Shown here in pieces: positions 1 to 64,000 of a stretch of DNA of 64,000 nt; the first letter of the stretch is position 1, and the number at the start of each line of letters is the position of its first letter. The position numbers and the translations under genes are program-made. The stretch covers positions 19,577-83,576 of IMG/VR virus record IMGVR_UViG_3300017917_004642; one strand, written 5' to 3'. The notes under the pieces were generated by a model. The model was not told the DNA's origin. It searched no databases and saw nothing but the letters and a program-made list of their open reading frames with translations. Source of the stretch: a virus.

Positions 1-1614
1 TGCCACTACCACTCATTAAACGAATCAGCTGGTGCTTACCAGTCTTTGAACGTTGTTAACGGTATGGGTCCCGTTGCACCTCCAGCATTCCCAGCTTCTA
101 CGCAAGCAGGTTCTGTAGGCGGTTATTCACCTAACCAAGGATTCTACAGCCAGTCATGGCAAGGATCTGGCGATAAATTCCCTTCACTTCTTCCTTTGGC
201 TATTCAGGTAGCTGCGAAGACTGTAGGTTTTGATATCGTTCCAGTTATCCCTATGTCAGGTCCTTCAGGCGTATTGTCATACCTTGACTACGTTTACGCT
301 GGTGGTAAAGTTAGCCCAGCAAGTGTTGGTACAACCTCTGCAGATGCTTTGGCTGCTGCTCCAACCATGATCAAAGTACAGATCACTTCTTATGCTGCAG
401 GTTATCCTGATTCATTCGTAGTTGGTACTACTTACTACATCACTAACGCTACATCAGCAAGTGCTTACTTGACTACCAAATTTGTTGGTCTTTCAAGAAT
501 CGATGGTTATCCTATCTTCGAAATCACCGACGTAACTGCAGGTGAGTCAGTAGCTTCTGTAATTAACGGTGGTGCTACTAAAATTGGTACAGCTCCTGAC
601 GGTTCACAAGCTGGTACTACTACTGCTTCTGCATCTTTGGTAAAAGCTCTTGAAGATCATATCCAAGGTTTCTCTGGTGCTGGTTTCTATGACAACCAAA
701 ACTGGCAAGGTCCTTTCGTAGATGGTACCAAGACTTACAACCCAATGTTGAGAAGCGTAGGAGAAGAAAACTACTACAACTTGATGGGTCTTTCGACTTT
801 CACCAAGTTCGTAGAAGCTGATACTTTCCAAGTAGCTGCTTCAGTTACAACTGAGCAAATCCAAGATCTTAATAAGCAATTCGGTATCGACGTAATTTCT
901 ATGATCGAGAACGCATTGGTTAATGAGGTTTCACAAGCTATTAACAAGCACATCCTTGCTAGAGCTTTTGCTCTTGGTTGGTCTAACAACAACGCTTTCT
1001 TCACAACTGAAGGCCAAAACCTTAACCTTAACCTTGTAATTGGTGGTACTGCTGGTTCTTACACCATCCCATCTTACGTAGGTAAAGACGATACCGCCAT
1101 CACAATGGCTGGTACTGCTGGTCCTGCTAGCACAAACTACGAGAACTTGTCAACTTTACAAAGAAGATTGTTCTCTAGAATTCTTGCTGCAGCTAACGTA
1201 GTAGCTAACAGAGGTAGAAGAGGTCCTGCTAACTTCATCGTAACTAACGCTAACTTGGCGTCTTCGATGCAAGATATCAGCCAATTCACTTTCGCTCCAT
1301 TCTCAAACACCCTTACCCAAAACAACGGAACTCTTTATCCAGTAGGTTCTCTTGCAGGTATGACAGTGTATGTAGATCAGAACATGAAATACAATGACAC
1401 TAGAATCCTTATCGGTAGAAAAGGTGGTGATGATGAGCCAGGTTTGAAATTCATGCCTTACATGATGGCTGAGTCAATCCAGACTATTTCTGAAGGAACT
1501 ATGTCTCCTAAGATCGCAGTTAAGTCACGTTATGCTTTAGTAGAAGCTGGTTTCCATCCAGAAACTATGTATTTCTGCTTCAACGTTAACGTTCCAACTG
1601 GCGGTTTGAACTAA
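1..1614 (+). CDS. 23: Major capsid protein, T4 gp23 type (5' partial)
   Basis: This is the hexamer-forming shell subunit of a T4-type head. The frame is open from base 1, so the N-terminus lies outside the window; 537 residues are visible. Family landmarks are IPMSGPSGVLSYLDYVYAG near base 250, RRGPANFIVTNAN near 1210, NDTRILIGRKGGDDEPG near 1395 and PKIAVKSRYALVEAG near 1510, close to the gp23 C-terminal core. At bases 16-27 the frame reads L-N-E-S, about where gp23 precursors are cut by the prohead protease, so the mature chain may start at base 25. The gene is closed by a strong terminator. Identity is seen from motifs; the cleavage is inferred. Codon use is richer in C-ending codons than downstream genes, as expected for a very highly expressed protein. 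Confidence 0.93.
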   Translation, partial: CHYHSLNESAGAYQSLNVVNGMGPVAPPAFPASTQAGSVGGYSPNQGFYSQSWQGSGDKFPSLLPLAIQVAAKTVGFDIVPVIPMSGPSGVLSYLDYVYAGGKVSPASVGTTSADALAAAPTMIKVQITSYAAGYPDSFVVGTTYYITNATSASAYLTTKFVGLSRIDGYPIFEITDVTAGESVASVINGGATKIGTAPDGSQAGTTTASASLVKALEDHIQGFSGAGFYDNQNWQGPFVDGTKTYNPMLRSVGEENYYNLMGLSTFTKFVEADTFQVAASVTTEQIQDLNKQFGIDVISMIENALVNEVSQAINKHILARAFALGWSNNNAFFTTEGQNLNLNLVIGGTAGSYTIPSYVGKDDTAITMAGTAGPASTNYENLSTLQRRLFSRILAAANVVANRGRRGPANFIVTNANLASSMQDISQFTFAPFSNTLTQNNGTLYPVGSLAGMTVYVDQNMKYNDTRILIGRKGGDDEPGLKFMPYMMAESIQTISEGTMSPKIAVKSRYALVEAGFHPETMYFCFNVNVPTGGLN

Positions 1615-1635
1615 TAAACTAGATTAACTAACTAT

Positions 1636-1665
1636 AAAACCCCAAGCTTCGGCTTGGGGTTTTTT
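1636..1665 (+). terminator. Intrinsic terminator of the capsid gene (UUCG loop)
   Basis: The 8-bp stem CCCCAAGC / GCTTGGGG (1640-1647 and 1652-1659) closes on the very stable loop TTCG. It is flanked by AAAA upstream and a run of six T downstream (1660-1665). It lies 25 bases after the capsid stop codon. Confidence 0.93.
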
Positions 1666-1686
1666 GTGTTTATCATTTAATGGTAT

Positions 1687-1695
1687 GATATATAG
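1687..1695 (+). promoter_or_regulatory. Candidate late promoter box GATATATAG
   Basis: The box lies after the capsid terminator and 32 bases before the next start. Near-identical boxes precede several other transcription units in the window, each placed like a -10 element with a short leader. T4 late promoters use a similar single AT-rich -10 box; the assignment here is inferred from recurrence. Confidence 0.6.
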
Positions 1696-1727
1696 TCTAA
1701 AGTAAATCTTCGGATAGTATATAAGCT

Positions 1728-2849
1728 ATGAGCAAAATTTTTAGATTTGAGCAATATTTAGAAGAAAGGGATTATTTTTCACCTGTCTCTGAAGATTTGT
1801 ACTCAGAAATATCTGATTGGGTTACTAATGAATCCATTAACGAAGGACTGCTGGATACAATTAAAAACAAGCTATCAAAAAATCTATTGGGTGATTTTTC
1901 TAAGGTTTCCGCAATAGATGCAATCAGAAAGGGCAATCTTGAAATTGAAAAGGATCTTGTTTTGAAGAAATATGATTTCAACGATAAGCTTGATGCTTTG
2001 GAATTGAAACTAGCTAAGGTTACAAGAAGCGGAAATAGATCTGCAATCTTGGCAGTACAGAACGAAATTGATAAGAAAAGGGCAGAACAAAAAGCTTACA
2101 TAAAAAGTAAAAAAGCTCAAATTGAAAACGGATTGTTATTACTGTCTAAAGCTATCGATAAGAATAAGAGAAGAAAAGAATATTATGAAGCTGGTAAAGC
2201 AGAGGATGAATTAGCATTTGCCAATTTCGAATATGATATCGCAAAGAAAAAATCAAGCTCACAGAAAGAGGTTGATAAATTGAAAAAATCTTTGGATAAA
2301 GCTAAAGCAGATGCTGAAGAACTTATTAAAAGATTCAAGGATTCTGTTTCTGTTTCTAATGATAATCCAGTTGAAATAGAAAGCAAAGACCTTATAAACC
2401 CAGATAAGATCAAGAAAAAGCTTTCTGCCAAGAAATTCAGTGACCTTATAGAGATTAAAGAAAAAACAAAGCAAAACGTTAACAAGAAAAAAGAAGACCT
2501 TGTTAAGTACCTTGAAGATCTAGCTAATACCATCGAGAAGCATAGTAAAGCTATGGTCAATGTTAAAAGCTCGGTTTTAGCATCAGCTGAAAAAAAATCT
2601 ACCGATTTAGCAAATGAAATTGATGCTCAAATTAATCTTCTTAATCTTTATAATAATATAGGTAATTCCCAAACCGAGATCGAAAAGGTATTAAAGGATC
2701 CTTCCGATTTAAAATCTTTGTTTTCAAAAATCAGTAATGCAATTAAAGATTCTAAGGATGATTCCTCTGGGATTTCAAAAGAAATTCTTGTTGTTTTTTC
2801 TGATCCGACTGCTAAAAAATTGAAACAAGCAATTAAAAAAATTAAATAA
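1728..2849 (+). CDS. Coiled-coil virion protein with prohead-protease-like site (probable head-internal protein)
   Basis: The 373-residue product is not recognised by family. It is highly charged and Lys/Glu-rich, with long heptad-like stretches (about residues 65-150, 180-205 and 240-300), so it should be mostly helical coiled coil. The N-terminus has aromatic residues (KIFRFEQY), then I37-N38-E39-G40, which fits the I/L-x-E rule of T4-type prohead proteases. It is the first of four compact genes after the capsid gene and sits 1 base from the next. The likely role is a head core or internal protein, inferred from position, composition and the shared site. No signal peptide or membrane segment is seen. 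Confidence 0.6.
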   Translation: MSKIFRFEQYLEERDYFSPVSEDLYSEISDWVTNESINEGLLDTIKNKLSKNLLGDFSKVSAIDAIRKGNLEIEKDLVLKKYDFNDKLDALELKLAKVTRSGNRSAILAVQNEIDKKRAEQKAYIKSKKAQIENGLLLLSKAIDKNKRRKEYYEAGKAEDELAFANFEYDIAKKKSSSQKEVDKLKKSLDKAKADAEELIKRFKDSVSVSNDNPVEIESKDLINPDKIKKKLSAKKFSDLIEIKEKTKQNVNKKKEDLVKYLEDLANTIEKHSKAMVNVKSSVLASAEKKSTDLANEIDAQINLLNLYNNIGNSQTEIEKVLKDPSDLKSLFSKISNAIKDSKDDSSGISKEILVVFSDPTAKKLKQAIKKIK

Positions 2850-2850
2850 G

Positions 2851-3741
2851 ATGCTGTATAACTTTAAACGGTGGCAAAATGAAATTGCCTTAAACGAATC
2901 TAAATCCATGGATAGCATCATGAATTGGCTTAGCTCCAATTTTGGCGGTTCTGTGGCAAAGATAGATTCCCTACTCGGTAACATTCTTTCTATTGAAGAA
3001 GATTACATGAAAGAATGGAATGATATACAAACAGAAATAGACTCTTTGGAAGTTCAAAAAGCACAGATCAAAAGTGATCCGGCTGAAGCTAAAAAATTGG
3101 AAAGAATGATTTCCAGAAGCCACAAGCTTCTTGACGCATTATCCAAGAAAAGAAGAGCTAAGATTGATGACGTTGAGAAAAAGGTGGAAGCTGCTACAGA
3201 AGGCAAACAAAGACTGATCGCTTATTGGAACATGAAGAAATCTGAGGCTGAATCTGATGTTGCTGAAAAGTTGTATAAGATTGCTAAAAATCTTACCGAT
3301 TCTTCGATTGCTGATGAACTATACGACAAGTATAAAGATGCTGCATTAATGGCAAAAAAGAAAGATGAACAATTCAGATCTAAATTTGGTGAACTTAAAC
3401 TTTCTTCAGCAAGTACTTCACTCGACTCTGATGAAAAGCCATCTAAAACTAGTAGTTTTTCACTAGACCCTATCCTTGCAATGAATGCTGTTCAATTTAC
3501 CAAGTATGTTCAAGGATTAGAAAAAGGTGCGGTTAAAGAGCTAATCAAATTTATGATGACCGAAAGAAACGAAAGGTATGCAACCATTGACACAGAAAGG
3601 GATAGGCTTGAAGCTCAAGCTGATAAAAAAGGACTTTCTGCATCCGATGTTAAATCAAGTCTGAAAGATTTAAGAGAAACCCTGATGGAGCAGGTCAGAG
3701 ATTTAAGAACGAAAATAACCATCGCAAGAAGATATGCCTAA
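2851..3741 (+). CDS. Coiled-coil virion protein with prohead-protease-like site (probable head-internal protein)
   Basis: The 296-residue product has no recognised family. It is strongly helical and charged, with coiled-coil character around residues 50-120 and 225-290. The N-terminal segment NFKRW precedes L14-N15-E16-S17, the same aromatic-then-[I/L/V]-N-E arrangement seen in its neighbours. It starts 1 base after the upstream stop and its end overlaps the next start by 8 bases, so translation is probably coupled. A Ser-rich linker lies near residues 190-205 (SSASTSLDSDEKPSKTSS). I infer that it is packed in the prohead with its neighbours; a scaffold or accessory core role is possible. Confidence 0.58.
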   Translation: MLYNFKRWQNEIALNESKSMDSIMNWLSSNFGGSVAKIDSLLGNILSIEEDYMKEWNDIQTEIDSLEVQKAQIKSDPAEAKKLERMISRSHKLLDALSKKRRAKIDDVEKKVEAATEGKQRLIAYWNMKKSEAESDVAEKLYKIAKNLTDSSIADELYDKYKDAALMAKKKDEQFRSKFGELKLSSASTSLDSDEKPSKTSSFSLDPILAMNAVQFTKYVQGLEKGAVKELIKFMMTERNERYATIDTERDRLEAQADKKGLSASDVKSSLKDLRETLMEQVRDLRTKITIARRYA

Positions 3742-4018
3742 TCTAAGTCAATCACCTAAAATTGTTGGGCTTAAGGATTTCCAAATTAACGAGGGTGTTA
3801 ATGAGAATTTAATCACTGCAAAGAAACTTGTTAATGATAAACTTGCAGAGATTGCCGGTGAAATTGCTAACGAGAAAAAACAAATCACAACTCCCAATAA
3901 AATTGCTAGTATGAGAAAGCAGGCGACACTCTATAGTCAAATGCCAGCTCTTATTAACAAACTAGCAGATGCTATAGATGCTAAAGAAAAATCAGGAGAT
4001 AGAACAAACATTTATTAA
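3734..4018 (+). CDS. Small helical protein with N-terminal protease-like site
   Basis: The 94-residue product is not recognised. LKDFQ is followed by I18-N19-E20-G21 and a second V-N-E at 22-24, then a helical, Lys/Ala-rich body. Removal of the first 20 residues would leave a peptide of about 74 residues, similar in scale to T4 internal proteins. The gene overlaps its predecessor by 8 bases and ends 4 bases before the preferred start of the next gene, so it sits inside one operon. Confidence 0.6.
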   Translation: MPNLSQSPKIVGLKDFQINEGVNENLITAKKLVNDKLAEIAGEIANEKKQITTPNKIASMRKQATLYSQMPALINKLADAIDAKEKSGDRTNIY

Positions 4019-4022
4019 GACT

Positions 4023-6473
4023 ATGAAAAATTACTTTGGTAATAACCCAATTGCTAGACAGATAGCATTAGATACCTACAGATTAGATGAGAATGCTTCT
4101 GTTGATAGTTTATTAAAGAGAGCAACCGAGGTTACACTCGATACTTTTAAAAAGTTGATATTTGATCTTGCTGTAAAATCAAGTAGAAATCCGGATGCCC
4201 TCCGTCTTAAATTAACTGATGTTGGCTCTTCTAAGACTATCAAGAATCTTGTAGCCAAAATTAAAGATTATGCTAGTGAGGTTGAACTCTCTGATTCTAA
4301 ATATGCTGAAGTGAAACAGATGTATCTTAAAGCTTTGGATCAGATTTCTGATGCTCTAAAAAGACTTGTTGAGGTTGATCCAAAACTTGGAGATATGGCG
4401 ATTGATAATTTCCAAGAGCTTTCAACTAAACTTGTAAAGTCTTTGGAAGAAATAGCCACTTCATATTCTTCAAAAATGAACGATTCTGCTGACTTCGAAG
4501 GAACTCCGTTGAACGAATCTATTTTTACCGGATACAAAGGAAGAATCGAAAAGCTTAGAAAAAAGCTAGTAAATCTTATCTCTGATTCGAAAGGAAAGGA
4601 TACTAAATCAGGATATGGTAGAGATTGGCAGAGAATGTTTAGTGCATTGGATCAAAAGCTAGATGCAATTGATACAGCAAAAGATGTAGTTGGTGAGAAG
4701 GATAGAAAAAATCTTGCGGATCTAGAAAAGCAAACTGACAATCTAGCACAGGAGTATTACAATTACAAGATTAAAGCGACAGAGCAGGTTATGAAGAAAA
4801 TCGTTGATGACGATGAGCTTGTGACCAAATTTTCTGATGTGAATGATCTAATTACAACAGCTCTTGATATGATTGCTAAAGCCAATGTACAGGAAGCTAT
4901 CATCGAAACCAGAATTAGAGAAGATCTCGAGGAAGAAGAAGCTAAAATTAACGAGAAGGTATTTCCGATTAAAACTGGTTCTAAGGACACCGATCTTAAG
5001 TACAAAAAATCAGGCATCATTAAAGCAGTTCAGAAATCATTAATGGATGCATTCCCATCAATTGGCAGGTTGCTGTCAGAAAGAGGTGGGTCTGATGGTA
5101 TCTACGGGGATAGAACAACTGTGGCAATTAAAGCAATACAGGGTGCATTCGGCAACAAAAACGTTAACGGTGAATTGGACAAAGCCTTACTCGATACCAT
5201 TTTATCTTTAGATCAAGTTTCCTCTGATAATAAAAAATTGATTAACGAAAGTTTGGAGAAGCTGAAAAAAGCTTATGCAGTTTCAGAAAGTAATAGAGTA
5301 TTAAGTTCTCTTGAATTCTTAAAAATGAACGAGGCTTCTTTGTACATCAATGACGAGGATCTACAGAAGCAGATTGAAAAACACTCAGAGGATCTAGCAA
5401 ATTCACCAGTTACCAATTCTGCTCCCGGTAAAATTTCAACCTCCGATTCAGAATTGGCTAAAGATTTAGCAAAGGGCCTACGCAAAGAAGGATATAACAA
5501 GAATGCGGAGGAAGACAATTTCATTAGAGAGGATGGAACGTTTAAAGCTTCTTACCCTGTTGAGTATGTTCAGGCCTGGTATGACACTATAGTGGCAAAC
5601 GAGGGCAAAGATAAAAAGCCTTCTTTCTTCTGGCTTCAAAAAGAAGGAGATGATATTGGTGGACTTTACCCAACAAGAAGACTTTCTGGTAACATAAAGA
5701 AGCCATGCAACTGGCCAAAGTGGAGTGAATTGTCTAGTTCTGATTCTGATTCAGAAATTAATAGCTTTGCTAACTGGTACACTAGCATATATTCAAATTT
5801 TGGTGGTGCAACAGATTCAGCAAGATTGGATACTCTGAAAGATATTTTAACGTTTCATGCAGATTCGGAAAATGTCGACGAAGCTCCTGCTGGAATGAGT
5901 GACGAAGTATCAAGATTGGTTTCTTCCTATGATGAAGTTAGAGATTCCTTAAGATCCGAGAAATCAGAAGGGAAGGACAATGCCTACGAGTATTTTTCTA
6001 GGGGATACATTACTCCAGCAACGATGAAAATTATTGCAGAAGCTGCTAAAAAAGGTGCCCAAGTAGGAGACAAGGATCCAGATTTGGGTGAATATGATTT
6101 TATGCTAATTGCAAACCTAATTGCATTGGTAGCAACTTGTGTAACTTATGATAACAAAAATAAAAAGTTTTCTCCCGCTATAGATATTCTGTTAAGAGAT
6201 GCTCTTAATGAAGAAGTCATGTCAAGAATCATGAAGGATAAAAGCTTTAGCACAGGTAAGAAAAAACACAAGATGGCAAAGCTTGTTAGCGGAAGCGGAA
6301 TTATAGTTGGAGATAAGGAATACGATGCTAAAAAAGTTATGGAGAACAACATTAAGAGAGCAAAAGAGGTTCATAAAAAATTAATCGAGCAACATGCATC
6401 TAGAATGAATATGAAAAATATCGACGATGCTTCTGCTGCTGCCAGCGCTACCATTTACGTGGTGCCAGAATAA
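4023..6473 (+). CDS. Large helical virion protein with a peptidoglycan-binding-like segment
   Basis: The product has 816 residues from the ATG at 4023, chosen because it lies 4 bases past the previous stop; the in-frame ATG at 3978 would overlap that gene by 41 bases. The first half is charged and helical. Residues about 325-400 (AVQKSL ... GSDGIYGDRTTVAIKAIQ) resemble the PG_binding_1 helical repeat. The C-terminal third is helical and ends in an Ala-rich tail. Several [I/L]-N-E sites (around residues 163, 309 and 407) fit prohead-protease cutting. It could be a core or scaffold protein, or a packaged protein delivered at infection. No catalytic residues of a muralytic enzyme are visible. 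Confidence 0.5.
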   Translation: MKNYFGNNPIARQIALDTYRLDENASVDSLLKRATEVTLDTFKKLIFDLAVKSSRNPDALRLKLTDVGSSKTIKNLVAKIKDYASEVELSDSKYAEVKQMYLKALDQISDALKRLVEVDPKLGDMAIDNFQELSTKLVKSLEEIATSYSSKMNDSADFEGTPLNESIFTGYKGRIEKLRKKLVNLISDSKGKDTKSGYGRDWQRMFSALDQKLDAIDTAKDVVGEKDRKNLADLEKQTDNLAQEYYNYKIKATEQVMKKIVDDDELVTKFSDVNDLITTALDMIAKANVQEAIIETRIREDLEEEEAKINEKVFPIKTGSKDTDLKYKKSGIIKAVQKSLMDAFPSIGRLLSERGGSDGIYGDRTTVAIKAIQGAFGNKNVNGELDKALLDTILSLDQVSSDNKKLINESLEKLKKAYAVSESNRVLSSLEFLKMNEASLYINDEDLQKQIEKHSEDLANSPVTNSAPGKISTSDSELAKDLAKGLRKEGYNKNAEEDNFIREDGTFKASYPVEYVQAWYDTIVANEGKDKKPSFFWLQKEGDDIGGLYPTRRLSGNIKKPCNWPKWSELSSSDSDSEINSFANWYTSIYSNFGGATDSARLDTLKDILTFHADSENVDEAPAGMSDEVSRLVSSYDEVRDSLRSEKSEGKDNAYEYFSRGYITPATMKIIAEAAKKGAQVGDKDPDLGEYDFMLIANLIALVATCVTYDNKNKKFSPAIDILLRDALNEEVMSRIMKDKSFSTGKKKHKMAKLVSGSGIIVGDKEYDAKKVMENNIKRAKEVHKKLIEQHASRMNMKNIDDASAAASATIYVVPE

Positions 6474-6491
6474 ATTAAAAACAAATTTAAT

Positions 6492-6525
6492 AAATGGAGC
6501 ACTTTTAAGTGTTCCATTTTTTTTG
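6492..6525 (+). terminator. Intrinsic terminator
   Basis: An 11-bp stem (AAATGGAGCAC with GTGTTCCATTT, one G-T pair) with loop TTTTAA is followed by eight T. It lies 18 bases after the stop of the large helical protein and closes the head-protein operon. Confidence 0.9.
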
Positions 6526-6540
6526 CACGAAGGATTTTAG

Positions 6541-6548
6541 TAATTTTG
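6541..6548 (+). promoter_or_regulatory. Candidate host-type promoter -7 box TAATTTTG
   Basis: This exactly matches the Bacteroidota -7 consensus TAnnTTTG and lies 22 bases before the lipoprotein start. A TTTG lies upstream at 6522-6525, but the gap is 15 bases where about 19-21 is usual, so the -33 half is doubtful. If real, the lipoprotein would be read by host sigma factor, i.e. early. Confidence 0.4.
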
Positions 6549-6570
6549 ATTAGTAACAAAAAACAGAATT

Positions 6571-6936
6571 ATGAAAACAAACATCCTTTTGCTCGCAATT
6601 TTATCCTTAGCCATTTTCTCTTGTACCGAAGAAAAGAAAACCACAGCACCAGTGGTTAAAGCACATCACCTGGATGGATTTCTCGAAAAATCTAAATCTG
6701 CAACTAAGGAGATTCAGGATTCAGAGATAGACGTCGAATCGACTACCAAATTGGCCATTTGTCTGGATGAATGGAAAAGCGAATTTCCTGGTGATTATGA
6801 CGTAATTTCTAAAGAATCCAATGGATGGGAGATTGCCAAGAAACTAAAGAGAAACAAAAATTTCGTACAGATAGCTCAACGTAATGGATTTGGCATCAAA
6901 TCAATTCACTATATAGAGAATGGTCTTACCCAATAA
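6571..6936 (+). CDS. Phage-encoded lipoprotein
   Basis: The 121-residue protein begins with a short Lys-containing n-region and a hydrophobic stretch (about residues 4-16), ending in I-F-S-C18, a lipoprotein-type signal peptidase II site. The mature N-terminus would be C-T-E-E-K-K. An acidic pair close to the lipid-bearing Cys resembles the surface-export signal described for Bacteroidota lipoproteins, so exposure on the cell surface is plausible but inferred. The mature domain of about 100 residues is not recognised. It stands alone between a terminator and the kinase gene. Phage lipoproteins often block superinfection or modify the host envelope; either would fit. Confidence 0.75.
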   Translation: MKTNILLLAILSLAIFSCTEEKKTTAPVVKAHHLDGFLEKSKSATKEIQDSEIDVESTTKLAICLDEWKSEFPGDYDVISKESNGWEIAKKLKRNKNFVQIAQRNGFGIKSIHYIENGLTQ

Positions 6937-7003
6937 TCAGTTGCAAGGTTCACAAATAACGAAAAATCCGAAATAACTTTTCTTAGGTGCAGTAAAATGT
7001 TCA

Positions 7004-7013
7004 AAAGGAAAGG
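7004..7013 (+). promoter_or_regulatory. Strong Shine-Dalgarno-like site before the kinase gene
   Basis: AAAGGAAAGG lies 3-12 bases before the ATG at 7017. It stands out because most genes in this window have only A-rich leaders without a Shine-Dalgarno core, and it supports the chosen start. Confidence 0.5.
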
Positions 7014-7016
7014 ATT

Positions 7017-7556
7017 ATGATCACTATATTCGAAGGACCAAGGAATTCTGGAAAAACATTTTTAGCAAACAGATATTCCAAGCTAAAGAATTCAAAGATA
7101 TTTAAATTTGACTTTGTTGGCTGGTTCAATGAATTAGAATTACAAGACTCGTCCGAATCGACACACCTCTTTGCTTTGGGCAAAGAGGCTATGTTGTTGC
7201 AATTGAATCGTGACGGAATGCTTCCGGATTTTGTGTTGGATAGAGGCTTTCTTACTGTATTAACGTGGGGTATATTATCTGGCAGAATAACGGAGGATCA
7301 AGCACATCGTCATTTAATAATACTTGCAGAAAAGGGTCTGCTAAAAGACTGTAAGATTATTTACGTCCTTGGCCAGAACCCAAATAAAGACACTAGAAAT
7401 AAAGATAACTGGGATCATGTTGAAGAATCTGGTAGGGAAAGAGATGTTATGGAAAATTTAAGAGATTTTATCTGTAATCAACCGTATAACGTAGAAACTA
7501 TATTTGTCCACAATCCATTTAATGATTCTGTAAACTTACAATTGGAAAAAATTTGA
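7017..7556 (+). CDS. P-loop kinase, nucleotide/nucleoside-kinase-like
   Basis: The 179-residue protein starts with a beta strand and a Walker A loop, G7-P-R-N-S-G-K-T14. Around residue 75 it has a DRGF motif placed like the DR(S/F/Y) of thymidylate and deoxynucleoside kinases. A later Arg-rich stretch (ESGRERDVMENL) could form the lid. Length and order fit small P-loop NMP or nucleoside kinases, but the substrate cannot be read. Its stop is 1 base before the start of the asparagine synthetase-like gene, so the two are probably co-translated. Alternatives are a polynucleotide-type kinase or a kinase acting on modified bases. Confidence 0.65.
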   Translation: MITIFEGPRNSGKTFLANRYSKLKNSKIFKFDFVGWFNELELQDSSESTHLFALGKEAMLLQLNRDGMLPDFVLDRGFLTVLTWGILSGRITEDQAHRHLIILAEKGLLKDCKIIYVLGQNPNKDTRNKDNWDHVEESGRERDVMENLRDFICNQPYNVETIFVHNPFNDSVNLQLEKI

Positions 7557-7557
7557 T

Positions 7558-8955
7558 ATGTGCGGAATACTATTAACTAATGATGGATCTGAAAAGGTTC
7601 TAAATTCAATTCAACACAGGGGAATTGAAAAAAGCGTGATTGAAAAAAATGGATTCTTTTTATGCCACCATAGATTACCGATCCAAACTTCTGACGGTGA
7701 CGACTGGAATCAGCCCAGAGAAATATCACCCGGTGTATTTCTTATGTTTAATGGCGAGATATTCAATTATGAAAAATCTAACTATAGCTCCGACATCGAA
7801 TACCTCTGTTCAATCTTCAGCATGTATAAAGGTGGATCCTTCCAGATGTTTTGTGCTATGTTTCTGCCGAGAATACAAACGTGGGACGGGTTTTGGTCGA
7901 TTGTAATATACGACTCAAACAATAAGGAAGTAATTGCATTTACAGATCCACTCGGCAAGAAGTGTTTATATTATAATCAGGATGGCGAGATTTCTTCCGA
8001 GATTAAAAGTTTATATCATTCACAAAGTCCAGTTGATGAGCACTTTATAAGTTCAGTTAGAAAATGGGGATACGTGACAAACGATTCTACCCCCTTCGGA
8101 GACGTAAAAAGATTCCTGCCAAATAACATCTATCACTACAGTCTGGACAATCCTGATTTTAAGATAACATACCCCAATTATTATAAGGGTTTTGAACACC
8201 CAATCGAGGAGCTTAAAGGATGCACATACGAAGAACATTTAGAATGGCTGTGGAATAAAATGTTTGAATCCGTTCAGAATAGACTTGTTTCAAAGAATTA
8301 TCCCATTTCTCTTCTGGTATCTGGTGGATTAGATTCATCGATAATTGCTGCAATACTTTCAGAGCTAAATGCAGATGTAAAATGGTTTAGCATCGAAAAC
8401 GGAGAAAAAGAGTACATAGACATTCTAAGGAAGCATCTTAATAAGGAGGTTACATTCCTTGATTACAGTATGGACGATTCAATCGTTAAAGAAATATACC
8501 AAATCTGGAACGAAGGACCGATAGATCTAGGATCTGTTATTCCTCAATACCACTTGTTTGAGGCTGTAAAAAAATTCGGTGGTTATCGTATTGTTTTAAG
8601 CGGAGACGGATCTGATGAACTCTTTGGTGGGTATAGCAGAATCAACGAATACGATTCACAGAAGTCAGATGTCTTTGACGAGCTTTCTTTTTACCATCTG
8701 CCGAGACTTGATAAAATGTCAATGGCCCATACATTGGAATTAAGAAGTCCTTTCTTACATCTTGATATTGTAAGGTTTGCCCTTCACCTTCCTTTGGAGT
8801 GGAGAAAAGGTAAACAGATCCTTAAAGATACTTTTTCACCTCTACTTCCTTCTGAGATTGTTGACAGAAAAAAAGAAGCTTTAAAGAATCCAAAGATCAA
8901 AGCTGATAAACTTGCATATCGTCAGCATGCTGTTGATCTATTTCTAGATCTTTAA
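7558..8955 (+). CDS. Asparagine synthetase-like glutamine amidotransferase (AsnB family)
   Basis: This is a class II glutamine amidotransferase fused to an ATP-pyrophosphatase synthase domain. The sequence begins M-C2-G-I, giving the N-terminal nucleophile Cys after Met removal. FNGEIFNY near residue 65 is the glutaminase loop. The PP-loop SGGLDSS lies near residue 256, SGDGSDELFGGY near 350 and RLDKMSMAHTLELRSPFL near 380. Both half-sites therefore look intact. At 465 residues it is shorter than bacterial AsnB (about 550). Known relatives make Asn from Asp, Gln and ATP, while some act on other carboxylates. An AsnB-like enzyme is unusual in a phage; the tight pairing with a kinase hints at base, sugar or amino-acid modification, which is inference only. 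Confidence 0.88.
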   Translation: MCGILLTNDGSEKVLNSIQHRGIEKSVIEKNGFFLCHHRLPIQTSDGDDWNQPREISPGVFLMFNGEIFNYEKSNYSSDIEYLCSIFSMYKGGSFQMFCAMFLPRIQTWDGFWSIVIYDSNNKEVIAFTDPLGKKCLYYNQDGEISSEIKSLYHSQSPVDEHFISSVRKWGYVTNDSTPFGDVKRFLPNNIYHYSLDNPDFKITYPNYYKGFEHPIEELKGCTYEEHLEWLWNKMFESVQNRLVSKNYPISLLVSGGLDSSIIAAILSELNADVKWFSIENGEKEYIDILRKHLNKEVTFLDYSMDDSIVKEIYQIWNEGPIDLGSVIPQYHLFEAVKKFGGYRIVLSGDGSDELFGGYSRINEYDSQKSDVFDELSFYHLPRLDKMSMAHTLELRSPFLHLDIVRFALHLPLEWRKGKQILKDTFSPLLPSEIVDRKKEALKNPKIKADKLAYRQHAVDLFLDL

Positions 8956-8972
8956 TAACTCAAACCTAGGAA

Positions 8973-8981
8973 GATATATAG
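8973..8981 (+). promoter_or_regulatory. Candidate late promoter box GATATATAG
   Basis: The box lies in the 46-base gap after the asparagine synthetase-like gene and 20 bases before the next start. It is identical to the box at 1687. Confidence 0.6.
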
Positions 8982-9001
8982 CTTAAATATCTTCTATTTC
9001 G

Positions 9002-9694
9002 ATGATTAAAAAATTTGGCGAATTCGTAAAGAAGCCTGTTAATGAAGCGGATCTTTTTTCGTGGGATACTGTAACATCTCTATTTGGTAAGGGATTGGAT
9101 GCCGTGTCCGATGTGGTTAAATCGAAAGTAGTATCTACTCTATTATCTAAATTAGGAATTAAAGAAGGTACTATTTTTAGTAAGCTAGTTGAAAATTTCG
9201 TAGAGACAATTCCAGTTGGAGATTATTACTCTTTAATGTTTAAAGGTAAGGCAAGTGCTCCTTACTTAGCTCCAAAGGCTGCTCAGGCAACGATTGAATT
9301 CCTTATGGAAAAAGGAGTTGATGGTGTAGCAGAAAGTCTTGGTATAGAAAAAGATGGACTTATCTACAGAACAGTCTCTGAAATGATAACTAACGAAACA
9401 TCTAGAGAAAATTTCAAAAAGACTTTAGAAAAATTCTACTTGGAAATATTTGGAGGCATAGAGCCTACGTCAGTAGAACAATTCAAAAAAGATCTAAGCT
9501 CTGATGAAAAAACACAGATTATGTCAAGCTTAGAGAAAACTGCAAAATCACAGGGTACTGATCTAAAAGACCAGGATGCAAAACAGGGTATGTTTGATTC
9601 GTTCTTTGGTAATCTTGCAACCGCATCTAATGCAAATATGGCCCAATCATCAACAACCTCAGGTGATTTTTTCAAAAATTTAACCGGAAAATAA
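9002..9694 (+). CDS. Probable head-internal protein with capsid-targeting-like leader
   Basis: The 230-residue product is not recognised. The leader MIKKFGEF...PVNE-A closely resembles in layout the T4 internal-protein targeting peptide (a short basic/aromatic leader ending in ...xE, cut before A). Here V13-N14-E15 is followed by A16. The body has amphipathic helices and ends in a Ser/Thr/Asn-rich tail. It is the first gene after a GATATATAG box and is followed 10 bases later by another small gene. I infer that it is packaged with the DNA. No enzyme motif is visible. Confidence 0.6.
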   Translation: MIKKFGEFVKKPVNEADLFSWDTVTSLFGKGLDAVSDVVKSKVVSTLLSKLGIKEGTIFSKLVENFVETIPVGDYYSLMFKGKASAPYLAPKAAQATIEFLMEKGVDGVAESLGIEKDGLIYRTVSEMITNETSRENFKKTLEKFYLEIFGGIEPTSVEQFKKDLSSDEKTQIMSSLEKTAKSQGTDLKDQDAKQGMFDSFFGNLATASNANMAQSSTTSGDFFKNLTGK

Positions 9695-9704
9695 AACAAC
9701 AAGC

Positions 9705-10058
9705 ATGAATATAAATGATGTTTCAAAAAGAGAAATCCTAGACTTTAAGCAGTTTCTCGGTAAAGTTATGGACAATACATACAAACCTCTTTCTCCAGAG
9801 AATCAAAAAGATAGTTCGGATAGAACTGGTTTACATGTAATTAAACGCGAACCAGCTTACGATTGGGTAGGATATGCAAATGCAGTATTTAGTCCAGATC
9901 AGGCAGGTATAGAAGTTCCAGGTTACAATGCTACAGACAACAGACAATATGTCAACGCTATCGGTGGTGTTGGTATCGTTCAAAAGATTGCAAATGCTAT
10001 CAAAGCAAACGAATCTGAAGAAATTGATTCAACTCTTAAAAGATTGAAAGATTTCTAA
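9705..10058 (+). CDS. Uncharacterised small phage protein
   Basis: The 117-residue product is not recognised. The N-terminus contains LDFKQFLGKV, similar in pattern to the aromatic leaders of neighbouring proteins but without an N-E cut site. A Tyr/Gly-rich middle segment (WVGYANAVFSP) follows, and the C-terminus is helical. It is the second gene of a two-gene unit that ends at a clear terminator. A virion-associated role is likely only by context. Confidence 0.5.
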   Translation: MNINDVSKREILDFKQFLGKVMDNTYKPLSPENQKDSSDRTGLHVIKREPAYDWVGYANAVFSPDQAGIEVPGYNATDNRQYVNAIGGVGIVQKIANAIKANESEEIDSTLKRLKDF

Positions 10059-10075
10059 TCACAAATTGATTTTTT

Positions 10076-10108
10076 AAAAAGGACAGGTTTTGGAACTTGT
10101 CCTTTTTT
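10076..10108 (+). terminator. Intrinsic terminator
   Basis: The stem GGACAGGTT / AACTTGTCC (10081-10089 and 10094-10102, one G-T pair) with loop TTGG is preceded by five A and followed by six T. It ends the two-gene unit. Confidence 0.9.
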
Positions 10109-10125
10109 GTTTTCTATGACTCTGC

Positions 10126-10797
10126 ATGCATAGGATTAAACTCGTTCACATTTTAACCGAAATTGATGCACAAAGAGAAATTGCTTCTGTTGAATCCGTC
10201 TCTGGAGTTTCTGAATATGGTGTGGATTACATTAAACAAGTCAACACCAGGTACAAAGGTGACGGATGGAAAAATACTCCTGCAATAAGTCAAAGCCAAT
10301 TCACTAACCACGGACCGGGTCATTTCGGTGCTTTTCAATCTTTCAAGAAAGCAATCATAGATAATTTCACACCCGATGTAGATGCTCTAGTTTTATGTGA
10401 GTGCGATTGCATCATAGAAACATCGCTTGATTTCTTTGTAAAAAAACTTAGTGATGGTATCGATTTTTGCAACCGCTATCAAATAGAATATCTTTCCTTG
10501 GGATCAAGGTTTGTAAATGGTTTTTTGCAATCCCCAGTCATTGAAGAGATAGAAAGTTATCCTGATTTTTATGTCACAAATAAAATCATACTTGCCCACT
10601 GTCTTGTTCTACCACAGAGGTCAAGGCAGTTTTTACTGGAAGCTCTAAACAAATATTCCTGGGATAGCCCGGACATCTGGTTCAATGAGGTTTATTGGAG
10701 GGAAGGAAGATCCAAATTTGGTATCATCAAAGAAAGATTAGCTAGGCAACACGAGGGTTTGTCTTTAATAGATAATGTGTGGAAAGAATCTCAGTGA
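10126..10797 (+). CDS. Probable glycosyltransferase (GT-A-like)
   Basis: The 223-residue protein has a beta-alpha N-terminus (KLVHILTEID), a segment HGPGHFGAFQSFKKAI and then ALVLCECDCI, where E92-C-D94-C lies after a hydrophobic strand, as the metal-binding DxD-like site of GT-A glycosyltransferases does. The segment W-F-N-E-V near the C-terminus could supply acceptor-side residues. Sugar donor and acceptor (DNA, host glycan or virion protein) cannot be read. It follows a terminator and its end overlaps a reverse-strand gene by 7 bases. The family assignment rests on pattern and fold-level cues only. Confidence 0.5.
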   Translation: MHRIKLVHILTEIDAQREIASVESVSGVSEYGVDYIKQVNTRYKGDGWKNTPAISQSQFTNHGPGHFGAFQSFKKAIIDNFTPDVDALVLCECDCIIETSLDFFVKKLSDGIDFCNRYQIEYLSLGSRFVNGFLQSPVIEEIESYPDFYVTNKIILAHCLVLPQRSRQFLLEALNKYSWDSPDIWFNEVYWREGRSKFGIIKERLARQHEGLSLIDNVWKESQ

Positions 10798-11519
10798 AAA
10801 TTATCGTTCTGAGTTTCCTGTTTTTCCATTTCTCTTATAAAAAGCTCTTTTGCAATTTTTAGAATAACCGAATCCTTATTGAAATCCTCTTCGATTTCCA
10901 TAATTATTGTTCTTGGACATTCTTTCAATTCCAGGTTTAAATTCTGAACAATCTCGTGAATAAGGAATTCATAAGAAAGAGAGTAATAACTATTCAATAG
11001 ATTTACTTTCTTCATAAGAACACCATTTCCGTTTGCTGCAGAATTCCCAGTGTACCACCAATAGGGAATTACCTCGTCAGTAGCCATATTTCTTAAAAGT
11101 AGTATACCTATGTTCTTCTCTGAACTTGTAGTTGGTATTTCGAAAGAATTAATTCTTTGCTCTATTTTCTTCCAAATGGAAGCACCAAGATCAGCATATC
11201 TGTAAAGACTTGCTAGAGATATCTCTACGATTTCCTTTAACTCCTCATTTTCTTCCTCCGAGAAAAGAGACGATTCGTAAAACTCGATAACACTTTTCTC
11301 ACCCTTTGTCAGATTTTGGTTTATGAATTCCGATTTTTCTAGAAGACCTTTTGCTAATGCTAATTCTCTAATCATCGAAAAGATCTTTTTAACCGGCGTG
11401 TAAATGTCATCTCTTTGAATGTCTTCATTCACGCTTTGCAAAAAATCTAAAAGGACGTACTGCTTGTGCTCCGAATCTATTGGATGGTGGAGAAACCATG
11501 TTGTTTTAATCTCTTTCAT
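10791..11519 (-). CDS. Uncharacterised reverse-strand protein
   Basis: The 242-residue product is soluble and probably all-helical, with no signal peptide or recognised motif. A central Trp/Tyr-rich stretch (VIPYWWYTGNSAANG) stands out. It is read opposite to its neighbours and overlaps the glycosyltransferase-like gene tail-to-tail by 7 bases. A CATATATAG box on the same strand lies about 21 bases upstream. Its lone reverse orientation suggests a separate regulatory class or a late addition to the locus. Confidence 0.55.
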   Translation of the reverse strand: MKEIKTTWFLHHPIDSEHKQYVLLDFLQSVNEDIQRDDIYTPVKKIFSMIRELALAKGLLEKSEFINQNLTKGEKSVIEFYESSLFSEEENEELKEIVEISLASLYRYADLGASIWKKIEQRINSFEIPTTSSEKNIGILLLRNMATDEVIPYWWYTGNSAANGNGVLMKKVNLLNSYYSLSYEFLIHEIVQNLNLELKECPRTIIMEIEEDFNKDSVILKIAKELFIREMEKQETQNDNFH

Positions 11520-11540
11520 GGCTAGTAAATTTTGTTCACA

Positions 11541-11549
11541 CTATATATG
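11541..11549 (-). promoter_or_regulatory. Candidate promoter box CATATATAG, reverse strand
   Basis: Read on the reverse strand it differs from the GATATATAG boxes only in the first base. It lies 21 bases before the start of the reverse gene ending at 11519. Confidence 0.4.
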
Positions 11550-11599
11550 ACACAATAAAAAAAAGACTTGAGAGATTTTAATATCCATTTTCAATTTTC

Positions 11600-11608
11600 G
11601 ATATATAA
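11600..11608 (+). promoter_or_regulatory. Candidate late promoter box GATATATAA
   Basis: The box lies 28 bases before the start at 11637, in the divergent gap between the reverse-strand gene and the forward operon. Confidence 0.5.
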
Positions 11609-11636
11609 TACATAAAAAAGTGTCCCAACTACAACT

Positions 11637-12071
11637 ATGCCAAGAATACAAGATTATGTAGATTTCAGTGTACAGAAAAAGAAATTGGTTTCTTCTGAAT
11701 ACTCTTTTTCAGCTGAAATTGATTATTTGGACATTAATGTTATAAATAGACCACCAGAACTTTCAGATATTGATGACATAAAATGCGAGATTGAATATGA
11801 TGCTTCAATAGTCAGAAAAAAAACTGGAATCGAGGATATTAATTTCAAGGTTAAGCTTATTGAACTTGAAATGAAGGTTGATGACTACCCAAACGACCCA
11901 AAAGAGTTTGAGTTTGATATATTTCCTGGTGGAAATATTAACGAAAATAGCGTGGTGATCAAGAGAAGAGAAAAGCTAGTTCCTTCCTCACCGACAATGC
12001 TTAACATAGATATGAGAAAATCTATGAATGTTTCCGATTTTAAAATCGATGTATATTTTGGAAATGATTGA
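11637..12071 (+). CDS. Uncharacterised acidic phage protein
   Basis: The 144-residue product is not recognised. It is acidic and probably beta-rich, with alternating hydrophobic and charged residues (for example FEFDIFPGG near residue 95). It opens a forward unit behind a GATATATAA box and overlaps the next gene by 8 bases, so the two are probably translated together. Confidence 0.5.
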   Translation: MPRIQDYVDFSVQKKKLVSSEYSFSAEIDYLDINVINRPPELSDIDDIKCEIEYDASIVRKKTGIEDINFKVKLIELEMKVDDYPNDPKEFEFDIFPGGNINENSVVIKRREKLVPSSPTMLNIDMRKSMNVSDFKIDVYFGND

Positions 12072-12984
12072 TAGATCCATAATTTTAAATTTCTCCGACT
12101 TTAATCTTTTGAACGAGTCATATTCAGCCGGGAAAAAAAATTTAGGTATTATCGGACCTCTTGCAAACTGGTCCATGAAGATCCAAGCTTATCCCGAGCC
12201 AAATAATGGAATGATTGGGTATGCATTAGATGAAGATGCAATCGAGTTATTCCACGGCAACCATAAATTGAAAATTCCGTCTAAATACTGTAACTTCGAA
12301 AAGAAGCCAGAATATCTAGTAGTTGAAATTAAGCCACATACAAAGTGGATCGATTCAGCAAACTCTAGAGAAGATCTAGAGAATTTCATAGAGGAATATG
12401 TAAATTTAAAAACAAAGCAAAATCTAGATCCAGCTCAATCCGTTAGCGATGATATAGAAATGATCATAGATCTTTTAGGTCTTGATGCAAAGGTTAAAAG
12501 TTGCAATCGCTCCAGGGATAATTTCTTCGAAGCTGACCTGGATAATGGAATGCAAATTGAATTAAAGAAAGGTCAAAACGAAGACCTGTTCAAGAATTTC
12601 AAAATCTATCGTGACAGCACTTCTAGATTTCCTGATGTGAAAATAAAAAGATCTGGTGTTGGCAAGGTTGGTGAATTTAGAACTAAAATGGGAGAATTCA
12701 CTGAATCTGGTGATTCGATAAGTGATCTCTTCAAACAGCCCTGCACCAAATATCTAATACAGAATTCACTGGGATCTGCAGACGAAGAAACAAAAAACGA
12801 CCTTCTTTCCCATTATAAGAACCTTCTTAAGCATCATGAATTTTACAAAGAAGATTCGTCACACAACTTAGTAAAACATGAAATGGAGAAACAAGAGATC
12901 TCCCGTGTAAAAAGGATATTATCCAATAGCCTATCCGAAGAAGATTTAGAAAAGATCTATAACGAATTTAGATGTTCTAAATAA
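12064..12984 (+). CDS. Uncharacterised protein with capsid-targeting-like leader
   Basis: The product has 306 residues from the ATG at 12064. This start was chosen because it overlaps the previous stop by only 8 bases and exposes the leader NFSDFNLLNE-S. An upstream in-frame ATG at 12028 would lie inside the previous gene. L16-N17-E18-S19 fits the prohead-protease-like site shared with other genes here. The body mixes beta-rich and helical parts and is not recognised. The C-terminal 90 residues are charged and helical. It may be a head-packaged protein. Confidence 0.5.
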   Translation: MIDRSIILNFSDFNLLNESYSAGKKNLGIIGPLANWSMKIQAYPEPNNGMIGYALDEDAIELFHGNHKLKIPSKYCNFEKKPEYLVVEIKPHTKWIDSANSREDLENFIEEYVNLKTKQNLDPAQSVSDDIEMIIDLLGLDAKVKSCNRSRDNFFEADLDNGMQIELKKGQNEDLFKNFKIYRDSTSRFPDVKIKRSGVGKVGEFRTKMGEFTESGDSISDLFKQPCTKYLIQNSLGSADEETKNDLLSHYKNLLKHHEFYKEDSSHNLVKHEMEKQEISRVKRILSNSLSEEDLEKIYNEFRCSK

Positions 12985-13082
12985 ATCGGAACTTTCCACT
13001 TTTTGTACGTATAATCTCCAAACGTGGTTTATCGTGCCAAATCTATACCTAATTAAAGTTTTATTAAAATTTACTAACTAGT

Positions 13083-13724
13083 ATGGAATGGCTAAAGAAA
13101 TTATTCACAAAAGAAAAAAGAATGAGCTTAAAGGACAAAAGTTATGATGAGTTAGTTGAATTTCTGCATAATAAAGATTTTCAATGGCTAAAAGGTGATC
13201 AAATGGGAAATATCGAAAAGTACAAAGGTGTTGAAGTTGACACTAGTACTGGTATGACCTTCGTAAGCTTTAAGTCTGGTGGAAGAATGAACGTTGAACT
13301 CATTAATGAGTACTTGGATCTTTTTCCTTCCAATGGAAATGACTTTGGATTACAAAACGATGTTCCACCTGTTAATAAGCAAGCTCCTAAAGTAGCTGAG
13401 AAAGATATTCCTGTTACTGCTCAACGCAAAAACACTGTATCTGTAGTGGAGCTTGAAGATTCACCGATATATACATTGCTTAAAAAGCAAAAACCTAACT
13501 GGGTGAGTGTAAACATTTCTTTGAAATTAAATTTACCCACGAAAAATCTTTACGGTATCCTTACCTCTTCGTTTGATGAAGCAGAAACTGAGGTGATTAA
13601 TTACGTCACCGAGGGTATTGATATCGAGGATATAAGGGCTGCTTTAAGCGAATCTATCTTATCTTATTACGATAAGAAAAAAACTAATATGTTGCAAAAT
13701 CAAATTGAAGGTAATGGAGAATAA
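13083..13724 (+). CDS. Uncharacterised phage protein
   Basis: The 213-residue product has a basic N-terminus (MEWLKKLFTKEKR) that could be a membrane-surface helix, then a small beta-rich domain (VEVDTSTGMTFVSFKSGGRM), a Pro-rich linker near residues 95-115 and a helical C-terminal domain with acidic segments. No family is recognised. It opens a run of four close genes leading into the baseplate block and overlaps the Nudix gene by 11 bases. Confidence 0.5.
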   Translation: MEWLKKLFTKEKRMSLKDKSYDELVEFLHNKDFQWLKGDQMGNIEKYKGVEVDTSTGMTFVSFKSGGRMNVELINEYLDLFPSNGNDFGLQNDVPPVNKQAPKVAEKDIPVTAQRKNTVSVVELEDSPIYTLLKKQKPNWVSVNISLKLNLPTKNLYGILTSSFDEAETEVINYVTEGIDIEDIRAALSESILSYYDKKKTNMLQNQIEGNGE

Positions 13725-14295
13725 AACATTTTTCGAAAACGATTCATTTAAACTTGTTGAAAGGAACGGAATGGTTGGAATTATTCCACTTTTTACAAAT
13801 GTCGTTGTAATGCCTTTTATTTCTGACGAGCAAGGCTTACCTCTTTCTATTGGTGTGCTAAAAGAACCAAACCCCTTTAGAGACGGCGGAATGTCAGTTT
13901 GTTTGATAACAGGAACTTCTGATGAGGATGATCCAGATCTTTTGTCGACCGCCAAAAGAGAATTAAAGGAAGAGAGCGGATTTGATGTACCAGATAATTC
14001 TAGATGGTATTTCCTTGGGTCTGTTACATCTTCTAAATTCGTAGATCATGAGCAGCCATGTTTTGCAGTAGATGTTACTGGTATAGAAAAAGGTGAACCA
14101 CAGCCTGATGACAACGAAAAGGAGCAAAATATGGAATTTAAATTCATCTCTGCAAATGACGTTGTTAAGGCTAAGGATGTTTTCATCCCTGGGCTATTCC
14201 TAAAACTTTTCAAATACGTTTTGGGAATTGATATCCAGGGTCAAGAACAAGGTTTTAGCTTAGGTAAAGATAAAGGTTTTAATTTTTCAATTTAA
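13714..14295 (+). CDS. Nudix hydrolase
   Basis: The product has 193 residues from the ATG at 13714, inside the 3' end of the previous gene; a TTG 9 bases upstream is less likely. The catalytic core of the Nudix box is plain: R82-E-L-K-E-E-S-G-F90, matching REUxEExGU and giving the metal-binding glutamates. The preceding Gly/Glu part of the box is degenerate (Asp-rich, with the usual seventh-position Glu missing). Nudix enzymes cleave nucleoside diphosphates linked to another group, such as NADH, ADP-ribose or capped RNA; the substrate here cannot be told. The next gene starts 1 base later. Confidence 0.8.
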   Translation: MENKTFFENDSFKLVERNGMVGIIPLFTNVVVMPFISDEQGLPLSIGVLKEPNPFRDGGMSVCLITGTSDEDDPDLLSTAKRELKEESGFDVPDNSRWYFLGSVTSSKFVDHEQPCFAVDVTGIEKGEPQPDDNEKEQNMEFKFISANDVVKAKDVFIPGLFLKLFKYVLGIDIQGQEQGFSLGKDKGFNFSI

Positions 14296-14296
14296 T

Positions 14297-14635
14297 ATGA
14301 GTAGTCAATCAAGACGCCAAAGAAGGGCAATAGCAAAACAGCTGGGTTATCTGGGCAAAAAAGAATCTGTTACAGAATTTTTAGAAAGAACTAAGAGATC
14401 CTCAGATTTTGGAAAGCAGCTTCACACGTTACAACTGGAACAGAATATGAACTACCAGTTGGAGAACGAAAGATCGAAAAAGGCGTTACAGGAAATGGAT
14501 CAGATCCAGCAAGCTATCGTTTCAAGTCCAAGTGATGAAATTGAAGCAAAATTGGATAGCGAAGCCTTTACCTTTCTGAAAGAAACATACCAAGAAGGTC
14601 CAGAGCCTAGTGCTTCTGAACTTGATGTTTTATAA
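14297..14635 (+). CDS. Uncharacterised small helical protein
   Basis: The 112-residue product is not recognised. It has a very basic N-terminus (SSQSRRQRRAIAKQLG), a Gln/Glu-rich helical middle and an acidic C-terminus. The start is 1 base after the Nudix stop, with no Shine-Dalgarno site, so translation is probably coupled. A nucleic-acid or chaperone-like role is possible from the charge pattern only. Confidence 0.5.
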   Translation: MSSQSRRQRRAIAKQLGYLGKKESVTEFLERTKRSSDFGKQLHTLQLEQNMNYQLENERSKKALQEMDQIQQAIVSSPSDEIEAKLDSEAFTFLKETYQEGPEPSASELDVL

Positions 14636-14639
14636 AATA

Positions 14640-14975
14640 ATGTCAGATTGTTTGCAAGTAGCTAAGTTCGTTTTAACCAGATGTTCAGTAAAGGAAGCAA
14701 AAAAGAAATTTTGTGCCGGTGCTGATTTTTATGTGGTTGATATAGGAAAGATAATCCGTGAGCTTGGGTACGATACTTCCTATCTAACACAGGAATCCGA
14801 ATTTGTTATAAATTACTCCGTTCAGAAGAAAATTTTACAAGGAATATATAGTACTAGATGTAATGATATCTTAGTTGTGTACAAAAACATCTCAGACGAT
14901 TTTGTCGATAATCTCAAAGAGTTTCTCGATGGAAGATCTGAAGAAGGTTTAGAGTACGTAATAGAGATATTATAA
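14640..14975 (+). CDS. Uncharacterised small protein
   Basis: The product has 111 residues from the ATG at 14640, 4 bases after the previous stop; an in-frame ATG at 14625 would overlap that gene. It is a compact alpha/beta protein with no recognised motif and several Cys residues in the first 40 positions. It is the last gene before the baseplate block, ending 15 bases ahead of it. Confidence 0.5.
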   Translation: MSDCLQVAKFVLTRCSVKEAKKKFCAGADFYVVDIGKIIRELGYDTSYLTQESEFVINYSVQKKILQGIYSTRCNDILVVYKNISDDFVDNLKEFLDGRSEEGLEYVIEIL

Positions 14976-14990
14976 AAATAAGTACTATAG

Positions 14991-16904
14991 ATGCCAGGAA
15001 GCCAATTCCAAGGAACAAATACACCAACCCCAGGAAATACTTTTTCAGTAGCAGATGGATTATTAAATCCAACTCTAAAAGAGTATTGGTTTGGTTCTAG
15101 GGAAGCTGCCCAGCAAGAGATATCTGCTGATATAACTTCTCGGTGGTCAAACTTAGGTAGTGCAAATCCATTAAAGGGTCCAACTGCAAGATCGTTATTT
15201 TATAATGCTGCAAATCTTTATGGTGACGACGCCAAATATGGACAATTTCTCTTTTATTCTTTTTCTAATAACCAGAATACTTTTAGACAAGAATACTATC
15301 AATCAGAGCAAACTGAATTTAATCCATTTATTTCTTCTGTTGCTTCTAAAAACCCATCTGCCGGTGCTTTAGTCAGGGAAACAAACAACAATCTTACTGC
15401 AACACAAAGTGACCAAATTGGTAACGATGTGAATACTGGAAATAATACCATTGGTAATCCAAGTAAAATTATAGGCGGAGCATCGGCTCCCTATTACTGG
15501 AGAGATTTTTTATATTGCAAGTACTATGGTGCAATTCCAAATAACTACATGATTACTTTAAGAAGATTCCCTGCTCCAATGCGGGACAATCTATCAATCC
15601 CAACACAGTTGTTACAAAGTAATCTTTACAGAAAAAAAGGAGCAGGAAGACCTGTAGCACAGGCAGTTACCTGGTGGGGACCAAATACCGGAAACAGCTT
15701 AAATGATGTAGTTTCATTTACTACCGGATTAAATTGGGATTCCAAAACTCAAGCTGAGATAGCAAATGTCGAAGGATTTGATCAGGGATTCTTTAAAACT
15801 GTTTTAGGTAGGGCTTTTGGAGCGGCAGCAGGAGCAGTTGGTGGAGCTGGTGTTTTAGCAGCAATGGGAGATGCAGCATCTGTAGTAATTGCTTCAACTG
15901 ATAGCGGAAGATCTGAAATTACGATGCCTAAGATCAACCAGGCTTTGCGTGATAAATTCAGCACAAACAACGGTCCATTATCTGATTTCATTTTTAATCC
16001 AGTAGATACAGTCGATTCAACTTATTTCAGAGCAAGAGGGCTTAATTTTCAAGCTGGCCCAATTGATTTAAAATTCCACTATGAACTAACTTCTGTTGGT
16101 GAGGTTAACACCAAAGCTGCAATGGTGGATATTATCGGAAATCTATTAGCACTTGGAACAAACTATGGAAACTTCTTAACCCCAGACGTTAGATACGATA
16201 ATGGGTTTCCTGCTATTGGATTCCCTGGTGGCGATAAAGGTCTATTCAAATTTTATTCTGATCCATTAGGTTGGACAAAAAAAGCAATTCAGTATTTAGC
16301 AGATCCTAACGGTACAACTAATGAAGATCCTGAGTTGGAAGAATTTAGAAGAGCACAGACCGAAATTGACCAGTCTGTTCAACAATTGGAAAGTGTAATT
16401 AGCCAAATTTCATCCGAAGGTGGGGACTTGGACAGTTTAGCAAAACAACTTGACGGACCATTGGGTAATATTCTTGCTTATGCACTTGCTGACGATCTTA
16501 TTGAAAAGGTTGCAGTTCCTTTATCTTTGAAGACCGGAGCTCCTGTTGGAGAATGGCATCTTGTAGTTGGCAATCCGATGAACCCTGTTGCTATGATAGG
16601 AAACCTCATCTGTAAGGGAGTTAAGATTGAATTTGGCGAAGTTTTAGGACCTGACGATTTTCCAACCGAGGTTATTGCAACTTTCACTTTAGAACACGGC
16701 AGAGACAGAGAAAGAGGCGAAATTGAGTCAATGTTCAATCGTGGAGATGGAAGATTATATCAAAGTAATTTACCAACTTATTCGAATACGCAATCCCTTG
16801 CAAACGTTGCACTTACTGACGGTAGCAGTATACCTGTAGATCAGACTGATTCTACACTCTCGAATCCTTATGGGTTCTTCAACGATTTCCAATTTGGTAA
16901 CTAA
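14991..16904 (+). CDS. Large baseplate/tail structural protein
   Basis: The 637-residue product is not assigned to a T4 gene. It is Asn/Gln/Gly-rich, as tail proteins often are, with aromatic patches (PYYWRDFLYCKYYGAIP near residue 165). An Ala/Gly-rich hydrophobic stretch lies near residues 267-303. A conserved-looking beta domain follows near 515-580 (EWHLVVGNPMNPVAM), with an Arg/Glu-rich end. It is the first gene of a tightly packed set (gaps of 2-5 bases in its first members) that includes gp53-, gp27- and gp5-like proteins, which argues for a baseplate role. Confidence 0.6.
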   Translation: MPGSQFQGTNTPTPGNTFSVADGLLNPTLKEYWFGSREAAQQEISADITSRWSNLGSANPLKGPTARSLFYNAANLYGDDAKYGQFLFYSFSNNQNTFRQEYYQSEQTEFNPFISSVASKNPSAGALVRETNNNLTATQSDQIGNDVNTGNNTIGNPSKIIGGASAPYYWRDFLYCKYYGAIPNNYMITLRRFPAPMRDNLSIPTQLLQSNLYRKKGAGRPVAQAVTWWGPNTGNSLNDVVSFTTGLNWDSKTQAEIANVEGFDQGFFKTVLGRAFGAAAGAVGGAGVLAAMGDAASVVIASTDSGRSEITMPKINQALRDKFSTNNGPLSDFIFNPVDTVDSTYFRARGLNFQAGPIDLKFHYELTSVGEVNTKAAMVDIIGNLLALGTNYGNFLTPDVRYDNGFPAIGFPGGDKGLFKFYSDPLGWTKKAIQYLADPNGTTNEDPELEEFRRAQTEIDQSVQQLESVISQISSEGGDLDSLAKQLDGPLGNILAYALADDLIEKVAVPLSLKTGAPVGEWHLVVGNPMNPVAMIGNLICKGVKIEFGEVLGPDDFPTEVIATFTLEHGRDRERGEIESMFNRGDGRLYQSNLPTYSNTQSLANVALTDGSSIPVDQTDSTLSNPYGFFNDFQFGN

Positions 16905-16909
16905 TAATC

Positions 16910-17509
16910 ATGCTTAACATAGATACACTTTACAGAAATAAAAGTATATTTAATCCCAATAAGGAGTTACAGAACCAAGGGGTTGGTATATGGGATCTTA
17001 CTGGTGGATCCATGTCATATAGAAACATTAATCTTAAGATAACCGGATATCAGCTGGTTAGAGAAGAGTTTCAAATGAGACCGGACCAGATTGCTTTCCA
17101 AACGTACGGTGATCTTTCCTACACGGGTTCTCTGATGAAGATTAATGGTATATCAAACCCATTTGCAGTCAAAGAAGGAAATCTTTTTGTGATACCTACA
17201 CAAGAAAGAATTGATGCTGCATTCGATCTTAAGCAAGCAACTATTTTGCAGTCTAATACTACTAGTAACCCAAACCAGCAATTTAGGAATATTCAAGAGC
17301 AAAAGAAATTTAAGATCAGTAATTCTAGACAAAAGTTTCTTGAACTCAGAGGTAAAGCTAAAAATCCAGTTGCACAAATTATACCTTCCAACTTAACACA
17401 AGCAGGGGAAAGACAAACTGTTAGAACTAATGTTGTAATTGGACTTGCACCTGATGTAAGCAATGCAGCACCAAATCCAGCAGGAAATCTTAATTCCAAT
17501 CCGACATAA
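16910..17509 (+). CDS. 53: gp53-like baseplate wedge protein with LysM-like segment
   Basis: The 199-residue protein is close to T4 gp53 in size (about 196). Residues about 55-96 read as a LysM-like unit: RPDQIAFQTYGDLSYTG, then MKINGISNPFAVKEG and L-F-V-I-P. This is the usual order of the LysM fold used by baseplate wedge proteins rather than for cell-wall binding. The C-terminal half is Asn/Gln-rich and probably extended. It lies between a large baseplate protein and the gp27-like hub protein. Confidence 0.6.
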   Translation: MLNIDTLYRNKSIFNPNKELQNQGVGIWDLTGGSMSYRNINLKITGYQLVREEFQMRPDQIAFQTYGDLSYTGSLMKINGISNPFAVKEGNLFVIPTQERIDAAFDLKQATILQSNTTSNPNQQFRNIQEQKKFKISNSRQKFLELRGKAKNPVAQIIPSNLTQAGERQTVRTNVVIGLAPDVSNAAPNPAGNLNSNPT

Positions 17510-17511
17510 TT

Positions 17512-19014
17512 ATGGCAGCAGAGGATATTGTCATACAAAACATTGCCAGAACCAGCATCCAAATAGATGAACTCGTAGTTCCAAATAGAACTGGAGGTCC
17601 AAACGCTGGTTTAGATGACGCACTTATGGACGCCGATGATAAATCATTCGGTGGTTATAGACCTGTAGTTTTCATCAACGGGTATTATGTTGAAAAATAC
17701 CTTGAATTCTTTGAACTTGACATGACTGGATTTTTGCCTGTTATAAGATTTAAATTCACAATGGGAAATCCACTTTTTATAAGTGTTAACTATCCAACTG
17801 ATGGTGACATAGTGTCTGTGTATTTTAGATCCTGGGTAAGCGTTTATAGACCATTAAGAATGGATTTTAATGTTCTAAGCGTGAGATCTTCTCCATCCGA
17901 GAACTCTGAGGGGACAGGTCTTACTTTCACCATATTAGGCGAGACTAGAATTCCTGGTTTATATAATGAGGTTTCGAAAGCATTTAGAACAAGAACATCG
18001 TACGATACACTCTTTGACATCTCTCAGGATTTAGATCTTGGGTTTTCGACAAACGAAGCCGAGGTTGTTGATACTATGACCTGGATCTGTCCAAATTTAT
18101 CCTATTATGATTTCATCAAGGAGGTTGTGAGCAGATCTTATAAAGATGATAGAAGCTTCTTCACATCCTTTATCGACGGGTACTACAATCTAAATTTCGT
18201 AAATCTGAACAATCAGCTAAGTACTAATGATGTAGCACAGACATGCAAAGTAATTAGAGGCTTAAGAACAGGAACTGCTGATGATACTGCATTTGCTAAA
18301 ACCGAATTAAGCGAAGTAGAAGTTGGCTTGCTACTGACCAATGAAAAAGGAGCGGCAGATTTACCATTCTATATTTCTGGTTATACGTTGCTTTCAAAAG
18401 CTGGAAACGTGACAAATCACAGAGGCTATGTCCAAGAAGTACAATTTTGGGATGAAGGATTGGTAACAGACAATCCACTTGAAAGATACATTTCTTATTC
18501 CGTTGAATCCATAACAACCGAGAACGTTGGTGAAAATATGATTCTCCAAAAAGGAAGAGCAAAGGAAAATGAATATCTAAAAGAGTACAGAAAAAACTGG
18601 TATGGTGTACTAAATAATTACGCCGATGGTGGAGTGCACGAAAATTTTATTCAAGCCCTAATTCAAAACGAATTCAACAACGACGATCTTCACAAGTTTA
18701 CTCTCCAAGTTGAGACTAATTCCTATTTTGGTGGATTCTACAGAGGTCAAGTTATTCCTGTTGCAATATACGTGAATGAACAGGGAATAAGAAAGCAAAA
18801 CGCTGGAGCAAACAACAACCAAAATCCAGAGCAAAGTATTAATCCTGTATTGGATCGTTTTCTTTCTGGAATCTATGTAATTACCGGAATGCAGGTAAAC
18901 TACGACAGGTATAAAGGAATCTATATGGTATTAAATCTCAATAAAAGAGAATGGACACTTAACAGTGCTGGTCAATTCCCGAAAGCATTCCCTCTAAATC
19001 TTGTAACCGGATAA
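17512..19014 (+). CDS. gp27-like baseplate hub protein
   Basis: The 500-residue protein has the layout of gp27/VgrG-type hub proteins. An N-terminal beta domain (VVFINGYYVEKYLEF) is followed by a segment RTSYDTLFDISQDLDLGFST and then W-I-C-P-N-L-S-Y-Y-D-F-I-K-E-V near residue 195, a pattern typical of hub domains that start the tail tube. It is followed two genes later by the gp5-like spike, its usual partner. The assignment rests on motif order and context, not an alignment. Confidence 0.6.
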   Translation: MAAEDIVIQNIARTSIQIDELVVPNRTGGPNAGLDDALMDADDKSFGGYRPVVFINGYYVEKYLEFFELDMTGFLPVIRFKFTMGNPLFISVNYPTDGDIVSVYFRSWVSVYRPLRMDFNVLSVRSSPSENSEGTGLTFTILGETRIPGLYNEVSKAFRTRTSYDTLFDISQDLDLGFSTNEAEVVDTMTWICPNLSYYDFIKEVVSRSYKDDRSFFTSFIDGYYNLNFVNLNNQLSTNDVAQTCKVIRGLRTGTADDTAFAKTELSEVEVGLLLTNEKGAADLPFYISGYTLLSKAGNVTNHRGYVQEVQFWDEGLVTDNPLERYISYSVESITTENVGENMILQKGRAKENEYLKEYRKNWYGVLNNYADGGVHENFIQALIQNEFNNDDLHKFTLQVETNSYFGGFYRGQVIPVAIYVNEQGIRKQNAGANNNQNPEQSINPVLDRFLSGIYVITGMQVNYDRYKGIYMVLNLNKREWTLNSAGQFPKAFPLNLVTG

Positions 19015-19037
19015 ATAATAAAAAGAAAAACACTTAG

Positions 19038-21356
19038 ATGGGAATTCAGGCAACAGATAAAAATCGTACTCTCTTTCTCAAGGGGTTTAAACTTTCAGAC
19101 CAGGGTAAGAACGAAGATCCAACATATCTTGGATTTAAATTCGTTTTTGACTTTGGTGCTTTGCCCGTTGATCCTGAATTTGGCTGGGCACCTAGTCCAT
19201 TGTTAAGAGTGAATAATTACACTCCCGGAAACGGTGCAGGAATTGCATCTGGACTGCAGAATCCGTTTGGCCAGCCTGCTTATAATTTAGGTGGGCCTAT
19301 TTATTATTCTGCATACAATTACCTTCTACAAAGAGAAGGTGCTTTTGCTGGTACATCCAACCAAATTAAAAGAGCACAAGCACTTAGACAATTTCAGGTT
19401 TTATTGAATGACATTAACACAAATTCACCTTGGTTTTTCCAATCTGTTGAAGGTCTTAATGAATTGGAAAAAGTTAAAATATCTGGGTTTCAAACAGAAG
19501 GCGAGGTGGACGATTTCAATCCTCAGAGAACGTCAGGAAAGGTTCTAACGATAAACTGTTTGGAATCTATAAATTTAAGGATTTCCGCTTTAGCTAACCT
19601 TTACAATCAGGCAGTTTTCGATGCAGATAATATGAGATGGCTGGTTCCCAGGAACATGCGAAAATTTACTATGTGGATTTTCGTCACCGAGATTAGAAAT
19701 TTCTATAAAACTTCAAGACTTACCGGTTCTTCTACAGTCCTAGCTGCATTAGATAATCTTTCGTCTACACTAACAACGAACCGAAATCCGGGTTCGAATA
19801 TCCAGGTAAATGACACTGGCCAATATTCTGTTGATGGTTATAATCTTTCAGATCCTGTTGAAAATATGTCAGGAAATCCTGGTAACTCTTTTTCAAGCTT
19901 TGTTTCTAATGCGTTCAGTCAGTCTGGTGTTCAAAGTGACGCTCAAGCTTTTAGAAACCAATCGGATCAGAGTGGAATTAAGCCTGTCTTGATTTACGAA
20001 TGCCAGCAGTGCGAATTTGATTTCAGCGAAAGCACACCTTTGAAATCCTCTGTCGATATGGGTTCAAGCACTGCTGATCCAGAAAACCAAAGCTTTAAGA
20101 TTCACGTCGGAAAGGTTAGGATGAAAAATCAATACCCGAACATTAGGGTCGATAAGAAGCCATTAATTCTAGCAGATGGAACTTATCAGGATAGAACTTC
20201 TGTTTATGTCTATGACGATTCGTTAAGTATCGAGAGGTTGGCATCATTGGGAAATGAGCTTATTTCCAATTTTACCACAGCAGCTATTAACGACCTAGTA
20301 AATGAAGGAGTCAATCAATTTGTTAATCCTCTACTAAGCGGTGTAAACCAATCCCTTCTTGGCAACATATATTCATTCAACCCATCACAGCTTGGAAGGC
20401 TTACAAATCAGAATGGAAATTTTGCTTTTAATAATGCGCAGAATTTTTTAAATGGTGCTGCAGAAACTGGGATAGATAACATTTTCAAAGGCAACCTACC
20501 AAACCCACAAACTATGGGACTTGGAGGTCCGCAAGAAAGAGCATATCCACCAATAAATCCTCCACAGGACGTTTACCCAAATGTACCTGGGACAGATCAG
20601 GGTGTTCCAGATAGAGTATACCCAGCCCCAGTAGGAGACGCTTATCCAAATGTACCCGGACCTGATCTTGGAGTACCTGATAGAGTTTATCCTCCTTCTC
20701 AGGGAGATGCTTATCCAGATGTTCCTGGGTTTGATCTTGGAGTACCTGATAGAGTATATCCTGCACCCGGCGGTGATGTTTACGATAGAGTACCTGGACC
20801 TGATCTTGGAGTACCTGATAGAGTTTACGTAGCTCCGGGTGGAGATGCTTATCCAGATGTACCCGGTTCTGATCTGGGAGTACCAGATAGAGCATACCCA
20901 GCACCCGGCGGGGATGCGTATCCAAATGTACCTGGACCTGATCTTGGAGTACCAGATAGAAATTACACTACACCACCTTTGGGTGATGCATACGGGACTG
21001 TCCCTGGATCGGATCTAGGTGTTCCTGCCAGAAAATATCCACAGTTTAATGAGGATGTATACACAAACACTTTTACACCAGATTCTTTAAATCCTGAAGT
21101 TGTCTATCCTCCTTCAGAGTTATTGAACATAGGTGGTGAATTAAGATCCCCTGAAAATTCATTCTCTTCCCCTCCTAGTGCGGTATATCAGTCAGAAGCA
21201 TTCGCGTATCAAAGGGGTGATATAGGAAAAGTGTACCCACCGACACTTGGTGATTTTATAATAGAACCTCCATTAAATCTTGGTAATTCTAAGCCATCTA
21301 ATAAATTCAACCCAAGTCTTGGTACATTCAACCCAGACACTTCTGAAGAACAATAA
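19038..21356 (+). CDS. Baseplate/tail protein with seven 23-residue Pro-rich repeats
   Basis: The 772-residue protein has a globular N-terminal part (about residues 1-440) of unrecognised fold with aromatic-rich strands. A linker region follows, then a tandem array (residues 511-672) with the unit GDAYPNVPGPDLGVPDRVYP plus three residues. Seven units are clear and an eighth is degenerate. The repeats are regular in Pro, Gly, Asp and Tyr and should form an extended rod or flexible tether. The gene ends 2 bases before the gp5-like spike gene, so it is probably attached to the hub or spike. The N-terminal domain may be a second hub component. Confidence 0.6.
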   Translation: MGIQATDKNRTLFLKGFKLSDQGKNEDPTYLGFKFVFDFGALPVDPEFGWAPSPLLRVNNYTPGNGAGIASGLQNPFGQPAYNLGGPIYYSAYNYLLQREGAFAGTSNQIKRAQALRQFQVLLNDINTNSPWFFQSVEGLNELEKVKISGFQTEGEVDDFNPQRTSGKVLTINCLESINLRISALANLYNQAVFDADNMRWLVPRNMRKFTMWIFVTEIRNFYKTSRLTGSSTVLAALDNLSSTLTTNRNPGSNIQVNDTGQYSVDGYNLSDPVENMSGNPGNSFSSFVSNAFSQSGVQSDAQAFRNQSDQSGIKPVLIYECQQCEFDFSESTPLKSSVDMGSSTADPENQSFKIHVGKVRMKNQYPNIRVDKKPLILADGTYQDRTSVYVYDDSLSIERLASLGNELISNFTTAAINDLVNEGVNQFVNPLLSGVNQSLLGNIYSFNPSQLGRLTNQNGNFAFNNAQNFLNGAAETGIDNIFKGNLPNPQTMGLGGPQERAYPPINPPQDVYPNVPGTDQGVPDRVYPAPVGDAYPNVPGPDLGVPDRVYPPSQGDAYPDVPGFDLGVPDRVYPAPGGDVYDRVPGPDLGVPDRVYVAPGGDAYPDVPGSDLGVPDRAYPAPGGDAYPNVPGPDLGVPDRNYTTPPLGDAYGTVPGSDLGVPARKYPQFNEDVYTNTFTPDSLNPEVVYPPSELLNIGGELRSPENSFSSPPSAVYQSEAFAYQRGDIGKVYPPTLGDFIIEPPLNLGNSKPSNKFNPSLGTFNPDTSEEQ
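20568..21053 (+). repeat. In-frame tandem repeat, 69-bp unit, seven copies
   Basis: Copies start at 20568 and 20637 and then about every 69 bases; the sixth unit carries one extra codon. An eighth, degenerate copy follows to about 21122. The protein unit is better conserved than the DNA, which differs mainly at third codon positions. It lies wholly inside the coding frame. Confidence 0.9.
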
Positions 21357-21358
21357 CT

Positions 21359-22027
21359 ATGTCATCACCACGATTATACCTTGGAGAAATTGTTGATATT
21401 AACGACCCTAGAAAAGAAGGCAGGGCTCGTGTAAAAGTATTTGGCCTTTTTGATAACATCGAAGTTCAAGATACCCCTTGGGCAGATCAGATTAGCGGTC
21501 TGTCTTTTGGTAAAAATGGAAGTGGTGGAATAACAATACCTAGACTAGGGGCTGTTGTTGCAGTTGAATTTGACGGGCAGAATTACTACAAGATGTCGTA
21601 CCATTACGAAAAGGAAAGTGCTCCCGATCTTCTTGCAGAGATTGCAGATTCGTATGAAGGAGCACAATCTATTTGGTATGATGGTGATGCTCTACCCGGA
21701 CCACTTAAACTGTTTTACACCAGAAAAAAGGGAGCGGTATTCTCTTTAGGCGACGCAAAAATACAGCTTGATACACAAGACGGCGGACAACTAAGAGTTG
21801 TAATTGAAATGGGCCAGGATCAGATTAGAATGGAAAATAACAAGGTTATAATCAATTCTAATAACATTGAGCTTGGTGAGAATGCAATTCAATCTGTAAT
21901 CAAAGGAAATCTCTTCCAAACATACTTTAATAGTCATACACACATTGGGAATCTTGGAGCTCCAACAAGTCCACCAGTAATACCATCGGATCCTTCGCAT
22001 TTGTCTAATGTTTCTAAAACTCTTTAA
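21359..22027 (+). CDS. 5: gp5-like baseplate spike protein (gpV/OB-fold type)
   Basis: The 222-residue central spike protein shows an N-terminal OB-fold (residues about 5-72): LGEIVDINDPRKEGRARVKV, then DTPWADQISG and a G-V-V-A-V-E-F strand, the classic gp5/gpV pattern. The C-terminus has NSHTHIGNLGAPTSPP, the His-containing tip motif seen in gpV-type spikes. No lysozyme domain is inserted, unlike T4 gp5. It follows the repeat-bearing protein and precedes a very large tail protein with 3-base gaps. Confidence 0.87.
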   Translation: MSSPRLYLGEIVDINDPRKEGRARVKVFGLFDNIEVQDTPWADQISGLSFGKNGSGGITIPRLGAVVAVEFDGQNYYKMSYHYEKESAPDLLAEIADSYEGAQSIWYDGDALPGPLKLFYTRKKGAVFSLGDAKIQLDTQDGGQLRVVIEMGQDQIRMENNKVIINSNNIELGENAIQSVIKGNLFQTYFNSHTHIGNLGAPTSPPVIPSDPSHLSNVSKTL

Positions 22028-22030
22028 TCC

Positions 22031-24694
22031 ATGGCAATTCTTCCTGATAAAATTTTATCTGATTCTGAGATAAATTCTTTCATTGAGAGGGTAAACGCAA
22101 CTGCTGATGAGATAGTCGGTGACAGCAAATTTCAGATTACCAATTCAAGCTTGCCTGGACTAGGTCTTCTGGTCAAACTACAGATCCGTGCTTTTGAAAA
22201 GTCTATTGCTTCATCTTTTGCACCAATTTTTATTGGCGCTAAGATTATTAATGATGCTAAAGAAAGTCCGGCCAGATTTTTTTCGATCGTTAACGAAGGA
22301 ATAGATTCAGTCAACACACTGTTTAAGAACCCGATCCAATTCATTCTGGATGAAGGGATAAACAATTCGCTAAAAGAATTCCCATTCCCGATAGCTATTC
22401 TCTTCAACGGACAAACTAAAGATACCAATAGACTAAAACAGCTAATTGATTCTTCACAGCCAAGTCAAGGATCATCTCAACTGCAGGAATATAATTACAA
22501 TCTTGTATTAAATAATGCTTTGCCACCTGGTCCAGGTGAAGCTGTCTCTACAGCTACTACAGTAAACTCAATTAAAAGCATCTCAGTTAACTACCAAACA
22601 AAAACAACCGGAGAAAAAGCACCAGTACAGTTTCTTGCAGAAGGTGACACTTTTTCTGTCTCTGACGGTCTTATTACAGCAACATACAGTGTATCTTCAG
22701 TTAAACCAGACAACGAATTTGCTGTAGTGTTTCTTCAACTCGTAGCATCGGATTCGCCGAGTGCGGGAGACAATAAAACAGTAGCAATCCCTGGTTTTAG
22801 ACAATCTGGAATTTCCCTGTCGAAGAACGTCTCGTTAAGAGAATTTCTTTTACCTGACGGTAGACTCATTATACCTTTTAGTGTTCTTGGTATCGATTTA
22901 CCACTACTTTCAAACGTTGGTTTTGAAATTGGAAATTTTTCAAACCTAAAAGAAGGTAGCCCAACCAAAGATTTTGTCGTCCAGCTAGAAGCAAGAAGCG
23001 GTTTAAAGTTCAACCAGGTTTTTTCTTCTATGATAGATGGGATTTTCCCTCAGATCGATTGGGTTTCTTTAACTAATGAAAAATCCGGTTTAGACAGCAA
23101 GGCAAAAGAAACCTCTAAGGAGGAGCTAGTTTCGTTGGCTAGACTTTTACAGATTGGGACTGACAATCCGTTTTTTCTTATTAAAGTCTTACTCAATTAC
23201 ATTAAGCTTTTACTACTTCCTTTACAACTAGTGCTTGGAGTTTTCCAGTCTTTTGCTAGCCTGATTACAAGCCCAGCAAAATTAATCCAGACGGTTTTTC
23301 TGTTTATCACAGATCCTCTAAAAGCATTGTGCAATTTAATTTCTGAATCTTTTTTAACCTTTCTCCGTCCTTATCTTGAGCCGGTTGTATCTGCGGTGAT
23401 GCCTTACAGTGAAGCACTACAAGATCCGGATGATAAAAGCAGGGGTCTAAAACCTTTATTCTCTGATCTGGTCTGCGGTAAATTCTCTGGTAAATTAAAA
23501 AACTATGTTCCCAATGCCAATTTCTTTGCAACACAAAGAAATAGTTCGGAACCATCTACAACAAATCTAAATCCGCCTGTCCAACTGCCATTTACTCTCA
23601 GCGAGAATAAACAAATACCAGAACCCGGCGAAATAGTCACAAATTCTAAAAATCCATCCTCTGTAACTAATTTGAGAATCAGCACGGTTACTAATACTGT
23701 TGAAGATGGAATAGCTTACCTAGCATCTATTCAAACAGGCTCTGTTATTAGCTTATCTGTTTCTAACAAATATCAAACTTATCTAGTTACATCAAAAACT
23801 TTGCAGCAAAATAACGGACAAAGCTATTTCGAGTATCTAGTTCAACCCACTACACAATCCATAAGAAGAGGACAAAGTGGTGCACAAACACAATCTTTCT
23901 CTGATGGACTATTAGCTTCTTTAAGTGTAGATAATCCAAATAAAGCATTCCTATTCATTGTCGAGAACTACCTTCCAATAAAATTGATAGGAAGCTGGGA
24001 ATCTATTAAAGGAATACTAGCAATTACTATCTCTTTAGCAGCAGAGATTCCTTCTTTAGTTCCGGCAATTTTCAGAAGCATTTTTGCAATAGATCAGCAA
24101 ACTAATCCAACCTCTCCTGCAAACGAATCAGCAACAGACTTGCTTCTTTTGCTTGCTAACGGTGAAGACTCTTTACTTCGGGGATTGGTTGGGAATAACA
24201 GCGAACAGTATGACGAAATTGTAAGATCTATTATCGGTAACACAAATGATGTGTCAAGCTCTGGAATAGAAACCATATTTTCTAACCTATCTGATTTTCG
24301 CCAACCACAATCTCAAAGCACGATAATCTATAGAAACGACGTGAGCTCAGACGTCAGATCCGATTTTAGGTATAATGAAATTAGTCTATCTGAATTGGGT
24401 CAGAATATAAAGGGATTACTTCAGATCTATTATTCGATTAGAGATGAGAAAAATGCTGGAGGTTTAAACTACGTTAATAAAGATCGACCCGTTGGTAAGA
24501 TATATGGTGTAAAATCCGGTACTGTTGAAATCCTTTATGATGGCGGAATTTACGATGCTTTCGAAAAATTCAAACTCACGAATTCTAATCCAACTACTCT
24601 TCTTAAAACCGTTCAGGTTAAATCGCTGAGAGAAACCATCGTTAACAATCTAAATTATGCTGCAATTTATCTAGTTCCAGCTCTAGAAAATTAG
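22031..24694 (+). CDS. Large tail protein with hydrophobic helices (tape-measure or hub candidate)
   Basis: The 887-residue product is not recognised. An N-terminal helical part (residues 1-140) is followed by a beta-rich domain. A strongly hydrophobic helical stretch lies at about residues 380-460 (LLNYIKLLLLPLQLVLGVFQ and following). A Ser/Gln-rich middle and another helical region near 640-690 come next. Long hydrophobic helices inside a baseplate cluster are typical of tape-measure proteins, and T4 gp29 is both tape measure and hub part. At about 0.15 nm per residue this would match a tail near 130 nm. A wedge-protein role remains possible. Confidence 0.45.
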   Translation: MAILPDKILSDSEINSFIERVNATADEIVGDSKFQITNSSLPGLGLLVKLQIRAFEKSIASSFAPIFIGAKIINDAKESPARFFSIVNEGIDSVNTLFKNPIQFILDEGINNSLKEFPFPIAILFNGQTKDTNRLKQLIDSSQPSQGSSQLQEYNYNLVLNNALPPGPGEAVSTATTVNSIKSISVNYQTKTTGEKAPVQFLAEGDTFSVSDGLITATYSVSSVKPDNEFAVVFLQLVASDSPSAGDNKTVAIPGFRQSGISLSKNVSLREFLLPDGRLIIPFSVLGIDLPLLSNVGFEIGNFSNLKEGSPTKDFVVQLEARSGLKFNQVFSSMIDGIFPQIDWVSLTNEKSGLDSKAKETSKEELVSLARLLQIGTDNPFFLIKVLLNYIKLLLLPLQLVLGVFQSFASLITSPAKLIQTVFLFITDPLKALCNLISESFLTFLRPYLEPVVSAVMPYSEALQDPDDKSRGLKPLFSDLVCGKFSGKLKNYVPNANFFATQRNSSEPSTTNLNPPVQLPFTLSENKQIPEPGEIVTNSKNPSSVTNLRISTVTNTVEDGIAYLASIQTGSVISLSVSNKYQTYLVTSKTLQQNNGQSYFEYLVQPTTQSIRRGQSGAQTQSFSDGLLASLSVDNPNKAFLFIVENYLPIKLIGSWESIKGILAITISLAAEIPSLVPAIFRSIFAIDQQTNPTSPANESATDLLLLLANGEDSLLRGLVGNNSEQYDEIVRSIIGNTNDVSSSGIETIFSNLSDFRQPQSQSTIIYRNDVSSDVRSDFRYNEISLSELGQNIKGLLQIYYSIRDEKNAGGLNYVNKDRPVGKIYGVKSGTVEILYDGGIYDAFEKFKLTNSNPTTLLKTVQVKSLRETIVNNLNYAAIYLVPALEN

Positions 24695-24697
24695 TTT

Positions 24698-24706
24698 GAT
24701 ATATAG
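24698..24706 (+). promoter_or_regulatory. Candidate late promoter box GATATATAG
   Basis: The box lies 30 bases before the S1-like gene, immediately after the stop of the large tail protein. It is identical to the boxes at 1687, 8973 and 62171. Confidence 0.6.
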
Positions 24707-24736
24707 CAGGACTAACTTTCTTAAACAAAAATATTA

Positions 24737-25897
24737 ATGAACACCTTTCAAGAAGAAAACTCAATTAGCGGAGTATTTAACTGGGATATACCCAGTACGC
24801 TAACTGTGAACAAAAAAATTAAAACTAGCGATAAATCTAAAGTTTATTGTCACGATGACTATGCTGAAAATCTATATCAGCAAATCCTGGGCAATATCAA
24901 AGATGTACAGTCTTCTAAAGACCTAGTTCAAGGAGAGCTTTACAGTTGCAAGATTATCTCAATTAACGAACAATATGCATTGGCACAAACCGATGCTGGA
25001 CAAACTGTTTACATTGATCTTAAAAAAGAATACAAAGATGCAAATCGTTTGGGAATCACCGCAATGGATTTTGTTATTGGTGGTAAGATTGAGGCATTAG
25101 TTAGAAATTCTACAGGTACCTATTATGGTTCTGTAATTGAATGTTACATCCAGAATCTTAAATCTGAATTCTTTGAACAGATTAAAAAAGAATCTTCTGC
25201 ATACGAAGCTGTTGTTGAGTCGGTAAACAAGGGTGGATATATGGTGGACGTACAGGGAATCAAATGCTTCTTACCAGGATCACTTGCTGCCGCTAACAAG
25301 ATTACTGATTTTGATGCTTTCATCGGCAAAAAATTCTATGTTATGATTGACGGTTATGTACCTGCCAAAGACATTTTCGTTGTTTCTTATAAAAAGTACT
25401 TAACCAGGATCATGGACCAAAAGATCCAAGAGCTTGACCTAACTAAAAAATACAAAGGTCACGTAACTGGAACATCTAACTTTGGTGTATTTGTAGAATG
25501 GGAAGACATCTACACTGGCTTGATCCACAAGACTGAATTTGAAAATCAAGTTGTTTCTGGTTTCTATCCTGGTGACGAGATTGAATTCTACATCAAAGAA
25601 GTTAAAGAAGACAATAGATTGACCCTGACGTTCGGTCAGCCAGTCGAAAAAACCATGAGACTTTACGATCTGAAGAAACTAGCAGATGAGGGAAAGGGTC
25701 TGGAGGTTTATGCTTCTATTAAGCACAAGAGAAAAAATGGAGCTCTAGTTGAACTCATCGGTGAGAACCTGATGGCTTTAATTCCTCAGGAGAAACTAGA
25801 AAAGAGCAACAAAAACATTAAAACTGGCGATTCCCTGCTTGTTAAAATCTACCAGGTGGATCCAGTTTTAGGAAAAATATTTGCAAGACCAGTATAA
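24737..25897 (+). CDS. Ribosomal protein S1-like RNA-binding protein (four S1 modules)
   Basis: The 386-residue protein is built of S1 (OB-fold) RNA-binding modules. Residues about 65-138 form module 1. Residues 154-217 include AVVESVNKGGYMVDVQGIKC then FLPGS, the same signature as bacterial S1 domains. Residues 237-300 include KYKGHVTGTSNFGVFVEWED then GLIHKTE. Residues 321-386 form a more diverged fourth module (GALVELIGENLMALIP). S1 binds mRNA leaders and brings them to the 30S subunit. A phage copy could favour phage mRNAs or protect them; in a host that makes little use of Shine-Dalgarno sites this could matter. The gene opens a unit behind a GATATATAG box and its stop shares a base with the next start. 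Confidence 0.85.
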   Translation: MNTFQEENSISGVFNWDIPSTLTVNKKIKTSDKSKVYCHDDYAENLYQQILGNIKDVQSSKDLVQGELYSCKIISINEQYALAQTDAGQTVYIDLKKEYKDANRLGITAMDFVIGGKIEALVRNSTGTYYGSVIECYIQNLKSEFFEQIKKESSAYEAVVESVNKGGYMVDVQGIKCFLPGSLAAANKITDFDAFIGKKFYVMIDGYVPAKDIFVVSYKKYLTRIMDQKIQELDLTKKYKGHVTGTSNFGVFVEWEDIYTGLIHKTEFENQVVSGFYPGDEIEFYIKEVKEDNRLTLTFGQPVEKTMRLYDLKKLADEGKGLEVYASIKHKRKNGALVELIGENLMALIPQEKLEKSNKNIKTGDSLLVKIYQVDPVLGKIFARPV

Positions 25898-27294
25898 TGT
25901 CCAACCAGTCACATTTCGACAAAGCTCATGCACTCGCTTCCTCTGTTATAGGATTTGAGTTTGAATTCTTCTCTGATATGGTCAGAGGCAGAATTATTGA
26001 GTCTTTGTCGAAATTGCTGGGTAAGAAAATTGTACTTTCTTCTAAATATCATTCCAAAATTCCAGTAAGCGCTTCTACGTTTAAACTCGAACCTGATTAC
26101 TCAGGCGGAAGTAAAATGAATGAATTGATTACCGGCCCCATGCCTTATGCTGAGGCTATTCCTGTACTGATTAAAGTCCTTAATTGGATAGATGAAAATG
26201 GCTGGACCAATGACAAGTGTGCCTTCCAATTTTCAATAAGCTTCGATAACAGAGATCGAAAATTGGACAAGATGGAAAGACTTGATAGACTCAAGTTTAT
26301 TCTTGGTATTGATGAAAATGTAATCTATTCAAACTTCGGAAACCGAACTAACAACGTTTACGCTAAGTCAATAAAAAGAATAGTACCACAGAATAGATTT
26401 TCTATCTTAGAAAATGTAACTAGCATAGATCCGAAATTATTTAAATTGCCGGACGACAAATACTTTGGTGCTAATTTTACAAAACTCCCACAGGGCTATA
26501 TCGAAATAAGATATCTTGGAGGAAAAGACTATCAAAAGAAAGTTGGTGCAATTAGGGATGTTATTAATTACGTTGTACTATTTCTACATGATATACTTTC
26601 TGGCAAAAAGCCTTATGACAAAAATGATCTTGATCGTCTTAGAGAGATGATGAGAGAACACACTAAGGTTGTTAGAAGCTTCTCTGATCCAGATTCTTTC
26701 TTCATGAATTTCCCGGATTTTCACGTTCTTGTTGATTTGAAGGGTTATGAGGAGAACATTAAAACATATTGGTCTCACATCAGAGAAAAAATATTTGATC
26801 TTATCGTAGAAGGAGGTGTAAAATCTTGCTTCTTTAACTATGATACAGCTGTTGGCAGATTTCAGATTAAAGATGCAAAAAGCAAGGATGCAATCTTTAT
26901 CAAAGATGTTGACATACTAGATTCAAGAATAAAAAATGGAAAGATCTACAACTGCAGATTGTATGGCTGTGAGGTTAAAAATTCGGAAGTTTATGAATCA
27001 CAATTGATCAACGGAAACAAAGTCGTTGATTCTAAATTCCAATCATCTTCTGCAGATTATGGAAATGCTCTAGAAAATTGTTATATCGATTCACCTGGAA
27101 AGAAAATTGACTGTGACGTTAAAGGTGGAGTTATACGTAAGGCAGATCTTGGGCGAAATGCAGAGGTTAGCAAAGAAACTGAAAAGGTTAATGACTTTAA
27201 CGAGCTAAGACTAACAAGATTTATCACAGATTCAAGACTTAAGGATTTGAACGATCCTGCAAGAAAAATCAATTTCAAAAATTCTAATTACTAA
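25897..27294 (+). CDS. Amidoligase-like protein with C-terminal beta-helix-like repeats
   Basis: The 465-residue protein has an N-terminal pattern matching the amidoligase (glutamine-synthetase-like ATP-dependent carboxylate-amine ligase) family: G19-F-E-F-E-F near the start, LEPDYSGGSKMNELITGPM near residues 63-81, and AFQFSISFD near 110. These fit the strand-borne E-x-E, D-x-S...E-L and acidic-strand positions. From about residue 325 the chain turns into short repeating strands (DSRIKNGKIYNCRLYG), like a small right-handed beta helix or pentapeptide-type stack. Known family members form amide bonds on peptides or small molecules; the substrate here is unknown. It overlaps the S1-like gene by one base. 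Confidence 0.55.
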   Translation: MSNQSHFDKAHALASSVIGFEFEFFSDMVRGRIIESLSKLLGKKIVLSSKYHSKIPVSASTFKLEPDYSGGSKMNELITGPMPYAEAIPVLIKVLNWIDENGWTNDKCAFQFSISFDNRDRKLDKMERLDRLKFILGIDENVIYSNFGNRTNNVYAKSIKRIVPQNRFSILENVTSIDPKLFKLPDDKYFGANFTKLPQGYIEIRYLGGKDYQKKVGAIRDVINYVVLFLHDILSGKKPYDKNDLDRLREMMREHTKVVRSFSDPDSFFMNFPDFHVLVDLKGYEENIKTYWSHIREKIFDLIVEGGVKSCFFNYDTAVGRFQIKDAKSKDAIFIKDVDILDSRIKNGKIYNCRLYGCEVKNSEVYESQLINGNKVVDSKFQSSSADYGNALENCYIDSPGKKIDCDVKGGVIRKADLGRNAEVSKETEKVNDFNELRLTRFITDSRLKDLNDPARKINFKNSNY

Positions 27295-27295
27295 G

Positions 27296-28075
27296 ATGAC
27301 ACTAGAGGAACTAATACAGGAAATTAAAGATGATATTTCAGCAAGTTGCTCTTTGCCTTACAATCTGAATGACGACGAGATAATACGTATTATCAATCGT
27401 GCTAAGGCCTGGATGTATGATAACTATCAATACTCAGTGGAAAAAAGATACTTCGTTCTAGCGAATTATTTTTTCCAAACACCTCAGTTTAGAAACACCA
27501 GACAGATTCAACTTCCTCCGAAGATTGTGACCGTTTTTGACGTTAGACAAACCAACGGCAATGGAATTTCTGGAAACCCTGATAAAGACTTTAGCGATTC
27601 TAAATTGCTTGGATCTGAATTATTGCTTTCTCCATTTACTGGGGACAACTTAGTTTACCGTACAGTAATGTACTCTTACTTTGATTTAGCTCAGGCATAT
27701 GTTTTGCCGACCTACGCTTTTAACTGGAATAAAAACACCAAGAAGCTTACAATCTTAGGACGAGATCCAGCAAGAAGCGGAAATAACACGTCCACTGGAA
27801 CTGGAGCTGGACACATGGGTCAGGATTTGGCTGTTAGCTGTTTTGTTGCCATCGAAGACTATGAGTTATTCCAAGATGAATTGTTTGTTAGATACTGCAT
27901 GGCAAAAGCAAAAATTTCCCTTTCTAGAGTATTAAGTGCATTTGATTATAACCTGCCAGGTGGTGTAAAAGTTAACACATCCCTGATAAGACAAGATGGC
28001 GAAAGAGAACTTCAGGAGGTTATGGATATGATAAACGGCGAAAACACTCCGTCTTATTTCTTGCAATGGAATTGA
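27296..28075 (+). CDS. Probable virion connector/neck-type protein
   Basis: The 259-residue product has an N-terminal helical segment (EIIRIINRAKAWMYDNYQYS), a beta-rich centre with aromatic residues and a C-terminal helical part. The layout resembles phage head-to-tail connector or adaptor proteins, but no family can be named. It starts 1 base after the amidoligase-like stop and ends the unit. The length is similar to T4 neck protein gp14 (256), which is only suggestive. Confidence 0.4.
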   Translation: MTLEELIQEIKDDISASCSLPYNLNDDEIIRIINRAKAWMYDNYQYSVEKRYFVLANYFFQTPQFRNTRQIQLPPKIVTVFDVRQTNGNGISGNPDKDFSDSKLLGSELLLSPFTGDNLVYRTVMYSYFDLAQAYVLPTYAFNWNKNTKKLTILGRDPARSGNNTSTGTGAGHMGQDLAVSCFVAIEDYELFQDELFVRYCMAKAKISLSRVLSAFDYNLPGGVKVNTSLIRQDGERELQEVMDMINGENTPSYFLQWN

Positions 28076-28221
28076 CCTCCATACACTAAAAAATTAGTAA
28101 TGTACGCTTAAAAAAGTTTTTATCTCAGAATTGGGCAGGCCGATCTAAGAAGTAATTTCTAGATTATAAAAAAACTCAGAAAATTGATAAATTGCCTAGT
28201 TTTTCTTCTCTTTAATTTCTT

Positions 28222-28230
28222 GATATATAT
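28222..28230 (+). promoter_or_regulatory. Candidate late promoter box GATATATAT
   Basis: The box lies 16 bases before the gp25-like start, at the end of a 171-base gap (28076-28246). The rest of that gap holds no ORF and only weak imperfect hairpins (for example around 28143-28164, without a T run). Confidence 0.55.
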
Positions 28231-28246
28231 GGGAAACTAGATCCCA

Positions 28247-28618
28247 ATGATAGAGATTTATAACAGAGACCCCGGTGACCCATTTTACAAAAGTGATGTT
28301 ATAGAGATCACAGATCCTATCGAGATCTGCATTGGTCAGCTTAAAATGCTTCTGTTGACTATCAAGGGTGAGGTTCTCGGAGATCCATCTTTTGGATTAA
28401 GTCTGGAAGAGCTTGTTTTTAGCATGGATCTCTCACAGAAGACCTTAACCGACATCATAGATCGTAACATCAGAAACTATGTTCCCATGTTTTATCAGCT
28501 TGGCGGATACTTCAATGTTGAGTTTTATGCTGGTACCTCAAGAGATATTGTTTATCTAAATTTTTATATCCCAAGTTACGGAGGACAAAGTCCTTTAGTT
28601 TCTTTGAAAGTAACCTAA
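28247..28618 (+). CDS. 25: gp25-like baseplate wedge protein
   Basis: The 123-residue protein belongs to the GPW/gp25 family, which nucleates sheath assembly at the baseplate. The core I-K-G-E-V-L-G-D-P-S-F-G-L near residues 40-52, followed by an acidic helix (SLEELVFSMD), is the family signature; a beta hairpin closes the domain. The length is close to T4 gp25 (132). It is the first gene of a wedge operon and the gp6-like gene follows 6 bases later, the usual partner order. Confidence 0.87.
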   Translation: MIEIYNRDPGDPFYKSDVIEITDPIEICIGQLKMLLLTIKGEVLGDPSFGLSLEELVFSMDLSQKTLTDIIDRNIRNYVPMFYQLGGYFNVEFYAGTSRDIVYLNFYIPSYGGQSPLVSLKVT

Positions 28619-28624
28619 AACCAA

Positions 28625-30355
28625 ATGGCTAATAACATTTTTCAAAAAAATAACATTTTAGTAAGGGGTCTTTTAAACGACACCTACAATTTTCTGCAAA
28701 GAACTTACAATCAGACTAAAAATGTTTTCACTGTAGCTTCTGCTTGGGGTCAAATCCTGTTTGTTCTTGAGAACATTTCACAGCTTATTCTTTATTTCAT
28801 TGAAGATTCAATTACAGAATTAAACATCTATCAGGCAACAAGAGATTACTCGATTCGAAGTCTGGCTAGAATTGCTGGATATGATCCAGCTAGAGGTATG
28901 GCTGCACAGGGAGAAATCGAGCTAAGCTGGAACTTAAAAAGTGCCGATGTTGGTGGTGGTGCTGTTATTCTAAGTGGGAATCCTAGGATACAGTGCGAGC
29001 AAAATGGATTGGTTTACACTATCGTTCTAAATTCACCAACAGTAAAAATCCCCTTAAATCGGGGTGCTTCTTTCAATTTCAAGATTGTTCAGGGAGCTTT
29101 TGCTACAGCACAATTTACTGGAACTGGAGCAGCTTTACAGAGCTACAATGTGGTTTCAAGATCTGGTACTTTGATAGACCAATTCTATGTTAATATCTCA
29201 GTGAATGATAACCCATGGAAGAAATATTTCTCTTTGTATGATATTCCTCTTAATGCAAAGGGGTATCTAATTAAATCTGGTATTTCTGAAGGTATTGACA
29301 TCTATTTTGGTAACGGAAACTTTGGTCAGCCCCCACTAAAAGGAAGTATAATTAGAGTTGATTATTTGCAGACCAGCGGATTTAACGGCAACATTAAGGC
29401 ACAAAAAGATGCCCAGTTAACATATAGATTTCTTGACACTGGTACGGATCTTTTTGGTAAAGAGGTGAATTTGAATACTTATATAAGAATTGCCGGTATT
29501 CTGGATCCATCATTCGGTAGTGATCCTGAACCAATCGAATTAACAAGACTTGTTGCACCAAAAACAAGTAGAGCATTTGTTTTTGCAAATCCGGAGAATT
29601 ACGAGATCTACCTTCAGAGATTCAACATATTTTCGCAAATTCAGGCTTTTACAACGTTCGGAGATGATTTCTTAGATGATGATAATGTGGTTTACCTGTT
29701 CTTGATCCCTGACGTGAGCATCAGCATTCTTACCGGGCAAGACTATTTTGACATTCCGGTCGAGAATTTCATATTGACAACATCTCAAAAACTTTCCATC
29801 CTAAATTTAATAGAGGATTCTGGACAAATGATTGCCACAACTGTTGTAAAGATTCTAGATCCTCAGATTCAGAACTATGTGGGTAATTTGATTCTTTCAA
29901 TTTTTGAAGGCTACGATCCTGAAGTTATCAAAGACAAAGCAAGAACATCAATTTCTGAATATTTTCTAAATATTAAAAGAAGAGATAGAGTTCCAAAATC
30001 TGATATCATTGCGATTGTTGAAGCGATAGAGGGAGTAGATTCTGTCTCGTTTTATTTTGTTGGTCAGGCCAATGAAGAGTATCATTCAACCATCGATAGT
30101 CTTGCTAACGCTAGTACAGCACAGCTTAATAGACAGATAGGATTGGATGATTTTGGCGACATCATCATAAATTCCGGAGAGCTTGTCCTTCTTAGAGGCG
30201 GATGGACAGATAGATACGGAACTGCCTATGAGGTTGGTATAGTACCAGGTAAACCTTCGGCCTTGAATATTTCGATAGCGTCTGTCAACCAGAAGACCCT
30301 AAATAATCAGCTTAACTCAGAGCAAAGAGCAAGAATAATAGCACAAAATCAATAA
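28625..30355 (+). CDS. 6: gp6-like (baseplate J) wedge protein
   Basis: The 576-residue protein has the layout of the baseplate J/gp6 family. An N-terminal helical part (residues 1-85) is followed by an early module (YSIRSLARIAGYDPARGMAA). The long beta-rich central region has G-I-D-I-Y-F-G-N-G, typical of J-type proteins. A C-terminal domain near residues 430-490 carries KDKARTSISEYFLNIKR, then RVPKSDIIAIVEAIEGVDSV. T4 gp6 is somewhat longer (660). It lies directly after gp25, as in T4-type and P2-type phages. Confidence 0.82.
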   Translation: MANNIFQKNNILVRGLLNDTYNFLQRTYNQTKNVFTVASAWGQILFVLENISQLILYFIEDSITELNIYQATRDYSIRSLARIAGYDPARGMAAQGEIELSWNLKSADVGGGAVILSGNPRIQCEQNGLVYTIVLNSPTVKIPLNRGASFNFKIVQGAFATAQFTGTGAALQSYNVVSRSGTLIDQFYVNISVNDNPWKKYFSLYDIPLNAKGYLIKSGISEGIDIYFGNGNFGQPPLKGSIIRVDYLQTSGFNGNIKAQKDAQLTYRFLDTGTDLFGKEVNLNTYIRIAGILDPSFGSDPEPIELTRLVAPKTSRAFVFANPENYEIYLQRFNIFSQIQAFTTFGDDFLDDDNVVYLFLIPDVSISILTGQDYFDIPVENFILTTSQKLSILNLIEDSGQMIATTVVKILDPQIQNYVGNLILSIFEGYDPEVIKDKARTSISEYFLNIKRRDRVPKSDIIAIVEAIEGVDSVSFYFVGQANEEYHSTIDSLANASTAQLNRQIGLDDFGDIIINSGELVLLRGGWTDRYGTAYEVGIVPGKPSALNISIASVNQKTLNNQLNSEQRARIIAQNQ

Positions 30356-30356
30356 G

Positions 30357-30887
30357 ATGGCACAAAGTTATTCACCGTATTTTCCACAAGATACTGTTAA
30401 CGCATACACGGTTAATGGTGTAAAATTCAATTCGACAACAACGAATTTTGAAACAAGCAACGACCTGTATCTTTCCTCCGATAAAGCTTCTATCAGAGCA
30501 ACCAATATTGGGTGCCAGGGATATAGATCTGTAATAGCTAACTCTGTTGGTCAGCCTCAGTATGCTCCATGCACTACCTTTGCAGCATATCAAGAAATTA
30601 TGAAACAGATGGAGGTTACAAACCCAAGCAGAAGATACTATGAATTTGATCCTTTAGAGAATGTTGATGACGTGATGAACTCGATCAATGACAGAGTTTA
30701 TGAGGGATTTATATACAAAGATCAAATCTTCGAAAGAACAATGTCCAACCTTCTCTTTAAAGACCCAACTAAGAATTTAATTTTGAGATATTTCCAAAGA
30801 GTTGTTTACTCGTTGATTGAGACGACCAAGCAGATCAAGAATTATTTTAATTACACAGTACCTTTTAACAATAGAAGAGTTTTTTAA
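30357..30887 (+). CDS. Uncharacterised wedge-operon protein
   Basis: The 176-residue product is not recognised. The first half is Tyr/Asn/Ser-rich and probably beta; the second half is helical (NLILRYFQRVVYSLIETTKQ). It sits 1 base from both neighbours, between the gp6-like and gp7-like genes, so it is very likely a baseplate wedge component or an assembly factor for them. Confidence 0.55.
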   Translation: MAQSYSPYFPQDTVNAYTVNGVKFNSTTTNFETSNDLYLSSDKASIRATNIGCQGYRSVIANSVGQPQYAPCTTFAAYQEIMKQMEVTNPSRRYYEFDPLENVDDVMNSINDRVYEGFIYKDQIFERTMSNLLFKDPTKNLILRYFQRVVYSLIETTKQIKNYFNYTVPFNNRRVF

Positions 30888-30888
30888 A

Positions 30889-33800
30889 ATGGCAAATCTT
30901 GGTTTAAGATTCTATAATAAACAAGGTGATCCCTTAAATCTTGAGTACGTCGGGCCAACAGCTTCTGCTCCGTTGGACACGTCGTTTACTTACAGAACTA
31001 ATTCACAGAATACCACTCCTGGTCAGGGGTATATCTCTTTTTTGAATCTGTCAAGCAATCTGGTTTATATGAACCTGCTGGATGTAAGCGGGTTTGATCT
31101 AACCACTTGGTGTAATAGTGTAAATAACTCTGTTGCAAATGGAGCAAACGTTACTATCGTTTATACTTTTGCTCCAGCACAAACACTTACCTGTGTCATC
31201 TCCGGAATAACTATATCTAGTGGGGTTGCAACACTTGCTATTAGTTCAGCAATTGGACCTGTTAGTATTTCGAACGATGTTGTAATGTACTGTCAGACGA
31301 AGTATCAAAATCTTCCTGGTGGATATTTTTCAGGTACGGTTTATTTCAATGAAGTGTCTGCTGGACTGTATGAAAACGATCAAATTTTTATTGTTCAAGA
31401 ATTCGTAGATCCAGTTTCCAGTGCACGCTTTTTAGGTTATCCCCACACCGGATCTACTGGTGGTACTGGTCCTACATCTTGGAGGACAAGGTGGGATAAC
31501 AACACTTACGGAAATGTTGATGTTACGGACATTATCTTTACGTATCAGATAGAGGAGAATGATCCTGAAATTGATGGTGATCCTGCAATCATTAATTATC
31601 AGAACATAGCAATTCCAGTAATACAGAATAGCTCAGACTATGTACAGGGTGGATTTGTATATACTGCAGAATCACAAACTCCATCTAAAGCTCTTCAAAT
31701 TAATGTTGCCTTAAATTCTTCTGGTGCTGCTGCAGAAATCTACGAGAGAAAATTAATCGTAGAGGATTTAACATCTGGAACACCTGAGAAAATTCTAGAA
31801 CTTCAATTCTATGGTCAAATTATTGGAGAGGACGAAAGATTAAATGTACTAACTCAAAACCTGGGCAGGGCTTTCTATGGGACAGATTCTGTAATATTAA
31901 GGAATCATGATCCAAACGAGATATTTCCAAATTACGTTGAGATAAACGAAAAGAGAAAAGAGCTTATGATAGCCGGGGAAGAGATATTCCCTTACATCGG
32001 AAGTTATAAAGGTCTAATTGGTGCTCTTAAGTTTTTTGGATATCAAGATCTGAGAATCAAAGAATATTGGCTAAATCTAAACTACAATAAATTAACATTA
32101 CAGCCACTCCAGGAAAATCAGGCATTCCTGGATAACTATCTAAATACTCCATTTCCAAATCAGCAGATTGCTGTCGCAGATGTTTTGGAAAATGAGAATT
32201 CTGGAAAGTATCGTTTAGAACAGACATATGGTCCTAATTCCGATGGCGAGTATGTGCTAAACGTATCAAGCGAGAATACACTAGTTCCAAGCAGGACGTA
32301 CAAGAAAACTGCTCTGTTTGGTCTATATTACGATCTTGTTAACACGACAGATTCTGTAGACCCTTATGGATATCCAATTACACAGGAGACATTTGCGTTT
32401 ACCCAAGAGGAAGTACTCCTTAAGCTGTTTGCTCTAAAGGAAAGACTTAAGCAAAGCTATCTACCGTTAAATGCAAGAATAGTCGACATCACGGGAGAAG
32501 GTGTTTATTTCAACGTTTATAATACTAAAGAATGGACAGATTTTCTGGATCGAAGTGACGTAGAATCTGGAAACAATATCGAATTTATTGCAAACCCAGA
32601 TTTTGGGTTTATCGAAGATCTAAGAGCATTTGGAATCAGGAACAATCCTCTCTCCATACAGGCTCCGATGAACTATTACGATGTTGTCGACGTCTATGTT
32701 AGCGTTGCTGGTCCATCAGGTGATGCTTTCAGATTTGCAGGATCTACTGGTGATCTAGTTCAGAATTTTTCTGCAACAGGTGACAATCCAACAATCCAGC
32801 TATCCAGAGGAAAACAGTACAATTTTAACCTTGTTACTCCTGGATATGATCTGTATTTCACTACCCAACCAGGACTGAGTCAAATAGATCCTCTTGGTAT
32901 AGAAAATAATGGTGCTTCTGCTGGAACTGTTGTATTAAACGTTAATCCACAGGAACAGGATCAGATCTATTATTATTCCACTGTAAACACTGCAAAGCTC
33001 AGTGGTAGTGCTGATGTGTTTGATTCTCCTGTTTCTGATCTTGGTAATTTGATACAGCCCCTGTTCAACAACCAGCAATATACTGCTAGTCAAAATTCAT
33101 CATTGGTAACTTCCATTTCAAATTTTTACAATCTGAAAGAGAATGGACTGATTAAAAATCTTGGTGATGGATTGCAGGACCCGGTTGCTTTTGTTGATCC
33201 AACAACGGGTGAGACATACGAAAATCCAGTAGGAATGCCTATAGTTCTGGAACTTGTACTTGATAGATGGGTTTGGAATGACTTAGGTCAGAATTGGATT
33301 GCATTAGATCTTCCATCATTTACAAGCCAGCAAGCTGCACTTACGTGGGACACCATAGATTTTTCTGCATATAACGAAATAGAATGGATTATAGAGAAAA
33401 GTCAAAGTCAAACAGGGTCTGGGTATTACTTTTCGACCAGAGGATTTGCTGTTGATTTCTATAAGCTAGCACATTTCCTCCCGTACACTGGAGATTATAA
33501 CGTTACCTGTCTTCTATATGATTCTTTTAACTTTGTCAACAGAAAAATAGTTCAGACTGCAATTAAGGTTGCACCAAAGCAAATTACAATTGACGCCTGG
33601 ACTAGATACAGAGAAAATGAAATCTACCTTTGGGATCAAACAATTAGAGGATGGGATGCTTACGAATCCATTTGGGAGTATCCAGCGGAAGGTAAAACAT
33701 TTGACGATGTTTCAAAGCAAATACCAAAAGAGATTTTAGATTTTGCTGTTTACGGCAACAATTCTCAAGAAGGACAAACTTTACAGGTTAGATCTGATAT

Positions 33801-34968
33801 ACAACCACAAGGAGCATCGGGTAATATAGTTCTAAATCAGAACATATTGGATGTTACTAAAGCATATTCTCTTTTCGTTTCTGGAGCACAGTATGGAAAT
33901 TTAATAGTGTTCACCAGTCAACCTCATGGATTTACATCAGGATCTCAGGTTTATCTAGAAGGCATGATGCCAGAAATAAATAAATCGTGGGAAATAACAG
34001 TTCCAAGCGGATCTACAGGATACTCGTTCGAGGTTCCTTATGTGCTTGGCCTCACAGCTGGTGTTGGTGCAACTTCTGGCATTGGGTCAATTGCTGGAGC
34101 AACAGCTTATTACATAATCCCAAGTTATTATCCAACACAAACTGTTACTGGAGGTGGAAGCATTAGTGTCAGTGTCAATGGGAGAGTAATCGGTGCAACA
34201 AGTTCGGGTTCAAATTTACAGGCCACTGTCAATTCGATTATCCAAGAGATAAACTCTGTAAAAACACAACCTGATTATTTTGCACAAACTTATGTTCCCA
34301 ATCAATTTCCGGTCTCTCTAAATATCTCAGCAGATACTAGCACAGGGAATATTGGTAACGGTAACACATTAACTGCTACTGTAACAGGATCTTTAGAAAT
34401 CGTCAGTATAGACACAGCTTTAAGTGGAGGAGTAACAGGATCAAATTCTTACCTAGATTGGAATCCTGTAACCGGAGGCTTGCCTGTTGAATCTTTGAAA
34501 TATTTTGGAACTAAAAATCTAACGTGGAATACTTTCAATGAATCCCTTTGGGATGAGGCGTATGCTCATGGATGGTACGACTTTGAGTATGAAAGCGGAT
34601 GGCTAGGAGGGTTTGAAATACACAGTTCTAAGGTTGGTGACAATATTAAAGTTAGCACAGGAAACGAAACGTATCCATTCCCTGTGGGTGTAACGTTTGC
34701 TGCAACTGGAGGAATCACCGGACCATCCGGTTATATCACACTAGGTGCTGTAGCCGAACAACTTAACAATTCTTCGGACACACATATTACCAATTTTTAT
34801 TATCGGGTTGTACCATCTAACGCTACAGCTCTGTTGACTACAAACGGTCCGGTTTCACCGATCTTTAGCTCTTTCCCAGCAACAGGTGGTTCCGCTTCGG
34901 TTCCAGCTACTGTGCCAGGATCACCACCAGTTCTAACTGTTTCTTTCACCTATGCTACAGGACCATAA
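30889..34968 (+). CDS. 7: gp7-like large baseplate wedge protein
   Basis: The product has 1359 residues from the ATG at 30889, 1 base after the previous stop; an in-frame start at 30817 would lie inside that gene. The segment YIGSYKGLIGALKFFGYQDL, near residues 367-388, resembles a core segment of gp7-type wedge proteins, and the gene follows the gp25 and gp6 genes as in T4 gene order. The remainder is a chain of beta domains. It is longer than T4 gp7 (1032) and carries extra C-terminal Gly/Thr/Ser-rich domains that may mount fibres. The gp7 call is based on position plus this segment. Confidence 0.6.
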   Translation: MANLGLRFYNKQGDPLNLEYVGPTASAPLDTSFTYRTNSQNTTPGQGYISFLNLSSNLVYMNLLDVSGFDLTTWCNSVNNSVANGANVTIVYTFAPAQTLTCVISGITISSGVATLAISSAIGPVSISNDVVMYCQTKYQNLPGGYFSGTVYFNEVSAGLYENDQIFIVQEFVDPVSSARFLGYPHTGSTGGTGPTSWRTRWDNNTYGNVDVTDIIFTYQIEENDPEIDGDPAIINYQNIAIPVIQNSSDYVQGGFVYTAESQTPSKALQINVALNSSGAAAEIYERKLIVEDLTSGTPEKILELQFYGQIIGEDERLNVLTQNLGRAFYGTDSVILRNHDPNEIFPNYVEINEKRKELMIAGEEIFPYIGSYKGLIGALKFFGYQDLRIKEYWLNLNYNKLTLQPLQENQAFLDNYLNTPFPNQQIAVADVLENENSGKYRLEQTYGPNSDGEYVLNVSSENTLVPSRTYKKTALFGLYYDLVNTTDSVDPYGYPITQETFAFTQEEVLLKLFALKERLKQSYLPLNARIVDITGEGVYFNVYNTKEWTDFLDRSDVESGNNIEFIANPDFGFIEDLRAFGIRNNPLSIQAPMNYYDVVDVYVSVAGPSGDAFRFAGSTGDLVQNFSATGDNPTIQLSRGKQYNFNLVTPGYDLYFTTQPGLSQIDPLGIENNGASAGTVVLNVNPQEQDQIYYYSTVNTAKLSGSADVFDSPVSDLGNLIQPLFNNQQYTASQNSSLVTSISNFYNLKENGLIKNLGDGLQDPVAFVDPTTGETYENPVGMPIVLELVLDRWVWNDLGQNWIALDLPSFTSQQAALTWDTIDFSAYNEIEWIIEKSQSQTGSGYYFSTRGFAVDFYKLAHFLPYTGDYNVTCLLYDSFNFVNRKIVQTAIKVAPKQITIDAWTRYRENEIYLWDQTIRGWDAYESIWEYPAEGKTFDDVSKQIPKEILDFAVYGNNSQEGQTLQVRSDIQPQGASGNIVLNQNILDVTKAYSLFVSGAQYGNLIVFTSQPHGFTSGSQVYLEGMMPEINKSWEITVPSGSTGYSFEVPYVLGLTAGVGATSGIGSIAGATAYYIIPSYYPTQTVTGGGSISVSVNGRVIGATSSGSNLQATVNSIIQEINSVKTQPDYFAQTYVPNQFPVSLNISADTSTGNIGNGNTLTATVTGSLEIVSIDTALSGGVTGSNSYLDWNPVTGGLPVESLKYFGTKNLTWNTFNESLWDEAYAHGWYDFEYESGWLGGFEIHSSKVGDNIKVSTGNETYPFPVGVTFAATGGITGPSGYITLGAVAEQLNNSSDTHITNFYYRVVPSNATALLTTNGPVSPIFSSFPATGGSASVPATVPGSPPVLTVSFTYATGP

Positions 34969-34981
34969 GTTATAAAAAATC

Positions 34982-36601
34982 ATGGCAGAACAAATTCAAA
35001 TATTTCAAACTCAGGCAGTAAATTTTACTGATACGTCAAGTGGTGGGCAACCGCCTTTAAGCAGATTGTGGTCTTTCCAGGGAGGATCAATTTCTTCCGC
35101 CACCGGAGCAACAGCCACTGTTTATTATTCGAACCCGGGATTATACAATGTGAGTCTTACTGTTACTGATAGCTTAGATACTAGCAAGATTCTCACAAAA
35201 ACAAACCTGGTAAACGTATCTCCTGCTTACGTAACTTCAGATTTTACCGGAACACCAACGTCAAGTGTTTTAATGAGCACTCCGATAAATTTTGTCGATG
35301 TCTCTACTGGACAGCCACAGGCACCAGATACTTGGTCTTGGAATATAGCTGGTGTTACCTCTACATCGCAGAACTTTTCGTTTAGTGGTTTTAACGACTG
35401 GTTTTCAATTGGTGGTGTTTCTGGTGATTCACCAGGACATGTTATTTCTGTCAATGCTCAGCTTACTGCATCAAGAGGTGGACTTTCAGATGTTAATGTT
35501 AAAAGCTTTCCTGTAACTAAAATTGGACCAGCAGAGACTAATTGGATTAATTCTGGTGGATCGACAGGAGCTTGGGTAATAGATTCATCATTCTCGTTCG
35601 AGATGAATGGTTTGGTACCACTAAATACATCAGACATTTCGTATCCTGGTACTGATATTATCTATAATCTTGGACTGTCTGGGGGTTCACAGAATATCGA
35701 TAAGTTCCATACAACCACTGAAGATGCTACTCTTACATACACGGGCGGTATATTACCTTCAAATACCGGGATTTGCGAATCGCCAGGCTATATTATCATC
35801 GAGGATTCTCTATATGCAAGCGGATTTCCGTCTATAGAATATGGTCAATTTATTTCACCCGCATTGGTTAATAACCTGTACTTTACTTCACAACAATTGG
35901 ATTCAGCCTACAATGGTAACTATATTGTCGGATATAGCTATTCTCAAGCATTAATCGAGGATTGTGTTAACTCTAGATACCCACAAACCAATTCTGGTCA
36001 AGCTCCATCTCTAAACAAAGTGTTTCCGTTTAACGAAGCATTTGGAACTGATGAATATCCGGTAGTACCTTCACAAACATATTATTACCAAACTTCTGGT
36101 ACTACTGGAACATATCAAATAATAATCGATGTTGATTTTTTTGGCGGAACCGCTGCTAGCGCAACAGTAAACTTCACTGCTAACTCTGGTCTTGGAAACG
36201 AACCCGGAGGTGGCTTACAAGGTTTTTATTATGTGATGCAGGACATTGGGCCAAATCTTGGTGTTGCAACACAAATCAATAATGCAATTGCTTCATCTAG
36301 CATTCCTGGAGGAACTTCTTCGATTGAAGCTTACGCAAGCCCGATTTATAATACAAAAACAGGAGGATTAACTGGCGATTATTACGGGTTGTCTTTGCAG
36401 TTTAAAAACGTAAACATACAAACCGTTACAATCACTGACAATTCAGATTTATTGAATCCTTTAGCATTAACATTTCCTTTTTCACTTTCAAATTCAAACC
36501 CAGCACCTGCAACATGTACTGGAATAATCGGTACCATGGATTTGAGCTCATATACACCGGGATTTGGAACACGATTAGATTATGGAGGTTCAATCTACTA
36601 A
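34982..36601 (+). CDS. PKD-domain tail/baseplate protein
   Basis: The 539-residue protein starts with a PKD (Ig-like) domain, residues about 12-78: VNFTDTSSGGQPPLSRLWSF, then Y-Y-S-N-P-G-L-Y-N-V-S-L-T-V-T-D. A second, more diverged one follows at about 95-135 (INFVDVSTG ... TWSWNI). The rest is beta-rich and Gly/Ser/Thr-rich with no recognised enzyme motif. PKD domains on phage tails usually serve as spacers or weak glycan-binding modules. It lies 13 bases after the gp7-like gene and 13 before the propeller protein. Confidence 0.7.
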   Translation: MAEQIQIFQTQAVNFTDTSSGGQPPLSRLWSFQGGSISSATGATATVYYSNPGLYNVSLTVTDSLDTSKILTKTNLVNVSPAYVTSDFTGTPTSSVLMSTPINFVDVSTGQPQAPDTWSWNIAGVTSTSQNFSFSGFNDWFSIGGVSGDSPGHVISVNAQLTASRGGLSDVNVKSFPVTKIGPAETNWINSGGSTGAWVIDSSFSFEMNGLVPLNTSDISYPGTDIIYNLGLSGGSQNIDKFHTTTEDATLTYTGGILPSNTGICESPGYIIIEDSLYASGFPSIEYGQFISPALVNNLYFTSQQLDSAYNGNYIVGYSYSQALIEDCVNSRYPQTNSGQAPSLNKVFPFNEAFGTDEYPVVPSQTYYYQTSGTTGTYQIIIDVDFFGGTAASATVNFTANSGLGNEPGGGLQGFYYVMQDIGPNLGVATQINNAIASSSIPGGTSSIEAYASPIYNTKTGGLTGDYYGLSLQFKNVNIQTVTITDNSDLLNPLALTFPFSLSNSNPAPATCTGIIGTMDLSSYTPGFGTRLDYGGSIY

Positions 36602-36614
36602 GATAAATACATAA

Positions 36615-39600
36615 ATGGCAAACTCGTTACTTTACATAAATCAAGGTGCACTAGATTCGTCAGAAAACGTTTGGTGTGTCGGAAGAGACCTTACTGTTTA
36701 CGATGGTCAATCTTGGACATACTTCAATTACCTCAATTCGATAGTACCAAACAATAGCCCTTATTTTTTGGATACCAGATCAATCTCGATTGATTCTGAT
36801 GATACAAAGTGGATTGGTTGTGCTGTATCAAGTGGTTTGTCACAGGATCTAATCTTTTATGCAGAAGGACCTCAAGCTGCAACAGGTTCATCCTGGACTA
36901 TTAACGATTTTAATCTTTCTGGTGCAAACTGGGAGGTTCCAACAATTTATGCTAGTCCTTATGGAGACGAGATTCTTGCTTTCATTTCGCCACTAAACGG
37001 AGGTGGAGGAACAGGAGCTACTGGAAACGTGGGTGTCACCGGGGGTTATCTTTGGTCATACAATAAGATAAGTTCAGAGTGGAAAGAAGTATCTCCTGGT
37101 TATGTTTGGCCACACATTTATGAAATCAAGGCCAAGGGAAAGGATGGAATAAATTGGGATTACTATCTAGCTACTACAGATGGTGTACAGATAATTCCAA
37201 ATGGAATTCTTGATACCTCAGTTTTGCAGGACGGAAGTAAATTTATACCAAATCTCAAAAAAATAAACGGGTACAATTCAAGTCTGAATTCCAATACAGT
37301 TTATTCCATAAGCTTTGACGAGAATGGTCACTATTGGCTGGGAACTGAAGCTGGTCTAACTTATTGGGATGGATCCAAATATTATAATTGGGTAACACCG
37401 GGTTCTGAATCTGTTCAATCTGTTGTTGCAAGGCCTAACGGTCACGTTTTTTTCAGCGAAGGAAATCCGTTTGAAACACCGTCAGGAACAAATGGTTTCT
37501 ATCATTTCAATGGTGATACATTTACTAATTACAATACCTCAAATTCCACACTGCCGGACGATTTAGTTATCTCTATTCTATTAGTCCCTGAAAAGACTTC
37601 CAAAGGATCGCTAACGCTCTATCCCAACGATCTTTGGATAGTTGCTGGAAATTATGTAGTTCTTTTTGATTATGTCATACCACACGTCTATGGATCTTCC
37701 AAGTATGAAGGTACGACAGGCTGGAATTTTATTGACTACACACCAAATGCAACAGGTGCAACAACGGATGCAGCGAATCTACCAAAAACTGAAAGGTTCA
37801 ACTGGGTTTATCCTTCTTGGCAGGGATATGAAAATTTTGAGCTTTCTAACAATCATCCTGGTATGGACCCAAGAAATCTATTTCTTGATACCGATTTCAA
37901 AGCTATTGCTGATGGGAGAGCGGGAAATCAAGATTACTGGAACTGGGGACAAGTCATTCCTTACGAACAACAGGTAGAAGCTGGGTTGATCCCTGATTAC
38001 ACCTGGATTAACGGAATAACAGGGGCAAGTCAGATTACGATATCTTCTGTTTCTAGATACAAGAATTTAAATGTTCTATCTGGATACAGTAACAACCCGT
38101 ACACAAACTTTGGCCCATCTAGTAACACAGAGAATGAATTCATAGTTGCCAATCCTAATCCTACAAACGGCACATCAGGAACACAGAATTTTGGATTTGT
38201 AACATTCTATAGCGACGGAGGGCAGGTACAGGGGACTATTCCTTTTAGAGGCTATAACACTAGGGTTTTAAGTGCAAAACCATCATATGACAATTCTTCA
38301 CTCGTAGTTTTGGGTTCTTATTCAGGATATGTTGAAGGCGGTAAGTTTGTGTGGGGATCTGAGTATCCTACTGCTGCCAATATGACAGTAACTGGAACAA
38401 CAGGTCCAATTGGTGGACCAATTGGATTTTCTAATATTGCTACTCCTGGAATTACCGCAAGTTTTGATTACCCATGGATATTAAACGGAGCGACAGGAGC
38501 GACCTCTGGTGTCTATATCCCACAGCCTTCGGTCTTAACTTCTACTATTGGGTATTTCCTAGCAGAAGTTGATTTTGAAATTGGCGACGAAACAAGTTAT
38601 GGCGGGATAGATTTTTCAACAGAAACAACATCTTCCAAATTTTGTCTTAAGAATTTTAGAACCTTCCCTGGCGCAAACTCAAGTTATGACCCAGCAATAC
38701 ACCCTGCAGGAACATTACCAACGCAGATTGGAAATTCGGATCTGTCTATAAGTCAAAATTCAATTAGATTTACTGGTAATATAACCGGTGGAATATCAAC
38801 ACTAAAAAATGATTATGAAAATACAAACGACCTACCAAACTCTCCTGAATTTATTTTCTCATCCTTTAGCAATTCCTCTTATGTTTCAAGTGGATTCGTT
38901 ATTGATGTTAGCCCTGATTTTTTCTTAAAGAATGGATCTTCTGTTGGTATGACCGGTAACGGCTCATTAGATACCATCGCATCACTTCCAAACGGTCAAA
39001 CTTTTTTACTAACCGGAACTTCAACAGATAACTTAAGCTACGAAAATCTCAATGTTCCACATTCATCAGGCGGAGCCATGTATCCCTGGTTTGTTCTATC
39101 TGATGAAAACAACCGGGGTATCACTGGTTCATTCTTTAAAAATAGCTCAAGCGGTGATGCAAACTACCAGTCGTGGAACAATACAGTAACATCCTTTTCT
39201 AGCACTAGCAATTTCTATAGTGCGATGATTTACACAGGAAACGGATCCATTGAAAGCTATAATGGATCTTCTCTGACTGTTGGAGGTGCATCTGGAGCAG
39301 TAAATTCTGCAATCGTCTCTATTACACCAGGTGGAAAAGTAAGTCTAGCATCAAGCTACGAAATACTACCTTCTGATTACGAGTTTGCGTATAATGCAAC
39401 AATAAGTTCTGTACAAGGTGTTAGAGCAAATGATTCATACTATTTAGCAGTAAATTATCAACACAATCCTGGTGTTACTGGAAACGGAAATATCATAATT
39501 AAAAGATCAGTGAGTGGAACTCACGTTGATGATTTCTCAACCTTCCCTATTGATCCAAACAGTGGTACACAAAGTCCATTAAAATTAAGTGTTGATGCAG

Positions 39601-40259
39601 ATCTAAATGTATTCGTTGCTGGTGGAAATTCTGGAATAACCGGTCCTACAGGTCTTCCTTACCCTGCTGGAAATCTTTCCTTTGTTTCACTGCTTGAAAG
39701 TTTTAAACCACCAGTTGGTGTTGATATGGGTGATATCATATCTAGAGCGGGATCTGGTGCATGGACTTGGGTAGATGTTCATAATTCAGATTCAGATCTG
39801 AATGTACCTATGCTCTCGACAGTTTTCTTTAGCAACTACAATTCACAAATTTTTGGTAAAAATTCAAATCGATGGGTGTTAACCGATGCAAGATTGGGTG
39901 AAGTAATACTGGATGTCAAACAAATCCCATATTTCATATACACGTTTGTTAAGTCCGGATACTACTCAATACAGAACACAGTGGAAGATGCTGCAGGCAA
40001 CGTTTACGAGATTGCTAAACCAGCTTTCATAAAAGTTGTCAATCAATCAATTGCAAGAGCAGATGACCCAAATCCATTCTTGGTAAATTCAGCAGATTAC
40101 GGGTATGTACAAGAAAAAAGAGGATTTGAAAACGAAGCTGAAAAACTGGACAAAGACATGCTTGAGCAGCAGATTGAGATTAGACTTAAAAACATTCCTC
40201 CTTTTGGATCTGGATTAATTATCAAAGACGATCCAGATGCGACATTTAGAGGCGATTAA
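36615..40259 (+). CDS. Large propeller-type tail protein
   Basis: In this 1214-residue protein the first 380 or so residues contain repeated blades of the two-component-regulator propeller kind (SFDENGHYWLGTEAGLTYWD, and similar WVCVGRDL / TKWIG units), suggesting a beta propeller that binds a surface ligand. A short collagen-like Gly stretch lies near residue 135. The centre is a long chain of Gly/Ser/Thr-rich beta segments. The last 130 residues form a compact end with a charged tail (LDKDMLEQQIEIRLKNIPP) that could anchor it to the baseplate. It overlaps the reverse-strand phoH fragment by 4 bases. Confidence 0.6.
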   Translation: MANSLLYINQGALDSSENVWCVGRDLTVYDGQSWTYFNYLNSIVPNNSPYFLDTRSISIDSDDTKWIGCAVSSGLSQDLIFYAEGPQAATGSSWTINDFNLSGANWEVPTIYASPYGDEILAFISPLNGGGGTGATGNVGVTGGYLWSYNKISSEWKEVSPGYVWPHIYEIKAKGKDGINWDYYLATTDGVQIIPNGILDTSVLQDGSKFIPNLKKINGYNSSLNSNTVYSISFDENGHYWLGTEAGLTYWDGSKYYNWVTPGSESVQSVVARPNGHVFFSEGNPFETPSGTNGFYHFNGDTFTNYNTSNSTLPDDLVISILLVPEKTSKGSLTLYPNDLWIVAGNYVVLFDYVIPHVYGSSKYEGTTGWNFIDYTPNATGATTDAANLPKTERFNWVYPSWQGYENFELSNNHPGMDPRNLFLDTDFKAIADGRAGNQDYWNWGQVIPYEQQVEAGLIPDYTWINGITGASQITISSVSRYKNLNVLSGYSNNPYTNFGPSSNTENEFIVANPNPTNGTSGTQNFGFVTFYSDGGQVQGTIPFRGYNTRVLSAKPSYDNSSLVVLGSYSGYVEGGKFVWGSEYPTAANMTVTGTTGPIGGPIGFSNIATPGITASFDYPWILNGATGATSGVYIPQPSVLTSTIGYFLAEVDFEIGDETSYGGIDFSTETTSSKFCLKNFRTFPGANSSYDPAIHPAGTLPTQIGNSDLSISQNSIRFTGNITGGISTLKNDYENTNDLPNSPEFIFSSFSNSSYVSSGFVIDVSPDFFLKNGSSVGMTGNGSLDTIASLPNGQTFLLTGTSTDNLSYENLNVPHSSGGAMYPWFVLSDENNRGITGSFFKNSSSGDANYQSWNNTVTSFSSTSNFYSAMIYTGNGSIESYNGSSLTVGGASGAVNSAIVSITPGGKVSLASSYEILPSDYEFAYNATISSVQGVRANDSYYLAVNYQHNPGVTGNGNIIIKRSVSGTHVDDFSTFPIDPNSGTQSPLKLSVDADLNVFVAGGNSGITGPTGLPYPAGNLSFVSLLESFKPPVGVDMGDIISRAGSGAWTWVDVHNSDSDLNVPMLSTVFFSNYNSQIFGKNSNRWVLTDARLGEVILDVKQIPYFIYTFVKSGYYSIQNTVEDAAGNVYEIAKPAFIKVVNQSIARADDPNPFLVNSADYGYVQEKRGFENEAEKLDKDMLEQQIEIRLKNIPPFGSGLIIKDDPDATFRGD

Positions 40260-40681
40260 TTTTTTGGTTTAGCATTTCCAGTACCGCCCTGTGCTTTACT
40301 GTGCTTCCATTCCTCATATCTTTTTACGATTTCTTTCAGAATTTTAGATCTGACGATATCTTCTTCACCGAATTGAAATTCTCCAATGTTTTTAACCCCT
40401 CTTACAAGTTCCATAAAGAAAGGTAAAGCAACCTTCTCATAAGAAATGTCGTGCTGGGTTACATCTCCCGCAATCACCATCTTTGAATTTTTACCCAACC
40501 GAGAAGTGTAAAGCATTAACTGTTTCATATCACAATTCTGAGATTCGTCAAGAATCATAATGCAATTTTTACTTAATAGACCATGTGTGGCAAAGTAATT
40601 GTGATTATCTTTTACGTTTACGGAAAAGAATGGTACATTTTCATACTCACTCTCAATCCTAGTTATTTTTTTTACTCTCAT
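40256..40681 (-). CDS. phoH: PhoH C-terminal half fused to split-intein C-fragment
   Basis: In this 141-residue product residues 1-39 are an intein C-fragment: MRVKKITRIESEYENVPFFS then V-N-V-K-D-N-H-N-Y-F (block F) and H-G-L-L-S-K-N (block G). Residue 40 is the +1 extein Cys. Residues 40-141 are the PhoH C-half, opening with CIMILDESQN (Walker B; PhoH consensus is close to FVILDEAQN) and SKMVIAGDVTQHD. Its start overlaps the endonuclease stop as ATGA. Joined to the N-half, it would give an uninterrupted PhoH of about 235 residues. PhoH is a P-loop ATPase common in phages; its role in infection is not settled. The residue before the terminal Asn is Lys rather than the usual His. Confidence 0.85.
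   Translation of the reverse strand: MRVKKITRIESEYENVPFFSVNVKDNHNYFATHGLLSKNCIMILDESQNCDMKQLMLYTSRLGKNSKMVIAGDVTQHDISYEKVALPFFMELVRGVKNIGEFQFGEEDIVRSKILKEIVKRYEEWKHSKAQGGTGNAKPKN
40565..40681 (-). other. Split intein C-fragment (IntC), 39 residues
   Basis: This stretch covers the start codon to the Asn before the extein Cys (codon 40564-40562). The length and the opening pattern (Lys-rich, then I-x-x-I-E) match known phage split-intein C-fragments of 35-40 residues. Block F is VPFFSVNVKDNHNYF and block G ends L-L-S-K-N. Confidence 0.83.
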
Positions 40682-41925
40682 TTATATAAATTATAATTTG
40701 TTAGATCCAGACTATCATCGACCAAACCAAAAAACCACCCGTCTATTTCTTCTTTTGTCTCGAAGCATTTATCTTTATATTTTCTGTGTGGCAAAGGTTT
40801 GAAATTTGATAATTTTTCTTTGCAGAATTTTTTAAAGTTACCCGCAGTAACCCATTTTTCACCATTTGGGAAATGTATGATTATCTTTTTTGACATCGGA
40901 TTCTTATCACCCGATATTTTCTCGCCGTTTTTATAATTTGGGTTATTTATTCCCATCCGGTATTTTGCCATCCATTCATTAAATTCTTTTTCTCCTAATT
41001 GAACACGGTTTTTATGAAATGATGAATTATCCCCCCTTCTTACATCTTCCATATATTTTTCTCTTTCTTCCGGAGGTAAAGAATTTAATTTTTTTGAAAA
41101 TGGATTATTTACAGAAGAACTGTTATTGAATATCCATTCTTTTTTTTCCTCTTCATTTAATCCTGATAAAAATTTGTAATATGCTGAATTATCACCTGTC
41201 CTATCCGTTTTTTTAAAACAGCTTATACACATTGAAGATTTATTACCTTTTCTTCCTGAACAAATTTTGCATATCGTTTTCCCTTTCCAATGTGGACTAT
41301 TTTCTTTTAATATATATTTGGATTTCCATAATTCCAATTCTTCTTCACTTTTATTTCTAAAATGATTAGATTTTTTAACCGATATTGAAAATTGTAATCT
41401 GAATGAATCGTCACATTCCGCCCAGAATTTTTTTAATCCATTTGATATTTTAGTCTTTATTTCCTCTATTTCATTTTCTTTCTTATTTTCGAAAATGTTT
41501 TTCCCATACATTGGGTTCCTTTCGCCACTTAAGATTGGGTTCCTAACCCCTGGGATTGTTAAATTGCAAAGACTTCCTTCCCCTATTTCATCAGATATCT
41601 TTGTTCTAGTACCAATCTGTTCGCAAACCTTATATTCTATTTCAAGAGCTTTATCCTCCGTTAATCCATCTTTTATTTTTATAATGAATTTATCCTTGAA
41701 ATCGTTTACGGTTACATCCGATAAAATTTTACTTATTATTCTATTTTTCAGCGGGTTATTTTTTATAGGTTTAAGATGATCGTATAATCTATTACCTTTA
41801 CCCTTACCGACATAAAATGGCTGAAATTCCAGTGTAAATCTATCACCATCAATAATTAATTCCCTAGATTCTGGTTTTCTAGGATCTAAATATACGTAAG
41901 TGTAAAATGAATTATCACATTTCAT
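40678..41925 (-). CDS. Free-standing GIY-YIG homing endonuclease with NUMOD3-like repeats
   Basis: The 415-residue protein opens with the GIY-YIG nuclease domain: Y8-T-Y-V-Y12 (GIY strand), F37-Y-V-G-K-G-K-G-N-R46 (YIG strand and catalytic Arg) and Y48-D-H50. Short DNA-binding units of the NUMOD3 type follow several times (GERNPMYGK, SPHWKGK, INNPNYKNG, GDKNPMSKK). A C-x2-C-x10-C-x2-C zinc knuckle lies at 41218-41271. Its start overlaps the phoH-N/intein gene by 11 bases and its stop overlaps the intein-C gene by 4, so the three form one coupled operon. The likely role is to cut phoH alleles lacking the insertion and so spread the whole block. Confidence 0.88.
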   Translation of the reverse strand: MKCDNSFYTYVYLDPRKPESRELIIDGDRFTLEFQPFYVGKGKGNRLYDHLKPIKNNPLKNRIISKILSDVTVNDFKDKFIIKIKDGLTEDKALEIEYKVCEQIGTRTKISDEIGEGSLCNLTIPGVRNPILSGERNPMYGKNIFENKKENEIEEIKTKISNGLKKFWAECDDSFRLQFSISVKKSNHFRNKSEEELELWKSKYILKENSPHWKGKTICKICSGRKGNKSSMCISCFKKTDRTGDNSAYYKFLSGLNEEEKKEWIFNNSSSVNNPFSKKLNSLPPEEREKYMEDVRRGDNSSFHKNRVQLGEKEFNEWMAKYRMGINNPNYKNGEKISGDKNPMSKKIIIHFPNGEKWVTAGNFKKFCKEKLSNFKPLPHRKYKDKCFETKEEIDGWFFGLVDDSLDLTNYNLYK

Positions 41926-42217
41926 AGTATATTATATCATCTTCTTCCGTAAGATCTTTTGCCTCTACAATACCCCTATTTGATGTGTAAAATTTATGAG
42001 AATCTGTTACGTTTATGCTTGAACCATTTTCCAATTCTACACAAATGTATTTATTTGTTAGTGACATTGAAATTGCATCTAATTCTTTTTCTTCTAATTC
42101 CCCTTTCGGGTTTGAAGTTATAACAATATGATATATCCCATTTGAAGCATCCTCAAAAATTTGGTCCACCGTAATGTAACCTTTGTTCGTAAGTATTTTT
42201 TCACCCGAAATTAAACA
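41915..42217 (-). other. Split intein N-fragment (IntN), 100 residues
   Basis: It runs from Cys1 (codon 42217-42215) to the stop. It contains block A (CLISGEK...) and block B (TDSH), followed by I-V-E-A-K-D-L. The extein residue before Cys1 is Glu. Confidence 0.85.
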
Positions 42218-42616
42218 TTCATCAAACGTTGCACCTCTCATATATGCCAATGGTCTAAATTCGATTACTTTATCGTTTATTAATTGGGTTAGAACATCTT
42301 TCTTTATGATCTTTTCCATAGTGATCAAAAAGCTTTCCATGTAGGGTCCAATCTTTTCTCCAACGTCTCCTGGTAAACTTCCAAGTTTTTCCCCCGATTC
42401 CTGGATTGGCTTGGTAAAGATTATTTTTTCGATGACTCCTTTTTGTAAAAGTCTAAGAGCTGTATAGCAGGCAGAAAATGTTTTAGAAGATCCAGCAGGT
42501 CCCCAACAAAAGGTAATCGTATTGTTGAAGATTGTTTCTGAATACTCTTTTTGTTTTGGTGATAATGAAATGTCTAAAAATGAGCTTGCGGTTAACTTGT
42601 TTTTTCCTACTGGCAT
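41915..42616 (-). CDS. phoH: PhoH N-terminal half fused to split-intein N-fragment
   Basis: In this 233-residue product residues 1-133 are the PhoH N-half, with a P-loop G39-P-A-G-S-S-K-T46 (the usual Gly before Lys is Ser), IIFTKPIQESGEKLGSLPGD and the junction YMRGATFDE. Residue 134 is intein Cys1 (CLISGEKILTNKGYITVDQI), block A. Block B follows near residue 205 as V-T-D-S-H-K-F-Y-T with the T-x-x-H pair. The intein part is 100 residues, typical for a split N-fragment, and ends without an endonuclease domain. The break lies just ahead of Walker B, a favoured intein site. Splicing in trans with the product ending at 40681 would restore PhoH. Confidence 0.87.
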   Translation of the reverse strand: MPVGKNKLTASSFLDISLSPKQKEYSETIFNNTITFCWGPAGSSKTFSACYTALRLLQKGVIEKIIFTKPIQESGEKLGSLPGDVGEKIGPYMESFLITMEKIIKKDVLTQLINDKVIEFRPLAYMRGATFDECLISGEKILTNKGYITVDQIFEDASNGIYHIVITSNPKGELEEKELDAISMSLTNKYICVELENGSSINVTDSHKFYTSNRGIVEAKDLTEEDDIIYYEM

Positions 42617-42639
42617 ATTTGAGTGTTTGTTAATAGTGT

Positions 42640-42648
42640 GATATATAT
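42640..42648 (+). promoter_or_regulatory. Candidate late promoter box GATATATAT, divergent region
   Basis: The box lies 33 bases before the start at 42682. The reverse strand of the same site reads AATATATAT, 24 bases ahead of the phoH start, so the site could serve both directions. The leader also holds a small hairpin TTTCTA-AACT-TAGAAA at 42648-42663. Confidence 0.5.
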
Positions 42649-42681
42649 TTCTAAACTTAGAAACTAAAAAATTGACCTCAA

Positions 42682-43566
42682 ATGGCTACAGTAAGCACTA
42701 CTTCAATTCTAGGATCTGATTCAATTTCTGGATCTAGACCCACAATTAATTCTAATTTTCAGATTTTAGAAAACTGGATTAATCAATACAATAATGTATT
42801 TGGCATTGATTCAACGAATGGTATTTTGGACCTTTCTGCTGCTTCAACTGGAAGAGTATCAGCTAGAACCGGAAGATTTGACCAAATCATCGTTCCGAGC
42901 GGAGGAACAGCACTTGCCCAGATTCTTTCAACAGGTTCTGCTTCTTTCGTTAGTACAGCAACAACGACTTTAACAGCAAGCGGGGCATCAACTTTAAATG
43001 GTGTTTTCACTTCAAACAATAGCTCGACATTTAACTCGACGACTAATCTTTTTGGCGCAACCAACCTTAATAGCTCATTCACAATCTCTTCTGCTGGTCA
43101 CTTTGTTGGACAAAATACAACTTATGCAACTGGTGCAACTGCTGGAACTGCCTTCCCTGCTAACACCCTTGGTGGTGGCGGTAGAGCTTCTTCTCTAGCT
43201 GTACCTTACCAAATCACTGGTTTAGAGGATATCATCTATGCTCAGTGTGGTGGCGGATTTTATATGACAGTTGGAACTACCGGTGCTACTGCTTCTAATT
43301 TGGCTGCAGGTACAAGAATTACCATTATCAATACTGGAGGAACAGGCGGATTTATAGCTACTGGAATTCAAAACGGTGGAGCATATTACACTGGATTTAA
43401 TACCCAAGCATCTTATGGTAATTTCCCATCCACTGGAATAACATGTGATAATTTAAGACCTTACCAATCAGCTTTACAGCTTCAATGGGAACCAAGAGTA
43501 GGAAAAGGAACCGGCACACAAGAGGGATCTTGGGTAGTTTTGGGTTCTTCAAAAATGACTTGGTAA
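42682..43566 (+). CDS. Tail fibre-like protein
   Basis: The 294-residue protein is rich in Ser, Thr, Gly and Asn with repetitive beta pattern (residues about 75-150), as in trimeric fibres. The N-terminus (RPTINSNFQILENWINQ) resembles the attachment segments of the two collagen-like fibres further on (KINSNFDSLIQNG). The C-terminal part (LQLQWEPRVGKGTGTQEGSW) looks like a small folded head domain. It opens a unit behind a GATATATAT box. No enzymatic motif is visible. Confidence 0.6.
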   Translation: MATVSTTSILGSDSISGSRPTINSNFQILENWINQYNNVFGIDSTNGILDLSAASTGRVSARTGRFDQIIVPSGGTALAQILSTGSASFVSTATTTLTASGASTLNGVFTSNNSSTFNSTTNLFGATNLNSSFTISSAGHFVGQNTTYATGATAGTAFPANTLGGGGRASSLAVPYQITGLEDIIYAQCGGGFYMTVGTTGATASNLAAGTRITIINTGGTGGFIATGIQNGGAYYTGFNTQASYGNFPSTGITCDNLRPYQSALQLQWEPRVGKGTGTQEGSWVVLGSSKMTW

Positions 43567-43582
43567 TAATAAAATTTTCTAA

Positions 43583-45796
43583 ATGGCAAAAACCCCGTTT
43601 ATACGTCCTTTACAGGTTCAAGGTGGTACATTCTACGCCTTTTCTTCTGCTGCAGAAGACTTATCTTTTACTTTCAATAATTCTGTAAATAAATTTAAGT
43701 TTTCTAAATTTGCTTTGCTTAACATCCCAGAAATAAATTCTGGTGATCCCTTGGGTAATAGCTTGAAGTTGAACGCTCCCGACAGTGCATTCATAGACAA
43801 AGCTACAAATGCTCAGAATATAATTACCAATAACGCAAACGTTAATTTTTCTCAAAGTTTCCAAAGTTATTGCCTTAACCTAGAAACAACAATCTTAAGC
43901 GGTTCTGATTACGATTCAAGTCTAAAACAGAATATCTCAGAGAGAGTATTTTGGAAATGGCTTAAAGAACTTGGTGGAATGAGATATCAACCAGCTTCTT
44001 CGGATCAGGTTGTTTCTACACTGGACCAGAACACTGTTTTAACCATTAACAATATACCAGTTACACAAAAAAGATATGTCGAAGGTGATCCTGCAGGCGG
44101 AACTGGATCCTATGGTTTAACTGGAGCAACCTACAATAGAGTTGTTCAGTACATTGGAAACCTTGACATTGTAAATTCTGTAAAAAACAACAGTAACACA
44201 TATTCTGAAGTTTATGTTTTAGTTCCAACCAAAGACGGTAACACGCCAACTGTTCTTTTTAAGAATGTAACGGATCAGAACTACCTATTGGATTATGGCT
44301 GGACTAATAATCCGGCGGATCCTTTGAATGACGAATATTTAACAGGACGTGCATATGATGAGTTGAACCCTAGCGGATTAACAAATTTAGCAATATTCGA
44401 TGACGATGTAATCGGACAACCCACCGTTACTTTTACCGAAACATCAAACGGAGCAACAGGATCTGGTAACTGGTATTCTCCAAGAGCAATAGCAGATACA
44501 TATTTTAGCGATCAGCTGTTTACCGATCCTACAGCACAAATCCTTAGCAAATCATATGCCGGTGCTACTTCAGGAAATGGTTTTCAACAGTATGTTAGAA
44601 CAAAATTAGATTCTATCGGAATTGATTTTGACCCAAATTCATACAAACAGATCGTCGATGACCCTACAATTTCTACTCTAGAAGAATTCAACGCAACATC
44701 GCTTTCTGGTGATTTCCAGTTTAATGCAGTTCTTATCTATTATGATGTGTACGATCCAGCAATCCCTGCAGATTCTGCTACTAATTTATATGGGGTTCTT
44801 TTTCTAGATGATGTACAAGATACTGGGACAGGAACTTTTAAAATTCCAACGTTTACCAAATACAAGCCAAATCCAGTTACCAAACTAAACGGAAATTCAT
44901 ACGGATTAAAGCTTAATATCAAATTTGATGTAGACATCGATCAAACTGGAGTAGAACAAGCGATTAACGACTACTCACCTTTTTCTTTGACCATGTTTAT
45001 GGATGCTGTAAATGTTTTGCAAGACGCATCATCTACATTAAATAACACAGCATCAATTTATGCAGGTCTTGAAGATAGAGTAAGTTCTTTGGAAAATTTG
45101 GTTCTTTCGTCAGAAACAACTTTTAATATTGACAGAAGAATAGCTAATCTGGAGAATGCACTTGCAGCAAATCAAGCACTTTTCAACAACACTCAGGCTG
45201 TTATGGGATTGATCAACCAGAACTATGAATTGATCAGAGCTATTATCAACAATGAAACATCTGTTGAAATATCTTACAACCTGAATTTGATTAAGCAGGG
45301 ACAGGGTGTGATAGTTGACAGAAGCGTACCAAATCAGCTTACAATTTCCAACGATACTCAGGATTATCACATAGGAGAAAGAAATGGAACAATCACTTTA
45401 CAGAACGTTTCACCCAACGTTGTGGTTCTTGAAACATTTGGTAACTATGTAAAACACATCAACAACGGAACTCCAATCGCTCTTTCTTCTGATCTAGTTA
45501 TAAGAATCGACGACTCAACTAGAACTAACTGGAGACAGGGTCAGGTAATGAGATTCTCTTTTGGCGATCAAATAATTCCCGGTGATTACAATGTTACTTT
45601 CCTAACTAACTCGGTTGGAAAATTCCCATTAGGTGATCCAACAAATGTCCCATACTCAACATTAATCATATCTCTTACCAACACTGAGTTTGCTTTGTAC
45701 GATTATAAGCCAGTGATAGATATTGTTTGTATTGATCCAGTTAACCTTATTTTCCAGGTTGATCAAGTCGGAAAAAGTTTAACCAATAACGAGTAA
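43583..45796 (+). CDS. Uncharacterised tail/baseplate structural protein
   Basis: The 737-residue product is not recognised. It has a beta-rich N-terminal two thirds with aromatic clusters (FWKWLKELGGMRYQP near residue 125), then a helical or coiled-coil segment near residues 480-560 (RVSSLENLVLSSETTFNIDR) that could trimerise the chain. A C-terminal beta domain follows. It starts after a short A-rich leader with Ala as second residue. By position it belongs to the distal tail or fibre set. Confidence 0.55.
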   Translation: MAKTPFIRPLQVQGGTFYAFSSAAEDLSFTFNNSVNKFKFSKFALLNIPEINSGDPLGNSLKLNAPDSAFIDKATNAQNIITNNANVNFSQSFQSYCLNLETTILSGSDYDSSLKQNISERVFWKWLKELGGMRYQPASSDQVVSTLDQNTVLTINNIPVTQKRYVEGDPAGGTGSYGLTGATYNRVVQYIGNLDIVNSVKNNSNTYSEVYVLVPTKDGNTPTVLFKNVTDQNYLLDYGWTNNPADPLNDEYLTGRAYDELNPSGLTNLAIFDDDVIGQPTVTFTETSNGATGSGNWYSPRAIADTYFSDQLFTDPTAQILSKSYAGATSGNGFQQYVRTKLDSIGIDFDPNSYKQIVDDPTISTLEEFNATSLSGDFQFNAVLIYYDVYDPAIPADSATNLYGVLFLDDVQDTGTGTFKIPTFTKYKPNPVTKLNGNSYGLKLNIKFDVDIDQTGVEQAINDYSPFSLTMFMDAVNVLQDASSTLNNTASIYAGLEDRVSSLENLVLSSETTFNIDRRIANLENALAANQALFNNTQAVMGLINQNYELIRAIINNETSVEISYNLNLIKQGQGVIVDRSVPNQLTISNDTQDYHIGERNGTITLQNVSPNVVVLETFGNYVKHINNGTPIALSSDLVIRIDDSTRTNWRQGQVMRFSFGDQIIPGDYNVTFLTNSVGKFPLGDPTNVPYSTLIISLTNTEFALYDYKPVIDIVCIDPVNLIFQVDQVGKSLTNNE

Positions 45797-45811
45797 AATT
45801 TTAAATAGAAA

Positions 45812-48800
45812 ATGTCAGGCACCCAAAATTCTATAAGTTCTCTAGTAGCTCAGTTTCTGAGACTTCAGAAAAACTCTATTGAGATTATCAATGGTTTAAA
45901 CGAAGTTGCAACTTCTACTAACGAGACGGTTCAAATTGAAATGCTAGATGAAGCAGGCTTACCTACTAATGCTAGCATACCAGCGTATGGTTACTTAAGA
46001 AGCCAGATACAAAGACTTGATTCAAACATTCAAGCATTGTCTGGACTTGGCGATAATTTTTCCACTGTTAGAAATCCAGATGGAACTTATTCACAGATTT
46101 ATAAATCTCAACCTTTAAGAGATCCAACTCCCCTTGTTAATTTACAGGTACCTAGCACATTCTCAACACGTGACAATTGGTTTTTTGAAAGCTTTTTGTC
46201 TCCGCTTCTTTATATTAATATCGATGTTACGGGTCAAATACCCGATGATGCTGACCGGATTCAGGTAAAAAGAATCATAGCAAACACAGATACCGATGTT
46301 AAGAAATCTTATTTCGATCAGAATCTTGATGGCAGAAACGATATCAGTGAGCAAGAATTTATCAATGAGCTTGTTAATAATGGGATTACATATTTTGTAG
46401 ACGAGGACACAATTCCATTGCCTTTAAGAACAATTAGAAACAAGGGAACTTTTAGCGTTATCTCTTTTTATGACGATACTGTAAGCACGACAGATGCAAA
46501 CGGACAGGTTGTTCAAGAAACAAGAAGAAACTACAAACTTAATAACATCCAGTACACTGATACGACAACTGGTGTAGAAAACGGAAGAACACTTCAGGTT
46601 GGGAATTTCCTACTAACTACAGATGGATCTAGATATGAGATTACGTCAATCAATATAGCAGAAACATCAGTGCAGCTGAAGAGAACTTCTGGTTATCAGC
46701 CAGTTCAAATTGGTGCTGATACTTTAAGCCTACTTTCAACCCAATTCAGTCAGAGATTCGTACAAGTAAATGTCGGATATGACGAAAGACAGGGAGTTTT
46801 CTTTAAGAAAATAGACGATAACTATAACATAGTAGCTTCAACTTGGTCTCCTGGTATAGTTTTCTTCTCAAATCAATTAAGAATAAACACGTCTGGTGGG
46901 GTACAAACTCTAGAGCAATTTTATTTAACGTCAGTAGCGGATTTAGGCCAGATCTTTCTTGGTATGGCCAAAGAAAAGAAGATCAATGCAATTAGCGGAT
47001 TGGTCCCAGATTCTCCAACTATTACTGCGGATAATTTCAGAGTAGTACAAATAAATACTCAGCTTACACAAGGTACTGATGTTCAAACACTTAACGAAAA
47101 GATTGCACTAAAATCCACTTTACAAAGTGAAATCCTACAACTTGATACTGCAATCAACACGGCAAGATCTCAGATTAATAACGTAAGTACTGTTTCTGTT
47201 TTGCCGCAGTCTGGTGTTTTACAGCCTTTAGCTATTTCAGCAAGCAACTCGCTTACATCAACAACACAAAACACACAAGCTCTTCAAGCAAACTTAAATT
47301 CTTTAACCCAGCAGAGAGTACAAAAGCAGCAGCTTTTGGCTTCTGTTGTTAGCGATATCTCAACACTTTCTACCAACACCCCGCAACTTGTTGCCGAGCC
47401 TAAATATAGAGTTAGAGGATTCTGGCCTATTCCACAGCCAAAGCAAAGCCCATCTACTGGACCACAATCTGTTATCCAGTTCATCATTGAGTACAGGTAT
47501 TTAAGTGATTCTGGTGTAGCACCATCAGTGCAACAGATCCAATTCCTGGATTTAAATGGACAGAAGAAAACAGGAGCTTTCAGCAACTGGACTAAAGTTG
47601 TTACCGACATCAGAAAAAAAGTATATGATCCGAACACAGGAACATATGTTTGGTCACCAGAATTTACTGATGATGCTGATGCTAACAATATAAATCAATT
47701 GGACATCCCAATCACTAAAGGTGAAAAAGTAGAAATTAGAATTCAGTCAGTTTCAGAAGCTGGCTGGCCAGATAATCCATTAACATCGGATTATAGCGAT
47801 TCTGTAACAGTTTCTTTCCCTGCAGATGCCACAACACAGAATGCTGCTGCATCTCTTGTTAATAATATGAAAGATGAGGCTGTGCTTGCAATTCAACAGG
47901 ATTTGAGTGCTAAGGGTGTAGACGGTCTTTTGTCAAAACAGTTTACTAACGGTTCAAAAACATATTACTTGGATGCTCCGAGTGTAGCAAGCGGATTCTA
48001 CGATTCTTCTGGAACCCCAGTAGATTTATTTCAAAAATTAACAGAGCTTCAGGATCAATTGAACTCTTTGAGAGCAACAGTAGAAAAAGCAGTTGGTATA
48101 CTACAGGTTTACATTGTAGACAGCAACGGAAGTTCACAAATAGTTACTAGCGGACAGACAATTAAATTGAACGCTGGCTATTACAATCAGATCTTTACCA
48201 ACCCAACAACATCAGATGCCGGAAAAATTGCAGCAAAAATTTATCAGCTTAAACTTGTAAATAGCGCTGCTGGACTTCTCGAATTGGCTTCTTCTTTGCC
48301 AGGAGGTTTAGATACCCTTGCCGGTACTTCTAGCACATATTCTCTCCCTGCTGGATATGCTACCAATCTAAGATACGGAGAAATATCCATTTCAGTGACT
48401 TCTTTGACACCTGCGGATATTATTCCTCCTGGTTCTACTGGTAATGCAAACGATGAATCTTTCCAGCAACTAAGACAAGCAGCACCGTACGTATCTGGTA
48501 ATGCAAATAGCCAATTCATTTACCCAAGATGGAAATCAGTTGGCCTAGATCAGAATCTTTACTTCACCCCAACTTCTTATGTCTCTGGATACGATTACAC
48601 AGGAAATCCTAGTGGATACCCGCAGAACGGTAGCTCACTGATTCCATACGATCCAACAATTTCTACCGTTCCTACAGCATCTGGTACAAATGGTTCTGTT
48701 TGGAATGGAGGATACACAGGTACAACTGGTTCTTATATTGGATTGGGTAACGGATATCTAAGTGAATTCTGTATTCATAAAGACCATCCTGCTTTGTCAA

Positions 48801-49384
48801 CCGGTCAATCTTTTACAAATCTAGTAAAACCCGATTATTCTGGCGGTATAGTAGTTTATCCATACTTCAGACAATCTGATTATTTCTACAATGATAATTC
48901 TATCCCGAATTACTGGATGCAATTGGGCTATTCACCTGTTACAACTGATTTCGTACAAGGTGCTACAGCAACTAGAGAGGATTCGATGTATCCCTATAAG
49001 CTAGGATTTGAAAACAATGACGAATGGTTATTGGGAAGATATAGCTGTGGATCTTATTTATTTTTAGGTCCAGTAACATCTTCTTCGATCCAAGTACAAG
49101 GTTCAACTTCTTTAGCCAGCCAATATGTTCAAACCGGAGACAATAATGCAATCATCATTCCTTTGGTTTATCAGTTTAGAGCAACGGATAAACTTGGATA
49201 TGTCGGTGGGTTTAGAGCAAACGGAAATCCAACTAATATCACATACACCAAAAAATTAGGAATCGATATACAGGTTAGGAATCAAAGTCCTTTCTCCTTC
49301 GATCTTGAAGTTACTGCGAAGTATAAAAATGATACACTATCTTCGCCCAACTTTGCAACACAAGGAGGGACTAATTTAGGGTAA
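45812..49384 (+). CDS. Large tail protein with a calcium-loop-like motif and central coiled coil
   Basis: This 1190-residue protein has no recognised family. Residues 169-180 read D-Q-N-L-D-G-R-N-D-I-S-E, matching the D-x-N-x-D-G...E calcium-binding loop pattern. A Gln/Leu-rich coiled coil lies near residues 425-535 (LKSTLQSEILQLDTAINTAR). Ig-like beta domains follow (residues 545-680), with another helical piece near 745-780. The C-terminal 350 residues are Tyr/Gly/Ser-rich beta, as in receptor-facing proteins. It may be a fibre connector or baseplate periphery protein. Confidence 0.55.
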   Translation: MSGTQNSISSLVAQFLRLQKNSIEIINGLNEVATSTNETVQIEMLDEAGLPTNASIPAYGYLRSQIQRLDSNIQALSGLGDNFSTVRNPDGTYSQIYKSQPLRDPTPLVNLQVPSTFSTRDNWFFESFLSPLLYINIDVTGQIPDDADRIQVKRIIANTDTDVKKSYFDQNLDGRNDISEQEFINELVNNGITYFVDEDTIPLPLRTIRNKGTFSVISFYDDTVSTTDANGQVVQETRRNYKLNNIQYTDTTTGVENGRTLQVGNFLLTTDGSRYEITSINIAETSVQLKRTSGYQPVQIGADTLSLLSTQFSQRFVQVNVGYDERQGVFFKKIDDNYNIVASTWSPGIVFFSNQLRINTSGGVQTLEQFYLTSVADLGQIFLGMAKEKKINAISGLVPDSPTITADNFRVVQINTQLTQGTDVQTLNEKIALKSTLQSEILQLDTAINTARSQINNVSTVSVLPQSGVLQPLAISASNSLTSTTQNTQALQANLNSLTQQRVQKQQLLASVVSDISTLSTNTPQLVAEPKYRVRGFWPIPQPKQSPSTGPQSVIQFIIEYRYLSDSGVAPSVQQIQFLDLNGQKKTGAFSNWTKVVTDIRKKVYDPNTGTYVWSPEFTDDADANNINQLDIPITKGEKVEIRIQSVSEAGWPDNPLTSDYSDSVTVSFPADATTQNAAASLVNNMKDEAVLAIQQDLSAKGVDGLLSKQFTNGSKTYYLDAPSVASGFYDSSGTPVDLFQKLTELQDQLNSLRATVEKAVGILQVYIVDSNGSSQIVTSGQTIKLNAGYYNQIFTNPTTSDAGKIAAKIYQLKLVNSAAGLLELASSLPGGLDTLAGTSSTYSLPAGYATNLRYGEISISVTSLTPADIIPPGSTGNANDESFQQLRQAAPYVSGNANSQFIYPRWKSVGLDQNLYFTPTSYVSGYDYTGNPSGYPQNGSSLIPYDPTISTVPTASGTNGSVWNGGYTGTTGSYIGLGNGYLSEFCIHKDHPALSTGQSFTNLVKPDYSGGIVVYPYFRQSDYFYNDNSIPNYWMQLGYSPVTTDFVQGATATREDSMYPYKLGFENNDEWLLGRYSCGSYLFLGPVTSSSIQVQGSTSLASQYVQTGDNNAIIIPLVYQFRATDKLGYVGGFRANGNPTNITYTKKLGIDIQVRNQSPFSFDLEVTAKYKNDTLSSPNFATQGGTNLG

Positions 49385-49415
49385 TGTTTTATGTGTAACA
49401 ACAAGATAAAGTAAA

Positions 49416-52400
49416 ATGGCAGCACCTAAGCTTTTTGATTATAACTCTTCGTTCGGATTACTGAGAACGAATCCGAAAATTACTGGAAACGTTAAAGTTA
49501 CCCTGGACTCTCAGCAGGGTGTATGGCTTAATTCAATGGATGCCAATCCAACGTTAAGCGACCAAAGATTTAAAAAATATCAGGTTTCAGGTCAGAATAC
49601 TTATGCAAAAGATCTGTACAAGTTTTTTCAGGACGGCGGTACTAACAGTGATGTAATTTTTGAGGTTGGTAAATTCACAGACGGTGAAAGCAAACCAGTT
49701 GAGAATTTCTCGTCGCAGTATGATTTTTTCTATGGTTCTGGTGCATCTACTTTGATAGATAGAAATTATACAGAAAATTTCAGATATCTCCAACCATTAT
49801 GGTTGAGAAACGAATTGCCTGAATTTTTCGTTATATTTAAAGTACCCGGACCTTTGAGTTATCCATACTCAACAAATCAAACGTTAATTCAAGACGGGGT
49901 CCAATACAAGCTCATTCAGGATGTAAACTCAAGTCAAACATTTAAGATATCATACGGATTTGATAATAGCGGAACCCCTATCGAGTTTTCTGCTGGTCAA
50001 TTCTTCGATGGAAACTCAGTCTATAATTCATATACAGTCTTAAGTGGAACTGGCAAAGTTGTTGAAATGGACGAGCTTCTTTTCCAGCCAGAGGTAGATG
50101 ATGTTGAATCGTATTTTAACTCTAAAATACTTCCATATGCTACTGCAATAGCGACATATGATTTAAGATCTACAACTACAATTGGGAAGTATATCAGATC
50201 TATTGTAAATGATCCTGGATATTCTCAGAGCCCGATTGATTTCTCGTATCAGCTCAATGCTTATTCTTATTTTTATGGGGTTGATTACAAGAACGGGACC
50301 TTTACGAAAAAAGGAGAATTGCTCTATGATTTTCTTATCTCCAATGAATCAACACCACAGATAGATTTTGAAAATGCGATAACCGATGGATTTTCTAGAA
50401 ATGGTATAATTTCTGCAAACGTATTGAACATGGAGTTCTTATTCAATGATGCAGACTCTGATCTTTATACTATCAATAGATATTTTGGATGCTATGTTTC
50501 TAGAAACGATTTGGGAGAATTTGTACTCAATGGAGATTTTTTCTATAAATACAAAAACGAAGAAGGCAATAACAATTTACCAAAACCTTCACTTAATAAC
50601 GTAGGATACTTTAATAGTACAGCAAACAATTTCCAAAGCAGCACTACTGGTGTTAGACTTTATTACGAAGGAGCTTCTGGATGGATTCCTGGATCGGAGG
50701 ACGTTAACGTTTTAGATCCACAGAAACTGTATTACATAACGGATAAGAATGAAAATTTCTACAGCTTATCTAGATATGAAAATTACATCAGCACTTCAAA
50801 CACGTGGTCAAATAACACACCGGTTTATGCACAGTTTGGTCCATATAAGCAAGACGAAACTTTTGGTACAACAGGAACACCTGGATCCAAGAAAGGAAAT
50901 ATAGTAATTTCCGATACCTCTGTTAACCTTTTAGATTTTACTGGACCGGGAGAAAAAATAGGGAGTTTCCCTGGCATTTTACCAAATAGTAAAGGTAATG
51001 CAAATCTAAATGTTGAGTTCTTAAAGAATTATACCCTTTCAAATCCTGTTACATTCAAAATCATTTGGCCAAATGGATCACAGGGTAACATGCAGGAAAG
51101 ATTTGACTTGATCCAATCTGGCGAATTTGGCGGTACACTCTTAGGATGGATGGAAGGATCATCTTATAATATAGGGAATAGCCACTATTTTAATTTTTTA
51201 CAGGGTACACCATCAGAGATTGCTAAATCTTTCTCTGCTTGTGTTTCTAGCATAAGTGAAGTTGTTTGGGATTCTGCCACATCACAGAATAATTCTATCA
51301 TTAAAATAAAGAATGCTGGATCAAAAGAAAACACAAATTATAAAATAGGTGTATTTTCGGATTATGCTTCTTTCCTGACAGTTTACCAGGGTATTTGGGA
51401 CAATTCTCTATCTTATTCAGCAGGTGACGTTGTAAACTTTGCAGATACTTATTACTCTGCAATAAATAACGTCAATGCACCAAGTGCTGGGTATTTTAAC
51501 GATAGCCCAATTGATGATATAGTTAATTGGGAAAAGTACAACACGTTCAGTGAAAGCGGTTATTTAAAGATCGGAAACTCAGATGCATCAACTCTGGATA
51601 AAAATGTTAATTTCAACGGCGGAACAGACTATCCAAAAAGTAGAGTTGCATTTAGCATTGCAGAAATTGATAAAATCGTACCAGGTGCCTGGATAGAAGT
51701 TGAAAGCGGAAGAGGAGTTACCGGATCAATGTCTGTTATAGAAAGTGTTTCAAGATATGTTGATCAGCCGATCTATGATGGAGATCCTCTTAAAACAATA
51801 GGTACTGTTACTGGGTTCAAAGGGTTTAATGAATTTTTGGTTGCAAATCTGCAGGATCAAAAAGCAGTCATTAACCTTGGATCTGATAGTAATTTCAATC
51901 TGTTTGAGATGTCGAAGTTGTATTCTGGAGTTTTCTCTTTCTTCGACCTTAAAGATTTTGATTTTGATTTTTTAACTTCTAATTACGGACAGACACCAAC
52001 CCCAGAATATCACAGATATTTTAAGCTTATCCCAGGACAACTTGGACAGATTGTACAGGGAACAAAATATCTTGTGAGACAAGGACAAGTTATTGTCGAT
52101 AAGGGAACTATTGACGAAAGAATCCTTGGGCCAGGAAAAGCTTTTATTGGCACTAGTGTTAGTTATTTTGAAGATTATGGATTTAATGTAAATGGAGAAG
52201 TTGCTGTTGTTGTTCCTGCAATATTTACACAAATAGGATGGGTAGATCCATCGTATACGTACACGTCTGGTAATATATCTGCAGAACAGAATTTAAACTC
52301 TTTCATTGGATTCTACGGCATCCAATCGATTTCTGAAACTAAGCCATCCCCACTCGATTCGGACAAAACACAATTGTTCGAGTATGGAAAATTAGAAACA

Positions 52401-54968
52401 GAATATCAGTATCTGGAAGAGAATTTTACAGCAACCCGTGCTAATTTTTCTAAAGTAGTTCCATTTGTTAATAAATGGGGATATAGAGGTGGAACAGACG
52501 CAAGAGGAAACGTTTACAGGTTGAATTCCTCACCTGCTTTTAGCCCAACCAACTTTTCACCCAGCTTTCAAAAGGATCAACCTGATCCTAGCTATCTAAC
52601 CCATGAATGGATGCTATTGGAAGGAATTCCTATGCAATTCCCAGCTTCTTCTATCTCTGAGCAGAATAGCTATTTGCCTGGAAAGATTGACCTGGACCAG
52701 GTTAGAAATTCCAATCCTACTAATAGTCTTTATTTTTCATCTTTCTTTACCGTAGAATCATCGGATTATCCAGCACCCTATAATGATCCTGCAAACGGAA
52801 CTAAAGAATTATTCACACCATTTACATACAACTCCTCAACCGGATTTTATGATACAATTTTTAGAGGAGTTAAGATATCCTTAAAAAGAAAAAGCACAAT
52901 TCCAAATCCACAGAGCGATCTTGACAAATATGTTCTTAATTACAGAGGATTCGAAAATTATAATTTTTCTGCTATTTTAAGAGTAGTGCCAGAAGATATC
53001 ACAACAGTACAAGCACCGGTCTCGTACGAAATCATAGAAAACGTACAGCAAAAGTGCATTCTGTTTGTAACTAAGGTTGTAGTAAAAGATTATCGTGCTT
53101 TAACACTAGGATATACAGGTGGAACTGGAGGAGATCCTTACTTAGATTATCTTTTGATGTATAGTCTAAAAGATAAAAAGCAAGATGCAGGTGTTGGTAT
53201 TACTGGGAACCCTGGTCCAACTGGTTCTACGCTTTATGAGATCTCTGACATCAAATTAAGCTCAGCTTTAGATCTTTCGATCATTTCAAATAGCTCTGTT
53301 ACGACAACTACCAACCCTGGAGTGATTTACACAATAGAGAATCCACTTTATGATACAGATCTAAGAGAGGAGATAAACCTCTTCTATCCAGAAGGATCTA
53401 CAGGAAGCGTTGGTGTGACTGGTCCAGGTAGCTTTAGCGTGCCTAATATTTCGTCGACTTATCCTTGGCCTACTTCAAGATCTCAGTCTATCGTTAATTT
53501 TGCACCTATTTCATCTCCTGATTATATCTTTGATATCCCATTTGCATTCTCTTCTCCTGTTACAATCCCAGTTGGGCCAAGGAGTGCATATGCTGGTAAT
53601 CCTGTTTTTCAAATAGACGGAGGTGAAAATTACTTCGAATTTATCATGAAGAGAATCTCAGTTTCTCAGATATTCGAAAGAGTAAATACGGAAAGCCCGT
53701 ATATAACTTATACAACATACGATTGGGATTCTGCAACATCGACAACAGTAGCAACTTCAGATTATTTTCAGATCTCTCTAAGCCAGCCTACCGCTATTTA
53801 CAAGCCTAGCGGATTATATCCTGTTAAAAATTACTCGGGACCTCAGACGCTAGGACAAAACCAACCAACTGGATTTGTAATAGAAAATGGTGGAAAAAAT
53901 TACGCCTCTGATATTTTAAGGTATGGCGGAGGATACGAACCATTGTTTAAGAAAATATTCAAATTCAAGAACGATAAAACTGATACTATTACCGGTGACA
54001 ATTCATTAGATCTAAGCTTCAGAAATTGTACATTCGCTCCAGAACAAACAAACTTTGGCCTAATACAGAATCTTTCTTATAGCAAGGTTTCTCTCGGTAA
54101 AAATATATTAGAGGCTTCGCAGAATTTGCCGCAGGGACCGGTTTATCCACTGGTTGGACAAACACCAATCGCACAGAAAAATCAATCTGTTTTCCTTTCA
54201 AGCTGGGATCCTGGGTATTACAATTTGTATTCTAGCGCATTGGTACAAACTCCTGTTGCTGGAACTAGATCTATGAAAGAGTTAAAGTCTTTCCTTGGAT
54301 CTAAGATGATGCAGACCCCATACACTATAACGATTTATACCTTTATAGGTCTTGAGCTTTCGAGAGACTCTGGATCAACCAATGTTTCTAATATCAATTT
54401 GGCAGCAAATAATGCTGTTACTGAAATTCAGCAGATTGGTCCAGGAAATAGCAATACTGGTATTGGACAACTTGGAACGTATCAATCGAATGCTGATCTT
54501 GCTGTTTTTGACGAGAATATATTTCCACAGGTAGAAGTTTTTTGGCAGAAGAACAGCCTTACTAACACCGTGGTTAGTTCTATTAGACTTGATAGAATTC
54601 TAAGGAGATATCTCTTGAATTCCGGTATTTCTACAGAATTCGTCAATAATATAGTAACTGAATTTGGTGTAGGAAACCCTAATAACATAAACGATGACAT
54701 CGATTCTTACATCGAACAGAACGTTGCACCGATTTATGAGGGAATAACTTTCGATCTTTTTGTTAAAAAAACTGGCCAAAATTTGTCGTCTACTGAAATT
54801 CTGGTTAGAGGAGACTTAATCAATCCAGACAGAATAAGATATGCTTATTATCAGCAAAGCAATTTCCAATTAACCAAAAGAAATAATCTGTCTTATACTT
54901 TTGAATATCCACTTACCGTAGGACAGAATTATTCTTTAACCTTCTCTTTTAGAATCCAAAAAATTTGA
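49416..54968 (+). CDS. Giant tail/fibre structural protein
   Basis: At 1850 residues this is the largest product in the window. No family is recognised. It is built of many beta domains with high Tyr, Asn, Ser and Gly. Short collagen-like Gly-x-Thr pieces occur near residues 1260-1275 (GITGNPGPTGST) and 1330-1340. No signal peptide, membrane segment or enzyme motif is seen. Size, composition and place between other tail genes suggest a long fibre or a peripheral baseplate ring protein. Confidence 0.55.
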   Translation: MAAPKLFDYNSSFGLLRTNPKITGNVKVTLDSQQGVWLNSMDANPTLSDQRFKKYQVSGQNTYAKDLYKFFQDGGTNSDVIFEVGKFTDGESKPVENFSSQYDFFYGSGASTLIDRNYTENFRYLQPLWLRNELPEFFVIFKVPGPLSYPYSTNQTLIQDGVQYKLIQDVNSSQTFKISYGFDNSGTPIEFSAGQFFDGNSVYNSYTVLSGTGKVVEMDELLFQPEVDDVESYFNSKILPYATAIATYDLRSTTTIGKYIRSIVNDPGYSQSPIDFSYQLNAYSYFYGVDYKNGTFTKKGELLYDFLISNESTPQIDFENAITDGFSRNGIISANVLNMEFLFNDADSDLYTINRYFGCYVSRNDLGEFVLNGDFFYKYKNEEGNNNLPKPSLNNVGYFNSTANNFQSSTTGVRLYYEGASGWIPGSEDVNVLDPQKLYYITDKNENFYSLSRYENYISTSNTWSNNTPVYAQFGPYKQDETFGTTGTPGSKKGNIVISDTSVNLLDFTGPGEKIGSFPGILPNSKGNANLNVEFLKNYTLSNPVTFKIIWPNGSQGNMQERFDLIQSGEFGGTLLGWMEGSSYNIGNSHYFNFLQGTPSEIAKSFSACVSSISEVVWDSATSQNNSIIKIKNAGSKENTNYKIGVFSDYASFLTVYQGIWDNSLSYSAGDVVNFADTYYSAINNVNAPSAGYFNDSPIDDIVNWEKYNTFSESGYLKIGNSDASTLDKNVNFNGGTDYPKSRVAFSIAEIDKIVPGAWIEVESGRGVTGSMSVIESVSRYVDQPIYDGDPLKTIGTVTGFKGFNEFLVANLQDQKAVINLGSDSNFNLFEMSKLYSGVFSFFDLKDFDFDFLTSNYGQTPTPEYHRYFKLIPGQLGQIVQGTKYLVRQGQVIVDKGTIDERILGPGKAFIGTSVSYFEDYGFNVNGEVAVVVPAIFTQIGWVDPSYTYTSGNISAEQNLNSFIGFYGIQSISETKPSPLDSDKTQLFEYGKLETEYQYLEENFTATRANFSKVVPFVNKWGYRGGTDARGNVYRLNSSPAFSPTNFSPSFQKDQPDPSYLTHEWMLLEGIPMQFPASSISEQNSYLPGKIDLDQVRNSNPTNSLYFSSFFTVESSDYPAPYNDPANGTKELFTPFTYNSSTGFYDTIFRGVKISLKRKSTIPNPQSDLDKYVLNYRGFENYNFSAILRVVPEDITTVQAPVSYEIIENVQQKCILFVTKVVVKDYRALTLGYTGGTGGDPYLDYLLMYSLKDKKQDAGVGITGNPGPTGSTLYEISDIKLSSALDLSIISNSSVTTTTNPGVIYTIENPLYDTDLREEINLFYPEGSTGSVGVTGPGSFSVPNISSTYPWPTSRSQSIVNFAPISSPDYIFDIPFAFSSPVTIPVGPRSAYAGNPVFQIDGGENYFEFIMKRISVSQIFERVNTESPYITYTTYDWDSATSTTVATSDYFQISLSQPTAIYKPSGLYPVKNYSGPQTLGQNQPTGFVIENGGKNYASDILRYGGGYEPLFKKIFKFKNDKTDTITGDNSLDLSFRNCTFAPEQTNFGLIQNLSYSKVSLGKNILEASQNLPQGPVYPLVGQTPIAQKNQSVFLSSWDPGYYNLYSSALVQTPVAGTRSMKELKSFLGSKMMQTPYTITIYTFIGLELSRDSGSTNVSNINLAANNAVTEIQQIGPGNSNTGIGQLGTYQSNADLAVFDENIFPQVEVFWQKNSLTNTVVSSIRLDRILRRYLLNSGISTEFVNNIVTEFGVGNPNNINDDIDSYIEQNVAPIYEGITFDLFVKKTGQNLSSTEILVRGDLINPDRIRYAYYQQSNFQLTKRNNLSYTFEYPLTVGQNYSLTFSFRIQKI

Positions 54969-54983
54969 TGGATTAATAATTAG

Positions 54984-54992
54984 AATATATAC
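54984..54992 (+). promoter_or_regulatory. Candidate promoter box AATATATAC (diverged)
   Basis: The box lies 17 bases before the first collagen-like fibre gene. It differs from GATATATAG at both end bases, so support is weaker than for the others. Confidence 0.35.
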
Positions 54993-55009
54993 TTAAAGAA
55001 GTTTGACAA

Positions 55010-56485
55010 ATGCCTACACTTACCATACTTTCTCTTAATGCTGGCGACAATCAGCAGGACATTATTAATAAAATTAATTCGAACTTTGATTCACTAATAC
55101 AGAATGGTGGTGGTCCTCAGGGTCAACAAGGAGATCCTGGTCAACAAGGCCCGATTGGACCTGCAGGTCCGAAGGGAGATCCAGGACAGCAGGGAACAAG
55201 AGGCAATAGATGGTTTGTGCAGGCATCGCAGCCTTTAGGAGGATCTAGTGATCCTATTCTGGTTGGAGATTATTGGGTTAATACGACTTCAAACAATGAG
55301 ATTCTTCAATACGGAGCTTCTGGCTGGGTAGCAACTGGATCAGATCTTCAATCTACTGAATTGTTCACAACCCTAGTTGGTATATCTGGACCAGTCGGAA
55401 CGAAAAATGCAATCGTTCTAAACACTGGATTCCCTGAGACCAATACTCTTGTGTTAAGTGATGCAGTTTCTTTGGCACCAACAGCAAATCCAACTTACTC
55501 TAAACTTTTAATTGCTACAAATAGTTCAAGCGATTATCCGATATTGGAATTTGCAAAAACAAACGCACCTGGTGTTGGAACTTCTCTTGATTATAATAGA
55601 CATCCACAGTTTAGATGGCTAAGCCCATCCGGATCAAATTACAGTCTATTATTTTCCGTTCCACAAGATCAACTGGAGATTAAATCTGGTGCGGCAATGA
55701 CAGTTAGAAGCACTGCTTCTTCTTTATTACTTTCAGCAAATACCTCTCTGTCTTTAACCTCAGGTACAACAATGTCTGTTACTTCTGGTGGACAAATGTC
55801 ATTTAATTCTGGAAGTTCCACTATGCTGTTTAGCTCTCAGAAATTTAATCTAACCGCTAGTGCATTTAGCATGACCGTGCCATTAACTATTAATGGTACT
55901 TCTACAGGGTACATTATGAACTTTGTTAACCAAAGTTCAAGCGGAAGTGGTCTTTCTGTAAGTTTATCTACAGCATTATCTTCTCAGTTTTTAGCAAATT
56001 TCGTATCTGCAGGAACATCAAGATTTAATGTTAGAGCAAACGGTAAAGTATTTATGAACCAAACGGGAACCGCTGTTACAACCATAAGCGGAACTTACGA
56101 TTCTAATATAACTGTTTTAGGCTTAAGTACATTTTTCTGGTATCTTGGAACAAATAAGATTACTTCGGGAAACACTGTAGTAATGAATATTGGCACTAGC
56201 AATTATAGAGGTATCTCATTCCCTATCGGAACTGCTTCAAACAGCTGGTCTGCATATCTAGATAATAACGAATCGATCCAATTTAGGGTGATGTCAAGTT
56301 CTGGCACTAATAAAATTCAGGTTATTTCTTACGATACTGGCGGAGGACCAACAACCGGTACTTCAGTAAGTTTAGGCACTGCTGGGGCACAATTCATAGA
56401 TTTTACTATAATTAGAAAAACTTCATCGACAGACTATAATATTTTTTATAGCACTTGTGAAGGATTAAGCGGAATATTGGTTTAA
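55010..56485 (+). CDS. Collagen-like tail fibre protein, copy 1
   Basis: This 491-residue protein has an N-terminal attachment helix (INKINSNFDSLIQNG), then about ten Gly-x-y triplets at residues 33-65 (QGDPGQQGPIGPAGPKGDPG), which should form a short collagen triple helix. A small domain with G-D-Y-W-V-N-T follows, then a long Ser/Thr-rich repetitive beta stretch and a C-terminal domain. It is a paralog of the next gene, matching it block by block over the first 200 residues. It opens the last large unit before the tube-like gene. Confidence 0.75.
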   Translation: MPTLTILSLNAGDNQQDIINKINSNFDSLIQNGGGPQGQQGDPGQQGPIGPAGPKGDPGQQGTRGNRWFVQASQPLGGSSDPILVGDYWVNTTSNNEILQYGASGWVATGSDLQSTELFTTLVGISGPVGTKNAIVLNTGFPETNTLVLSDAVSLAPTANPTYSKLLIATNSSSDYPILEFAKTNAPGVGTSLDYNRHPQFRWLSPSGSNYSLLFSVPQDQLEIKSGAAMTVRSTASSLLLSANTSLSLTSGTTMSVTSGGQMSFNSGSSTMLFSSQKFNLTASAFSMTVPLTINGTSTGYIMNFVNQSSSGSGLSVSLSTALSSQFLANFVSAGTSRFNVRANGKVFMNQTGTAVTTISGTYDSNITVLGLSTFFWYLGTNKITSGNTVVMNIGTSNYRGISFPIGTASNSWSAYLDNNESIQFRVMSSSGTNKIQVISYDTGGGPTTGTSVSLGTAGAQFIDFTIIRKTSSTDYNIFYSTCEGLSGILV

Positions 56486-56486
56486 A

Positions 56487-58052
56487 ATGGCTTTTAATAC
56501 TAAATATATTTTTCCTGGTGACGATAAAAACCAGATACTGGAAAAGGTAAATTATAATTTTTCCCAGATCTTTTTCAATGGAACCGGATATAAAGGACCA
56601 ATTGGCGTAGTTGGAGCAACCGGTATTATTGGTCAAGTCGGTAGAGATGGAGAAGTTGGAGCAACTGGTGAAAGAGCTTCTAATTGGTATTTTACCAGCA
56701 TAGAACCTGCTATATCAATATCCAAGATCAATGACATCTGGATCAACATCGGAGCAACCGGAGCACAGGACGTTTATACGTTCAATGGGTCAAATTGGAT
56801 TTTCTCTGGCGAGACACTGCTTGGTTCTAGCGTTTTTGGTTTTTTGTCACAGATAACTGGACCGGGCGGATCAACAAGCAACAACGCAATCGATATTTCA
56901 AATCCTTCTCCATCAGACGTTACTTTCGTTTTTTCTGATGCTGTTGGAACAACAGCCAATATAAACCCAAATCTTGCCAAGGTTTTAATTGCTACCGATG
57001 CAAGTAAAAATAATTTTCCAATTTTAGGTTTCGATAAGACCTTTGTTGGCTCCTCCTCAGTTCCTTCTTTCCAATGGGCTGAGATTGGTACTGGTTATGG
57101 CCTGGTTATTCCATCTCCTGGCGATCTCACGTTCAGTAGCGGATTAACATCATCGTATTCTTCAACTGGAGGAAGCTCGACTTTCTCAGCACAGACATCT
57201 GTTACTGTAACAGCAAATTCCTCTGTTTCTTTCGTCAATGCTACAGGTGCATCTGCTTCAATGTCTTTCTCAACACCGAATGTTATTAATTTCACCGGAA
57301 ATAATGTTGAGATAACACCATCATCTGCTACTTTTAGAAATCTTCTATCAGCTTCAGGAATAACAGCAAATGCAGGAACATTGGCTGCAGCTTCAAATAC
57401 TGGAAATGGCCTTTTGGTTGAGATTGCTGGAACCTCTGTAACTGGACCCGCTATTGTAAGTTTAGTAAATTCACAGGGATATAAAGTTTTCGAAAGCAGA
57501 GGAAACAATTTTAATGTCATAGGCCAATCTGGACCTTCCGGATCATCATCTGGAAATTTAGTAAAAGGCTCACAGGGAGTAACACCAAGTACAGCATCAA
57601 CATTCGTTAGAGGAAGTTTTACAAATAACGTGGTTCCAATCACTCTAACCTCTAGCACTTCTGATGTTGTTTACATAACACCGGTTTACACGTCAACACC
57701 CAGTGCAGATGGAAAATCAAACAGAGTTTATTTGCAAATTAGCGGATTCAATGAGACCTGGGACAGTTCATTACAGGAGGGCAGGATTTTCGATGTTTAT
57801 ATGACTGATTCGACTCTTTGTTTTGGTGGGATTAGATCTGTGTACACTGGTGGTTCTGATTCTGTTCAGATCGGAGATTTAAACAATTCAGCGACAGGTG
57901 GATGCAGACACATAAGACTGCAAACAGTCAATACAGCTAGCATTTATTATAATGCTTCCACACCTAAGTTATCCAACCCACCAAGATGTGGTTATATAAC
58001 AGTAAGCAATGCAGTAAGCGAGGGCGGACCTGCTGGTGGAGGTGTTTTTTAA
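56487..58052 (+). CDS. Collagen-like tail fibre protein, copy 2
   Basis: This 521-residue paralog of the preceding gene starts 1 base after its stop. Shared blocks are the NFSQIFFNG attachment segment, Gly-x-y triplets at residues 31-66 (here richer in Val, Ala and Thr), N-D-I-W-I-N, S-G-W/S-N-W-I-F-S-G, I-T-G-P-G-G-S, and L-I-A-T-D-A-S. The C-terminal parts differ (copy 2 ends in a Cys-containing domain, GGCRHIRLQ), which suggests two different tips on a common shaft design. Confidence 0.75.
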   Translation: MAFNTKYIFPGDDKNQILEKVNYNFSQIFFNGTGYKGPIGVVGATGIIGQVGRDGEVGATGERASNWYFTSIEPAISISKINDIWINIGATGAQDVYTFNGSNWIFSGETLLGSSVFGFLSQITGPGGSTSNNAIDISNPSPSDVTFVFSDAVGTTANINPNLAKVLIATDASKNNFPILGFDKTFVGSSSVPSFQWAEIGTGYGLVIPSPGDLTFSSGLTSSYSSTGGSSTFSAQTSVTVTANSSVSFVNATGASASMSFSTPNVINFTGNNVEITPSSATFRNLLSASGITANAGTLAAASNTGNGLLVEIAGTSVTGPAIVSLVNSQGYKVFESRGNNFNVIGQSGPSGSSSGNLVKGSQGVTPSTASTFVRGSFTNNVVPITLTSSTSDVVYITPVYTSTPSADGKSNRVYLQISGFNETWDSSLQEGRIFDVYMTDSTLCFGGIRSVYTGGSDSVQIGDLNNSATGGCRHIRLQTVNTASIYYNASTPKLSNPPRCGYITVSNAVSEGGPAGGGVF

Positions 58053-58070
58053 TTTGAGATAAATATACAA

Positions 58071-58310
58071 ATGGAACTTACAATAGAAGAAAAAGAGGTA
58101 GCAAACGATCTGAAACTTAAATTTTCAATCGTAAAGGAAGAGCTTCATATCGTTGAAGCAAAAATGCTGGAACTTGATAAAGAGGCGGGAACTCTGGTTC
58201 GTAAACTTGAACTACTAAGAGATCAAGAGAGAGAACTAAGAACAAACCTAGAAAAAAAATATGGACAAGGAAAACTAGATCCAATCAATTTAACCTATCA
58301 TGCTGAATAA
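58071..58310 (+). CDS. Small coiled-coil protein
   Basis: The 79-residue product is almost entirely one charged helix with a clear heptad pattern (residues 5-65). It is not recognised. It overlaps the next gene, a membrane-anchored coiled-coil protein, by 11 bases, so the two may form a coupled pair, possibly in lysis or tail assembly. Confidence 0.55.
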   Translation: MELTIEEKEVANDLKLKFSIVKEELHIVEAKMLELDKEAGTLVRKLELLRDQERELRTNLEKKYGQGKLDPINLTYHAE

Positions 58311-59133
58311 TTTTAAATCGTACTTAGGCATTCTGAACAATAAAGCAATTTACTTGCTTGGTATTGTTATCCTGGTTATGTTGCTCATGAAGCAATGTAA
58401 TGCAACAGAAGATGCAAAAAAAGAAGCGCAGAGAAATTTTAACAACCTCTTGGCTGAAAGAGATAGCGTAAGAGTCCTTGAGTCTAAAAATGGGAATATG
58501 CTAGTTGAAAGAGCGGCATTTCAGCTTAAGTATAACGAGCTTTCTAAAGAACAAGAGGAACTGATCGACAGATTGGAGCTTTCTGGAAAAAAGAAACCCT
58601 CTGTTGTTATACAGACAGAAGTGGTTTATCGTGATACCTCCATTATCGTTCCTGTTGCAGCCTCACAAGATGGTGAAAACACATATCTAAAGTTTTCGCA
58701 TAACCCTTCACTGCCAGGCAAAAACAAGCTTGTCATTGCAGGAGAGCTTCCATATACTATTGATAATGATACAATTTGGAATCCAGGAAAAACTAATTTT
58801 GAATTAAAATCTAAAGTTATTCCAGGATCAGCTAAATTGTCAATGGAACAGAGAATAGATTTAGTAACCGGCCTTTACACAGATCCTAAAACAGGAAGAC
58901 TGTTCGTTAGAGCATCAACGTCCTTCCCTGGAATAACTTTCTCTGAAATGCAAGCATTGGATATGGTAGACGATCCAGCAACAAAGAAAGCTCTAAAGCA
59001 AGCTAGAAAACCTTTTGGTGTTGGATTCTCTATTGGTTATGGTATGACGGTTGGAAAGGATGGATATGTTGCTGGTCCAAATATTGGTTTAGGACTAACT
59101 TATTCTCCTAAATGGCTACAGTTTGGAAAATAA
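58300..59133 (+). CDS. Membrane-anchored coiled-coil protein with beta C-terminus (spanin-like candidate)
   Basis: This 277-residue protein has an N-terminal transmembrane segment at residues about 16-30 (AIYLLGIVILVMLLM), then a coiled coil (about 35-95) with Lys/Glu/Arg/Gln richness. A beta-rich middle and a C-terminal stretch with alternating Gly/aromatic strands (GVGFSIGYGMTVG, NIGLGLTYSP) follow, ending W-L-Q-F-G-K like an outer-membrane hairpin. The order inner-membrane anchor, periplasmic helix, possible outer-membrane contact is that of a spanin. This is inferred from architecture; Bacteroidota phages often carry similar Rz-type proteins. It could instead be a tail-membrane adaptor. 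Confidence 0.5.
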   Translation: MLNNFKSYLGILNNKAIYLLGIVILVMLLMKQCNATEDAKKEAQRNFNNLLAERDSVRVLESKNGNMLVERAAFQLKYNELSKEQEELIDRLELSGKKKPSVVIQTEVVYRDTSIIVPVAASQDGENTYLKFSHNPSLPGKNKLVIAGELPYTIDNDTIWNPGKTNFELKSKVIPGSAKLSMEQRIDLVTGLYTDPKTGRLFVRASTSFPGITFSEMQALDMVDDPATKKALKQARKPFGVGFSIGYGMTVGKDGYVAGPNIGLGLTYSPKWLQFGK

Positions 59134-59147
59134 AAAATTTATAAAAA

Positions 59148-61601
59148 ATGGCTTATAGCACCACTTCGAAATATGTACAGTTAACTCCGTATTTGGTTAT
59201 GGAGTACATGTATGCGGATCAACCCAATCCACAAACGTATTTCGTTAACGTGGGTAATCCAACTGTAGGTTTCAATAGATTAGTAAATGGCATTCTGGAA
59301 TATAAGGGATCTCCTCTGAATGACATCCAGATTTTTAACCAGGATCAAAATTATTCAGTAACACAAAACACCGCACTAAATAACGTAGTTAGGGTTTCAG
59401 AGAATGCTTTTATCCCATTAAATCCAAATCTGATTGTACCTTATAACGATTTTAACCCAAAGCTTACACCGACTGCAGATTTGCCAATAGTTTTCCCGAG
59501 TAATATTTCTGTTGTTTATGACAGCGTTAGGTATCACATTTTACAGGGATACAATCTTTCAAACATAGATGGATTGATACTTGGAATTAGCTATCTTGAC
59601 GTTGATGGAAGCTACGTAGCTTTTTCCCAGATCCAGATCAGTAGTGGTACAGCTCAAGATTATACTCTGAATCCAAATCCTTTGACGATAGGATCGAATA
59701 TTTTCGATAAGTATTTTGAGGTTGAAGTACCGAGCTTGCTCGATATGAACAACCAATATGCAGCAGCATCTTCTACAAATAAGCCAAATACACTTGCAGG
59801 CAAGACCAGTAAAAGCGGAATGGGATATGTGACTGGTTCTCCAATTAGAATTAGCTGCTGGGAGATTGGCGATATTACTCAGGTTAACGGGTATAGCCAG
59901 TATGGTGTCAACCTAATAGCAACTCTTTCTCTAGAGTCCGAAGATCCGTTTACAAATATAGGTGCATACATTGCTCCAGCAGATACCGGAGATTTCTTCG
60001 AGTATTTTGCCACTGACAATGGAGGATTCATCGAGAATTTTATTCTTTTCCAAAATTCAATTGGAAATCAATATTACATAGATCACAAGGTTGAAACGAT
60101 AGAACAAATCGGTGCAGCTTTGATCCCGACGATGAATTTTTCAACCATTCAGACTACTGCCTACGATGTTCCACTTCTGTATAGACCGATAGTAAGATAC
60201 CCAGCAGTTGCTGCAAGTTTTACACTTAGGTATACAATGACACTGGTTAATAGCAAGGATCAATCTAGACTAGTTAGAATAGCTTCTTATACGTCAACCA
60301 ATGTCGGAAGATACGGTCCTTATATAGCTCCTTTGCAACTTTCTGTTTTACCGCAAGTTCAAAAGATCTATAACAAAATAGCTTCTCCAACGAATATTAC
60401 CGTTCCCAATAATTCGGTTGCTCCAAAGGAGATAGTCAAATATTCCAACGTGTTTGTCGAGAGAAATCAGGTAAACACTACGATGTCAAATCTGGTTGTA
60501 AAGGGCAACACAATTACCCAAGCTGATGCTGGTGCTACCGATACCGTTTCCTATGGAATGGGACAAGCCTATATAACGATCTCTCCGTTTGACAACTATT
60601 ACAAGTTTACGTTCTATAAGAAAAACCCGGACGGAACTACTGATCTTATAGATCTTACCTCTTCTGGAACATTCCAGATGGCATTCATTGACAATTCAAA
60701 CAATAAATTGTATGCACCTTCTATTGCTGATAAAAATCTGGCAAATTCTGCACGTGGCGAATTGGCATTCAAAGTGGACCAGAGTTTATCAGCACAGATC
60801 CTAACTTTTACCAACCGAAGATTTTACATCTCGAATCAGCCAATACAGTCTGCAACGAACAATTTAACCGGAAATAATGCAGTTTCTAAAGTTTCTGGTG
60901 CTAAACAGGATCTTGCATCGAGAGCTCTTTCTTTAAAAGATTCGATCAAAGATATCCAACTTGCAGCAAGGGCAACTGCAACTACAGAAGCAGATTTAGC
61001 AACAACCAGGATTTCTGCAAGTTCATCTTCTGTTCTTTATTATGGAAGTTGGCTTAAGGACAGCGAGCCAAAACCCGTAACAGGAATAACAGCAGGTGCT
61101 ACCGCGGGTATACCTACCGTTCCAGTCGATTCAGTTGCAGTTACCAGTTCAGGAACTTCGGGGATTACTCCAGCTCAAAGTTCTTGGCAACAAGTTGGAA
61201 CAGCCACCGAATCCACATCTGGAACCTCTGGGACTGTCTTTATTCCAATACCTCCAACCAATACGTTCTCAGCTCAGACCCTAAATACCCTCGGAATTGC
61301 AGCGTTCAAGTCTGCAATATCATCTGATGTACAGGGCAAAATAGCAAACGGATGGGACACAGAACAGATAATCAGCTATTTCTTGAACCCAACCGCTGCA
61401 GGTTTCAAAATATACTCCGGAATCACCAAAGAGATCTTTATCGATGCAGTAACTGGAATTTTCACAACCGATGATTTGGCTCTTTTAAAAGCATATGGGA
61501 ATACAAAGGGAGGTAGGACTAACGGAGGTCCAGCATCGACTAAAGGAAGTACTCTCAACCAAAGTGGATCTGATAACGGCAACCCAAATTTCCCAATATA
61601 A
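59148..61601 (+). CDS. Uncharacterised large virion protein
   Basis: The 817-residue product is not recognised. It has an N-terminal beta-rich region with Asn/Tyr/Pro patches, a middle with Ig-like strands, a helical Ala-rich stretch near residues 590-630 (DSIKDIQLAARATATTEADL), a Thr/Ser/Gly linker with S-G-T-S-G motifs and a C-terminal helical mini-domain. It lies 11 bases upstream of the tube-like gene, so it may belong to the tail shaft, terminator or fibre base. Confidence 0.5.
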   Translation: MAYSTTSKYVQLTPYLVMEYMYADQPNPQTYFVNVGNPTVGFNRLVNGILEYKGSPLNDIQIFNQDQNYSVTQNTALNNVVRVSENAFIPLNPNLIVPYNDFNPKLTPTADLPIVFPSNISVVYDSVRYHILQGYNLSNIDGLILGISYLDVDGSYVAFSQIQISSGTAQDYTLNPNPLTIGSNIFDKYFEVEVPSLLDMNNQYAAASSTNKPNTLAGKTSKSGMGYVTGSPIRISCWEIGDITQVNGYSQYGVNLIATLSLESEDPFTNIGAYIAPADTGDFFEYFATDNGGFIENFILFQNSIGNQYYIDHKVETIEQIGAALIPTMNFSTIQTTAYDVPLLYRPIVRYPAVAASFTLRYTMTLVNSKDQSRLVRIASYTSTNVGRYGPYIAPLQLSVLPQVQKIYNKIASPTNITVPNNSVAPKEIVKYSNVFVERNQVNTTMSNLVVKGNTITQADAGATDTVSYGMGQAYITISPFDNYYKFTFYKKNPDGTTDLIDLTSSGTFQMAFIDNSNNKLYAPSIADKNLANSARGELAFKVDQSLSAQILTFTNRRFYISNQPIQSATNNLTGNNAVSKVSGAKQDLASRALSLKDSIKDIQLAARATATTEADLATTRISASSSSVLYYGSWLKDSEPKPVTGITAGATAGIPTVPVDSVAVTSSGTSGITPAQSSWQQVGTATESTSGTSGTVFIPIPPTNTFSAQTLNTLGIAAFKSAISSDVQGKIANGWDTEQIISYFLNPTAAGFKIYSGITKEIFIDAVTGIFTTDDLALLKAYGNTKGGRTNGGPASTKGSTLNQSGSDNGNPNFPI

Positions 61602-61612
61602 TCTCTTAGGAT

Positions 61613-62170
61613 ATGATTTTAAACGCAAGAGCAAATAGTTTTTACTTCAACTTTCCAAAGGGATTTTTCCCTGGATCTGTTGAATCCAAGTGGGTTGGGT
61701 ATCTAAAGAAACAGCCAACCCCCTATGACACCCTAACATCATTTATGAACAGCACTATCCAGTCGGTGGGGTTCCCTGGGATGAGCATAGATTTAGTTTC
61801 ACAGACGAAGAACTTGGGAAAACAAATCAACTATCAAAGTGCCACCCCAGTTCAAGATTTATTTACACGAGATTTTGATGTGACCTTTAGGATTGGTGAG
61901 GGTTTTGTGAATTATTTTATAATGCTAGAAACCGTTCTAGATAAATTGGCATTTCAAAACGACAATCTTTTCATCCCGGTTCTTCCCCTCAGAATTTTAG
62001 ATAACGAGGGCAATGTAGTAACATCGGTAATTTTCAAGGAAGTTAATATTACTTCTGTCTCTCAATTGAATCTAAACTACACCCAAAATGCACCTCAGGT
62101 TTACACTTTTAGTGTTGGATTTAAATGCAATTTTTTGGAAATAGATTTAGAAGTTCAAAAAACGAATTGA
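61613..62170 (+). CDS. Tail tube-like protein (gp19 type)
   Basis: The size of 185 residues is suited to a tube subunit (T4 gp19 is 163). It has the opening pattern NSFYFNFPKGFFPGSVESKW, then QPTPYDTLTSFMNSTIQSVG-F-P-G-M, and ends with alternating strands (PQVYTFSVGFKCNFLEIDLE), which fits the tail tube/gp54 beta-barrel fold. A tube-initiator role (gp48/gp54) is an alternative, given its place next to baseplate genes rather than next to a sheath gene, which is not seen in this window. Confidence 0.55.
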   Translation: MILNARANSFYFNFPKGFFPGSVESKWVGYLKKQPTPYDTLTSFMNSTIQSVGFPGMSIDLVSQTKNLGKQINYQSATPVQDLFTRDFDVTFRIGEGFVNYFIMLETVLDKLAFQNDNLFIPVLPLRILDNEGNVVTSVIFKEVNITSVSQLNLNYTQNAPQVYTFSVGFKCNFLEIDLEVQKTN

Positions 62171-62179
62171 GATATATAG
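62171..62179 (+). promoter_or_regulatory. Candidate late promoter box GATATATAG
   Basis: The box starts 1 base after the tube-like stop and lies 21 bases before the next start. It is identical to the boxes at 1687, 8973 and 24698. Confidence 0.6.
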
Positions 62180-62200
62180 ATTAGAAATAAAAAACCTGAT

Positions 62201-62446
62201 ATGAAGAAATTTTCTGATTTAACTAAAATAAACGAGATGAAGTTTGGACAGCCTATGTATGGCGAAAACGACTTCAAAGTGCACATGAAAAATCTTTTGG
62301 TAGCTGCTTCTGGCAACGACCAGAGAGTTTTGAACGATCTAGTAGATTGTTTAAGCGACGAGCAAATGAAAAAATGCTACGATAAACTAGTTAAAGTCTA
62401 CAACTATACAGGAGAAGTTGGACAATCAGTTCAGCCTAAACTTTAA
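62201..62446 (+). CDS. Small protein with capsid-targeting-like leader
   Basis: In this 81-residue protein the leader MKKFSDLTKINE-M has I10-N11-E12 followed by M13 and is laid out like the T4 internal-protein targeting peptide. Cutting there would leave a 69-residue helical mature peptide. It follows a GATATATAG box and lies 14 bases before the next gene. I infer a head-packaged peptide. It is not recognised by family. Confidence 0.55.
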   Translation: MKKFSDLTKINEMKFGQPMYGENDFKVHMKNLLVAASGNDQRVLNDLVDCLSDEQMKKCYDKLVKVYNYTGEVGQSVQPKL

Positions 62447-62460
62447 TCCGATAAAAAATC

Positions 62461-62790
62461 ATGTCGGGACTGATACTAATAAAGTACGGCAAGGATGTTA
62501 ATGGAAATGTTTTAAGTATTGGTGTAAATCCTTCTTCTGTCGGCTCAACAGACGCTGGTGCTACCGGTTTTTTTATTTCATTAGATTCGATTAATACAAC
62601 TACCGTCTTACCGAATACGAATAATTTCACAACACGTCTAGCTTTCTACGGAGCTACTGGATCTGATGTGGCTTATATGAAAAGATCCTGGGTAGATGCA
62701 GTAGATCAGATTATGTCATTCCCCCAGATAGTAACATTAGATTTCCAATCACCTGGATACATATTCAGTCAAACAATCGTAAGTGCTTAA
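62461..62790 (+). CDS. Uncharacterised small virion-region protein
   Basis: The 109-residue product is probably a small beta domain (LILIKYGKDVNG at the start; FTTRLAFYGATGSD near residue 56) and has no recognised motif. It ends 2 bases before the GTG-initiated fibre gene, so it may be its attachment partner or chaperone. Confidence 0.5.
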   Translation: MSGLILIKYGKDVNGNVLSIGVNPSSVGSTDAGATGFFISLDSINTTTVLPNTNNFTTRLAFYGATGSDVAYMKRSWVDAVDQIMSFPQIVTLDFQSPGYIFSQTIVSA

Positions 62791-62792
62791 AA

Positions 62793-64000
62793 GTGAAATA
62801 TATACAGATAAAATATTCTTCGGGTGGAAATACGCTTTACACCTCGTTTTCGTTAGAAACTTTATCTGAAATACAGACCGTTAAAGACGGCTGTTATCTT
62901 TATTTTACCAGTGTTTTTTCGAGCACAAGCTTAACCCCTAGTGGTTTTTATTACGGAACTATCGTTTATTTTTCGAAAGCTGATTTTGGATATCAGCTTT
63001 TTGATGAAATAATATTCGCTATACAGGATCTAATCACAGATCCAGAGAAAACCCTATCAACAATAGATTTTGCTTTTGACCCAAGCGTCACCGTTACGTT
63101 CTCCAATATGTACGCTAACGATTCTGGCGGTGGTGGAACAGGTTCTCCTGGTACTTCTGGTACAAGCGGAACATCCGGAACCTCTGGCTTAAACGGAACC
63201 TCTGGTAGCTCTGGCTCGTCCGGAACCAGTGGATCTTCAGGAACCTCAGGATCTTCAGGAACATCTGGTTCAAGCGGAACATCAGGTCAAAATGGAACTA
63301 GTGGATCTTCAGGAACGTCAGGCCAAAATGGAACTAGTGGATCTTCAGGAACATCAGGTTCAAGCGGTACGTCCGGAACATCTGGAGTTAGCGGATCAGC
63401 AGCAGGAGCATGCGGAACATGGAGTCTTTCTAATAACAACCCGCCAGCTACCGGAGAGGTAAATACTAATCTAGGTAATGTAATGTCTACTTCTGTTACT
63501 ACTATGAGAGTATATGAAGTGGACTCTTTTAGTAACAACTGGGCAACTTTTTTCGGAAATCTAAACAATGGATCAGTAATTACAGCTAGCGATACTACTA
63601 ATCCATCAAATACGTGGACCTTTAGTATATCTTCTAAAGTCGATAATGGTCTTTATTATACTTTCACAGTAAGCAGCATAAGTTCTACTGGTGGTGTTTC
63701 ACAAATTGGCGGATCTGTTAATCTATGTTTCAACGTTTCTGGAAGCTCTGGAACTAGTGGATCTTCAGGAACTAGTGGATCTTCAGGCACATCAGGATCT
63801 TCGGGAACATCAGGATCTTCGGGAACTAGTGGATCTTCAGGAACATCAGGATCTTCAGGAACTAGTGGAACTAGTGGATCTTCAGGAACTAGTGGATCTT
63901 CAGGAACTAGTGGGTCTTCAGGCACATCAGGATCTTCGGGAACATCAGGATCTTCGGGAACTAGTGGATCTTCAGGAACATCAGGATCTTCAGGAACTAG
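62793..64000 (+). CDS. Fibre protein with Gly-Thr-Ser-Gly-Ser-Ser repeats (3' partial)
   Basis: The frame opens with GTG at 62793, 2 bases after the previous stop, and stays open to the window end (402 codons visible). A small N-terminal domain (residues 1-107, VKYIQIKYSSGGNTLYTSFS at the start) is followed by a first G-T-S-G-S-S repeat block (from about 63139 to 63400). A folded domain of about 110 residues follows (CGTWSLSNNNPPATGEVN ... LCFNVS), then a second repeat block continues past the end. The spacing of Gly every third residue suggests a collagen-like or polyglycine-type fibre shaft with inserted knobs. No ATG is available near the start, so GTG is preferred; the true length is unknown. 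Confidence 0.75.
   Translation, partial: MKYIQIKYSSGGNTLYTSFSLETLSEIQTVKDGCYLYFTSVFSSTSLTPSGFYYGTIVYFSKADFGYQLFDEIIFAIQDLITDPEKTLSTIDFAFDPSVTVTFSNMYANDSGGGGTGSPGTSGTSGTSGTSGLNGTSGSSGSSGTSGSSGTSGSSGTSGSSGTSGQNGTSGSSGTSGQNGTSGSSGTSGSSGTSGTSGVSGSAAGACGTWSLSNNNPPATGEVNTNLGNVMSTSVTTMRVYEVDSFSNNWATFFGNLNNGSVITASDTTNPSNTWTFSISSKVDNGLYYTFTVSSISSTGGVSQIGGSVNLCFNVSGSSGTSGSSGTSGSSGTSGSSGTSGSSGTSGSSGTSGSSGTSGTSGSSGTSGSSGTSGSSGTSGSSGTSGSSGTSGSSGTSGSSGT
63139..63400 (+). repeat. Fibre repeat block 1 (Gly-x-Ser triplets)
   Basis: In-frame 9- and 18-base units encode G-T-S and G-S-S, with occasional Q-N-G or L-N-G interruptions. Synonymous codons vary between units (ACT AGT, ACA TCA, ACC TCT). Confidence 0.88.
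63739..64000 (+). repeat. Fibre repeat block 2, open at window end
   Basis: The 18-base unit GGAACTAGTGGATCTTCA (G-T-S-G-S-S) and close variants run without a break to base 64000. The repeat is more uniform than block 1. The window ends inside it, so copy number cannot be stated. Confidence 0.9.

What the first reader, a model, noticed from the sequence alone, without database searches (positions are those of the whole stretch)
40256..42616. Fractured phoH: a split intein with a free-standing GIY-YIG endonuclease between the gene halves
Three reverse-strand genes lie in order: PhoH N-half plus intein N-fragment (42616 to 41915), GIY-YIG endonuclease (41925 to 40678), intein C-fragment plus PhoH C-half (40681 to 40256). 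The junction YMRGATFDE + CIMILDESQN rebuilds the PhoH motif around Walker B exactly, giving a protein of about 235 residues. Intein blocks A, B, F and G are visible, and fragment lengths (100 and 39 residues) match known split inteins. Overlaps of 11 and 4 bases show three separate, coupled genes rather than one broken intein. 'Fractured genes' of this layout are known for other phage enzymes; I know of none in phoH and none with a GIY-YIG/NUMOD3 nuclease, but I could not search.
Basis: partly seen in the sequence, partly recalled or inferred. Interest (0 to 1): 0.93.

Follow-up and report, generated by a model that had tools for sequence, protein, structure and literature searches.

The report
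Phage phoH split by intein and nuclease
In this uncultured phage the gene phoH is cut into two genes by a mobile element whose two intein halves should rejoin the protein after translation, with a DNA-cutting enzyme encoded between them; this kind of arrangement is known, but not found before in phoH.

Summary
Three minus-strand genes encode PhoH-N + IntN (100 aa), a GIY-YIG nuclease (415 aa) and IntC (39 aa) + PhoH-C. A syntenic relative has an uninterrupted phoH, and its alignment breaks exactly at the predicted splice junctions, so a 1653-bp element was inserted precisely. All class 1 splicing residues except the penultimate His are present, and the five canonical GIY-YIG catalytic residues are intact. 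The insert is AT-richer than its flanks. The first ~31 codons after it match a different phoH lineage from the rest of the gene, as expected of co-conversion during homing. This is a 'fractured gene': a trans-splicing split intein plus a homing endonuclease. A split intein with a GIY-YIG nuclease between the halves is published (AceL NrdHF), and I found more in nrdA of Klebsiella phage KP13-7 and of two uncultured phages. Inteins in PhoH are also known (Campylobacter phage IBB_35, mycobacteria), but the IBB_35 one is unsplit and at another site; the mycobacterial sites were not compared. A split intein in phoH at this site was not found elsewhere by motif scans. New member of a known kind; splicing and homing are inferred, not shown.

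The parts
42218..42616 (-). PhoH N-extein, 133 codons, Walker A GPAGSSKT
   Evidence: Pfam PhoH profile 6-123, 111 bits; 90% aa identity to the uninterrupted PhoH of L003
41918..42217 (-). Intein N-fragment, 100 aa: Cys1, block B TDSH; stop at 41917-41915
   Evidence: NCBIfam TIGR01445 37.7 bits, cutoff 24.5; PDB NrdJ-1 intein E 2.4e-6 with both fragments joined in the query
40678..41925 (-). Free-standing GIY-YIG endonuclease, 415 aa, overlapping gene 1 by 11 nt and gene 3 by 4 nt
   Evidence: PF22945 LEM-3_GIY-YIG at its cutoff (25.1 of 27 bits; 27.2); all 33 aligned relatives match PF22945; profile to PDB 9u75 GIY-YIG protein E 5e-10
41563..41907 (-). GIY-YIG catalytic domain, residues 7-121; Y10, Y38, R46, E97, N121 invariant in 33 relatives
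   Evidence: alignment A3; AlphaFold pLDDT 88-97 over residues 11-100
41218..41271 (-). Cys4 zinc-finger-like motif of the nuclease (C219, C222, C233, C236)
   Evidence: sequence; structure there unresolved, pLDDT below 50
40951..41193 (-). Three tandem ~27-aa repeats in the nuclease (residues 245-325), probable DNA-binding array
   Evidence: self-similarity 57 at offset 54, and 32 at offset 27; best of 500 shuffles 43; helical in the model
40565..40681 (-). Intein C-fragment, 39 aa, ending SKN with Cys+1
   Evidence: TIGR01443 14.0 bits (cutoff 15.6); alignment with 9 other IntC, invariant N, H, N, F, A, N, C
40256..40564 (-). PhoH C-extein, 102 codons plus stop, Walker B MILDES
   Evidence: Pfam PhoH profile 119-205, 72 bits; 80% aa identity to L083
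40472..40564 (-). Putative co-conversion tract, codons 134-164 of spliced PhoH, L010-like instead of L003-like
   Evidence: informative residues inside 8 L010: 1 L003, outside 3: 53; Fisher p 2.8e-7, permutation p 1e-4
40565..42217 (-). Whole inserted element, 1653 bp, GC 29-31% against 36% in the exteins
   Evidence: blastn against L003 breaks at 42218 and 40561; GC

Best explanation
A mobile split-intein element has inserted precisely into phoH between codons 133 and 134 of this phage. Gene 1 makes the PhoH N-half with IntN. Gene 3 makes IntC with the PhoH C-half. The fragments associate and trans-splice: Cys1 N-S shift, transfer to Cys+1, Asn cyclisation. This gives a 235-residue PhoH with Walker A and B restored. 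The separately translated GIY-YIG nuclease between them cuts intein-free phoH alleles in co-infecting phages, and repair from the interrupted allele copies in the whole 1.65-kb element plus some flank. Shown: precise insertion, complete gene set, conserved catalytic residues, synteny with an empty allele, a mosaic tract next to the insert, foreign base composition. Inferred: trans-splicing, nuclease specificity, homing.
For: (three ORFs, PhoH halves, IntN). (empty allele L003 syntenic over about 9.4 kb, 77-81% nt identity, break exactly at the splice junctions). (uninterrupted 235-aa PhoH in L003, the length predicted for the spliced product). (+1 is C/S/T in 32 of 39 distinct empty alleles). 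(nearest solved intein is the split intein NrdJ-1). (nuclease family and catalytic residues). (same layout with GIY-YIG nucleases in nrdA of other phages). (co-conversion-like tract). (AT-rich insert, separate reading frames).
Against: No splicing or cleavage data. IntC scores just below its family cutoff and lacks the penultimate His (SKN^C), as do several of the other phage IntC. No second copy at this site was found, so maintenance by selection cannot be measured. L003 is only 70-96% identical in protein by region, so the mosaic tract could reflect other recombination. The Foldseek search against PDB found no GIY-YIG match; the model's pTM is 0.42.
Confidence: 0.88

Rival explanations
1. 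One ordinary cis-splicing intein with an embedded GIY-YIG domain, broken by assembly or sequencing errors.
For: Metagenome contig; only one copy at this site was found.
Against: Two indels would be needed, each within a few bp (14 and 4) of short overlaps that put an ATG right at the boundary. Natural fractured genes have just this layout and these fragment lengths (PMC7891396). The IntC ORF begins MRVKKI like the start-codon-initiated IntC of PM2 and L104.
Confidence: 0.04
2. Gene in pieces without splicing: the two PhoH halves assemble non-covalently and the intein remnants are passengers, as reported for nrdA split by a homing endonuclease in Aeromonas phage Aeh1 (own knowledge; the paper is cited in PMC10448857).
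For: No splicing data; penultimate His absent.
Against: All other splice-junction residues (Cys1, TxxH, block F His, Asn, Cys+1) are intact, and so are both complete fragments. Remnants would be expected to decay.
Confidence: 0.05
3. Dead element: the intein no longer splices and phoH is a pseudogene, tolerable because phage phoH may be dispensable.
For: AT-rich, apparently recent insertion; no purifying-selection test is possible with one copy.
Against: No disrupting stop or frameshift within any of the three genes over 2.36 kb; residues of PhoH, intein and nuclease active sites intact.
Confidence: 0.03

Closest known systems
AceL NrdHF split intein (Ace Lake metagenome, PMC7891396)
   Same: Fractured phage-like gene; split intein (98 + 48 aa) with a GIY-YIG nuclease gene between the halves; trans-splicing shown experimentally
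   Different: Class 3 intein (no Cys1), in an RNR beta subunit; here class 1, in phoH
Fractured genes of Dassa et al. 2009 (gp41-1, NrdJ-1 and others; own knowledge, not held in the library; the paper is cited in PMC6892783)
   Same: Three-gene layout with class 1 split inteins; NrdJ-1 is the nearest solved structure (E 2.4e-6)
   Different: The nuclease family described there is, as I recall, Vsr-like (EDxHD), not GIY-YIG; host gene differs
nrdA of Klebsiella phage KP13-7 (L112) and of L282, L288 (IMG/VR)
   Same: IntN / GIY-YIG nuclease / IntC between two halves of an enzyme gene; the L282 and L288 nucleases are homologous to this one
   Different: nrdA host gene; intein only distantly similar; the KP13-7 and L288 nrdA genes carry a second split intein
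PhoH intein of Campylobacter phage vB_CcoM-IBB_35 (PMC3322345)
   Same: Class 1 intein in a phage PhoH, about 29% identical, also ending LSKN^C
   Different: Cis mini-intein without nuclease, inserted at Walker B (VDE^CQN), about 7 codons downstream, in a PIN-PhoH fusion protein
UvsW split inteins of Salmonella phage S16 and Proteus phage PM2 (L110, L111)
   Same: Highest identity of the inteins compared (37% over 128 columns); inserted after DE^C; nuclease between the halves
   Different: TnsA/Vsr-like nuclease instead of GIY-YIG; the intein tree has no strong support for a specific sister

Membership tests
Split intein (class 1) | N-terminal splicing block with Cys/Ser1 and block B TxxH | tested here: met
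   TIGR01445 37.7 bits, cutoff 24.5; Cys1; TDSH
Split intein (class 1) | C-terminal blocks F and G ending in Asn, with Cys/Ser/Thr at +1 | tested here: met
   N^C present; block F His present; TIGR01443 14.0 of 15.6 bits; aligns with 9 other IntC. Penultimate His absent
[quoted passage not shown]
   ORFs and PhoH profile halves
Split intein (class 1) | Trans-splicing activity | not testable with these tools
   needs co-expression
Fractured gene (split intein with nuclease between the halves) | Endonuclease gene between the intein halves and precise insertion against an intact allele | tested here: met
   L003 synteny break at 42218/40561; GIY-YIG gene
GIY-YIG homing endonuclease (LEM-3-type) | GIY-YIG catalytic Tyr, Tyr, Arg, Glu, Asn | tested here: met
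   Y10, Y38, R46, E97, N121 invariant among 33 relatives; PF22945 at its cutoff
   12.6 bits, cutoff 20.4; 20 of 33 relatives match
GIY-YIG homing endonuclease (LEM-3-type) | Cleaves the intein-free allele | not testable with these tools
   indirect only: co-conversion-like tract
PhoH | Walker A and B with full PhoH profile coverage when joined | tested here: met
   Profile 6-123 plus 119-205; 235 aa, like the intact L003 protein

The most novel reading that the evidence does not exclude
The element records a recent jump of a DE^C-type split intein, otherwise seen at Walker B of phage helicases, into a second-best D-E^C-like site 7 codons upstream of Walker B in phoH. It was mobilised by a GIY-YIG nuclease with an undescribed 27-residue repeat DNA-binding array that replaced the usual Vsr/TnsA-like nuclease. 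The flanking tract would be its footprint.
Probability: 0.2. Interest if true: 0.6.

Novelty: new member of a known kind. Interest (0 to 1): 0.42.

Why it matters
It adds phoH, one of the commonest phage marker genes, to the hosts of natural split inteins. It gives a new candidate pair (100 + 39 aa) for protein ligation. It also supplies a rare case where an empty allele, the inserted allele and an apparent co-conversion tract can be compared, so homing of a fractured gene becomes testable.

Tried and rejected
Exact-peptide search with the whole nuclease found no viral relative; a two-sequence alignment did. A first pattern for inteins at this PhoH site was too loose and returned only ordinary PhoH. 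Two tighter patterns (C-end and N-end of the insert), which hit the window once each with none expected by chance, found no intein in IMG/VR (both patterns) or GTDB contigs (C-end pattern). Foldseek of the nuclease model against PDB gave nothing (multi-domain model, pTM 0.42), so the family call rests on sequence profiles. The intein tree did not resolve the parent. Rfam found no RNA element, so a group I intron is not supported; no terminator-like site was found between the genes. The phage has no near relative in GenBank phages for window 10000-34000. Dassa et al. 2009 is not held and was not read.

Full report
The observation. Three minus-strand ORFs are present at the stated coordinates: 42616-41915 (233 aa), 41925-40678 (415 aa) and 40681-40256 (141 aa), overlapping by 11 and 4 nt. 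Pfam PhoH matches gene 1 over profile positions 6-123 and gene 3 over 119-205, so the two halves make one full domain. Gene 1 residues 134-211 pass the NCBIfam intein_Nterm cutoff. The first 39 residues of gene 3 are an intein C-fragment, slightly under its cutoff but aligning with nine other phage IntC fragments with invariant N-H-N, F-A and N-C. Joined, the two fragments find NrdJ-1, a split intein, as the nearest solved intein (E 2.4e-6).

It is a precise insertion. The closest relative, L003 (IMGVR 3300021429_003499), has an uninterrupted 235-aa PhoH, exactly the length predicted for the spliced product. DNA on both sides is syntenic: 81% identity over window 42218-47616 and 77% over 36562-40561, and the alignment breaks at 42218 and 40561. 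The predicted intein coding span is 42217-40565. So 1653 bp were inserted at the splice junctions. The insert is 29-31% GC against 36% in the exteins and 37% for the window.

It is not one broken gene. In the nuclease frame there is a stop at 41934-41932; in the IntC frame a stop lies directly before the ATG at 40681. An error that fused the three frames would need one indel within about 14 bp and another within about 4 bp. The same order of genes is found independently elsewhere: uvsW of Salmonella phage S16 and Proteus phage PM2, uvsW or other helicase genes in several IMG/VR contigs, and nrdA in Klebsiella phage KP13-7, L282 and L288.

The nuclease. It belongs to the LEM-3-like GIY-YIG group. 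The window protein sits at the Pfam cutoff (25.1 of 27 bits; 27.2), all 33 aligned sequences match the family, and a profile of them finds GIY-YIG proteins and UvrC in the PDB (E 5e-10 for 9u75). Y10, Y38, R46, E97 and N121, the five positions expected of the GIY-YIG active site (own knowledge), are invariant. The C-terminal part carries a Cys4 motif (inconclusive: low model confidence) and three ~27-residue tandem repeats, above all 500 shuffles. NUMOD3 is not significant in this protein, though common in relatives. Foldseek gave no match, so the family call rests on sequence.

Evidence for homing. Residues of spliced PhoH were scored where L003 and L010 (a more distant, uninterrupted phoH with FDD^C at the site) differ. 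Outside codons 134-166 the window agrees with L003 at 53 of 56 informative residues; inside, it agrees with L010 at 8 of 9 (Fisher p 2.8e-7; permutation p 1e-4 for residues and 4e-4 for nucleotides). A tract of about 90 bp directly 3' of the insert thus has another ancestry, as expected if a double-strand break in the recipient was repaired from an L010-like donor that carried the element. Unrelated recombination cannot be excluded. The +1 residue is C, S or T in 32 of 39 distinct empty alleles; the -1 residue in the window is E, seen in none of them.

The insertion site. It lies 4-6 residues before the Walker B motif (FDE^CIMILDESQN), not within it. The related UvsW/helicase inteins and the PhoH intein of phage IBB_35 sit directly after the Walker B D-E. 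That the present site also reads D-E^C suggests, without proving, a jump to a similar flank.

What is known. Fractured genes with split inteins were defined in 2009 (Dassa et al., own knowledge; the paper is cited in PMC6892783, but not held). A GIY-YIG nuclease between split-intein halves is published for AceL NrdHF, with trans-splicing shown (PMC7891396). Inteins in PhoH are published for Campylobacter phage IBB_35 (PMC3322345) and mycobacteria (PMC6195587); the IBB_35 intein is a single cis mini-intein at another site. The mycobacterial insertion sites were not compared. A split intein in phoH was not found in the papers I could search. Motif scans for either end of an intein at this PhoH site found none in 2.9 million viral contigs, and the C-end scan none in the GTDB species genomes. 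These scans are motif-limited and metagenomes were not available.

Mechanism. Most likely, the two precursors associate through the intein fragments and trans-splice to the intact 235-residue PhoH, while the separately translated nuclease spreads the element to empty phoH alleles. The anatomy and the insertion are shown; splicing and cleavage are inferred. This is a new member of a known kind with a new host gene.

Noticed in passing
L112 (Klebsiella phage KP13-7, OP617745.1), 885-6162: nrdA is in several pieces: one split intein with a GIY-YIG nuclease (3233-3946) between its halves, then a second split intein with an unidentified ORF (4906-5877) between its halves. Most pieces are annotated only as hypothetical proteins.
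   Followed up: partly
L110 2173-4899 and L111 2173-4905 (Salmonella phage S16, Proteus phage PM2): uvsW is a fractured gene: helicase N-half + IntN, a TnsA-like nuclease gene with a sub-cutoff NUMOD3 hit, IntC + UvsW C-half; annotated as two helicases and a hypothetical protein.
   Followed up: partly
L288 2368-6792; L282 2386-5913: nrdA fractured by a split intein with a nuclease homologous to the window's; in L288 a second split intein follows, with no nuclease between its halves.
   Followed up: partly
L275 5292-7977 and L310 1622-3891 (minus strand): Further fractured genes with split-intein ends: a topoisomerase II-like gene and a RecA/UvsX-like gene, each with an unidentified ORF between the halves.
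   Followed up: no
window 40951-41193, minus strand: Three tandem repeats of about 27 residues (DNSAYYK..LNEEEKKEW type) in the nuclease, possibly an undescribed DNA-binding repeat.
   Followed up: partly
L259 15971-17890 (Campylobacter phage IBB_35): The PhoH precursor shows one class 1 mini-intein at VDE^CQN; the paper's wording could be read as two inteins in this gene.
   Followed up: yes
L113 1516-3699 (Bacillus phage Mater): The nearest GenBank phage relative of the window nuclease lies two genes downstream of an intact phoH; it may be chance.
   Followed up: no
L102 3920-5888: uvsW split by a split intein with no nuclease gene between the halves, perhaps a later stage after nuclease loss.
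   Followed up: no
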